Below, piece by piece: positions 1-29,557 of a stretch of DNA of 29,557 bases. The translations under genes were made by a program, and so were the position numbers. The number at the start of each line of letters is the position of its first letter. Positions within the stretch are counted from its first letter, which is position 1. The DNA is taken from positions 1-29,557 of IMG/VR virus record IMGVR_UViG_3300017765_000027. One strand, given 5' to 3'. The notes beneath the pieces are model-generated. The model was not told the origin of the DNA, searched no databases, and was given only the letters and a program-made list of their open reading frames with translations. This DNA comes from a virus.

Positions 1-197
1 GGTGTAAAGTACAAGTCTTTAGAATCTGCATCAAGAACTATATCTACAGCAGAAAGATTAAGAAAGTCTATACCATACTCTAAATTAACAAAACCAGTTA
101 AAGACTGTATATCTGCAAATACGGTAACTGGCTCTAACGAGTCAGTATCTACTATAGCGCGTAGATTATTACTTGATACTATTGCTCGAAGTGCCAT
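1..197 (-). CDS. Partial virion protein, probably tail or baseplate (C-terminus beyond window)
   Basis: The gene starts at the ATG complementary to 195-197, which shares bases with the TAA stop of the gene upstream (TAATG junction), so the two are translationally coupled. About 65 residues are visible, beginning MALRAIVSSNNLRAI. The visible part is rich in short beta-prone stretches with Val, Ile and Asp and has no recognisable catalytic motif. Its place after a BppU-like protein at the end of the structural operon suggests a tail-fibre, baseplate or other surface component. That is inference from position only. The remainder lies to the left of the window. Confidence 0.6.
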   Translation of the reverse strand, partial: MALRAIVSSNNLRAIVDTDSLEPVTVFADIQSLTGFVNLEYGIDFLNLSAVDIVLDADSKDLYFT

Positions 198-571
198 TAA
201 TCAAAGTCATCGCGCACTTGGAACTTAATTAAATCTTGTACAGTTTGGACCCCACTACCACTGGTAGTGTGTTCTATTTCACCCTCGAAAGTACCAGCAG
301 CTGTCCAAGTATCACTAGGAAAAGCTACACTCACTTCTCCATTAGAAGCGCCTGTGATTGAACCGGTAATTGTTTTTAGTACAGTTGTACTACCTACTTC
401 ACGGATCCTAAAACGTACAGTACTGCCAGACAAATTTACTGCTGCCCATGTTGTACTATCATCGGCGTCCAGCGTTTTACCAGCAGCTGCGGTATTACTG
501 TCTTTTAGTGTAAAATTTAGAGTAGGTAAAGTATCACCTACTACTAATTTAATTGTTGATGAATAAGCCAT
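197..571 (-). CDS. BppU N-terminal-like / Ig-like baseplate or tail-fibre protein
   Basis: A 124-residue protein beginning MAYSSTIKLVVGDTLP. The pattern of a GDTLPxLxF strand near residues 12-21, an LSGSTVRFRIRE strand near residues 47-58, a GEVSVAF strand near 77-84 and a final GTFEGEIEH strand near 93-101 resembles the beta-sandwich N-terminal domain of BppU-type baseplate proteins. In that family the domain attaches receptor-binding proteins to the baseplate. The whole protein is about one domain long, with no separate receptor-binding part. A GAGG sequence lies about eight bases upstream of the ATG. It sits directly after the giant ejection protein and is coupled to the next gene. The family call is by eye; the structural role is likely, the exact position in the virion unknown. 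Confidence 0.6.
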   Translation of the reverse strand: MAYSSTIKLVVGDTLPTLNFTLKDSNTAAAGKTLDADDSTTWAAVNLSGSTVRFRIREVGSTTVLKTITGSITGASNGEVSVAFPSDTWTAAGTFEGEIEHTTSGSGVQTVQDLIKFQVRDDFD

Positions 572-592
572 AATTTACCTCATTATATATTA

Positions 593-3500
593 TTAAAATG
601 CGCCCGCGAAGGGTTGGTAATCTTTAAATTGAGCGTCACCTTTTATTAAATCTTCTAATCTTTGTGCACTTGGGCCTAGTAAACTTGTGTAGAACTCATC
701 CCCAAACCTTCCTGCTTCAAACATAGGGAATAACATAGTCCATGCTCCAAATGCTCCAGAACGGTCAGCGGCCTCTAGTAAATACTCACCATAACCCATT
801 TCATTTGTTCTAAATTTACTAAAATCAAAAACACCTGCCTCAGTGTTTGAATTAAAGTCTACTGTTCCTGAAAGAGGAGAAAGTAAAAATTTTAATAGCT
901 CACGTAGTTCCATACCTACCATTGCTAATGGTAATAGTGAAGTAAGGGCTAAAACTGCAGGTAACGCAGCAGCAGGTATCCTACCTTCCCGACCATAGGT
1001 ACTTTGAACATTTCTAATTACACCACCTATAATATTCTTACCATACGCGTAGAAGAATGATTTAAGTTGGAATATCAAAGCTGTGTATGGGTTAGAAGCC
1101 CAACCCGGTCTTTCTGCAGCATTCGGACGTACAACCGATTCTTCGGTAAATCTAGCTATCGCATCTTGCACTTCTCTATGTTGAGGGTCGCTAAAATCCC
1201 AATCAGAGTCTTGCGCTGCTTTTATTTGTTCCGGTGTAACTTGTAGCTCAGCTAAATAAGCTTTTGATTTAGCAGAGTTGTCATTAGCATGTTTAATAAG
1301 AAACTGTCGGCCCATACCAGCAGCAAAAATTCTTGTGAATCTTGTGTACCATTCTAGTCCAGTAAATTTAAAAAACTGTTGGGTATAGTATTTTGTTCCT
1401 TCTGTCATATAACCCAACTCTCCGGCATTAATGTACATTTGTGAAATAGAATCAAAGCCAATTACACCTACCTCACGCGCAAACTGTTCTAACTCTTTTC
1501 TATTTGCCCAAGTATCTTTTACTGAGTTTATAAAAGTACTACTAAAAATACTCATTTCTTTAGATCGTAATGCTGGGCCAGCTAAATCTGGTAAAGAAGC
1601 AACAGTAGCAAAAGTTAAATATGTCATAACATTTAAAGCCAATAGATAACTTTGTACAGTCCTTAACCAGCCGGGCATATTCATACCCGCTCTTCCTAAC
1701 ATAGCTTGTACTGCTTTTCTTGCGCGTCCTCTATCTCTATCGTTGTCTATTCGATTAATTAAAATTTCTGCTGCTCTAGGACCAAAATAAATTACACCAT
1801 CTTGTTTTTTATCTAATTGGTTTGAATTATTTGCAATATCTTTTTTAGTTATTTTTACACGAACTTTTTTCTTAAATTCTATTTTTTTAACATTCTCAGA
1901 AATATATTTTCGGACTGCGTGGTGCGCAGGAATAATCAAATCACCAATACCTTCTATGTTACGTAAGTCAGCGTTATTGCTGATGTTTATAAAAAGAGGT
2001 CGTCTATCTTTTTGCATACCAATAGATAAGTCTGCAGCTCCTTCTGCTTCTATAGCATCAAGACTTTCATCATATAAAACCATTTTATCTACTGCATTCC
2101 TTAGTTCTTCTGTAGTAGATTTAGGGTTGTATTTTTTCAAAACTTTTACTAAAGCTTCTCTTGCTTCGGGTTCTGCAGCTAACTTAGCTATGTCAAACTG
2201 CCTAGTAAAGAAAGTTATATTTTTTTGAACTTTAGGTTTTTTAGGATTTATCTCATTAGGTAAAATATAATCATCATAAAACTTTTCAAAATACTTAAGA
2301 ACATCTAAGGCTTTGCCTCCATCTACTTGTACTTCATTACCATCCTTATCTATTACTACAAGTTTATTAGCTGCATTAGGCCTTTCTTCTAATGGCAGAG
2401 CGGCTAGTTGTTCAGCTCCTTCTAGAATACTATCAATATTAGCTAAATCTTCTTGTGTGGGATCTTTAGTAATATTAAAAATTTTATAAAAATCATTAAT
2501 GTATCTGTACTGTACTACAGGGTGGTAGTTAAAGAAGCCGGTATCTTCTACAGTTTGAGATCTAGAGTAAAGAGCTTTACCTAGTTCTGGGGATACCAAA
2601 CGTAAAAAGTTATCTGCTGGAGCTAAGATGTACACTAAGAATTTGTAAATATCATTAGCTGCTTCGCTTTTTAAAATTTTCTTAATTAAAGCTTCAAAAC
2701 GAGTAGCATTCTTTTTACCTACTGCTTTTTGTACAATATCAGCACTGCCTTGGACCCAATTATCAATATCTTTAGACTCGGTAACTGATATACCTATGTT
2801 CTCTCTATTAAGACCTCGTTTAACCGCTTCTATTACCCCAAAAGCATAATCGTTAAATACTGGATTTGTGTCAAGCCTACCTATTTGAAATTCGCTTAAG
2901 GTATTAAATAAAACACGCACTTTTCTTGCTAAAGCTGTAAAGTAAGAACGCACAGTTTTTTTATTTCTGTTTTCTATACCTACAAACTCACTTCGCAATT
3001 GCATAAGAGTTTTGGGTAATTGTTCTTTCCAAATAGTGTTATCTTGAGTATGTGTTATTTTTCTATTACCTGTATCTAATAAAGCTTTTCTATGGTCGGC
3101 GTTTTGTTCTAAGGAAGCCTTAATTAAATCTTTCATTAACTTAAGGTTAGTAGCTCTGTTTTCTTTTAGGAAACCTTTAATTTTTACATTACCCGTCCCC
3201 CAACGTGGATTGTTGTAAATTTTTTCATCAAATTTCCCTGATTTAAGAGTTTGATAAGCATGCTCAACACTTTGGAATTGGACTCCAGAATTTTCATTAG
3301 TAGATTTTTGAAACTTAGAAAATGTTTTTCTATCATACTTTTCTCCGCCCTCTACTACTCCAGTAACTTTAAATCTAAATGGACGTGCTTTAAGATTACT
3401 TAAGTCAGTATTTTGATTTGCGCCAGCATAAATGTTTACAGGTGTTCTTTCTGTAGCAATTTCTCTAGGTAAAGTCTCTTTAACTGTTCCTTCTTGTTCT

Positions 3501-6500
3501 AATAAAAATGCGCTTGCTTTATCTGCATACCACTCTTCAAATGGGAAAGCTCTGTCTTGATAATTATATCCGGGCTCGCCCCTTACTTCTCTAGTAAATA
3601 ATGCAAAAGACTCATCAGCATAAGCTCTATACAAAGCTTCTCCTTTTTTAAAATCTGCTTCGGTAATCCCAAGGTCTTCTATAAATTCTTCACTACCATA
3701 CCGTCCACCTCGTTCTTCCGAAAGAAATCTACTAAGTCCAAGTCTTGCACTCTCAAATTTAAATAATACATGTCCTAATTCATGCGCAAGTGCATAATTC
3801 ATAAAAGTGCTTTTAGCAGCATTTTGGACAAGGGGGTCTTGATCTTGTAACTGGTTTTCTATAAAAGCAGAATCTGGGTTAAGAACTACAAACGCATATT
3901 TTGGTAGTCCTTTAAGTGGTCCGTCATTATGCATTACACTTAAAACAGATGCGGGTTGGCCCGAAGCCCTATTACTATTCTGCATATTCCTAACTACCAT
4001 ATTTAAAGGTGCACCAGTTGTAGTTTTCATGTCGGTTGGAAAATTAACTTCATCATCTAAACCTAAAACAAACACTTTTGTCGTTACTCCAAAACCTTTC
4101 ATTTTTTCAGACAATTTACTAATAAAACGTTCACCAGAGGTATCGCCTACATCTTTAGTAAATTTTGGATCTTTAATATCAAAAAGATTTGCAATCCCTT
4201 GACTTACTTTTATTTCTCCCAACTCCATGTCTATTGCGTCTGGGTCGGTTTCAAATTTAGTATTAAATACAGGTGTTCCTTTGTACGCTGCGCCTTCTTG
4301 CCCTTTAACTTTTACAGGGGGTTGCGCTAAGATTATTCCTTGTGCTAACTGCGGAAAAATATCCATTAGCATTTTGTTACCTAAATCTGTTTGTTCTACA
4401 GTTGCGGCTACCTCACTTATGGGTGTTTTTTCCATAGGAATGCTACGAGGTTTCGCCATGGTATAAGAAGAAGCTCTTGAACCTGCGCCGTTTAAAACTT
4501 CTATATTGTTATCTCTTATAAAGTTGGTTATTGTCGCTGCTGAAGTTCCGGGATTAACAATTAAAAAAGGTTTACCAAGTTCTTCAGCAAACTTAACGGT
4601 TAGTCGAGAACCGCTGCCGAGTGACCCATCTTCTTTAGTCAAAATAATAGTACCGTCAGAATCTTCAACGTTTTTTCTAGTTCTTGGTGGGTACTCTGAG
4701 GATTCTCCTTCTACTACATTAAACTGAGGCCCTAAAGAAAGACTTACTCCACCTTCTACTTTAAAACCTTTTGGAGCAGTACCACCAGTTTCTAAACCCA
4801 TCGCTTTTGCCATATAAAGAAAAAACTGGTCACCACCAAGTTGCCCACCTGATATTATTCTTTTTAATGGTGTTTTTTCATTTAATTTATCTAAACTACT
4901 TTGTTCTGCTTCTGTTAAAGTTTTACCGTCTTGTACTTTCTTCAATAGAGCTGCTTGTCTTTTTCGATCTTTTCTAGGTTGTTCCTCTTTTTCTAGTCTT
5001 AAACGCATTTTTTGTTGCTCTTCCGCTGCTTGCGCTTGTCTTTGTAAACTTACAGGGTCTCTTTCTAAAGACGAATCAATTGGGGGTGGAGACAATGTAG
5101 CACTTTCAAACCTTGCATCGCCTCGTAAACTCATTTCGCTTGGGATTAAAGGGTAGCGTTTTTCTTTTTGTGCCTCGGTTCCTTCTAAAACTAAATCTTT
5201 AGATTCTGTTACAAAAATTTTCTTACCATTTCTATATTGAGGTACTGCATGTCTGACTGGAGGAAATCCAATAGTTTCTTGCGGGGGTTGCGCTCCTAAA
5301 GGACCTTGAAAATCTTGGTCATCCCCGACAGCTTCTCTCATATCTTGATCTCCACCGAGAGGTTTTTCTAAATCAACTTTCTTGAAATCTCCAAACTCAG
5401 TGTTCAACTCATATTGTAAATTGTTGTACTGATACTCTAACTTTGTTAACTGTCTACCGATTGATTTTTGTCGCTTAATTAAACTTCCACGTTCTTTTTC
5501 GGATATACCACGATTTTTTATTTGGGTCTCTAAATTTGCGTATAGTTTGCTAACCGGCGCTATCTCTGCTTCTAAGTCTGCTAACTCATCCAATCTGCTG
5601 GTTAAGCTTTTAATACCCCTTGTAGGTATGGTAAATAAAGACTCGCTACCACCTTCTTCTATATATCTTTTACGAGCTAGACTATTAGCAAGGGCGTTTA
5701 TGTCAGATTTATCAACAAATATTCCAGCTGTAGTAGCAAACCCTATTCCACCTAGCTCTTGTTTTACATCTTTTAAGATATCTAAATATTTTTGAAATTC
5801 TAAGGAACTTACCTCTCTCGCTTCTATCGATCCAGTTAAAGAAAATTGTTGTAGCTCGATTGGACTAAGTAATTGTGCAGGTTTAGTTGGGTCTATTCTT
5901 CTATAAAACATCGGTACATCTGCTAAATTTTGACCCTCAGTACTTACGAGTTTTGTTTCATTAGTCATTGGTGTGTAGAGGTCTTCTTTCATAACCACTT
6001 CAAACCCATACTTTTTAAACTCCGCAAAAATTTCGGGCACCATAGTCGCTAAAGCAATGTTATAGGCTCTAGTTCTATTACCTCCTACACTTTGTAAGAG
6101 CTCTTCTATACTCATAGTAAAATCTTGTTTTATTTGAGGAAAGATTTTTACTGCTTGAGTTAATAAAGTATATAAATTAATAGCTACATCATTCCCAGCA
6201 AAATTAACTTCTTTATCTCCATACCCTATAGTGGCACCCGCTTCTGCATTCGTACCTCTTATTTTAAAATAGGAACTAGCCTGTGATACCTCACCCCCGC
6301 CTGTCGTAGATAAAAATTTAAAACCTTCTATAACTGCTGTTTCAACTAAATCTAAAACTCTAGCTTCTACAGTTTGCGGCTCAAAGGTACCAAAAACATA
6401 AGCATTGGCATCGTCGGGATCTTGAATAATTGTTAAATCAGGACCAATCTCTGGGTCTGTACCAGCTCGGCTATCTCGTTGCCTAAAGTATTCTCTTAAT

Positions 6501-8842
6501 AAACTTCTACTATACGTCTGCATTCTAGGAGAATTTATATCTGTAATTCCTAACTCTGTCCTCTCTTGTTCAGTAAGAGAGTCAAAGTACCTTTGACGTA
6601 AATCTATTAACTCTTGGTCTTCAGTAGAAAACTCCCCTGTTTCTTCATTTACTTTTGGTTGATAAGTTGTTTTTTTATATTTTCTAGCATCAGTTCTTAC
6701 AACTCCTCCCTTTGTTTTTTTATCCCCACCTTTTTTTAATTTATCTAATCTTCTTTTTTGAGAAAGGGTCAACCCCCCTTCTTTTTCAAGTTTTTTTAAT
6801 TGTTGTAGTTCCGTTTCAGCACGTAGTAATACTTCAGGTTGCGCAGTTAATCTAGCGTCTTCTAATTGAGCACCAAACAACCCCCCACTCTGCTGTTCTG
6901 ATAACCTTTCAAGAATCTCTTCAATCGGTTCACCTGTTCTTTGCGATTCTTCTTGAGCTACTTTATATACTTCAAAAGGGCTTAACCCAGACAAAGAAGC
7001 AGAATCTCCTTCATTATCATCAAATGCTTCTGTTACGTCTATCTCATCTAAAGATGGCTCATTTTCAAAGTTCATATTATTTATATCTAAGTCAGCTGTC
7101 GTAAATACTCTTACGTTAGCTTCAGGATACTTAGCTTGAAGTTTGCTTCTTTCTTCTTGTATTTGAAATTGGTTAACTTCTTTAGTGGCAATAACACGCC
7201 CATCAGCATTAAAAACTTTAATTGTGTGAGTAGCATTGTCTACTACATCGCTAAGTTCTTCACCATCCAAAGCTTCAATTACTGCATCTCTAAACGCTAC
7301 ATTTCTTCTTGTTTTTTCTTCCTTACTTATGACATTTGCGTCGTCAGCCGCAATATTCGCTTGAAATAAATTATTAGCTTTTTTCATTGCCTCTGGAGTA
7401 CCAACTACTACTCCACCTTTATATGGTACAGCTACAGTCCTATCCCCAAAATTTACCTCTGGATACATATCTTGGTAAGTTTCAACTCTTGATTGTGGTA
7501 GAAACATAACTTGTTTTGGAGATCCAACTTCAGCTTGGACTATTTCAATAGTTTTTTCTAAAGCATCAGTATTACCTGCTTCATTTATTATTTGTGCTTG
7601 AAAATCAATTTGATCAGCTTTACCTCTTGCCATAGCATCGGAAACTTTACTCATAATTGGGCTTACTGCTCCTCCCACTGCTCCTCGAGCACCTCCAGCA
7701 AAAAACCCAGCAAAAGCAGCTTCGGCTAACCTTAATTTAGCTTCTTCATTCGTATAGTTAGGGTCAATAGACATTCTTTGGGCTATACCTAAACCTTCTT
7801 GGCCTACCTCAGTAATACCTTCAACAGCACCTGACCCAATAAAACCTTTTCCTATCTCTCTAATAGCAGAAGAAAAAATATTCTTTTTTGGTCCAGAATA
7901 TAAATCTAAAAAGGCTTGTTCTTTTTCAGTTAGTTCTTTTTTATTAATTTTCTTTTGAAAAATAACGTAAGCCTTTTTTTCATTTTTTGTTAAGTTCTGT
8001 ACTCCAAAAGTTTGTGCTTTTCTATCTAAGGCAACTAAAGGACTTTTTTTCAAAGAAGCTTTTAAAAAAGCATTAGCAAAAATAGTTTCAGAGGCAGTAC
8101 CTAATACTGCTTGTGGAATACCTAATAGTGCTGCCTGTGCTGCTTCAGCACGGGTTAACTCCATACCAGCTTCTTGAAATTCAGAGGCGGACTGAGAGCT
8201 ACCTACCACGTATTCTTGACCAAAAGCTCCTGCGATACCCCCACGTTTTGCCCATTTTGCATACCCAAGACCTTCATGTATCAATACTGCTTCTTCCGGA
8301 GTAAGTTTAAGACCTTTGTCTTTTTTCTTAATTGCCTCTTTTAACAACAGGTCTAGAGGTTTTTTAGTAAGAGTCCTAGCTCCAAATTTTGCTAACATAC
8401 CAACACCAGCCCCAGCTAAACCAGAACTAAGTGAGCTTACCATCATAGGAGTAAATTGACCTAAAGCTTTTGTTACTTGAGTAAAAAAACCACCAAGAGT
8501 AGGTTCTTCAAGAAAATCTTCAAAGGGTTGTATTTGATTTAACAGGTCGCTGGATATAGCATCATAACTTTCTGCAATCTCAAGATTCTTTTGAGCTGCT
8601 TCATCAAAACCAGTTAACATTTGGCCAACTGCTTGGAACCTATTAATATCAGCTCCTAACTGCGCAGTACCACCACGTATAGCAGTGCTAAAAATGTCTC
8701 CAAAACCTAAAGGCCCGGGTTGTAAAGTATTTTCAGAAGGAGCAAGTTCTGGTTTCCTTAATTCTTTTGCAAGGGTTCTGCTTTGGCGTTCTTCAATACC
8801 TTCCGAATCTCCAAACAGGGCTTCACTTAAAGTTTTAGCCAT
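593..8842 (-). CDS. Giant polyvalent virion/ejection protein with SLOG, zincin and NADAR domains
   Basis: A 2749-residue protein. Residues about 1-430 are Gly/Ala-rich with several hydrophobic helices and an EGITEVGQEG motif, typical of the N-termini of phage polyvalent proteins. Residues about 1325-1456 match the YpsA/putative molybdenum-carrier branch of the SLOG fold: IISGGQLGGDQ near 1328, a TGGTAPKGF motif, RTRKNVEDSDGTIIL, then GKPFLIV. A zincin motif HELGH lies at 1687-1691, with a possible third zinc ligand in EEWYADKASAF near 1769. Residues about 1800-1953 match NADAR (YbiA-like, DUF1768): SVEHAYQTLKSGKF with Glu1860, ALLDTGNRKITHTQD, then W. The last 500 residues hold several membrane-prone helices and an EAGRFGDEFY motif near 2705, like the PLxRFG end of these proteins. 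NADAR enzymes hydrolyse ADP-ribose from modified substrates, including guanine in DNA; polyvalent proteins are thought to be ejected to counter host defences. I saw no lytic transglycosylase or RNA polymerase motif. The ribosome binding site is weak. Confidence 0.85.
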   Translation of the reverse strand: MAKTLSEALFGDSEGIEERQSRTLAKELRKPELAPSENTLQPGPLGFGDIFSTAIRGGTAQLGADINRFQAVGQMLTGFDEAAQKNLEIAESYDAISSDLLNQIQPFEDFLEEPTLGGFFTQVTKALGQFTPMMVSSLSSGLAGAGVGMLAKFGARTLTKKPLDLLLKEAIKKKDKGLKLTPEEAVLIHEGLGYAKWAKRGGIAGAFGQEYVVGSSQSASEFQEAGMELTRAEAAQAALLGIPQAVLGTASETIFANAFLKASLKKSPLVALDRKAQTFGVQNLTKNEKKAYVIFQKKINKKELTEKEQAFLDLYSGPKKNIFSSAIREIGKGFIGSGAVEGITEVGQEGLGIAQRMSIDPNYTNEEAKLRLAEAAFAGFFAGGARGAVGGAVSPIMSKVSDAMARGKADQIDFQAQIINEAGNTDALEKTIEIVQAEVGSPKQVMFLPQSRVETYQDMYPEVNFGDRTVAVPYKGGVVVGTPEAMKKANNLFQANIAADDANVISKEEKTRRNVAFRDAVIEALDGEELSDVVDNATHTIKVFNADGRVIATKEVNQFQIQEERSKLQAKYPEANVRVFTTADLDINNMNFENEPSLDEIDVTEAFDDNEGDSASLSGLSPFEVYKVAQEESQRTGEPIEEILERLSEQQSGGLFGAQLEDARLTAQPEVLLRAETELQQLKKLEKEGGLTLSQKRRLDKLKKGGDKKTKGGVVRTDARKYKKTTYQPKVNEETGEFSTEDQELIDLRQRYFDSLTEQERTELGITDINSPRMQTYSRSLLREYFRQRDSRAGTDPEIGPDLTIIQDPDDANAYVFGTFEPQTVEARVLDLVETAVIEGFKFLSTTGGGEVSQASSYFKIRGTNAEAGATIGYGDKEVNFAGNDVAINLYTLLTQAVKIFPQIKQDFTMSIEELLQSVGGNRTRAYNIALATMVPEIFAEFKKYGFEVVMKEDLYTPMTNETKLVSTEGQNLADVPMFYRRIDPTKPAQLLSPIELQQFSLTGSIEAREVSSLEFQKYLDILKDVKQELGGIGFATTAGIFVDKSDINALANSLARKRYIEEGGSESLFTIPTRGIKSLTSRLDELADLEAEIAPVSKLYANLETQIKNRGISEKERGSLIKRQKSIGRQLTKLEYQYNNLQYELNTEFGDFKKVDLEKPLGGDQDMREAVGDDQDFQGPLGAQPPQETIGFPPVRHAVPQYRNGKKIFVTESKDLVLEGTEAQKEKRYPLIPSEMSLRGDARFESATLSPPPIDSSLERDPVSLQRQAQAAEEQQKMRLRLEKEEQPRKDRKRQAALLKKVQDGKTLTEAEQSSLDKLNEKTPLKRIISGGQLGGDQFFLYMAKAMGLETGGTAPKGFKVEGGVSLSLGPQFNVVEGESSEYPPRTRKNVEDSDGTIILTKEDGSLGSGSRLTVKFAEELGKPFLIVNPGTSAATITNFIRDNNIEVLNGAGSRASSYTMAKPRSIPMEKTPISEVAATVEQTDLGNKMLMDIFPQLAQGIILAQPPVKVKGQEGAAYKGTPVFNTKFETDPDAIDMELGEIKVSQGIANLFDIKDPKFTKDVGDTSGERFISKLSEKMKGFGVTTKVFVLGLDDEVNFPTDMKTTTGAPLNMVVRNMQNSNRASGQPASVLSVMHNDGPLKGLPKYAFVVLNPDSAFIENQLQDQDPLVQNAAKSTFMNYALAHELGHVLFKFESARLGLSRFLSEERGGRYGSEEFIEDLGITEADFKKGEALYRAYADESFALFTREVRGEPGYNYQDRAFPFEEWYADKASAFLLEQEGTVKETLPREIATERTPVNIYAGANQNTDLSNLKARPFRFKVTGVVEGGEKYDRKTFSKFQKSTNENSGVQFQSVEHAYQTLKSGKFDEKIYNNPRWGTGNVKIKGFLKENRATNLKLMKDLIKASLEQNADHRKALLDTGNRKITHTQDNTIWKEQLPKTLMQLRSEFVGIENRNKKTVRSYFTALARKVRVLFNTLSEFQIGRLDTNPVFNDYAFGVIEAVKRGLNRENIGISVTESKDIDNWVQGSADIVQKAVGKKNATRFEALIKKILKSEAANDIYKFLVYILAPADNFLRLVSPELGKALYSRSQTVEDTGFFNYHPVVQYRYINDFYKIFNITKDPTQEDLANIDSILEGAEQLAALPLEERPNAANKLVVIDKDGNEVQVDGGKALDVLKYFEKFYDDYILPNEINPKKPKVQKNITFFTRQFDIAKLAAEPEAREALVKVLKKYNPKSTTEELRNAVDKMVLYDESLDAIEAEGAADLSIGMQKDRRPLFINISNNADLRNIEGIGDLIIPAHHAVRKYISENVKKIEFKKKVRVKITKKDIANNSNQLDKKQDGVIYFGPRAAEILINRIDNDRDRGRARKAVQAMLGRAGMNMPGWLRTVQSYLLALNVMTYLTFATVASLPDLAGPALRSKEMSIFSSTFINSVKDTWANRKELEQFAREVGVIGFDSISQMYINAGELGYMTEGTKYYTQQFFKFTGLEWYTRFTRIFAAGMGRQFLIKHANDNSAKSKAYLAELQVTPEQIKAAQDSDWDFSDPQHREVQDAIARFTEESVVRPNAAERPGWASNPYTALIFQLKSFFYAYGKNIIGGVIRNVQSTYGREGRIPAAALPAVLALTSLLPLAMVGMELRELLKFLLSPLSGTVDFNSNTEAGVFDFSKFRTNEMGYGEYLLEAADRSGAFGAWTMLFPMFEAGRFGDEFYTSLLGPSAQRLEDLIKGDAQFKDYQPFAGAF

Positions 8843-8848
8843 AAGTAC

Positions 8849-11410
8849 TTATTGAGAAGACCCCATCCTCATTTGACTTTGTTCTTTACTTACAGCAACA
8901 AGCGCTCTTTTGAATTGATCAGCAGCCTCTCCTTCAAGATCCTTTGCCTCCAGAAGCACGTCATTTATTCTTATACCAGTAGCCTTTCCGGTTGCTTCGT
9001 CAATTACTACTTTTCCAGGTATCTCCCGACCACCAATTAGGAAAGTACCGCCACGGGCAAACCCAAAAGAAGAAATCGTTTGCCACCAGTTAGGTTCGAC
9101 CTCTGCAATCCAACGTTTTATAAAGTCTATATAATTTGATTCATATACCTTTTGGGCTTTTACTCTATCAGCACCGTTTGCTGTGCTCTCCCAAGCAGCT
9201 CTCATTCTATTCAACTGCGTTGTGCTATTTCTAAAGAAGTCCTCTGAATCCATCTCGCCTTCACTGAACTTCATAATATACTTGTTAACTTCTGTTTCTG
9301 CGGCTCTGAAGCCTGGGGACAGTTCTGCATCAGTCGCCGCTTGGTACGTTTCAGTAGCTGCTTTAAGCATATCTGATTTGGCTTTAGCTGCATTAATCCC
9401 GTCACTATTAAACATACCTGAGGTTATATACTCCCCAAGATTAATTCCTGCAAGTTGTACGGTTAGGGGATCCCCCGCCTTTACCGTAGACATAGCAGCC
9501 ATTATATATTTATTTGCAAGGTCTAGTTTTTGCTTAGTTGTAGAAAGTTGTCTTAAATCTCCACCAGTATCTGCTAACTCTTTTATTAAAGTTTTTTGGT
9601 CTTCATCTGAAATATTAAGTGTAGCTGCTAACTTTTGAATTCCCTCAATATCATTGTTTGCCACAAGTTCTTTAAACTCCTCTACCTGATCTTTAGATAT
9701 AACCTTGTTTAAAGTAACTACAGCTTCATTGCTTAACTTATTACCAACAAGTTTTTTGGTATCTAGTTTTCCATCAACGCTATATTTATTAGCAAAATCT
9801 TGTGGATTTAAATTTTCAAAATCTGCTCTAATTTCAGGGTCTTTAAACATAGCTTGTATATTATTTTTACCCTCAGAACTATCTAAATTAAAAAACTCTT
9901 TGTAGTTTTTATTGTTCTTAATCCACGTTCTAGCCCCCTCTTTATCAAGCCCTCTAACGCCTGGTTTGACTTCGGCTAGTTTATCTTGGACTGTAGTAAC
10001 TACATTATTGTTAGATATTTGTCCAATAAGGGCAAACGCTTCTTTCTTTTGGGGTTCATCAAAGCTATCCCATTGTTCTTTAGAGAAATAATTTTCTATA
10101 TTATTTGCTGTGAAATCCATCTCCATTAGGTTGCTTCTTATTGTGTCCTTTGCTTTAGCTTGTTTTGTGGCTATACCCCGGTTAAGTAATTTATCTAAAT
10201 CTGAAATAAGTGTCTCAAACGCATTCGGTGCGAAACCACCAGCCCCGGGCCCAATACCAGCTCTTGCTAAAAAAGGACGGCCTCTTTCCCCAGTTAAATA
10301 ATCTTTTGTTAGTCTTAGTGAATTTAACAATGAGTCACCTTTTAATTCTTGTGGACCAAACATACTATATTTACCCGCATCTACTAAAAACCCTGTTTCA
10401 CTAAAATTATTTTCATCTACGTCAATTACTTGGGGAGATTCCAGAAAGTTAGCTACAGCTACTTTATAATCAGTCTTACCATCTTTACCTCTAGATTGTT
10501 CTAATATTTGTGCCCATTGTTGAGTTACAGAATCTGTACCTTCTCCAAGGACATTTGTAGTGTTCGATATTTGCTCTTTTCGTTTTGCTATTTCTTTTTC
10601 ATTATATTTTGCAGCTAGCGCGTCTATATTAGCTAACGTGGTTTCTCGATCTGTAGCAGGGTCTAAAGCGCCTGCATAGTATTGCATCAATTCATCAGGG
10701 TCTAGGTCTAAACTTTGAATTTTATTAAAAAGGTCTCTAGCTATTGCACTGCCGGGTGCCATATTGTCTAAGTTTACAACTTTAGTATCATACGCCGCGT
10801 TTATGTGATCGGCCGTAATATACCCGTCCATGGGAAGCCCCCCATCTCTTTGATTTGCCCCATCGGTTGTAATTTGGTTTTCTCTAACTTTAAAACCCCC
10901 GTCTTCCCCAGGTGCCATAGTTATAACTCTCGGGTCAAAATACGCCTTACCATCTAAAAATTGTGCGGAATTAATTAAATCAGATACACTTATTCTTTTA
11001 AAATCTTCATTTCCAGATTGTTTTAAAAGTTCTTTAAACATATCTGGATGTCTTTCATCTAAAAGGTCATCAGACAATACCGGAACAATATCTTTCATGA
11101 AATCAGTTCCCTGTCCTTCGCTTTTACGCTTTTGAAAACCCACATACCACTCACCAAAGTCCATCCCAGTTACATTACTCCTATAACCTACTGGGTCTAC
11201 TCCAGTTTTTTCATATTCTTCAAACATTGCATCTGCCGCTTTCTCAGCATCTGTCTTTGCAGTCATCATACTAAATATCTCGGCCCTACTAGCCTCTTTA
11301 GCTTTAGCTTCACTAGTAAAATTTACAGTACCAAATACTTGTCCAAGTTGTTGACCTAGCGTAGTTTCACTCTGTAGGGTAAAGGAACCGTCTGGTCTTT
11401 TTATTGCCAT
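8849..11410 (-). CDS. Putative internal virion / ejection protein (853 residues)
   Basis: A largely helical, charged protein of 853 residues without a signal peptide, clear membrane segment or catalytic motif that I can recognise. It begins MAIKRPDGSFTLQSE and its start overlaps the stop of the upstream gene (TAATG). It ends six bases before the giant polyvalent protein. Large helical proteins between the tail connectors and a giant ejection protein are usually inner-core or DNA-ejection proteins in short-tailed phages, so that is the likely role. The middle third contains many Asp/Asn/Lys-rich segments with repeated LxxLxxxL spacing, fitting an elongated helical protein. Function is inferred from order and composition, not from a recognised family. 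Confidence 0.6.
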   Translation of the reverse strand: MAIKRPDGSFTLQSETTLGQQLGQVFGTVNFTSEAKAKEASRAEIFSMMTAKTDAEKAADAMFEEYEKTGVDPVGYRSNVTGMDFGEWYVGFQKRKSEGQGTDFMKDIVPVLSDDLLDERHPDMFKELLKQSGNEDFKRISVSDLINSAQFLDGKAYFDPRVITMAPGEDGGFKVRENQITTDGANQRDGGLPMDGYITADHINAAYDTKVVNLDNMAPGSAIARDLFNKIQSLDLDPDELMQYYAGALDPATDRETTLANIDALAAKYNEKEIAKRKEQISNTTNVLGEGTDSVTQQWAQILEQSRGKDGKTDYKVAVANFLESPQVIDVDENNFSETGFLVDAGKYSMFGPQELKGDSLLNSLRLTKDYLTGERGRPFLARAGIGPGAGGFAPNAFETLISDLDKLLNRGIATKQAKAKDTIRSNLMEMDFTANNIENYFSKEQWDSFDEPQKKEAFALIGQISNNNVVTTVQDKLAEVKPGVRGLDKEGARTWIKNNKNYKEFFNLDSSEGKNNIQAMFKDPEIRADFENLNPQDFANKYSVDGKLDTKKLVGNKLSNEAVVTLNKVISKDQVEEFKELVANNDIEGIQKLAATLNISDEDQKTLIKELADTGGDLRQLSTTKQKLDLANKYIMAAMSTVKAGDPLTVQLAGINLGEYITSGMFNSDGINAAKAKSDMLKAATETYQAATDAELSPGFRAAETEVNKYIMKFSEGEMDSEDFFRNSTTQLNRMRAAWESTANGADRVKAQKVYESNYIDFIKRWIAEVEPNWWQTISSFGFARGGTFLIGGREIPGKVVIDEATGKATGIRINDVLLEAKDLEGEAADQFKRALVAVSKEQSQMRMGSSQ

Positions 11411-12210
11411 TATAACTTCCCGTAATTAACCATTAAGTACCCAGAGCCGTGTGTAGTAACCGCTTCTGGTTTTTGTATTTTTATTTCTTGTGCAAGCACT
11501 CCATATTGAGGTAAATCACCTGCGCCTAATTCTATAGCTTTCTTACTCCACTCCCAAGTGTAAATATTATAATTACCTTCTTTATGGCTAAAGTTAATAT
11601 CTTTCTTCAAACGCATATCAGAAAGGATGCTTAAAGGAGCACTTATAATACTGGCAAACATATTAGTTCTAGCATTTTTATAAGCTACTCTATCTCTTTC
11701 GTATTGGTTTCTTCTCGCTACTGCGTTTTCTGCGGCAACCCCTAAGCCTTGTAAAGAACTCCTATTTAAACCTTGCCCAATATTTATTAAATCACTTAAA
11801 ACTTTTTGATTCTGGTCTAATTGAGATAGTCTAGCTTCATTTAAACCGCCCGCTAAATTAATAGCTCCTCCTCTTTGTATAGCTCTCTGTCTTTCTTGAC
11901 TTAAAGCTGCAGTAGACTCAAAACCAAACCTTTCTCTGTTTCTCCTATTCACATCCTCTGCAATTCTCTGTTGTTGTGCTACATCTTGTGGAACTGAATC
12001 TATTAAACTAGTGTCAGTTTGAGTACGCTGAACTAAACTAGTTTCATAAGGTTTGAAATCACGCTCATATCTATCAGCCTGCCTTTTCGTAACATCAGCA
12101 AATACCTTATCAGGGTCTTTTACTTCTTCGGGGTTGCCGCCGAATCGCGGGTCGTTTCGTATCGCCTGTATAGCGGATTGTGAAATATTGGCAAAATTAT
12201 AACTATACAT
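11410..12210 (-). CDS. Internal virion protein with C-terminal Peptidase_S74-like chaperone motif
   Basis: A 266-residue protein in two parts. Residues about 1-195 are helical, polar and Gln/Arg-rich (for example LSQERQRAIQRGGAINLAGG near residue 104). Residues about 198-266 read SDMRLKKDINF, then YTWEWSKKA, YGVLAQEIK and finally VNYGKL. This order is the signature of the intramolecular chaperone of endosialidase-type tail spikes and fibres (Peptidase_S74), which helps trimerisation and cuts itself off. The usual segment is longer than the roughly 70 residues here, and the N-terminal part does not look like a beta-helical fibre. It is translationally coupled to the 853-residue protein (TAATG). 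It could be a tail-fibre adaptor rather than an inner-core protein. Confidence 0.6.
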   Translation of the reverse strand: MYSYNFANISQSAIQAIRNDPRFGGNPEEVKDPDKVFADVTKRQADRYERDFKPYETSLVQRTQTDTSLIDSVPQDVAQQQRIAEDVNRRNRERFGFESTAALSQERQRAIQRGGAINLAGGLNEARLSQLDQNQKVLSDLINIGQGLNRSSLQGLGVAAENAVARRNQYERDRVAYKNARTNMFASIISAPLSILSDMRLKKDINFSHKEGNYNIYTWEWSKKAIELGAGDLPQYGVLAQEIKIQKPEAVTTHGSGYLMVNYGKL

Positions 12211-12215
12211 AATAC

Positions 12216-12773
12216 CTATCCTGTATACCTATTAGAGAAAGGGTTTTCCGGATTCATGTTTGACCATGTTTGGGCCCCAGATTTACTAGCCGCACCCCCA
12301 ACTTTACCTATAGCTCCCATAATATTTGTTGCTCTGCTCAATTTAGCAGTCATTCTATTTAAATCTTCGGATCTAGCTAATTTAGATGCTTGCGCTAAAC
12401 CACTACCTGCGTCAGCTTGTTGACCCCTAGCAGTAGCTAAAACCCCAAGTTGTTGATTAGCTTTTACATCTGAGGCAACTACATTAGCATTTAAAATATT
12501 ACCGACTGCGCCTAAAGCCCTATCTGCTGCAGTATCTACACCGGAAGCTATGCCTAAGTTAGGTCCAGCTCCTGTAGTTGCTTGCATAGTATCTGCCTGT
12601 GCACGACCACGTAAAGTAGCATGAGTATCAGTTTTTAATGACTCGTCACGCATTTGCCTTAATAAAGGATCATAGGTCTGTTCAAAATATTTTTGATCAG
12701 ACCTTGCTATAGCCGCTTGAGTTTTTTCAGTCTCACTTGGCTTATATTCTTCCGCTTTTGGTTTACTACCCAT
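12216..12773 (-). CDS. Small Ala-rich helical virion protein, unrecognised
   Basis: A 185-residue Ala/Gln/Thr-rich protein beginning MGSKPKAEEYKPSE, with a helical region at residues about 15-60 and a Gly/Ala-rich tail containing IMGAIGKVGGAAS near 150-162. No enzyme motif is visible. It starts at a TAATG junction with the GNAT-like gene and ends five bases before the S74-containing gene, so it belongs to the same operon. Short Ala-rich helical proteins at this place in short-tailed phages are often internal virion (ejection) proteins. I do not recognise the family, and the role is inferred from position. Confidence 0.55.
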   Translation of the reverse strand: MGSKPKAEEYKPSETEKTQAAIARSDQKYFEQTYDPLLRQMRDESLKTDTHATLRGRAQADTMQATTGAGPNLGIASGVDTAADRALGAVGNILNANVVASDVKANQQLGVLATARGQQADAGSGLAQASKLARSEDLNRMTAKLSRATNIMGAIGKVGGAASKSGAQTWSNMNPENPFSNRYTG

Positions 12774-13225
12774 TAAACTTCCTTTCTATAAACTGTTGTT
12801 ACTGCTTTAAATCCGTGCTTTTTAGCCGCTCTACTCCATCCAGAACGGTCGGAATGAAACTCCATTCCTGTTATGCTGGTGTTTTGTATTAAGCCCTCTA
12901 AGAACTCTACACCTGCACCTATTATATTATACCCGGGTCTACTATAAGCAACCCAAATATATAAAGTTTTTTCTCCTCCAGCATCATCTAAAATCGATAC
13001 TATAACAAAGCCTGCATAGTAATTATCCTCATACACCATGTATAACTCAGAACTACCTTTTCGCAGTGCTGCATATACATCAGCGGGTATCCAATCAGCG
13101 TAAGACTTTTCGGCTACTTTTTTAAGATCTGGTTCTATTGTATTGTTAGCAACTTTTACATCCTCTACAGGGATGTATTCAAAAACCTTACCATTAATAG
13201 TCCAATTCTTTGCCATATCGTCCAT
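12773..13225 (-). CDS. GNAT-like acetyltransferase fold protein
   Basis: About 150 residues from the chosen ATG (MDDMAKNWTING). It has a GNAT-like order: a helix near residues 35-55, the strand YMVYEDNYYAGFVIVS, the strand KTLYIWVAYSRPGYNIIGAGVEFLEGLI, where GNAT enzymes have the strand and helix holding acetyl-CoA, and a C-terminal strand ending FKAVTTVYRKEV. The canonical Q/RxxGxG/A loop is only loosely present (RPGYNIIGAG), so activity is uncertain. An upstream in-frame GTG at 13252 is possible, but the ATG at 13225 has an AAGGA-type ribosome binding site six bases upstream. It overlaps the end of the preceding adaptor gene by about 32 bases. Proteins of this type sit among virion genes in several marine phages; substrate unknown. 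Confidence 0.55.
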   Translation of the reverse strand: MDDMAKNWTINGKVFEYIPVEDVKVANNTIEPDLKKVAEKSYADWIPADVYAALRKGSSELYMVYEDNYYAGFVIVSILDDAGGEKTLYIWVAYSRPGYNIIGAGVEFLEGLIQNTSITGMEFHSDRSGWSRAAKKHGFKAVTTVYRKEV

Positions 13226-13877
13226 ACCTCTTCCTTGGGGATAAACCTGCACCTTTGTATTTTACTGTTCTTTTCACCCCAATATTACCACCTCTACCTC
13301 TTAACTCTGCATCAGATACCTGAGCTTGAAATAAGTTAAAATAGTCCGCAGCAGCCACTGGGTCTGTCCATTCTTTACTAGGCATTCTTAACAGCCTATA
13401 AACAGCACCATAAATAATGCCATCTCGGTAATCATTACTAAAATTAGTATCTATACTATTAGTAGTTCTACTGGGTTTTAAAGCTACGTTTAACAATAAA
13501 CCATTTACATTTTTTGCGTTAGGAACTGGTACTAACCAAAAAGTATCCGGTGTTTTTTGTAAGTACACAGTTGGTATACCTGATTTATCTCGCCAATCAG
13601 GATAATTTAGCTCTAGGCTTCTTGGACTAATTGGGTCTAAATCATTTCCATCATAAGTAGCCCACAATATTTGGTGTACATCTGTACCACTTGGTTGGTC
13701 AAACTCATACTCATAAGTTCCCGATATCGTAGTTATTGGGTCTAAATCATGAGTATAAGCCTTACTTTTTTCACAAAGCTCTATAGTTGCAGAACGTAAA
13801 GTAGTTTCTATCAACGAATCAGGACAACCCGGAACGTATGGTAAAACGTCTTTAATTAATGAATCAAAACTAGCCAC
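13194..13877 (-). CDS. Head-tail connector / tail stopper-like protein
   Basis: A 227-residue protein using a GTG start at 13877, supported by AAGGAG six bases upstream. It begins MASFDSLIKDVLPYVPGCP, and its helical N-terminus (residues 1-35) followed by a beta-rich middle (GTYEYEFDQPSGTDVHQI near 53-70, FWLVPVPNA near 112-120) and a helical end resembles short phage connector proteins that follow the gp4/DUF6682-type adaptor. The Arg/Lys-rich tail (SPRKRYGRYGK) may touch DNA. It overlaps the preceding adaptor gene by eight bases. In this position the product usually closes the portal or joins it to the tail. The exact family is not certain. Confidence 0.6.
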   Translation of the reverse strand: MASFDSLIKDVLPYVPGCPDSLIETTLRSATIELCEKSKAYTHDLDPITTISGTYEYEFDQPSGTDVHQILWATYDGNDLDPISPRSLELNYPDWRDKSGIPTVYLQKTPDTFWLVPVPNAKNVNGLLLNVALKPSRTTNSIDTNFSNDYRDGIIYGAVYRLLRMPSKEWTDPVAAADYFNLFQAQVSDAELRGRGGNIGVKRTVKYKGAGLSPRKRYGRYGKELDY

Positions 13878-14556
13878 TTGATACTCCTTGGTCAGGTTGT
13901 ACAGCTTGTTGAACTACTCCACCTCTAGCTAAACTTGCGCTAAATAATTGATAATAACTACCAGCACGTTGTTGGTTTCCAGCAAACTCACCATCTTTTA
14001 AATAAGCCCTATACAAAACAAAATTAATTAGTGCATTTGCAAAGATATCATCCACTTGTATTAAATCAGTATTTGAACCAATACTAGTAGGATTTTTAGA
14101 GTACACAACTTCTACATAAGCATTACCAGAAACTCCAGGGTACACATAAAATACTCTAGGGTCGTCTCCATCAAAAATATAATGTTTAACCTCAGTACCG
14201 TGTGTAGCATCGCCAGTTACAGTTGGGTCATGCCAATTAGGTTCTGTACTATTTAAAGCATCTTCTGATACCACCCGAATACTCCTACCACCGGTAGCGC
14301 TTGCAGAGGTGCTTGCAACATTCCTTACTAATTTTACAAGCCTTAGTCCATCAGCTGGTATGGTTTGTTCCGTACCAGTAGTTAACTGTACATTAGAATG
14401 TGTAGCAGTAGCATCAGGACGAATATTAGCAATCTCTCTCTGTGCATCACTTAAATAATCAAATAGTTCACCGTCGGTCCAACGCACACTAGTATTATCC
14501 TGAAGTACGTTACGTACCCTGGATAATATGTGTTGTGCTTGTAACGTACCAGCCAT
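13870..14556 (-). CDS. Phage adaptor protein, DUF6682-like
   Basis: A 228-residue protein beginning MAGTLQAQHILSRVRNVLQD. The N-terminal helix, the WTDGELFDYLSDAQREIANIRPDA block at about 26-49, the beta segments ending VKHYIFDGDDPRVFYVYPG near 124-142 and the helical ending with FANALINFVLYRAYLKDGEF near 168-187 match the family annotated as phage adaptor DUF6682, which is found just after the capsid genes in short-tailed phages. It probably forms the ring under the portal. It starts immediately next to the stop of the upstream 75-residue gene. Family recognition is by eye. Confidence 0.7.
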   Translation of the reverse strand: MAGTLQAQHILSRVRNVLQDNTSVRWTDGELFDYLSDAQREIANIRPDATATHSNVQLTTGTEQTIPADGLRLVKLVRNVASTSASATGGRSIRVVSEDALNSTEPNWHDPTVTGDATHGTEVKHYIFDGDDPRVFYVYPGVSGNAYVEVVYSKNPTSIGSNTDLIQVDDIFANALINFVLYRAYLKDGEFAGNQQRAGSYYQLFSASLARGGVVQQAVQPDQGVSSG

Positions 14557-14784
14557 CTATTTTTCTTCTTCTTTTTTCTCTGTTTTTTTAACGAGTTTTT
14601 GCTTTGCTTTAGGTTCAGGCTTAGGCTCTTCTCTTACTTCTTTAGCCCCAGCTTGTATACAAGCATATCCAATGTACTCTGGGAATTCTCTTGCTTCTCC
14701 TGCGTATAAACGAACAGCATCACCAGTTTTTAGTGATACATATAAATCTGTTTCTGAGATAACTTTCATAGTTTTTCTTTCCAT
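14557..14784 (-). CDS. Small head-region protein with Lys/Glu tail
   Basis: A 75-residue protein beginning MERKTMKVISETDLYVSLKTG. The first 50 residues form a compact beta-rich unit (GDAVRLYAGEAREFPEY), and the last 25 residues are an unstructured Lys/Glu/Pro tail (KPEPKAKQKLVKKTEKKE). A GGAG lies six bases before the first ATG, so this start is preferred over the internal methionine at residue 6. It lies between the capsid gene and the adaptor genes, separated from the capsid gene by a terminator. A small protein of this type often follows N4-gp56-type capsid genes; it might decorate the head or connector. Function not recognised. Confidence 0.6.
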   Translation of the reverse strand: MERKTMKVISETDLYVSLKTGDAVRLYAGEAREFPEYIGYACIQAGAKEVREEPKPEPKAKQKLVKKTEKKEEEK

Positions 14785-14805
14785 TTAAAACTCCTGTTTA
14801 GTAGA

Positions 14806-14830
14806 AAGAGGTGGTCCGAAGACCACCCCA
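14806..14830 (-). terminator. Intrinsic terminator after the major capsid gene
   Basis: On the minus strand the transcript would fold as GGTGGTC, loop TTCG, GACCACC (complement of 14810-14827), followed by TCTTTCT. A perfect seven-pair stem with the very stable UUCG loop lies directly after the capsid stop codon. It probably lowers expression of the downstream tail genes relative to the capsid protein. Confidence 0.75.
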
Positions 14831-14837
14831 ATCTTAA

Positions 14838-15974
14838 TTAAAATGCGCAATCTACTCTGATTACACCAAAGTCTTCATTCTGACCAGAAATGTCAGAGTT
14901 GTAGACTGGTTTTTTAAGACCCATGATCTTACCGATAGAAATACCGTTTTGGTTTCCATAGTCGAAAGTGTCTTCAACTATTTCAGGCAAACCGATATCT
15001 GCCATAGCAAGAGCTTGAGCTCCACAGAATATGTTAGCAGCGAAATCAACATCACTACCAGATCCACCTTTCTGAGTACCTGAGGTACCTTGAGAAGTGT
15101 TTGGTACGTGTCTGAATTCGTGAACCATAACGCCGTCAACCATTAAGCTAGAAGATCCAGCAAATAGTTCGTTGTTTGGTCCTCTGATACCAGCGCTTCT
15201 TACGTTTGATAAGAAGTCAGAATCTAGTTTCAGATCAGCCATTACTTGTGGAGTAACAAAAAGATGATACATCTCTTCATTACCATTTCCTCTCATACCT
15301 CTAATGTATTGGTCTTTAGCAAATGCTTTCAACTCAACGATAGTGCTATAAGACATTTTGTCAGTAGCAGCTAAAGCAGAAGTGTCACCAGCAACTAAAC
15401 CATTAGTTGCGTCTACTCTTCTGTGTCTGTTAGAAGTAGGAGCAGTTACATCACCATTAAAGGCAAGGTCAGACAAGTTAGCACCTGAGCCTAGTACTGG
15501 TCTAGTCGCAGCAGAACCACCGATATTGTTGTTCTTTCTGTTGTAGTCAATACCAGCCAAAGTTAAGAATGCAACTTGGTCTAGTCTGTCCGCCATTGCG
15601 TATGCAAGTGCGTCTCTTGAGTGCTCACGGAAGTTGACAACAGATTTTTGATCCGCTAAACGACCAGATAGTCTGTTCGCAAATCTTAATTGATCTAATT
15701 GTACAACGATGTCGAATGCTCTTAATGCTTCTTCATTACCTTCGAGAGTGTTGTCACCAACGATACCATCACCAGTCATGTCAGCTAAGAGTGTTAATAC
15801 AGCTCTAGCTCCTTTTTCTGATTGAGTAAGTTCATTTATTCTCTGAACCATGGCGTTGGGGCCACTACCCGCAAATTGGTTAATGAAGGACATGTTTCGA
15901 GCTACTCGCCAAAAATCACGAGACCAGATAGTAAGCTGTTCACTGTTCAACGCGCTGAAATTTGTATTAGCCAT
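14838..15974 (-). CDS. Major capsid protein, N4-gp56 family
   Basis: A 378-residue protein that builds the icosahedral head. Its N-terminus (NSEQLTIWSRDFWRVARN near residues 9-26), the FAGSGPNAMVQRINELT segment near 35-51, the GDGIVGDNTLEGNEEALR block near 69-86, and the later FREHSRDALAYAMADRLDQ and AFAKDQYIRGMRGN segments match the N4-gp56/DUF4043 capsid family with HK97 fold. Length is about normal for the family. A strong GGAGG ribosome binding site lies four bases before the ATG. Upstream is a 212-base structured gap, and downstream is a strong terminator, so the gene may be expressed as its own high-level unit. It follows a scaffold gene, as usual. Confidence 0.9.
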   Translation of the reverse strand: MANTNFSALNSEQLTIWSRDFWRVARNMSFINQFAGSGPNAMVQRINELTQSEKGARAVLTLLADMTGDGIVGDNTLEGNEEALRAFDIVVQLDQLRFANRLSGRLADQKSVVNFREHSRDALAYAMADRLDQVAFLTLAGIDYNRKNNNIGGSAATRPVLGSGANLSDLAFNGDVTAPTSNRHRRVDATNGLVAGDTSALAATDKMSYSTIVELKAFAKDQYIRGMRGNGNEEMYHLFVTPQVMADLKLDSDFLSNVRSAGIRGPNNELFAGSSSLMVDGVMVHEFRHVPNTSQGTSGTQKGGSGSDVDFAANIFCGAQALAMADIGLPEIVEDTFDYGNQNGISIGKIMGLKKPVYNSDISGQNEDFGVIRVDCAF

Positions 15975-16186
15975 TAGGCCTCCAAATAAAAAATTAATAA
16001 AATAACCAATCGCTATTTGGGGCGATATCCCGTATACCCTTTATCGTTGGGATACGATATCGTTAATTTAACGAGCACGACCTCGAACAGTTAACGTCGT
16101 TGTAGACGAAAAAACGATTTTTATACTGAACGACCAGTTGTTGGATATCGTTCCAACCAACGAATTCTTTAATACTATACTACTAT
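15975..16186 (-). promoter_or_regulatory. Structured intergenic region upstream of the capsid gene
   Basis: This is the only long gap in the minus-strand operon. It contains an imperfect inverted repeat (CGATATCCCGTATACCC at 16023-16039 with GGGATACGATATCG at 16049-16062), a near-palindrome CGTTAATTTAACG at 16061-16073, and a hairpin GTTGTTGGA at 16137-16145 with TCCAACCAAC at 16152-16161. The word GATATC or CGATATC recurs three or four times. No T-run makes a classical terminator. It may hold a capsid promoter, an operator or a mRNA-stabilising leader; this is inference. Confidence 0.45.
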
Positions 16187-17227
16187 TTAGTCAAAGTCAC
16201 CACGCATTCTGCGTAAAGTTTCTTCTGGTAGTGCACCAAATTCATCATCAGACAACACATTTATGTCTACTATTTTCTTATTTTGAGTAGACTCACCTTT
16301 CATTTGAGGTGGTTGTGACTGTGAAGCTTCTACTTTTTTCTTGACTGTAGCTTTTGCTTTTTTATCTTGTACAGCTTGAGTAAGTTTAGGAGCAGGATCT
16401 GATGCTTCTGAACCGTCACCTTGTAATAACTCAGGTTTTTTACTTAAGAGAGTTACTTCAGTAGCTTTTGCTAAAGAATCAGCAGCTCCATACCCTTGAT
16501 ATATAAAAGCATCTCGTAATTCCATAACTTCATTAGTTAATTTTTCATCATAAGACTTACTTTTTTCATTAAATATAGGAAACACATCCATTATTTCAGT
16601 AGCCTTTTGATTTAACTCATGTAGCTCACGATCTTGTTGTACAGTTTGACCCATTTTACTTTGCATTTCAGACATAACCTGTTCTCTTTCAGCAGTTCTT
16701 ATCTCGTTTCTTAACAAAGCAGCTTTTTCAGTCTCACCTTCTAAAACTAAGTCTTGATAATCTTTTTCCTTCGCAACAAAGTCATACTCAGGAGCAGCAT
16801 CTTCAGCAGGTTTTTCCTCCATGTCTTGAAGTCTTTTTTGCATTTCTTTATTTTTTGCAAGTACTTCGTCAAGACGAGACTTAGGCACCATAGGTGCTTT
16901 TGGTTCTTCTACCTGTTCATCTTCCTCCACTGCTTCCACAGGTTGCTCATCATCTGTTGGTACTGGGTCTTCGCTTGCTTCAACTGGTTGTTCTTCTGTT
17001 GCTTCAGTTGTTGTTTCTTCAACTTGCTCCTCTGCAATTTCTTCTGTTGTTTCTTCTGCAACAGGTTCTGCTTCTGTTGTTTCTTCTTCTTGAGCTTCTT
17101 CAACTTCTTCCTCCGTGTTTTCAAAGTTCATATCTACTTGAAAAGGTTGTACATCCTCTTCGGTTTTTGCATCAGCACCGGGCATTCCCTCAAATACTAA
17201 TTCTTCTGTGTTTTTATCTTCAGCCAT
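16187..17227 (-). CDS. Capsid scaffolding protein
   Basis: A 346-residue, strongly acidic protein lying between portal and capsid genes, the usual place for a scaffold. Residues about 30-115 are low-complexity Glu/Thr/Val/Pro repeats. Residues about 118-200 form a long charged coiled coil (VLAKNKEMQKRLQDMEEKPAED and onward). The C-terminus (about 285-346) is basic and then short helical, ending DEFGALPEETLRRMRGDFD, as expected for the part that binds the capsid shell. An AGGAGG sequence precedes the ATG, and the start overlaps the stop of the portal gene (TAATG). No protease motif is visible. Confidence 0.8.
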   Translation of the reverse strand: MAEDKNTEELVFEGMPGADAKTEEDVQPFQVDMNFENTEEEVEEAQEEETTEAEPVAEETTEEIAEEQVEETTTEATEEQPVEASEDPVPTDDEQPVEAVEEDEQVEEPKAPMVPKSRLDEVLAKNKEMQKRLQDMEEKPAEDAAPEYDFVAKEKDYQDLVLEGETEKAALLRNEIRTAEREQVMSEMQSKMGQTVQQDRELHELNQKATEIMDVFPIFNEKSKSYDEKLTNEVMELRDAFIYQGYGAADSLAKATEVTLLSKKPELLQGDGSEASDPAPKLTQAVQDKKAKATVKKKVEASQSQPPQMKGESTQNKKIVDINVLSDDEFGALPEETLRRMRGDFD

Positions 17228-19329
17228 TATCTACCTCCTGATTTCATAGCTTCAACAGCAACTTTAGATGCTGCTTGGGTTTGGGTTTGGTCTTTCCTCA
17301 TGTCGTTCGTTAATGAAGATAACTGTTGACGTAAGGCAAGTTCTTGTTGTTTCATCTCCATCTTAGACTGTATCTCAGCCACTTTAATTTGTGGGTCTGC
17401 AGCAGTGCCTTGAGCTTTTGCCATATTAAGTTGAGATTGAGATTGTAAATTCTGTACTTCTGCTTCCATTTTAGCGATTTCAAGTTGAATTTTTTGTATT
17501 TCAGCTTGTGCTTGGAAAGCTTGTATTTGAGCCTGTTCTTCTGTCATTGGTTCCATTCCTTGCATTTGACGTATACGTTGTGCAACTTCGCCTTTCTTAG
17601 CTAAGTGTGAGTAATCTACAATTAAGTCGTCTGGTATTGGTACACCAACCTGCCTTAAAGAGATTGCTTCAGCAAACTGTACTTCGTCATAATTATCACG
17701 AGCCGGCATAGTACCGACCACTACTTTATACTCACCTAAAGTTAAATCATTAATAATGTCTCCTTCAGGGGTAACTTGGTTTACTACAATAGGTACTTCC
17801 GGTTTCATTGGATCATTTTCATCTGTAATCTGTATTAACCTTTCCTCTGTGTAATAAGCCTGAATTAAACGCAACACGTGTTCTGCTAAATACTGCCTAG
17901 TCTTTTGTAGATTATCCAATGGTACTTGAATCATTAGAACACCACGGTTTTGTTTTGCTTGTATAGCTACTCCTGATACCTCAGGACTGTCTGTACCCAA
18001 CATAGCATCACTAATACCACTAATTGTTTTTATATTAGCAGCAGCTTTTTGACCTAATCTGTCTAGGCCGGTGGGAATCTGATTTGGTGGTATCTTCGCA
18101 GGGGGAGATGAGCCACGATTATACTCTAATACTAAACCAGTTTCCGCACCGTGTTCTTCTAAATCGTCAGCAGTCATACCATTTAATGACCCTGTTTCTA
18201 CAATCCAACCGCTGTTAGCTGTAGTGTTTACAATATGTAATTCTTGTGAACTAATTTTATTTAGTTGTTCTTGTGGGGATATTAAGTTTCTTACCATACC
18301 AAATGGTCTACCTCTTCTCCAATAAGGAAAGTATGGGACAATTGTGAAACACTCATAAGGGGACCAATCATCGTGTAATACAACTTTATCTGCTGTCACA
18401 GTCCAACGTACTTTACGGTCTAGTCTAGTAATTATCTCTAAACCATACTCATCTGCAAATTTCTTTTTCTTTCTTTCACCCCAGTTGCCGGGTACTTGTC
18501 GCATATCACCAGTAACAGAATCGACATAATAAGTACATTCTTTAAGCTGATAATACTGCCTTTCGATTACTCGAACTGCTCGCATTTGTCTATTTTCTTC
18601 TGGGTTAGTAGTAGAAGATTGATTGTACTCTACACCAGTATACGTATCACCATAACGGGTTTCTTCATACTCTACAGAGTCTTGCCCCATAGTATTACCA
18701 TATTCTGCTGCTACTCTTAATTTATCCGCAGCGTCTTGTCCATACTGTTCTTCTACTTCATCAAGACTCATCCACTTGGTTTCAAATATCTCATTCCATG
18801 TTTTAGGATCATACTCCTTGGCGTCAGGGTCAATCAGAATATCTAACGGATCCTTGGTACTTATACGCACTTCTCCTTGGATATGATCCGTGAAATCTAT
18901 TCTTACATCAAAATAGCCTCGGTCTTGAATAAGACCATCGGCAAAAATTGTAGACTCTAACCAGTCTAACTTATTAGTATCAGCTATGTGTATGTATAGT
19001 TTATTTAATACATCAGCAAGTTCCTGAGTACCATTACCTTTTGGTTTAAAATTAACGTCTGCTCTTCGAGTGCTTTGTTCACCAAGCACGGTATTGATTG
19101 TTGGTAATATAGTATTAATTGTAAGAGCTGGACGCCCTTCATCATCTAACATCGCTACATCAGCTGGATCCCATTGATTACCACGATAGAAAGCATCGCA
19201 TTTTTTTGCGGTTTCTATATATTCTAAGTGGCCATTGTCACGCGCACGTTCGTAACGCTCAAACTGATTAGTTGCTATAGAATGCTCTTCTTCTGTACTT
19301 AACTTTTTCTTCTTTTTGCTGTAATTCAT
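17227..19329 (-). CDS. Portal protein, P22-like
   Basis: A 700-residue protein that forms the dodecameric DNA channel at one head vertex. The N-terminal region has AKKCDAFYRGNQWDP near residues 42-56 and RPALTINTILPTINTVLGEQ near 66-85, both typical of P22-type portals. The middle contains YYQLKECTYYVD and VPYFPYWRRGRPFGMVRNLISPQEQLNK, and further on SGISDAMLGTDSPEVSGVAIQAKQ. The C-terminus (about 590-690) is a Gln/Met/Ala-rich coiled coil, corresponding to the barrel of this family. Length is usual for P22-like portals. It is coupled to the terminase (TAATG) and to the scaffold. Confidence 0.9.
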   Translation of the reverse strand: MNYSKKKKKLSTEEEHSIATNQFERYERARDNGHLEYIETAKKCDAFYRGNQWDPADVAMLDDEGRPALTINTILPTINTVLGEQSTRRADVNFKPKGNGTQELADVLNKLYIHIADTNKLDWLESTIFADGLIQDRGYFDVRIDFTDHIQGEVRISTKDPLDILIDPDAKEYDPKTWNEIFETKWMSLDEVEEQYGQDAADKLRVAAEYGNTMGQDSVEYEETRYGDTYTGVEYNQSSTTNPEENRQMRAVRVIERQYYQLKECTYYVDSVTGDMRQVPGNWGERKKKKFADEYGLEIITRLDRKVRWTVTADKVVLHDDWSPYECFTIVPYFPYWRRGRPFGMVRNLISPQEQLNKISSQELHIVNTTANSGWIVETGSLNGMTADDLEEHGAETGLVLEYNRGSSPPAKIPPNQIPTGLDRLGQKAAANIKTISGISDAMLGTDSPEVSGVAIQAKQNRGVLMIQVPLDNLQKTRQYLAEHVLRLIQAYYTEERLIQITDENDPMKPEVPIVVNQVTPEGDIINDLTLGEYKVVVGTMPARDNYDEVQFAEAISLRQVGVPIPDDLIVDYSHLAKKGEVAQRIRQMQGMEPMTEEQAQIQAFQAQAEIQKIQLEIAKMEAEVQNLQSQSQLNMAKAQGTAADPQIKVAEIQSKMEMKQQELALRQQLSSLTNDMRKDQTQTQAASKVAVEAMKSGGR

Positions 19330-20978
19330 TAAGAACTCATAGCTGATTTACGTTTATCACTCTTGACTAGATCTTTAAGTTTATCTCGCCAAGATGGTTC
19401 ATGTTCTATCTTCTCTACAAAAGTAGCGAATTCTGTCATCATTAATCCTATCCATGCTAACGCATCCACTTGGTCATCATGTACCCCGTTTGGAAAACGC
19501 AAAAGTTCCGCAATCAGCGGACCAACCCATACCGGATCTTTCGGAAAGTATACCATGCCTTGTTGCATTCTACCTTGTATTGCTCTAGCTCTCGCTTCCT
19601 TGTCTCGTCTACCTACTTTTAAATCTTTAAAGTAAGCTTCGTTAAGTCCACGTTCTCGAACACGTTTTTGTAGAAACGGACCTAAGGCCATCTCTATATG
19701 ACCCTTCTCGATACCCACAACATGTGGTCGCCAAGTTTCATACAAATCTAAGATCTGTTCAACAAGTTCAAAACCGTCATACTTCCCTCGTATACAATCT
19801 ACTACGTATAAATTATCGTATTCATCAACGCCAACAACTACTCCTACAGAGTAGTCATTACGTTCTCGTTGACCAATCGCTAAATCCCATGCGCAATAGA
19901 ACCGTAATCTGTCAAAGTCTACTTCATTTTCGTCGTAATACCTAATCATTTCTCGATTAAAGTACTCACCTTCGTCCGATACTGGGTTTTGTTGATATAG
20001 CGCTGACCAGTCTCTCGGACCTACCGCTTTTTGAATCTGGGTCAGAGCTTCTGAGCTGTATCTCTCTGGGTGAAGCGCGTCGCCCTTTTCTCTAAACTCT
20101 TCGTCCTTCTCAGCGAGGGCTGGATACTTAACAACTTCCCACTGATCCGCGCCCGCGGCTGCTGCTTGTAGCAACCTACCAGCTAAATCATCATCGTGCC
20201 ATCGGGTAAGAATTACGAGTACACCACCACCCGGAGCGAGTCGTGTATACGCAGTAGATGTATACCAGTCCCAGACTGCATCCCGATTGTACTCGGATTC
20301 TGCGTCCTCTCTGTTCTTAACTGGGTCATCGATGACTAACACGTGCGCTCCTTTACCGGTAATACCACCACCAACACCCGCTGCTACATAACCACCGCCC
20401 TTGGTTGTATTCCATGATTCTACGGACTGCGAACTAGGGTCGAGCGATACACCAGAAAAGACATTTTTAAAATTAGGTTCTCTCAGTTGATGACGAACCT
20501 TACGACTAAAGTTCATGGCCAACGATCCAGAGTACGAACAACTAATAAACTCATGTTCAGGGTTCTTGCCCAAATGCCAAGCTGGAAACGCAACAGAAGC
20601 CAAAGTAGATTTACCATGTCGGGGTGGCATAAACAACATAAGTCTAGGTGACTTTTGATTATTTACATCTTCACTAAACTTCTCCAACCGTAGACATATG
20701 TCCTTGTGTACCCAACCCGGAACGTAGTCTGGATTGAAACGCTCAACGAATGGTAACAAGTGTTTACGGGCCAAGGCTCGTAAGGCAAGTTCTTTTTGGG
20801 CTTTTAATTGTTCAGTTTCTTCTGGAGTTGGTTCTTCTATAGGTTCTTCAATTACAGGTTCTTCAACTCTTTCTGCTTCGTCCGCTTTACAGTACACGCA
20901 GATCTGATCGTCGCTCGGGTACAACGTATCTGGGTGTAACGCTTTACACGTTAGGCATTCAATCTTTTTTATTTCCAT
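19329..20978 (-). CDS. terL: Terminase large subunit with N-terminal four-cysteine extension
   Basis: A 549-residue DNA packaging motor. The ATPase has a Walker A motif PPRHGKST at about 118-125 and a Walker B VLVIDD at about 213-218. The RNase H-like nuclease begins near AWDLAIGQRERNDYSVG and ends with HDDQVDALAW near residue 510. The N-terminus is unusual: Cys8-x2-Cys11 and Cys27-x2-Cys30 form a possible zinc ribbon, followed by an acidic Pro/Glu-rich linker to about residue 56 before the usual domain. An in-frame TTG one codon upstream is less likely than this ATG. The gene overlaps the 83-residue gene by about 20 bases and is coupled to the portal gene. Confidence 0.92.
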   Translation of the reverse strand: MEIKKIECLTCKALHPDTLYPSDDQICVYCKADEAERVEEPVIEEPIEEPTPEETEQLKAQKELALRALARKHLLPFVERFNPDYVPGWVHKDICLRLEKFSEDVNNQKSPRLMLFMPPRHGKSTLASVAFPAWHLGKNPEHEFISCSYSGSLAMNFSRKVRHQLREPNFKNVFSGVSLDPSSQSVESWNTTKGGGYVAAGVGGGITGKGAHVLVIDDPVKNREDAESEYNRDAVWDWYTSTAYTRLAPGGGVLVILTRWHDDDLAGRLLQAAAAGADQWEVVKYPALAEKDEEFREKGDALHPERYSSEALTQIQKAVGPRDWSALYQQNPVSDEGEYFNREMIRYYDENEVDFDRLRFYCAWDLAIGQRERNDYSVGVVVGVDEYDNLYVVDCIRGKYDGFELVEQILDLYETWRPHVVGIEKGHIEMALGPFLQKRVRERGLNEAYFKDLKVGRRDKEARARAIQGRMQQGMVYFPKDPVWVGPLIAELLRFPNGVHDDQVDALAWIGLMMTEFATFVEKIEHEPSWRDKLKDLVKSDKRKSAMSS

Positions 20979-21210
20979 CAATCTCTAGCTCTGCTTCAGT
21001 TTCAATAACTACTCTAGCTCCGCAGGGTAGGATAGGTTTATCTGTACCACTATAACGAACAATAGAATCACCTTTTATAGTTACTTCATGACAATAGGTA
21101 TTGTTCTTACCTTCTTTCACAGTTATAACTGGCTCATTCGTACCATGTTTTAAGTTAGCCTTTATTTTATGTTGGTTAACGTGAATGTATTTAATCTTTC
21201 TTTTCTCCAT
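20959..21210 (-). CDS. Small hypothetical protein between terminase subunits
   Basis: An 83-residue protein beginning MEKRKIKYIHVNQHKIKAN. It is beta-rich, with alternating hydrophobic and charged residues (EPVITVKEGKN, HEVTIKGDSIVRYSG, GARVVIETEAELEID), and lacks any catalytic motif I recognise. It overlaps the small terminase gene at its start by 20 bases and the large terminase gene at its end, so the three are expressed together. Its place suggests a packaging accessory or a decoration protein, but this is only inference. Confidence 0.6.
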   Translation of the reverse strand: MEKRKIKYIHVNQHKIKANLKHGTNEPVITVKEGKNNTYCHEVTIKGDSIVRYSGTDKPILPCGARVVIETEAELEIDGNKKD

Positions 21211-21706
21211 CCTTTTTAGGCATAAGATATTGGTTATCAGTTCCCGCTATCTTGAGTAATTCAGAATCTGGTAGTTTTTCTAGTTGTTCTACAGTTCTAT
21301 CCAGATTGATGTTGATTTGTGTAGCATGCTCTGGAGCAAATAGACCGTGGAGCTTGCACAATGAATCGGTGATAACTTTCTCTTCTGTCGCTGTTACCGA
21401 TTTACGGTGCGCTTCTAAGTACATGCTTGTCGCTGTTTGTTTATCAAACTTAATTTCTTCTTTAAACTCTTCGCGCATCTTAGCAATCATCTTTTGTACT
21501 GCTGGTTTTTTAAATACTTTATAAACATGCTCATTATCCCTATATCCAGCTGCGCGTCCCGCTGCAGCTTTCGACATGCCACGGAGATGAAAAAGGATGA
21601 GGCGTTCTTCTTGAACACTTAGCTCATTAAGCTTGACATCGACATAGGGATAATGAGACTGAAGCTCGGCCCTTTCTTGTTCAAAATTTTGGTCTTTATC
21701 AGTCAT
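21191..21706 (-). CDS. terS: Terminase small subunit
   Basis: A 171-residue protein. Residues about 28-62 hold a helix-turn-helix typical of small terminases (LSVQEERLILFHLRGMSKAAAGRAAGY), followed by helical oligomerisation segments (PAVQKMIAKMREEFKEEIKFDKQTATSMY and KVITDSLCKLHGLF) and a charged tail ending PKKDGEKKD. It recognises the packaging site in the phage genome and loads the large subunit. The start overlaps the HNH gene by eight bases. Position one small gene before the large terminase supports the call. Confidence 0.78.
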   Translation of the reverse strand: MTDKDQNFEQERAELQSHYPYVDVKLNELSVQEERLILFHLRGMSKAAAGRAAGYRDNEHVYKVFKKPAVQKMIAKMREEFKEEIKFDKQTATSMYLEAHRKSVTATEEKVITDSLCKLHGLFAPEHATQININLDRTVEQLEKLPDSELLKIAGTDNQYLMPKKDGEKKD

Positions 21707-22184
21707 TTTCTTTGGATTCTACTATATTTTTAGCCCACCAATAAAGCTCATCTTCTTTTAATGTGTGTTTTATTATATTTGCTCTGCTACAAACCAGCTG
21801 AATATTGGTGACTAAATACTCAATATCTGGATCTATTCGATCAATAGAAGCGTTTAAACCTCTAGTACCACTACCATCTTTATGGTACGTCATAAACAGA
21901 CCGGTCAATGCACACTTACCTTTTTGTTTATCCCATAACTCTAAAACATCTTCTAATTCAATATCCCAAACAACTTTAGATTTTTCTTTTTTAGTTCTCG
22001 CGTGTTTAAGTTGGCCAAATAAACGAGTCAAATAATTTTGGGGTGTTGCGCTAGCATTCTTTCGTCGCACTGCATAACTACAAGCTTTACATTTTTTTGA
22101 GTGGACTTGTCCACGATCATTTGAGGTTTTAAATTCCTCTAGGGGCAGCTCCTTTTTGCAAGAAGTACATTTCCTCGTACTCAT
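21699..22184 (-). CDS. HNH endonuclease with N-terminal zinc-binding motif
   Basis: About 161 residues from the chosen ATG (MSTRKCTSCKKELPLEEF). Cys6-x2-Cys9 and a later CKAC pair near residues 33-36 form a possible zinc knuckle. The HNH core lies in the C-terminal half: KCALTGLFMTYH, then LNASIDRIDPDIEYLVTNIQLVCSRANIIKHTL, where the Asp, His and Asn-type positions of the family are recognisable. HNH proteins beside terminase genes can be needed for DNA maturation by the packaging motor in some phages; they can also be homing endonucleases. The first possible codon is a GTG at 22202, but the ATG at 22184 gives the usual N-terminus. It is the first gene of the minus-strand operon. Confidence 0.75.
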   Translation of the reverse strand: MSTRKCTSCKKELPLEEFKTSNDRGQVHSKKCKACSYAVRRKNASATPQNYLTRLFGQLKHARTKKEKSKVVWDIELEDVLELWDKQKGKCALTGLFMTYHKDGSGTRGLNASIDRIDPDIEYLVTNIQLVCSRANIIKHTLKEDELYWWAKNIVESKEND

Positions 22185-22206
22185 GCTTGCCCACTGTAGC
22201 ACAAAT

Positions 22207-22216
22207 TTTTACTAGA
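22207..22216 (-). promoter_or_regulatory. TCTAGT element upstream of the minus-strand operon
   Basis: The minus strand reads TCTAGTAAAA here, 23 bases before the ATG of the HNH gene, inside a run of A/T tracts (22205-22240). It shares TCTAGT with the plus-strand promoter-like elements. It may be the promoter of the packaging and structural operon. The match is only partial. Confidence 0.3.
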
Positions 22217-22454
22217 AAATTTTTTTAGTAAAATTTTTTTCTTTACCGCTCACACAGGGTCCTACTATCACTATCACTGCTAGCCCCTTCCCCGATTCCG
22301 GTTTTGGAACCTTGTTTCTAATTTTTCGTAGTTGGAACCTTGTCAGGTACCTACTGGTGCATTTAACAAGGACATGGCTAAAGCCATGGCATCAGGTGTT
22401 GGTTACAACGCTCGCGCGTTGCACCACAACTTTGAGCGCATACATTTGTTTTAG
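22217..22454. other. Divergent intergenic region, left part: hairpins and short repeats
   Basis: No gene is visible here. It contains a direct repeat TTGGAACCTTGT at 22304-22315 and 22332-22343, a CTACTATCA word at 22262-22270, and two perfect hairpins: CATGGC/GCCATG at 22373-22388 and CAACGC/GCGTTG with loop TCGC at 22406-22421. The region lies between the two divergent gene sets and probably carries control elements for both. Confidence 0.45.
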
Positions 22455-22561
22455 ACTAACCTCCAGCGAAAATTAAACTGCAATGCAAAGCATTGTCGGG
22501 TTCGCCACAGGCGACCGCGCAACTGCGCTACCCTCAGTTTAATTTGTAGCTTACGGTTAGT
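22455..22561. other. Cloverleaf-like multibranch fold
   Basis: Two nested arms, ACTAACC (22455-22461) with GGTTAGT (22555-22561) and AAATTAAACTG (22470-22480) with CAGTTTAATTT (22535-22545), enclose three consecutive hairpins. These are CAATGC-aaa-GCATTG at 22481-22495, TCGCC-aca-GGCGA at 22502-22514, and GCGC-aact-GCGC at 22517-22528. The 11-pair stem is perfect. The arrangement could be a structured RNA on either strand or a DNA cruciform. It does not have tRNA arm lengths or conserved tRNA bases. Confidence 0.55.
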
Positions 22562-22584
22562 ACTATCATGCGCTTACTCTGTTC

Positions 22585-22627
22585 GCGTCACTACTGACGC
22601 TCACTTTCACTCGGACGTTCCACGTCC
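22585..22627. other. Two further hairpins before the first plus-strand gene
   Basis: GCGTC-actact-GACGC at 22585-22600 and GGACG-ttcca-CGTCC at 22613-22627 are perfect five-pair stems. They continue the chain of hairpins between the cloverleaf-like fold and the terminator at 22638. Confidence 0.4.
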
Positions 22628-22637
22628 TTCGTGTAGA

Positions 22638-22657
22638 GCCGAACACGTTCGGCTTTT
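22638..22657 (+). terminator. Terminator-like hairpin before the first plus-strand gene
   Basis: GCCGAAC-ac-GTTCGGC is a perfect seven-pair inverted repeat followed by TTTT. It lies just upstream of a promoter-like element, so it may insulate the gene from upstream transcription. Confidence 0.55.
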
Positions 22658-22661
22658 AAAG

Positions 22662-22671
22662 TCTAGTTTAA
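22662..22671 (+). promoter_or_regulatory. Repeated promoter-like element, copy 1
   Basis: The sequence TCTAGTTTAA lies 33 bases before the chosen ATG at 22705, directly after a terminator-like hairpin. The same ten bases precede other plus-strand genes at 23152 and 23700, with variants at 25036 and 24845. The shared position suggests a phage promoter. Confidence 0.5.
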
Positions 22672-22704
22672 ATAGGGTGTAATTAACTTTTTATGGAGAT
22701 TAAA

Positions 22705-23082
22705 ATGTTTATTTTTAAAACTCAATTTGGAGAAGAATACATCTGTGAGTGTGTTGTTTCTCAGTATCGCGATGGCGGTGCGTTTTCTCTTCAGTTGATT
22801 GGCGCTGAAGACTCGCCTTATGAAGGTGAGCCCATAGCCATGGCTACAGTGAATCTACCTCACTACAACGTAGGTAGAAACAAAGATGGTCGAGTCCTCA
22901 CCTTCATTAAGGACTGGTCAGAAAACCAAGGCATCTTGGACCAACTCGTTGAACAAAATAAAGTTGAGCGAGTCTGTCGTCAAGGCGAACCTGTTAGAGT
23001 CCCGACAGGTTATGTCCAAGCCGACTTGGTTGAAGTTGTTAGCCATCAATTGGTTGCTGACTTCGAGAACTATCATAATTAG
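22705..23082 (+). CDS. DUF4313-like hypothetical protein
   Basis: About 125 residues from the chosen ATG (MFIFKTQFGEEYICECV). A GGAG six bases upstream supports this start over the ATG at 22693, which lies inside the same ribosome binding site. The pattern of a short beta N-terminus, EGEPIAMATVNLPHYNV near 50-64 and VLTFIKDWSENQGILDQLVEQN near 72-93 resembles DUF4313, a small family found in mobile elements and phages with no known function. It is the first gene of the plus-strand set and stands alone, with hairpins on both sides and its own promoter-like element. Conserved Trp and Glu residues in the IKDWSEN block suggest a compact fold. Confidence 0.55.
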   Translation: MFIFKTQFGEEYICECVVSQYRDGGAFSLQLIGAEDSPYEGEPIAMATVNLPHYNVGRNKDGRVLTFIKDWSENQGILDQLVEQNKVERVCRQGEPVRVPTGYVQADLVEVVSHQLVADFENYHN

Positions 23083-23095
23083 GTAGTTCTCTGTT

Positions 23096-23139
23096 GGCGG
23101 ATAGTCACAGCTATTCGCCGACTCGACGCTCCGCGCCGA
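23096..23139 (+). terminator. Hairpin pair after the DUF4313-like gene
   Basis: GGCGGATAG (23096-23104) pairs with CTATTCGCC (23111-23119) with one G-U pair and a six-base loop. A second weaker hairpin follows, CTCG (23122-23125) with CGAG (23136-23139). There is no T-run, so termination is uncertain; mRNA protection is equally possible. Confidence 0.4.
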
Positions 23140-23151
23140 GCGGCAAAGAAA

Positions 23152-23161
23152 TCTAGTTTAA
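23152..23161 (+). promoter_or_regulatory. Repeated promoter-like element, copy 2
   Basis: TCTAGTTTAA lies 26 bases before the ATG of the four-cysteine miniprotein, directly after the hairpin pair. It is identical to copies 1 and 3 over ten bases. Confidence 0.5.
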
Positions 23162-23187
23162 GGTAAGTAAATATAAAGGAGATTATT

Positions 23188-23364
23188 ATGGACGAATGTG
23201 ACTTTTGTAACAATGAAGCAATTGAAACACTAACTTTTGGCTATGAAACAAGGGGCGGAAGTTATTGTGAAGACGGGCATGTTTCTGTGTGTAAAGATTG
23301 TATTAACGAGCTTGGCAGAGAAGGATGTATTGAAGAAATTAAAAAAGGTGGAGAATGGATATGA
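23188..23364 (+). CDS. Four-cysteine zinc-ribbon-like miniprotein
   Basis: A 58-residue protein, MDECDFCNNEAIETL at its start and ending KKGGEWI. Cys4-x2-Cys7 and Cys35-x2-Cys38 are arranged as in a small treble-clef or zinc ribbon, with acidic residues between. An AAAGGAG ribosome binding site lies six to seven bases before the ATG. Its stop overlaps the ATG of the next gene (ATGA). Such small zinc proteins in phages often bind host polymerase, nucleases or nucleic acid; the target is unknown here. Confidence 0.6.
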   Translation: MDECDFCNNEAIETLTFGYETRGGSYCEDGHVSVCKDCINELGREGCIEEIKKGGEWI

Positions 23365-23471
23365 AAAATCTAAGTTATAGAAGAAAGAAACAGATAGCTA
23401 ATGAATTATATCTTTACAGGTATATGATGTTCTGTGTTTTGGGTTTTTGTATTGGCTATTTTGTAGGTTAA
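23361..23471 (+). CDS. Tiny membrane protein (36 residues)
   Basis: The peptide begins MKNLSYRRKKQIANEL and ends in one hydrophobic segment (MMFCVLGFCIGYFVG, residues about 22-36). The basic N-terminus before a single membrane helix predicts the N-terminus in the cytoplasm. It is coupled to the four-cysteine miniprotein by an ATGA overlap, so the pair may work together. Tiny proteins like this may be superinfection or membrane-modifying factors, or lysis-related, but nothing shows which. Confidence 0.5.
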   Translation: MKNLSYRRKKQIANELYLYRYMMFCVLGFCIGYFVG

Positions 23472-23479
23472 TCTCCCTT

Positions 23480-23505
23480 GGGGCGAAACGATATAGTTTC
23501 GTCCC
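23480..23505 (+). terminator. Hairpin after the miniprotein pair
   Basis: GGGGCGAAAC (23480-23489) pairs with GTTTCGTCCC (23496-23505) around the loop GATATA, ten pairs with one G-U. It is placed nine bases after the stop codon. No T-run follows, so it may stop transcription weakly or protect the mRNA end. Confidence 0.5.
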
Positions 23506-23530
23506 TCAAAAATTTCAAGTCATTAATCAG

Positions 23531-23593
23531 GGTGTGCGGACTGTGCCCACCTACTATCACGGTGTGCCGTCGGAGTGTGCCCACCTACTATCA
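23531..23593 (+). repeat. Tandem repeat ending in CTACTATCA
   Basis: The 18 bases TGTGCCCACCTACTATCA occur at 23542-23559 and 23576-23593, 34 bases apart, each preceded by a GGTGTGC word (23531 and 23561). The nine-base end, CTACTATCA, also occurs in other intergenic regions at 22262, 24585 and 24607. Possible protein-binding sites. Confidence 0.55.
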
Positions 23594-23679
23594 TCATTTC
23601 TTTGTTGGGGACCTACCGCCCCAACGCGCTCGCGCTTCCAGCGCTCGCAGATCTTCGCTCCTTACCAGTCGCTCAGTAG

Positions 23680-23696
23680 GGAAATCGGAGATTTCC
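23680..23696. other. Hairpin with three-base loop beside promoter-like copy 3
   Basis: GGAAATC-gga-GATTTCC is a perfect seven-pair hairpin with a GGA loop, ending three bases before the TCTAGTTTAA element. The hairpin type resembles single-stranded-DNA hairpin promoters of N4-type phages, but no N4-type polymerase is visible in this window. Confidence 0.35.
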
Positions 23697-23699
23697 AAA

Positions 23700-23709
23700 T
23701 CTAGTTTAA
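23700..23709 (+). promoter_or_regulatory. Repeated promoter-like element, copy 3
   Basis: TCTAGTTTAA precedes the 73-residue gene by about 59 bases, a longer leader than the other copies. A terminator-like hairpin lies inside that leader. Confidence 0.5.
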
Positions 23710-23720
23710 TTGAATTGGTT

Positions 23721-23741
23721 GGGAAGTATTTCCCTTTTTTT
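23721..23741 (+). terminator. Attenuator-like hairpin in a leader
   Basis: GGGAA-gtat-TTCCC is followed by seven T. It lies between the promoter-like element and the ATG at 23769, so it could reduce or control readthrough into the operon. The stem is short (five pairs). Confidence 0.4.
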
Positions 23742-23768
23742 AAATATATATATTACACGGAGAATATC

Positions 23769-23990
23769 ATGAGTAGTATTGTACTAAAGGTTTGTAGACC
23801 CTATGAAACTACCGACAAAGACGGGAATGTCGCTAAAGCAACTCGTTGGCCTTCCATTGGAAGAATTGTAACCCTTAAGAACGGTAATCAGAATATCCAT
23901 CTGGATTTCATGCCTGAAAAGTCTACTGACGGTCAGGGTTTTGAGACAATGTTCGCATTCAAGGAGCAAGGTAATGGGCAACAAGATTAA
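23769..23990 (+). CDS. Small hypothetical protein (73 residues)
   Basis: The protein begins MSSIVLKVCRPYETTDKDGN and ends GNGQQD. A GGAG lies eight bases before the ATG. A longer reading frame extends upstream to 23478, but it runs through hairpins, the tandem repeat and the promoter-like element, so the start at 23769 is preferred. The sequence is beta-rich with alternating strands (RIVTLKNGNQNIHLDFMP at about 32-49), which fits a small single-domain protein. Its end overlaps the next gene by 17 bases. Function unknown. Confidence 0.6.
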   Translation: MSSIVLKVCRPYETTDKDGNVAKATRWPSIGRIVTLKNGNQNIHLDFMPEKSTDGQGFETMFAFKEQGNGQQD

Positions 23991-24297
23991 ACTTGTCAAA
24001 GAAGGCACTAAGTTTGTTGGTAAAGCAACAGATACAGTCTTTTATTGGCTAGGTCGTGGTTTGGAGTCAAGCAATCAACTACTTGATAAGGCTAAAGAGT
24101 CCACACGCCATGGCATTGCTTCAAAAAGGCAAGACTCTGTAGCAGTTGAAGAAACTTTTGACCCTAAGTCAGAGTTTTTAGACTCTCTCAAGTCTTGGGT
24201 AGAGAAACCCGAAAATCAAGGCAAAGATATCCTTGATTATCAAACTGAAGACCCTGACGGGCTCTTCGCTAAACTAAAAGGAGAGTCTCATGACTGA
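23974..24297 (+). CDS. Small acidic/helical hypothetical protein
   Basis: A 107-residue protein from the ATG at 23974 (MGNKIKLVKEGTKFVGKATD), which has a GGAG eight bases upstream. The N-terminal half has a helix with FYWLGRGLESSNQLLDKAKE near 23-42. The C-terminal half is acidic and polar (EETFDPKSEFLDSL, then DILDYQTEDPDGLFAKL). It overlaps the genes on both sides (ATGA-type on the right), forming a three-gene unit ending with a tiny membrane protein. No family recognised. Confidence 0.6.
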   Translation: MGNKIKLVKEGTKFVGKATDTVFYWLGRGLESSNQLLDKAKESTRHGIASKRQDSVAVEETFDPKSEFLDSLKSWVEKPENQGKDILDYQTEDPDGLFAKLKGESHD

Positions 24298-24424
24298 GTT
24301 ATTCTATACTCTTGGTTGTATGTTCTTTATTACAACCATCTCAGCCCAGTGTATGCTCATATATACTTGGTTGAGAATGCATTATGACTTTGAGTCGTGG
24401 TTAAACGACGACGAAGAGAAGTAA
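24290..24424 (+). CDS. Tiny membrane protein (44 residues)
   Basis: The protein begins MTELFYTLGCMFFITTISAQ; one membrane helix spans about residues 4-27 and an acidic tail ends NDDEEK. The N-terminus is likely outside or in the membrane and the acidic tail in the cytoplasm, though that is only a charge-based guess. An AAAAGGAG ribosome binding site lies six bases before the ATG. It overlaps the preceding gene by eight bases and closes the three-gene unit. Confidence 0.55.
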   Translation: MTELFYTLGCMFFITTISAQCMLIYTWLRMHYDFESWLNDDEEK

Positions 24425-24431
24425 TTCTCCC

Positions 24432-24464
24432 CTAGGGCAGAGCTACATAGGTAGTTCTGTCCTT
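24432..24464 (+). terminator. Terminator-like hairpin after the three-gene unit
   Basis: AGGGCAGA at 24432-24439 pairs with TCTGTCCT with one G-U pair, beginning about eight bases after the stop codon. The flanks carry short T/C runs (TTCCTTTTC). Termination is plausible but not certain. Confidence 0.45.
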
Positions 24465-24516
24465 CCTTTTCGTTATCCGCCCTGCGCTTCGCTAGCCCGG
24501 AACCCCAGCCGACAAA

Positions 24517-24653
24517 GGTCACGACGCTGTCGTGGCCTATCTTTGGCCAAAGCAGAGCTTTGGCAGGTGGTCTCGGTGTGCCAACTACTATCATCGCACC
24601 ATAAGACTACTATCATCACGTAGTGATGTGGACTTCACGAGTAGTGGACCACT
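24517..24653. other. Dense cluster of palindromes
   Basis: GGTCACGAC-gct-GTCGTGGCC at 24517-24537, CTTTGGCCAAAG at 24541-24552, GCCAAAG-cagag-CTTTGGC at 24546-24564, CATCAC-gta-GTGATG at 24614-24628 and AGTGG-a-CCACT at 24643-24653 follow one another. Two CTACTATCA words lie among them at 24585-24593 and 24607-24615. No gene is visible. Replication or regulatory role is possible. Confidence 0.5.
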
Positions 24654-24681
24654 GTCTACGAGTCTTTGACGAGTGTCCGGG

Positions 24682-25005
24682 GTGTACCGGGTGTACCACC
24701 TTTGTACCAGCTGTAAAACAGCGTACCGGTACACCTACACCCCTTGTTTTTGCTGTGCTTTTTTCAAAAAAGCGCTAAGTGTACCGAGTGTACCACAGGA
24801 TTTGCGTTAGCTTTAGTAATCGACCGTGGACCGTGGTTATAGAATCTTAGTTTAAACTAACAATTAACCGGTACAAATGGTACACCTTCCACGAAACCCT
24901 GCTAACGCGGGGCTTACAGGTGTACCACCTGCTTTTTCTTCGTGGTACACCCAAACGTAGATCTGTAAACAAATCAATAACTTAGGGTGTACCACGGTGT
25001 ACCAC
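24682..25005. repeat. Iteron-like array of GTGTACC
   Basis: GTGTACC starts at 24682, 24691, 24779, 24788, 24920, 24987 and 24997; its reverse complement GGTACAC starts at 24728, 24879 and 24944. Most copies extend to GTGTACCAC or GTGTACCGG. Three pairs lie nine or ten bases apart, about one helical turn. A 14-base perfect palindrome sits in the middle (24847-24860). This is typical of protein-binding repeat arrays such as origins, partition sites or multi-copy operators. Which one is not shown. Confidence 0.65.
24847..24860. promoter_or_regulatory. Perfect palindrome containing the promoter-like word
   Basis: TTAGTTTAAACTAA is fully self-complementary and contains AGTTTAA of the shared promoter-like element; preceded by TC it reads TCTTAGTTTAA. 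It may be an operator bound by a dimeric regulator or two head-to-head promoter elements. Confidence 0.4.
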
Positions 25006-25035
25006 AAACGCGTCTTACCAGCCGCGTTTTATCAA

Positions 25036-25045
25036 TCTAGTTCAA
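25036..25045 (+). promoter_or_regulatory. Repeated promoter-like element, copy 4 (one change)
   Basis: TCTAGTTCAA differs from the main form by one base. It lies 26 bases before the ATG at 25072, the same distance as copy 2. Confidence 0.45.
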
Positions 25046-25071
25046 TTAAGTGTAATTAATGGAGAAATATT

Positions 25072-25203
25072 ATGAATGAATTAATGAAACATTTGGATGA
25101 AATGAAGACTATAAGTAAATTTACAGAGTCTGATTTGGAAATCCAATGCAAAATTAATGAAGAGTTAGCTCGTATGAAAGCTAGCTCAAATACAAATAGG
25201 TAG
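25072..25203 (+). CDS. Very small helical protein (43 residues)
   Basis: The peptide begins MNELMKHLDEMKTISKF and ends ASSNTNR. It is charged and amphipathic helical, rich in Met, Glu and Lys, and could form a short coiled coil. GGAG lies eight bases before the ATG, and copy 4 of the promoter-like element lies upstream, which makes expression likely despite the length. No family recognised. Confidence 0.5.
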   Translation: MNELMKHLDEMKTISKFTESDLEIQCKINEELARMKASSNTNR

Positions 25204-25229
25204 TCAATTACGGTATCTATTTACAGGTT

Positions 25230-25254
25230 GCATTTATGAAGGTAAATGCGTTTT
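25230..25254 (+). terminator. Terminator-like hairpin
   Basis: GCATTTA-tgaagg-TAAATGC is a perfect seven-pair stem followed by GTTTT, between the 43-residue gene and the 248-residue gene. Confidence 0.45.
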
Positions 25255-25285
25255 ATAAATCACTTTACTATATATAGGAGTTATT

Positions 25286-26032
25286 ATGAGTGAATATTTT
25301 GACCCAAGCGAACAAGAATCGAAAGAACTTGTTCCTGAAGTTAAATCTAAAATGAGTGACTACACAGAAGACACCATTGCAGATTCTGAAGGTGCAGAAC
25401 AACGTTCTGTGAAAGCATCAATCAGTCTACCTGATTTTTTCCATGTCAACTACAGGCTAGATGACACTGGTAACCCAACATTCAAAGATGATGTGGTTGC
25501 TAAAATCATGGCTATTTTTGACCAAAAGGTTGGTACTCAACCAACTTTTGAAGAAAAAGAAGGTCATGCACCAGTAGATGAGCAGATAGTCAAGTTTGAA
25601 GAATCAGTTAACAACATTGTTGTTGGCTTTCAAGAACTGACTATTGTTGACCCACAGTCAACTGGCTTGTCTTTCTTGCAACTATGCACCAGAACATGGG
25701 CAGAATTTGCAAGCATCTCTTACGATTATCAAACAGCTATGGCTAAAGCAGGCGATGAAATCCCTGACTGGTTGCTCGAGCGTGAACAAAAGATGTTTGA
25801 CCTTGGTCGTAAGGCAAGAATGATGTCTATGGCTCTTTCAGACCTTGACCATTCCTTTGGCTTGAAAGAAGTTTCAATTCAAAGAAACAGAGTTCAATCA
25901 GCAGTTGAGCAAAGATTGCAAAGACTTGCTGAATGGAACTTCAAACAGTATGCAGATACTTCTGGTAAAACAGCACTAAAACTTAATGGTGCAACCAAAG
26001 AGCATATGCAAACTATGTTTGATAACGCGTAA
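25286..26032 (+). CDS. Hypothetical acidic protein (248 residues)
   Basis: The protein begins MSEYFDPSEQESKELVPEV; the first 50 residues are acidic and probably disordered. The remainder is helical, with EESVNNIVVGFQELTIVD near 104-121, EFASISYDYQTAMAKAGDEI near 138-157, and a long basic/helical stretch RNRVQSAVEQRLQRLAEWNF near 204-223. GGAG lies six bases before the ATG. Codon use is less T-rich than the minus-strand genes, with frequent GGT/GCA/AAA. No family recognised. Its size and lone position with its own terminator upstream suggest a well-expressed early protein, but the role is unknown. Confidence 0.65.
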   Translation: MSEYFDPSEQESKELVPEVKSKMSDYTEDTIADSEGAEQRSVKASISLPDFFHVNYRLDDTGNPTFKDDVVAKIMAIFDQKVGTQPTFEEKEGHAPVDEQIVKFEESVNNIVVGFQELTIVDPQSTGLSFLQLCTRTWAEFASISYDYQTAMAKAGDEIPDWLLEREQKMFDLGRKARMMSMALSDLDHSFGLKEVSIQRNRVQSAVEQRLQRLAEWNFKQYADTSGKTALKLNGATKEHMQTMFDNA

Positions 26033-26043
26033 GCGTACAAAGT

Positions 26044-26171
26044 CCTACCGAGTTAATGTTTCGATTACTTGGTAGGCACAGAATTCGGCCCAATTTTCCC
26101 AATCAAGTCGAAGTTTAAGTAGCGGGCCGAGTAGGTTCAAAATAAACCTTTTCATAACTACTTAGACTTCG
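26044..26171 (+). other. Candidate structured RNA leader with interlocking stems
   Basis: Three inverted repeats occur in the gap before the 51-residue gene: CCTACC (26044-26049) with GGTAGG (26071-26076); TCGGCCC (26085-26091) with GGGCCGA (26124-26130); and CGAAGTTTAAGTAG (26109-26122) with CTACTTAGACTTCG (26158-26171), 13 of 14 paired as standard pairs. The third stem begins inside the loop of the second and ends outside it, so the two form a pseudoknot or compete. A smaller AGGTT/AACCT hairpin (26133-26149) with short T-run lies inside. It could be a cis-regulatory leader or a small RNA. Confidence 0.45.
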
Positions 26172-26190
26172 CATTAATACAGGAGAAGAT

Positions 26191-26346
26191 ATGCATCGTA
26201 GTAATCTACCAAGACCTTTTTCTAAAGGCGCAAGAACTGGCGACCGCAAGGTTATTTCATCAACTATAGTCAATGGTAAGACTGTGCAACAACAAGTTGT
26301 TTACTGTGCTAACGGCCAGTCAATTACCCGACACGAAAAGAAATAG
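26191..26346 (+). CDS. Small basic protein (51 residues)
   Basis: The peptide begins MHRSNLPRPFSKGARTGDRK and ends SITRHEKK. It is basic and beta-prone in the middle (VISSTIVNGKTVQQQVVY at about 21-38), which could be a small nucleic-acid-binding protein. AGGAGA lies six to seven bases before the ATG. It directly follows the structured leader, so it may be the controlled gene. No family recognised. Confidence 0.5.
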   Translation: MHRSNLPRPFSKGARTGDRKVISSTIVNGKTVQQQVVYCANGQSITRHEKK

Positions 26347-26367
26347 TTTTTTTGTGTGTGCGTGCTC

Positions 26368-26442
26368 GTACAAACACGCCTCCGGCCGCCTTTAGGCACC
26401 GCACTTCGTGCGTGCCGTCGGCCCGCCTACGGCGATTTGTAC
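26368..26442. other. GC-rich multibranch hairpin region
   Basis: GTACAAA (26368-26374) with TTTGTAC (26436-26442) and CGCC (26377-26380) with GGCG (26431-26434) close a stem around smaller hairpins, including CGCAC-ttc-GTGCG at 26400-26412. The stretch from 26347 to 26615 contains no convincing gene. Confidence 0.4.
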
Positions 26443-26477
26443 CTTCGCTCGCTCGTGGACCGTGGGCCCTGCAAAAA

Positions 26478-26506
26478 ATACGCCGAAGCAACCGGCGTAT
26501 CTTTTT
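26478..26506 (+). terminator. Strong intrinsic terminator
   Basis: ATACGCCG-aagcaac-CGGCGTAT is a perfect eight-pair stem followed by CTTTTT. On its left side is a run of six A, so it could also act on the minus strand. Confidence 0.75.
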
Positions 26507-26555
26507 GCTGGACTTGTACGACAAGTTAGTAAATCAAATTAAATAAAATCTATTC

Positions 26556-26571
26556 GCTCGTGCGAGCTTTT
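26556..26571 (+). terminator. Short hairpin with T-run
   Basis: GCTC-gtgc-GAGC followed by TTTT lies 45 bases before the ATG at 26616. It may be a weak terminator or a leader element; a related CTCGCACGTTCGCG follows. Confidence 0.3.
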
Positions 26572-26615
26572 ACCTCGCACGTTCGCGGAGAGTATGTATA
26601 TGTAGGAGTAAAATC

Positions 26616-26867
26616 ATGTCATTTTTACAAAAATTATTACCTAGTAAGTTGGGTATATTTAATAAATTAGGAGCTATTATGGCTACAAGAATGTTTAGAG
26701 CTACTTTTGTAGATTCTTTTTCACATAATACTATTGTGGTGGAGTTTGAAGCTCCATTTCCAGTAGATGAGCAAGTTGATTATAAGAAACTTGCGACCCA
26801 AAGGTTGGGCGAAATGATACGAAAAGACTTAGTCAAGATTCGTGATATTGAGCCCATTGAAATATAA
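26616..26867 (+). CDS. Small hypothetical protein with two possible starts
   Basis: 83 residues from the ATG at 26616, which has GGAG eight bases upstream. A second in-frame ATG at 26679 also has its own GGAG with ideal spacing, giving a 62-residue form beginning MATRMFRATFVDSF. The extra 21 residues are an amphipathic helix (SFLQKLLPSKLGIFNKLG). The core is beta-rich (TIVVEFEAPFPVDEQ) with a helix near LATQRLGEMIRKDL. It ends 21 bases before the MoxR-type ATPase gene, so may belong to that operon. Not recognised. Confidence 0.6.
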   Translation: MSFLQKLLPSKLGIFNKLGAIMATRMFRATFVDSFSHNTIVVEFEAPFPVDEQVDYKKLATQRLGEMIRKDLVKIRDIEPIEI

Positions 26868-26888
26868 CTATTTGATAAGAGGAGTACT

Positions 26889-27923
26889 ATGTCAGATACA
26901 ACAACTATGCAGACTGTTACAGCAACAGATCTCAAACAGGAGATACGCGATAACATGCGTATCGGACTTAACACTATGATCTGGGGCGGACCTGGTATTG
27001 GTAAATCCGAGATACCACAGCAAGTGGCTAATGAACTCGAGATACCATTACTAGATTTTCGTGCCAATCTATTCGACCCTGTCGATGTTCGTGGTATACC
27101 ACGAGTGGTTGATAATGAAACCTATGGTGCAATGACATCATGGGCTCCACCAGATATCTTTCCTACCGAAGAAACGCACGGCCCCCGTGGTTTGTTTATG
27201 ATTGACGAACTACCAACAGCACCACCTGCTACACAGAATGCGTTTCTACAACTTCTACTAACTCGTCAGGTTGGTAACTACAAAATGCCTGACGGTTGGT
27301 CATGTCTTGCCGCTGGTAATCGTCTAACTGACGGTGCCTCGGTTTACCAAATGCCCTCACCTGTAAGAAACAGACTGATGCATTACGAACTCGAACCTAG
27401 CTTGGATGCTTGGTGCGAGTGGGCGATAAAGAATGAAGTAAATACTACTTTAGTTTCTTTTATGCGTTATCGTCCTAACCTTTTGTACAGTTTCAAAGCT
27501 GATGAGTATGCTTTCCCTACTCCTCGAAGCTGGTCATTCGTCGACAAGCGTTTGCGACTAACAAAAAACATGGATGATTCAAGATTATTCTTTGGTATTG
27601 CTGGTGCTGTAGGCACTGGTCCTGCTGGAGAGTTTCTTGCGTTTGCAAAAATTGCAGACAAGTTACCAGATATTGATAACTTGATTGCTAATCCTAGTTC
27701 ATACATGCCATCGGAGGATCCGGCAGTATTGTATGCACTTACAGGTGCAGTGGCTTCTAGAGCGGAACAATCCAAACTAGAAAACATTATGAAACTTGGT
27801 AAGAAGATACCTACTGAGTTTCAGGTTGTTTTGGTCAAAAGCATTCTTGCAATTGACAAAGCATTATTTAATCAACCTACAATACAAAGCTGGATTTCAG
27901 ATAATTCAGATGTTGTACTGTAA
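26889..27923 (+). CDS. MoxR-type AAA+ ATPase
   Basis: A 344-residue ATPase. The Walker A motif GPGIGKS lies at residues 34-40, the Walker B FMIDE at about 103-107, and the sensor-1 Asn in AAGNRLTD at about 144. The LFDPVDVRGIPR segment after the first strand and the PSPVRNRL segment near 155-162, with the arginine finger, match MoxR-type AAA+ proteins. These ATPases work with von Willebrand factor A-domain partners to remodel or assemble target proteins. A partner of this kind is encoded two genes downstream. AGAGGAG precedes the ATG. In phages this pair is uncommon and its target is unknown. Confidence 0.85.
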   Translation: MSDTTTMQTVTATDLKQEIRDNMRIGLNTMIWGGPGIGKSEIPQQVANELEIPLLDFRANLFDPVDVRGIPRVVDNETYGAMTSWAPPDIFPTEETHGPRGLFMIDELPTAPPATQNAFLQLLLTRQVGNYKMPDGWSCLAAGNRLTDGASVYQMPSPVRNRLMHYELEPSLDAWCEWAIKNEVNTTLVSFMRYRPNLLYSFKADEYAFPTPRSWSFVDKRLRLTKNMDDSRLFFGIAGAVGTGPAGEFLAFAKIADKLPDIDNLIANPSSYMPSEDPAVLYALTGAVASRAEQSKLENIMKLGKKIPTEFQVVLVKSILAIDKALFNQPTIQSWISDNSDVVL

Positions 27924-27937
27924 CAACGGAGAAAATT

Positions 27938-28708
27938 ATGGCTACAGTTCGTATGTCAAACAAGCTCACAGTAGATCTCTGCAAAGAGTATGAAAAGAGC
28001 TACCAAAACACTAAACCAAAACCAGAGTACCCTGCGTCTCTAGGCGATGCTATCTATGACACTCATGTCAAACCTATTATTGACAGAATCAAAGAAGCTT
28101 CAAAGCTTGATAATGTAGAGTTCTTTGACCTTAGTCAAAACAGTGACGATTCATTCTTTATTAACGATAATGAATTGACCGTACAGTTTGAAACAAAGTG
28201 CTATGATCAAAGAGAAAGACCATCTGGTTATGAAGATTTGCCTTGGGAATTGCAAAACTTGGTTAAAGAGTATGAGTGTGTAATTGATACACCAGAATTG
28301 CACAATGCAAACATGCCTCTTTCGGTAGAGCAACCATTGATAAAAGGTAGTTCTTATCGAAGTCAATTGGCGTTTAATCTTTACAAAGCACCTCAAGACG
28401 AAACGGTTATTAAAGCTCTTGAAATATCTAAAGAGCGACACATGTACGACATCAACAAATCAAATGAAGTTGCTAAGTTTGCTAAGATGTTGCTTCGTTT
28501 TCAAACGCTTAATCAAGCATTGAAAGCATGGCCTGGCGGTGCTTTGGCAGCCATGGTGCAAAAAGTTGACCCAGATAAAATGGTAACTATTCACAAGAAA
28601 ACAGAGCGTAAAGCAAAAGCACAGCAAGACAAAGGTTTTGTCGAGCAACATGCTGGCGATTTCAACGCTGTGATTCTTGGTTCAACATTACTAGGAGATA
28701 ATGACTAA
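27938..28708 (+). CDS. Hypothetical protein between MoxR and VWA genes
   Basis: 256 residues, beginning MATVRMSNKLTVDLCKEYEK, largely helical. The N-terminal part has a faint likeness to the small Nmad5-type phage family (short helix, then LGDAIYDTHVKPIIDRIKEA near 36-55, a polar middle). Residues 195-235 are a basic helix (WPGGALAAMVQKVDP, then IHKKTERKAKAQQDK). CGGAG lies eight bases before the ATG. The gene starts 14 bases after the MoxR gene and is coupled to the next gene (TAATG), so it is almost certainly part of the same system: an adaptor or substrate is possible. The family link is weak. Confidence 0.65.
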   Translation: MATVRMSNKLTVDLCKEYEKSYQNTKPKPEYPASLGDAIYDTHVKPIIDRIKEASKLDNVEFFDLSQNSDDSFFINDNELTVQFETKCYDQRERPSGYEDLPWELQNLVKEYECVIDTPELHNANMPLSVEQPLIKGSSYRSQLAFNLYKAPQDETVIKALEISKERHMYDINKSNEVAKFAKMLLRFQTLNQALKAWPGGALAAMVQKVDPDKMVTIHKKTERKAKAQQDKGFVEQHAGDFNAVILGSTLLGDND

Positions 28709-29557
28709 TGGAAGATATTAAAACAGCTTTTACTCGAGCTCGTTCTACGTTGTTGATAATGCAACCGTTCTTCGGTACTCTCTGCCTTCGATTGGGGGCA
28801 GAGTTTACCGAAGACATTCCAACAGCGGGAACGAACGGCGAAAAGCTACTAATCAACCCTACATTCTTTCTCAAGTGCACAGCTGAGCAAAGAGTTGGTT
28901 TGCTTGCTCACGAAGTTATGCATTGTGTTTACATGCATGTACTGCGTCTTGGCGAGCGTGACCCGTTTCTTTGGAACGTTGCTGGCGACTATGTAATTAA
29001 TCTAGTCGTCACTGACTCTGGCATGATATTGCCTGAAGGTGGACTACTTGATGAAAAGTATCGTGATATGACTGCTGATGAGATTTACACCACTCTGCAA
29101 CAAAATGGTGGTGCAGAAGCATTGTCTGGTCTGTCTGACTTTGACGGTACTTGTGTACAACCTAACCCATCTTTGACAGACAGCGGTGCACAAAGTAAAC
29201 ACGAAGCAGATATGCGAGTTGCAGTGCAACAAGCCGCTGAGTCTGCTAAAGCACAAGGTAAACTACCCGGTAGTTTGTCTAAGCTTGTTGATGACATTGT
29301 GTCACCGAAAGTCAATTGGAAACAAAAGCTTGCACGATTTTTGAGAAGCAATAACAAGTCAGATTACAGTTGGCAAAAACCTAATCGTAGGTTCGTTGCT
29401 AGTGGTTTGTATCTGCCTAGTTTGTATTCACCATGTATCGAAGAGATTGGTGTCTTCGTTGACACTTCTGGTTCTCGTACTGATGAAGAGCTCAATCAAG
29501 ATCTAGGCGAGATATCTTCTATGTTGGTTGATGCTAATGTAGAAAATATACATTTCA
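28708..29557 (+). CDS. DUF2201-like putative metallopeptidase / VWA-domain protein, partial
   Basis: The first 283 residues are visible. A zincin-type motif HEVMH lies at 68-72, in the context LLAHEVMHCVYMHVLR and followed by WNVAGDYVIN near 89-98, as in the DUF2201 N-terminal putative metallopeptidase. The VWA-like domain begins near residue 247, with FVDTSGS; DTSGS at about 252-256 is the metal-ion-dependent adhesion site. Both halves match bacterial proteins encoded next to MoxR ATPases. The start overlaps the preceding stop (TAATG). The C-terminus lies beyond the window. In such systems the ATPase and VWA protein act together on an unknown target. Confidence 0.85.
   Translation, partial: MEDIKTAFTRARSTLLIMQPFFGTLCLRLGAEFTEDIPTAGTNGEKLLINPTFFLKCTAEQRVGLLAHEVMHCVYMHVLRLGERDPFLWNVAGDYVINLVVTDSGMILPEGGLLDEKYRDMTADEIYTTLQQNGGAEALSGLSDFDGTCVQPNPSLTDSGAQSKHEADMRVAVQQAAESAKAQGKLPGSLSKLVDDIVSPKVNWKQKLARFLRSNNKSDYSWQKPNRRFVASGLYLPSLYSPCIEEIGVFVDTSGSRTDEELNQDLGEISSMLVDANVENIHF

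Follow-up and report, generated by a model that had tools for sequence, protein, structure and literature searches.

Comparison with related viral proteins showed that a giant protein encoded in the window, which is the whole 29,557-base stretch analysed here and an IMG/VR virus record classed as linear, is built on a conserved ejection-type scaffold (an N-terminal block, a zincin-type domain and a helical C-terminal block) with enzyme domains that vary between relatives. In the window protein the variable part consists of a SLOG domain and a NADAR domain. We propose with reasonable confidence that the protein serves a podovirus-like phage as its largest ejection protein and that its SLOG-NADAR cargo blunts ADP-ribose-based defence on entry.

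The gene is the 2749-aa open reading frame at 593..8842, which the preliminary description, made from the sequence alone, had reported without naming its strand. The ORF proved to be real and to lie on the minus strand: it contains no internal stop, and the orthologues L002-L011 share 88-100% identity with it. The plus-strand reading of 593-8842 was rejected for its stops throughout.

We examined the neighbourhood and found that the giant gene is the last of a late module of capsid, adaptor and ejection-like genes on the minus strand, that is, it lies beside delivery and virion genes as is expected of polyvalent proteins. Directly upstream of it is an 853-aa protein (8849..11410), a probable partner ejection protein judging by position, with relatives in sister contigs only (27% identity) and no match among isolated phages. 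It is preceded by a 266-aa protein (11410..12210) resembling DNA ejection proteins (phrog_6121, 4.5e-13; phrog_4287, 1.6e-9). An S74-type intramolecular chaperone domain, which is more familiar from tail fibres, terminates this ejection-like protein (Pfam Peptidase_S74, 5.7e-4, slightly under the cut-off). Further along the same strand are a conserved 185-aa protein of the same module (12216..12773), two SU10-type adaptors (13194-13877 and 13870-14556; Pfam SU10_adaptor, 4e-14 and 5e-35), the major capsid protein (14838..15974; Phage_capsid_3, 3.9e-41), a P22-type portal (17227-19329; P22_portal, 4.3e-121) and the large terminase (19329-20981; Terminase_6N, 3.3e-20). By portal, the closest isolated phages are Pseudomonas phage KPP25 and its relatives (39%). 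The late module is syntenic in about 40 clusters of relatives; among 40 other clusters, one adaptor was found in 35, a 124-aa downstream gene in 34, the 266-aa protein in 33 and the 185-aa protein near the giant gene in 29, counts that are bounded by the reach of each locus. Elsewhere in the window, an Endonuclease VII/HNH-like gene (21699-22202, minus strand; phrog_1035, 7e-25) lies directly upstream of the terminase genes, and an operon-like trio on the plus strand (26889-29556) comprises a MoxR-like AAA ATPase gene, a gene for a 256-aa protein and a DUF2201 putative metallopeptidase gene (7.8e-50).

The kinship of the protein itself is clearest at its C-terminus. The preliminary description held that residues 1955-2500 match nothing; instead, residues 1955-2749 form a conserved C-terminus related to virion structural proteins. 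This helical, ejection-protein-type block (residues 1956-2749; 596..2977, minus strand) matched phrog_30152, annotated 'virion structural protein', at 2.5e-18, as well as the C-termini of particle proteins of the KPP25 group, Aeromonas phage phiA008 and phage tf, and hhalign gave probabilities of 99.9% for phiR18 (KPP25 group) and 99.2% for tf. The phiA008 protein (UIS74281.1) also contains HELGH and FDEW motifs. One relative matched phrog_342, 'internal virion protein with endolysin domain', at 1.7e-8. A structure model of residues 1600-2749 (pLDDT 71, with much of the C-terminal part at 75-95) matched, in the viral structure library BFVD, the KPP25 'structural protein' (7e-16), proteins labelled 'large polyvalent protein associated domain' and, at E-values of 2.6e-7 to 2e-5 and TM-scores of about 0.27-0.37 by query length, T7-type podophage proteins named internal virion protein; nothing significant was returned by a PDB fold search with the same model. 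The proposed 'membrane-prone ends' hold for the C-terminal part, which has 19-residue stretches at 2399-2417 and 2624-2642, and fail for the N-terminus, where none was found at the same threshold.

Upstream, an N-terminal scaffold block (residues 41-420; 7583..8722, minus strand) was identified by BLAST in most of the 41 clusters, most absences coinciding with truncated loci or highly diverged sequences. A second region thought to lack matches, residues 430-1320, could be divided: the middle scaffold (residues 421-905; 6128..7582, minus strand) aligned with the sister proteins L026 and L032, so that about 421-900 is common to the sisters, while the clade-specific stretch of residues 906-1319 (4886..6127, minus strand) is mostly absent from them and indeed matched no family or fold, its structure model being weak. 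A model of residues 395-1480 reached a pLDDT of 56 and had no PDB match. What had been overlooked in the preliminary description, which was right about the domains, is that the C-terminal 'unknown' is the ejection scaffold and that the nearest relatives do without SLOG and NADAR.

Ejection proteins of this kind are thought to enter the host along with the DNA of short-tailed phages. KPP25 ORF088 (and its phiR18 counterpart) and tf gp51 share the homologous C-terminal block and the late-gene position, and the annotation of tf gp51 describes a particle protein resembling LUZ24 gp50; in LUZ24, nine virion proteins were detected by mass spectrometry, seven of which have close tf homologues (PMC3517423). 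They differ from the window protein in that neither tf gp51 nor the portion of the phiR18 protein examined has the HExGH...EEW zincin signature, and in that the KPP25-group and tf proteins showed no match to its SLOG or NADAR. T7 gp16 (internal virion protein D) is likewise the large last ejection protein of its module, and the fold of its T7-type relatives was matched by the C-terminal model; the transglycosylase of gp16 also has a parallel in the N-terminal lysozyme carried by relatives of the window protein. The window protein itself has no lysozyme, however, and is about twice as long as gp16. Homology to T7 gp16 by profile was rejected, as the hhalign score fell within the shuffled range. 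The virion RNA polymerase (vRNAP) of N4 is also encoded by the last gene of its ejection module and also combines a cargo enzyme, an HExxH domain and a large helical C-terminus (PMC12633501), but its cargo is an RNA polymerase instead of SLOG and NADAR. C-terminal homology to N4 vRNAP was rejected too (hhalign probability 0.5-2%), leaving only the HExxH motif in common. Taken together, the kinship to virion proteins and the place of the gene support the earlier claim of an ejected protein, and delivery with the virion into the host is very probable on this comparative evidence.

The domain motifs named in the preliminary description are present, with IISGGQLGGDQ starting at residue 1329, HELGH at 1687 and SVEHAYQTLK at 1858. 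In 2000 shuffles of the giant protein, loose forms of these motifs arose at rates of 0.65% (HExxH), 1.4% (GGxxGxD) and 0.2% (E[HQ]x[YF]QxxK). The joint presence of SLOG, zincin and NADAR domains in one polyvalent protein is supported by profile matches and by invariant zincin ligands, and both SLOG and NADAR matched solved structures. With the ejection-type C-terminus, the protein thus combines several disparate domains, as polyvalent proteins do.

The SLOG domain, of the circularly permuted YpsA type, spans residues 1320-1470 (4433..4885, minus strand). Pfam cpYpsA matched residues 1329-1461 at 7.5e-28 with 97.5 bits against a curated cut-off of 26.2, and PDB entry 3imk, a solved relative named putative molybdenum carrier, was matched at 5.4e-18. 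To our knowledge, this branch of SLOG has no proven substrate.

The zincin-type metallopeptidase domain was assigned to residues 1600-1795 (3458..4045, minus strand). It contains HELGH at residues 1687-1691 (3770..3784) and EEWYAD at 1769-1774 (3521..3538), in which E1770 is the likely third zinc ligand. H1687, E1688, G1690, H1691 and E1770 (H88, E89, G91, H92 and E171 of the fragment) were invariant in 35 sequences, giving the HExxH and the downstream acidic third ligand by which zincins are recognised. The claim of a zincin is supported by this HExGH...E pattern in relatives and not by Pfam, which found no zincin in the window protein; other family members weakly matched the metallopeptidase families M78 (2.8e-6), DUF4344 (8e-5) and DUF6782 (8e-5). 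Neither sequence nor fold searches of the PDB gave a significant match for the region, which was modelled at a pLDDT of about 70. Three members, L061, L070 and L085, have lost zinc ligands (HELGE, KELGN). They form one clade on the tree, and two of them are among the largest cargo-bearing members, indicating that cutting is not required in all members.

The NADAR domain (residues 1797-1953; 2984..3454, minus strand) separates the zincin from the C-terminal block. The evidence for it was weak when the window protein was used by itself, as Pfam gave E-values of 0.003 for the whole protein and 9.9e-5 for the piece alone, below the curated cut-off; a profile built from the window clade and four other lineages secured the assignment, matching E. 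coli YbiA (2b3w) at 3.2e-14 and the NADAR structure 8bau at 1.8e-4. NADAR was poorly predicted in the model of residues 1600-2749 (pLDDT mostly below 50). The probable cause is an alignment error that placed four distant NADAR rows on the zincin, and we therefore based the identity of NADAR on the family profile match. The catalytic Glu and Lys of NADAR (PMC11543638) correspond to E1860 and K1867, seven residues apart and invariant in the clade and in 37 relatives. Glu, Gln, Lys and His were invariant across these 37 non-redundant giant-protein NADARs, and the Glu, Lys and His together with the zinc ligands were invariant within the window clade. NADAR groups are separated by their last-strand residue, His in place of Glu/Asp marking the phage gp30.3-like group (PMC11125620). 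In the window protein this residue is H1931, of the phage type; 'TH' was found in all five scaffold lineages whose sequence extends to this position, and the column was invariant in the 37. The DarTG1 NADAR antitoxin (PMC11543638) belongs to the same superfamily and has the catalytic Glu and Lys, but DarT1-linked NADARs have Asp where the window NADAR has the gp30.3-like His. The features of a DarT1-linked antitoxin are thus lacking here, with His for Asp and no DarT among the window genes scanned.

A search with the NADAR profile returned 69 further viral NADAR ORFs, which are the closest relatives and therefore a biased sample; 40 of them were in ORFs of at least 600 aa, many above 3000. About 14 of these NADARs have SLOG-type motifs in the same ORF, several directly behind NADAR, and Pfam identified cpYpsA on the flanks of four of the 37 NADARs and YAcAr on those of one. 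In L131, L132, L135, L187 and others, NADAR is found in ORFs above 3000 aa in which the stretch examined did not reveal the C-terminal scaffold; giant-protein families besides this scaffold may also use NADAR cargo. On one contig (IMGVR_UViG_3300044724_004801, L154 and L062), the giant protein is without NADAR and a standalone 136-aa NADAR gene is located elsewhere.

To describe the family, two scans of viral contigs were combined, giving 93 sequences in 41 clusters, whose members have the N-terminal block, zincin and C-terminal block in common. The HExxH motif is separated from the C-terminal block by 60-95 residues in nearly all members and by 268-273 in the window clade, because NADAR is inserted between them there; other large spacings (L016, L084, L094) were ascribed to the start point of the BLAST match to the C-terminal block. 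Three sisters (L025, L026 and L032), with about 55% identity in the C-terminal block, could be aligned with the window protein over the whole length and have neither SLOG nor NADAR; in L026 and L032 the capsid protein shares 94% identity with that of the window. SLOG and NADAR were therefore either gained in the window clade or lost in the sisters. A second pair of filled and empty versions is L137, with NADAR, and L092, without it. An N-terminal lysozyme was identified in L057, L054, L050, L040 and L034, the first two of which also carry AlkB-type dioxygenase and DUF4326-like domains; L057 has in addition an ART-like segment, a likeness judged by eye where Pfam found none. NADAR is accompanied by a YAcAr-type SLOG in L061, by DUF4326 in L085 and L012, by a SLOG-like motif in L155, and by DUF4326 and an SGGAxGxD SLOG-like segment in L033. 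The SLOG-like domain of L033 (residues about 1010-1070 and 1357-1470) seems to be split by NADAR and DUF4326 or circularly permuted about them, with GGTGWAVQMA in the upstream half and SGGAIGVD in the downstream half. Each scaffold lineage with a recognised SLOG carries NADAR too, and the insertion site of NADAR differs between scaffold lineages. On a tree of the C-terminal block, a quick tree with some long branches, the minimum number of changes was nine for NADAR, five for DUF4326 and four each for SLOG and lysozyme. No relative was found in the plasmids searched, and relatives in the bacterial genomes searched were on two MAG contigs only.

Every tested domain is under purifying selection. 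Codon models of nine close sequences gave an omega of about 0.1 for NADAR and the C-terminus and about 0.4 for SLOG and zincin; for SLOG the value was 0.39, an omega of 1 being worse by 5.7 log units on a fixed tree. Positive selection on SLOG, hinted at by pairwise NG86 values of 0.5-1.6, was rejected since codon models fitting codon frequencies gave 0.39. Among the close relatives L003-L011, the domains fitted the whole-gene tree unevenly, with large likelihood losses on the fixed tree, which suggests recombination within the giant gene.

We propose the following mechanism. The giant protein would be packaged in the head and accompany the DNA into the host. Its C-terminal block would help to form the entry channel and reach the cytoplasm, by analogy with T7 ejection proteins (PMC8954989), and the adjoining zincin could cut the chain and free the enzymes, as proposed for polyvalent proteins (PMC5512222). 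NADAR might act on ADP-ribosylated guanine in the incoming DNA, or on a small signal molecule, and strip off the ADP-ribose, SLOG might bind or split an ADP-ribose-type signal, and ADP-ribose-based host defence would be blunted ahead of phage gene expression. Delivery in the virion would fit these roles, because both signal-based immunity and the ADP-ribosylation of DNA on entry come into play early. All NADARs tested, including one phage NADAR, remove ADP-ribose from guanine in DNA; the tested phage NADAR failed to protect cells from DarT1, however (PMC11125620), which counts against a counter-defence role. The window's His in place of the DarT1-linked Asp, the loss of zinc ligands in three members and the lack of a sequence-profile link to T7 gp16 or N4 vRNAP also speak against the mechanism. 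On balance we regard counter-defence by NADAR and SLOG as moderately probable from the domain assignments, and release of the cargo by the zincin as a tentative proposal that falls a little short of an even chance.

The role of the zincin is where alternatives come closest. It may instead be an assembly peptidase or a structural domain, so that an intact chain enters the host and the enzymes act while still attached to the channel, a reading that we consider a serious contender while still leaning against it. It would account for the three members that keep the domain but have lost zinc ligands, two of them with cargo, and it has a precedent in N4 vRNAP, which is packaged uncut with its HExxH before the helical C-terminus, a region needed for encapsidation (PMC5512222, PMC12633501); the invariance of the zinc ligands in 35 sequences speaks against it. 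Iyer et al. also named the option that a zincin acts as an effector (PMC5512222), and here it is the sole enzyme domain retained in nearly all members, so that it might itself cut a host protein with SLOG and NADAR as passengers or regulators. We find this improbable, since the domain has a fixed place beside the scaffold, unlike the swapped enzymes.

Other explanations concern the cargo. Even in an ejection protein, SLOG and NADAR could serve phage metabolism or repair, for instance of ADP-ribosylated RNA ends or damaged nucleotides: some NADAR members act on riboflavin intermediates and have been proposed to act in RNA repair (PMC9503650, PMC11125620), and the name of the solved SLOG relative points to molybdenum. 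Such functions would have little need for virion delivery or for frequent gain and loss (at least nine changes for NADAR and four for SLOG), and we judge this rather unlikely. A reading of the enzyme domains as functionless, decaying passengers is hardly credible given an omega below 1 in each tested domain (0.39 even for SLOG) and invariant catalytic residues, despite protein-level evolution about four times faster in SLOG and zincin than in NADAR and the C-terminus.

Several elements of this picture were already known, namely polyvalent proteins, the idea of processing by zincins and fusions of NADAR, SLOG and DUF4326 in phages. Polyvalent proteins of phages and conjugative elements, for which injection is presumed and zincin processing has been proposed (Iyer et al. 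2017, PMC5512222), resemble the window protein as giant multi-enzyme chains with the zincin as a common element. The main text of that study names neither NADAR nor SLOG, whereas the window protein has both, and here the swapping of cargo on one scaffold at an orthologous position was traced on a tree. The phage network of SLOG, NADAR and DUF4326 domains, which are fused to each other and proposed to disarm ADP-ribose-derived immune signals (PMC9503650), comprises the same three domain families as the present family; viral NADAR and SLOG are described there as typically standalone outside RNA-virus polyproteins, whereas here they are found inside ejection-type giant proteins. In the main texts of the open-access papers searched, we found neither NADAR-SLOG cargo inside an ejection-type protein nor empty and filled orthologues of one scaffold with repeated gain and loss.

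More generally, we suggest, as a tentative view that we hold at slightly less than even odds, that in a widespread family of short-tailed phages the largest ejection protein is a general carrier, with a peptidase beside the channel-forming part and swapped NADAR, SLOG, DUF4326, AlkB and ART-like enzymes acting from the start of infection. Because one scaffold occurs in both empty and filled versions, the idea of injected, functional cargo becomes directly testable, and the scaffold offers a route to further unknown enzymes through what is inserted into it. If the proposal is true, counter-defence enzymes would arrive as protein, before gene expression, in the very molecule that clears a path for the DNA.

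Follow-up and report, generated by a model that had tools for sequence, protein, structure and literature searches.

Does the branched fold that lies between the divergent arms of an uncultivated phage genome act as RNA or as folded DNA, and what might it be for? The window, the whole stretch of DNA analysed here, is a dsDNA phage contig of 29,557 bases (39% G+C), with packaging and structural genes in a leftward arm and accessory and other genes in a rightward arm; a relative carries genes for DNA polymerase, helicase and exonuclease in its right arm. The left arm of the window also encodes a 2749-aa virion-type protein (593-8842) that contains a circularly permuted YpsA/SLOG domain and matches NADAR below threshold. 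The fold occupies about 140 nt (22435-22574) between the arms, with the following neighbours.

21699-22202, minus strand: left neighbour, endonuclease VII / HNH-type protein
22693-23082, plus strand: 129-aa gene immediately right of the element, weakly DUF4313-like

The true start of the 129-aa gene may be the ATG at 22705, behind GGAG, and its close homologues in the collection (at least 78% identity) were all found together with the element. Searches for similar DNA in phage records gave no near match for 20900-29557 and no distant match for 22370-22692.

Anatomy and stability of the fold

The initial annotation had described an 11-pair perfect stem (22470-22480/22535-22545), an outer seven-pair stem (22455-22461/22555-22561) and three perfect hairpins within 107 bases (22455-22561), and we found all of them at these places. 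The structure exceeds that description, having an extra stem (P0) outside and a GGGT/ACCC arm (P4) inside. As modelled, the overall architecture is a branched, cloverleaf-like one in which a three-stem stalk (P0, P1 and P2) carries a three-hairpin head.

22435-22441, plus strand: P0, outermost stem, 5' strand AGCGCAT, pairing with 22568-22574 in the fold of 22360-22692
22455-22461, plus strand: P1, outer seven-pair stem, 5' strand ACTAACC
22470-22480, plus strand: P2, 11-pair stem, 5' strand AAATTAAACTG
22481-22495, plus strand: P3, hairpin CAATGC-AAA-GCATTG, 6 bp, 3-nt loop
22498-22533, plus strand: P4, arm pairing GGGT (22498-22501) with ACCC (22530-22533) and enclosing P5 and P6, in the DNA fold of both strands
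22502-22514, plus strand: P5, hairpin, 5 bp, 3-nt loop
22517-22528, plus strand: P6, hairpin, 4 bp, 4-nt loop
22535-22545, plus strand: P2, 3' strand CAGTTTAATTT
22555-22561, plus strand: P1, 3' strand GGTTAGT
22568-22574, plus strand: P0, 3' strand ATGCGCT

The RNA fold of 22455-22561 reached -42.5 kcal/mol against a shuffle mean of -24.2 (z -5.98), with 0 of 200 shuffles equally stable. The minus strand gave -43.4 kcal/mol (z -4.4), and with DNA parameters the scores were -5.8 for the plus and -6.0 for the minus strand. A descriptor of the architecture built without the covariance model (a stem of 7 or more bp, a stem of 9 or more bp and an adjacent hairpin) matched once in 4.5 Mb of shuffled sequence. 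It also matched HTVC010P 12530-12638, which was rejected on a fold z of -0.3 and no covariance-model match. A scan of the window in steps of 40 (736 stretches, with 20 shuffles per stretch, so that single z values are rough) returned four other stretches with z at least as low, among them 28735-28844, inside a gene, and 23015-23124. The element is therefore extreme in its own genome and not unique.

Conservation of the stems among relatives

The element is present in eight other IMG/VR contigs (L002, L083, L085/L098, L011/L095, L006/L096, L005/L094, L004/L097 and the more diverged L084). Across six aligned sequences, variation fell on 1 of 88 paired positions and 16 of 52 unpaired positions (Fisher p = 3e-7). 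The sole varying paired position is 22441, T to G in L084; a CC insertion opposite compensates for it, so that P0 changes from GCGCAT/ATGCGC to GCGCAGG/CCTGCGC; in L089, P0 has one additional G-C pair. P1 is unchanged in every copy at this locus, the P3 stem is constant while its loop reads AAA, ACA, CACA or AGT, and one pair adjoining P6 varies between A-U and G-U on the plus strand. Uncompensated breaks of the stems, which the initial annotation had proposed to look for in relatives, were not found; the stems are preserved or compensated, as in a structured nucleic-acid element under selection.

Most relatives do not carry the element. Covariance models detected no copy in another 33 contigs, those linked through the terminase or the 129-aa protein, nor in six linked through a 248-aa right-arm protein, an absence that holds at this model sensitivity and for incomplete contigs. 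A core replication role is unlikely because some 40 relatives are without the element. The pattern AAATTAAACTG...CAGTTTAATTT gave four matches across the collection of genome contigs, all inspected and unrelated, and a loose core pattern proved too unspecific in viral contigs, the covariance model finding nothing at those loci.

A second copy with rewritten helices

The covariance model detected a second copy, copy B, in L084 (1885-2030, E = 2.5e-5), upstream of a gene for an AlkB-type 2OG-Fe(II) oxygenase (PF13532); copy A is the one at the locus described above. Copy B has the same architecture with most helices rewritten, P0 being GTCTAG/CTAGAC, P1 GTAATCA/TGATTAC, P2 TATTTACTG/CAGTAAATA and P3 CATACC/GGTATG, and it retains the GGG/CCC of P4 and the core letters around the head. 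Including copy B, we counted 14 compensated pairs (0 of 500 shuffles; slid controls no higher than 3) in an alignment that was fitted to the model and leans towards it, copy B being a single sequence. A shared core with rewritten helices points to selection on the architecture. The claim that nested pairing of this kind is not a product of chance thus stands on three legs: the fold beats shuffles, the stems avoid variation, and the paralogous copy is compensated.

The two copies in L084 flank AlkB, and each lies about 100-130 nt upstream of an accessory gene, DUF4313-like for copy A and AlkB for copy B. Both junctions are hairpin-rich and end in TCTAGTTTAA. At the place of copy B, L085-type genomes have just a short hairpin before AlkB.

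Two further features of L084 were observed. About 500 bp of repetitive GCTCGCTTCGCTCGC-type sequence (1385-1890) lies ahead of copy B; compared with shuffles, its plus strand is less structured and its minus strand more so. In copy A, extra hairpins inside P5 (2862-2893) contain the 11-mer TATTTACTGCC, which also occurs in P2 of copy B and suggests that sequence may have been exchanged between the copies.

A variable, hairpin-rich junction

In relatives, AlkB lies to the left of the element, and it is present, absent or relocated among otherwise similar genomes. The window lacks an AlkB segment of about 640 bp that is found in L085, L087 and L089, and this loss left its junction at an AAC microhomology, some 70 bases away from the fold. 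In L083, an AlkB-like gene occurs elsewhere in the genome. The element is retained in the window, L002 and L083 despite AlkB being lost or elsewhere, and L085, L087 and L089 have AlkB without a second copy of the element. Further hairpins and short motifs crowd the same interval.

22365-22367, plus strand: AAC junction at which the AlkB segment is missing
22373-22388, plus strand: flanking hairpin CATGGC-TAAA-GCCATG
22406-22421, plus strand: flanking hairpin CAACGC-TCGC-GCGTTG
22561-22568, plus strand: TACTATCA(T) motif, overlapping the 3' end of P1
22585-22600, plus strand: flanking hairpin GCGTCA-CTAC-TGACGC
22613-22627, plus strand: flanking hairpin GGACGT-TCC-ACGTCC
22636-22657, plus strand: terminator-like hairpin AGCCGAA-CACG-TTCGGCT, then TTT, from sequence and fold
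22662-22671, plus strand: TCTAGTTTAA motif, upstream of four right-arm genes in the window

The hairpin at 22613-22627 shows a compensated change from T-A to C-G among relatives. The terminator-like hairpin at 22636-22657 was not listed by a consensus scan. In the window, TCTAGTTTAA sites lie at 22662, 23152, 23700 and 25036, with TCTAGTT(T/C)AA ahead of four right-arm genes. L261 (2250-4480) has CTAGATAAA at places where the clade of the window has TCTAGTTTAA, and the distribution of the two by genome looks as if all copies within one genome change together.

Other repeats were noted in the same region. TACTATCA occurs in right-arm junctions of the window on the plus strand only (22263, 22561, 23552, 23586, 24586 and 24608), and the exact 9-mer TACTATCAT is confined to a single strand within each of the 13 related contigs searched. 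At 24670-25010, GTGTACC repeats cluster in both orientations beside two TACTATCAT sites 22 nt apart, together with a CATCAC/GTGATG hairpin; the arrangement recurs in relatives and looks like a replication origin region. Two TTGGAACCTTG direct repeats (22304-22314 and 22332-22342, 28 bp apart) belong to a stretch upstream of the endonuclease VII-type gene that is conserved across many relatives, and could possibly serve as an operator or packaging site.

Comparison with known families

ARAGORN found no tRNA or tmRNA in the window. Rfam 15 gave no gathering-level match in the window, and nothing up to E = 1 for 22400-22690 or the copy B region of L084. Two candidate classes were tried and rejected. 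N4-type hairpin promoters were set aside since the giant left-arm protein has no RNA polymerase match. A CsrA-sequestering RNA, considered because a CsrA-like protein is encoded (a small protein at L132 18830-19102 matches a CsrA-like regulator family of phages, phrog_9500), was discarded since the hairpin loops carry no GGA.

The STAXI motif (PMC2864571), a tandem pseudoknot described as structured RNA or ssDNA and found close to antirestriction and DNA-handling genes, resembles the element in its mobile-element setting and in the ambiguity between RNA and folded single-stranded DNA; unlike STAXI, the element is modelled here without a pseudoknot and matches no Rfam model. The start-associated sequences (SAS/ESAS) of Cluster K mycobacteriophages, which come with inverted repeats (PMC3203893), offer a parallel in that many genes are preceded by a short conserved motif and some of them have inverted repeats directly ahead. 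Their motif sequence and repeat anatomy differ, and the portion of that account considered here describes no counterpart to the branched fold.

RNA pairing and structure along the right arm

We compared features that bear on RNA as against DNA. The plus and minus strands are equally able to fold, and over the three copies the 135 defined helix pairs include no G.U pair; since the defined helices were chosen as perfect, the fairer count is 0-3 G.U pairs among the 45-63 pairs of free folds.

Coding sequences of the right arm are more structured than their synonymous-codon shuffles, with a mean z of -1.12 in sense and -0.81 in antisense, versus -0.38 for the left arm, about -0.1 for T7 and about -0.35 for HTVC010P on the same measure (12-25 shuffles per gene, which leaves single z values rough). 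The strongest excess lies beside the element, in the DUF4313-like gene (-2.75) and AlkB (-2.5). Right arms of relatives gave -1.06 (L097), -1.58 (L261), -1.04 (L265), -1.26 (L266) and -0.89 (L268), with sense structure stronger than antisense. Excess right-arm mRNA structure was thus recorded for the window (22693-29556) and for loci L132, L097, L261, L265, L266 and L268. In a gene-internal fold (28720-28860), 92% of cells stay paired with some G.U changes, and the covariation is weak.

It is possible, if short of probable, that the right arm of this whole uncultivated dsDNA phage family has been selected for pervasive mRNA structure, coding and noncoding, strongest beside the divergent region, and that the element is the first representative of a structured-RNA family there, one not covered by any Rfam model.

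A proposed structured RNA module and its alternatives

The conserved fold, its second copy, where it lies and the surplus of mRNA structure in right-arm genes are direct observations; transcription of the element and a stabilising or insulating action are what we infer. Our preferred reading, to which we give a probability of roughly 0.4, makes it a structured RNA module within the rightward transcript, stabilising or insulating transcripts at accessory-gene junctions. Transcripts arriving from the left would adopt this fold together with the adjoining hairpins before reaching the terminator-like hairpin at 22636-22657. In this way the RNA of one accessory gene would be shielded and kept separate from the following gene, for which TCTAGTTTAA and a subsequent ribosome-binding site seem to serve as a start module of its own. 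No upstream promoter was established for the element. We count in favour of the RNA module the fold energy far below shuffles, the spared stems, the compensated copy B, the location upstream of accessory genes, the excess sense structure of the right arm, the G.U pairs in the coding fold and the A-U/G-U pair beside P6. Against it we count the equal folding of both strands and the lack of G.U pairs in the defined helices, which fit a DNA-level structure too, as well as the short hairpin that is all L085-type genomes have at the place of copy B.

The main rival is a folded-DNA element: a cruciform or folded single strand recognised by a protein, comparable to attC or to another site of single-strand recombination or initiation, and placed where exchangeable genes begin or end. 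In integron attC sites, the stem base carries the core sites RYYYAAC and GTTRRRY. The element resembles them as a palindromic fold of variable sequence at gene junctions, with one genome (L084) having two copies around an accessory gene, and a DNA site would also suit the wholly Watson-Crick helices, the equal folding of the strands, the presence, absence or relocation of AlkB in otherwise similar genomes, and the adjoining endonuclease VII-type gene. Unlike attC, however, it does not have the core bases: GACTAAC is off at one position and GTTAGTA at two, and P1 of copy B has neither core. The single event seen, the AlkB deletion in the window, took place at the AAC outside the fold, and three genomes have AlkB with no second copy. 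Finally, no integrase or HUH protein was present among the scanned proteins of the L084 contig, a set that leaves out an 825-aa protein and several short ORFs and comes from incomplete genomes. On balance, we regard a folded-DNA site as somewhat unlikely.

A discrete trans-acting small RNA, or an antitoxin-like RNA for the next gene, would correspond to a noncoding transcript of about 300 nt running from the left junction to the terminator-like hairpin in AlkB-less genomes. Retention of the structure where AlkB is lost or elsewhere, the position of that hairpin after the structure, and the company that close homologues of the 129-aa gene keep with the element would agree with such an RNA. We consider it unlikely given that no promoter was established, Rfam gave no match, and tandem repeats of the type III toxin-antitoxin RNA kind are lacking; the linkage to the 129-aa gene may be plain synteny.

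It is similarly improbable that the element has no specific function and arose as a by-product while palindromes built up in a recombining region rich in hairpins. The four equally strong stretches in the window, the hairpins crowding the junctions and the many relatives without the element are what such a process might leave behind, but variation spares the stems, the outer stem of L084 is compensated, and the second copy combines a shared core with rewritten helices.

Nascent put RNA of phage HK022 binds the beta' zinc-binding domain of RNA polymerase and suppresses termination. A cis-acting antitermination RNA of this kind, whose nascent fold would modify RNA polymerase to pass downstream hairpins, is very unlikely. 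Like put, the element is structured and lies early in an arm, here where the rightward arm begins, immediately before the terminator-like hairpin and ahead of further hairpin-rich junctions. The put RNAs, however, measure about 70 nt, consist of two stem-loops and lie near early promoters (PMC9378689); the element measures about 140 nt and combines three nested stems with three hairpins, and most relatives do without it.

Implications for the phage family

Placed among movable accessory genes, the element has no match in any described RNA family. Under either reading, the covariance models and the two-copy comparison can be used as search material for later surveys. If the DNA reading is true, exchangeable phage genes would be bordered by a folded-strand site of a new kind. 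If the preferred RNA reading is true, it would provide a concrete structured element in a phage group known here from metagenomic contigs alone, and would point to an arm-wide excess of mRNA structure that is absent from T7.

Follow-up and report, generated by a model that had tools for sequence, protein, structure and literature searches.

The window, that is, the whole stretch of DNA analysed here, is a linear virus record of 29,557 bp, in which a leftward late arm is combined with rightward early genes. The late arm starts with an EndoVII/HNH-like gene (21699–22202), a TerS-like gene (21191–21706), and the terminase gene TerL (19329–20981), all on the minus strand, and further includes the portal (17227–19329) and capsid (14838–15974) genes. 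A 2749-aa virion protein, encoded on the minus strand at 593–8842, contains a circularly permuted YpsA/SLOG domain (PF12694, residues 1329–1461). On the rightward side, a gene-free region of 647 bp (24425–25071) is bounded by small conserved ORFs (24290–24424 and 25072–25203), and a putative 248-aa early protein is encoded downstream on the plus strand (25286–26032).

This gene-free region holds ten exact copies of the heptamer GTGTACC at 24682–25003, seven on the plus strand and three on the minus strand, exactly as the preliminary description had reported. The word is not scattered at the same density elsewhere, as only four more copies were found in the other 29.2 kb, against an expectation of approximately two in the entire window. 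Per 330 bp, the densest cluster of any 7-mer contained 10 copies in the array versus 4 in the rest of the window, while 200 dinucleotide shuffles yielded a mean of 3.7 and at most 5. The shuffle test was open to any 7-mer, and thus corrects for the choice of the word. Tandem copies are spaced 9, 9, and 10 bp apart, consistent with the one-helical-turn spacing noted earlier for several copies. Many palindromes were also mentioned there; hairpins are mildly enriched, with nine terminator-like sites versus 3.0 expected over 22150–26200. An Rfam search of the array gave zero matches at the gathering score, and a search of the array DNA against cultured phages gave chance matches only.

The copies are arranged around a central segment. 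The left outer sites (24682–24734) comprise GTGTACC at 24682 and 24691 (plus) and at 24728 (minus), together with a degenerate TTGTACC at 24702 (plus), a position occupied by an exact GTGTACC in most close relatives; GCGTACC at 24721 (plus) was also counted to the array as a near copy. The left inner tandem pair (24779–24794, plus; starts 24779 and 24788, 9 bp apart) faces a core of 75 bp (24795–24869), the proposed melting region. On the other side of the core lies the right inner tandem pair (24870–24885, minus), composed of the near copy TTGTACC at 24870 and GTGTACC at 24879, 82 bp start to start from the left pair. The right outer sites (24920–25003) consist of GTGTACC at 24920 (plus), 24944 (minus), 24987 (plus), and 24997 (plus). 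The AT content of the core is 63% without its outermost bases, and reaches 83% in the best 30 bp. A conserved element, CGACCGTGGACCGTGGTTA, is located in the core at 24821–24839 (plus strand). A related form, resembling GACCGTGGACCGTGGTTAT, is present in most cores of the nearer iteron types and absent from deeper lineages; we infer that the element might serve as a priming or host-factor site.

Relatives were fetched using the 248-aa early protein as the query. The array was found in 11 of 11 viral contigs encoding this protein (83–100% identity), although cut by the contig end in some. When the word was sought in relatives, as had been suggested, all close relatives covering the site had kept the array with identical spacing and strands (0+ 9+ 20+ 46− 97+ 106+ 197− 238+ 262− 305+ 315+). 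Dozens more arrays with this rigid layout were fetched via the next ATPase gene and via the pattern itself, and the array stays in place while the flanking early genes are swapped between strains. The wider family consists of phages of approximately 57–60 kb, and the terminases of its larger contigs are 73–83% identical to that of the window. A search with the primase-helicase described below yielded 224 confirmed stretches, indicating a large family. Throughout this family, the array occupies the same map position, always beside the HNH-TerS-TerL cassette at a distance of 0.8–5 kb, while its word is lineage-specific.

The words found at the syntenic spot are GTGTACC, CTGTACC, ATGTTCC, GGTTCCA (TGGTTCC), CTGTAAC, and ACTGCCT. 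Position-wise counts revealed an asymmetric site of 8 bp, with the types GTGTACCR, CTGTACCR, ATGTTCCA, and TGGTTCCR. Between the GTGTACC and CTGTACC types, the spacers and the core are recognisably homologous, and thus the same first-base difference is found in approximately ten dispersed copies, which represents a concerted change. Such a change would be expected if one protein reads all of the copies. The ACTGCCT arrays are one-stranded and differ in layout from those of the other words. In G041 and G042, the ACTGCCT repeats occur within the region of the array on one strand only, inside GGTTCGG-like sequence (L240, 53–325; L241, 2271–2686); the iterons may be replaced or accompanied there by repeats of another type.

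While the word changes, the geometry is retained. In 21 of 24 arrays covering four word types, that of the window included, two plus-strand words approximately 9 bp apart are followed by two minus-strand words with the same spacing, and these inward tandem pairs are 82–86 bp apart, start to start; 84 bp corresponds to eight helical turns. Among the exceptions, G035 has a single pair only, at 80 bp, and two arrays gave none. In all measured cases, the core exceeds the rest of the array in AT content (mean 0.66 versus 0.53; genome mean 0.60), although these values come from related arrays and their p-values are not independent evidence. A comparable arrangement was detected in a Parendozoicomonas haliclonae prophage, which has 15 copies of the unrelated word GTAGAGG with inner sites at 95+ 102+ and 181− 188−. 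No array was found in scans of phiA008, VPMS1, and four prophages, including Vreelandella, Endozoicomonas, and Pasteurella ones, a result that counts against an origin.

The preliminary description had named a replication origin, a partition site, and an operator as candidates. The last of these, a multi-copy operator or enhancer through which a phage regulator would control the early genes, would agree with the many words on both strands and with their location upstream of these genes, close to where the two arms diverge. However, inward pairs at a fixed 82–86 bp around an AT-rich core are atypical of operators, and the window array lies within the early rightward region, 2.5 kb from the divergence point. 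Furthermore, sigma70-like promoters near the array do not exceed expectation (7 versus 7.2), and none of the core genes was recognised as encoding a repressor, making this explanation improbable. Helically phased arrays resemble parC, and some relatives are prophages or carry integrases, as might suit a parS/parC-like site for the partition of a prophage in a plasmid-like state. The family, however, was found as viral contigs and integrated prophages, and its annotated core genes include no ParA/ParM-like partner. Nothing else that we found favours partition, which we regard as highly improbable. An attP site was rejected, as 19 of 21 records have no integrase and the integrase of G014 is located approximately 19 kb from the array.

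The origin, in contrast, is favoured by the core and the geometry described above, by an initiator-type enzyme in the family, and by the array of phage NrS-1. The window record ends before the gene for this enzyme; the nearest relatives encode a protein with AEP primase and SF3 helicase parts, and one of them (IMGVR_UViG_3300017744_000134), whose 248-aa neighbour is identical to that of the window, encodes the primase-helicase. The larger relatives encode DNA polymerase A, a PD-(D/E)XK nuclease, an SNF2-like helicase, and a DUF5906 protein of approximately 825 aa. A profile of 30 of these ~825-aa proteins matched only the C-terminal region of the NrS-1 polymerase in the PDB (E 4e-35). Modelled at full length (mean pLDDT 66, poor in the middle), the protein matches NrS-1 and, more weakly, AEP primase-polymerase folds. 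When the last 136 aa were modelled alone (pLDDT 77), the predicted fold matched residues 624–718 of NrS-1 (Z 6.3 over 88 residues), with a weak match to 1KA8, the origin-binding domain of P4 (Z 2.6). The primase-helicase is also encoded in seven of ten bacterial assemblies that have a related terminase; the remaining three are metagenome bins and incomplete. The relative G013 has its array (23539–23860) approximately 11.6 kb from its primase-helicase gene (35431–37908). When protein windows or columns were tested for covariation with the iteron type, the primase-helicase did not stand out (partial r 0.15), nor did any other protein by partial Mantel, window identity, or specificity columns, which counts against binding by this enzyme.

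An array tied to the primase-helicase would also be expected in enzyme-bearing phages with other virion genes, which was the basis of the DISCRIMINATING test. In NrS-1 (37 kb), whose polymerase (PMC7102993, PMC8718748) shares with the family of the window a homologous SF3 helicase and a predicted winged-helix end, the enzyme gene (14895–17051) is immediately followed by an array in which copies of a similar word, AGTGTAAC, lie densely on both strands. All 11 copies of this word start at 17062–17370, while shuffles give at most 4. The sequence recognised by the NrS-1 enzyme to start DNA synthesis, TTTGGTTA (PMC8718748), lies inside this array at 17198 and overlaps an iteron; it is the only exact copy in the record, whereas two copies are mentioned in PMC7102993. 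Compared with the window family, the NrS-1 array is less symmetric and adjoins the enzyme gene, and the NrS-1 enzyme is the replicative polymerase, whereas the family of the window adds DNA polymerase A. In Moraxella Mcat1, a cluster of CCCTGCAC (32013–32294) is located directly 3′ of the primase-helicase gene. Six copies of GTATTATA in a gene-free gap of Edwardsiella KF-1 represent a less clear case.

Kochitakasuvirus KPP25 and phiR18 share the gene order of the window family, with an array at the syntenic gene-free gap, but differ in the word (TCGTRACA), in a larger AT-rich core, and in having two arrays. The KPP25 primase-helicase is 29% identical and its terminase 42%. Its two TCGTRACA arrays, with the first four sites alike and each with an AT-rich block, are separated by half a genome (at 26.4 and 58.3 kb on the 64.1-kb map). 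The second (NC_024123, 58257–58543) could reflect either two origins or an origin plus another site.

These phages also bear on whether the array might instead be a packaging initiation site (pac or cos), where TerS rings would wrap the helically phased words and terminase would cut in the core. Such a function would account for the constant position 0.8–5 kb upstream of HNH-TerS-TerL, and the ends of eight contigs fall within the array, including four at its coordinates 109–126. This mild enrichment of contig ends counts against an origin. The ends are scattered over coordinates 30–168, however, without a single preferred base, and assemblies also break at a conserved block that has variable flanks. 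TerS similarity does not track the word (partial r −0.15), which is weak evidence. NrS-1 and Mcat1, with other body plans, carry their arrays directly after the primase gene. Since the TerS gene of NrS-1 follows its array, NrS-1 alone does not exclude packaging; Mcat1 and the second KPP25 array, at 58.3 kb and far from the terminase at 20–22 kb, weigh more. We consequently consider a packaging site unlikely.

A further GTGTACC array was observed in L073 (7822–7931), an otherwise different phage, where six copies surround an AT-rich stretch next to the gene for a Terminase_2 small subunit; similar contigs are L071, L072, L083, L088, L094, L104, L110, and L112. A word array beside TerS is in favour of packaging, and its occurrence without such a primase, which was sought in longer relatives of L073-type phages and not found, counts against an origin. 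Other repeats in L073 relatives (CCCGACC and others) were rejected as comparable arrays, being one-strand tandem repeats. A VRR-NUC-like 136-aa protein shared with the L073-type contigs was rejected as the binder, because its sequence resembles that of a PD-(D/E)XK-like nuclease.

Because an AT-rich core lies between inward pairs, the geometry is fixed while the word drifts, the family has an initiator-type enzyme, and NrS-1 carries a comparable array, we conclude that the array is probably a phage replication origin, whose iterons would be bound by an NrS-1-type primase-polymerase/SF3-helicase through its predicted C-terminal winged-helix domain. In the proposed mechanism, the winged-helix end would recognise the asymmetric 8-bp iterons NTGTACCR (G first in the window), and the inward tandem pairs, eight helical turns apart, would seat two helicase assemblies flanking the core. 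The core would then melt, and the primase domain would start DNA synthesis there, so that the origin would fire bidirectionally with two forks leaving. The outer iterons might raise occupancy or set copy control. GC skew had been suggested as a check, and its minimum indeed lies within 2 kb of the array in seven large, complete marine genomes; however, regression weights mostly the gene strand, and we rejected the skew as independent proof.

In PICI origins, two iteron sets flank an AT-rich region (PMC6092414). SaPI Rep, apparently as two hexamers, uses its C-terminal domain to bind iterons that closely follow its own gene, and SCCmec Cch2 behaves like SaPI Rep in vitro (PMC7581432). The family of the window resembles these elements in that the words differ between elements and the helicase has a putative C-terminal origin-binding domain. 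The layout therefore matches both PICI/SaPI-type origins and the NrS-1 array, whereas the preliminary description had been unable to match it to a known origin. Two PICI/SaPI traits are not shared: the window is no satellite lacking the full virion gene set, as it has terminase, portal, and capsid genes, and the array of G013 is not immediately 3′ of the initiator gene. Although the window array would work in a similar manner, it is not a PICI origin, because the phage has its own virion genes and because 11.6 kb separate array and initiator gene in G013. This distance, unlike the arrangement in SaPI/PICI and NrS-1, counts against the origin reading. P4 alpha, a primase-helicase that reads repeats with a winged-helix origin-binding end (PMC4234260), as proposed here for the window family, differs in having a Toprim primase.

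Few marine phages have a mapped origin, and an AT-rich core flanked by inward iteron pairs that are eight turns apart provides a search signature that is independent of the word and tied to an enzyme family able to start DNA without a primer. The natural word/initiator pairs may reveal how origin and initiator change specificity together. In a more speculative reading, less likely than not, a widespread marine phage lineage would have a geometry-fixed origin with its word replaced in concert over approximately ten copies, rendering sister phages replication-incompatible, and the PICI layout might represent the general origin type of tailed-phage replicons with self-loading primase-helicases, where satellites may have acquired it. 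The array also puts in question the published statement that only phage satellites have the two-set iteron layout.

Two further elements were observed near the early genes. The sequence CTACTATCA(TC), frequently with a small hairpin (CATCACGTAGTGATG) after it, occurs on the plus strand at 22262, 23551, 23585, 24585, and 24607. It recurs upstream of early genes, and also just 5′ of the array in most relatives with other iteron types; it is possibly a phage promoter or leader element. The second, TCTAGTTTAA/TCTAGTTCAA, lies just 5′ of early genes at 22662, 23152, 23700, and 25036 (plus strand), with four copies versus 0.33 expected.
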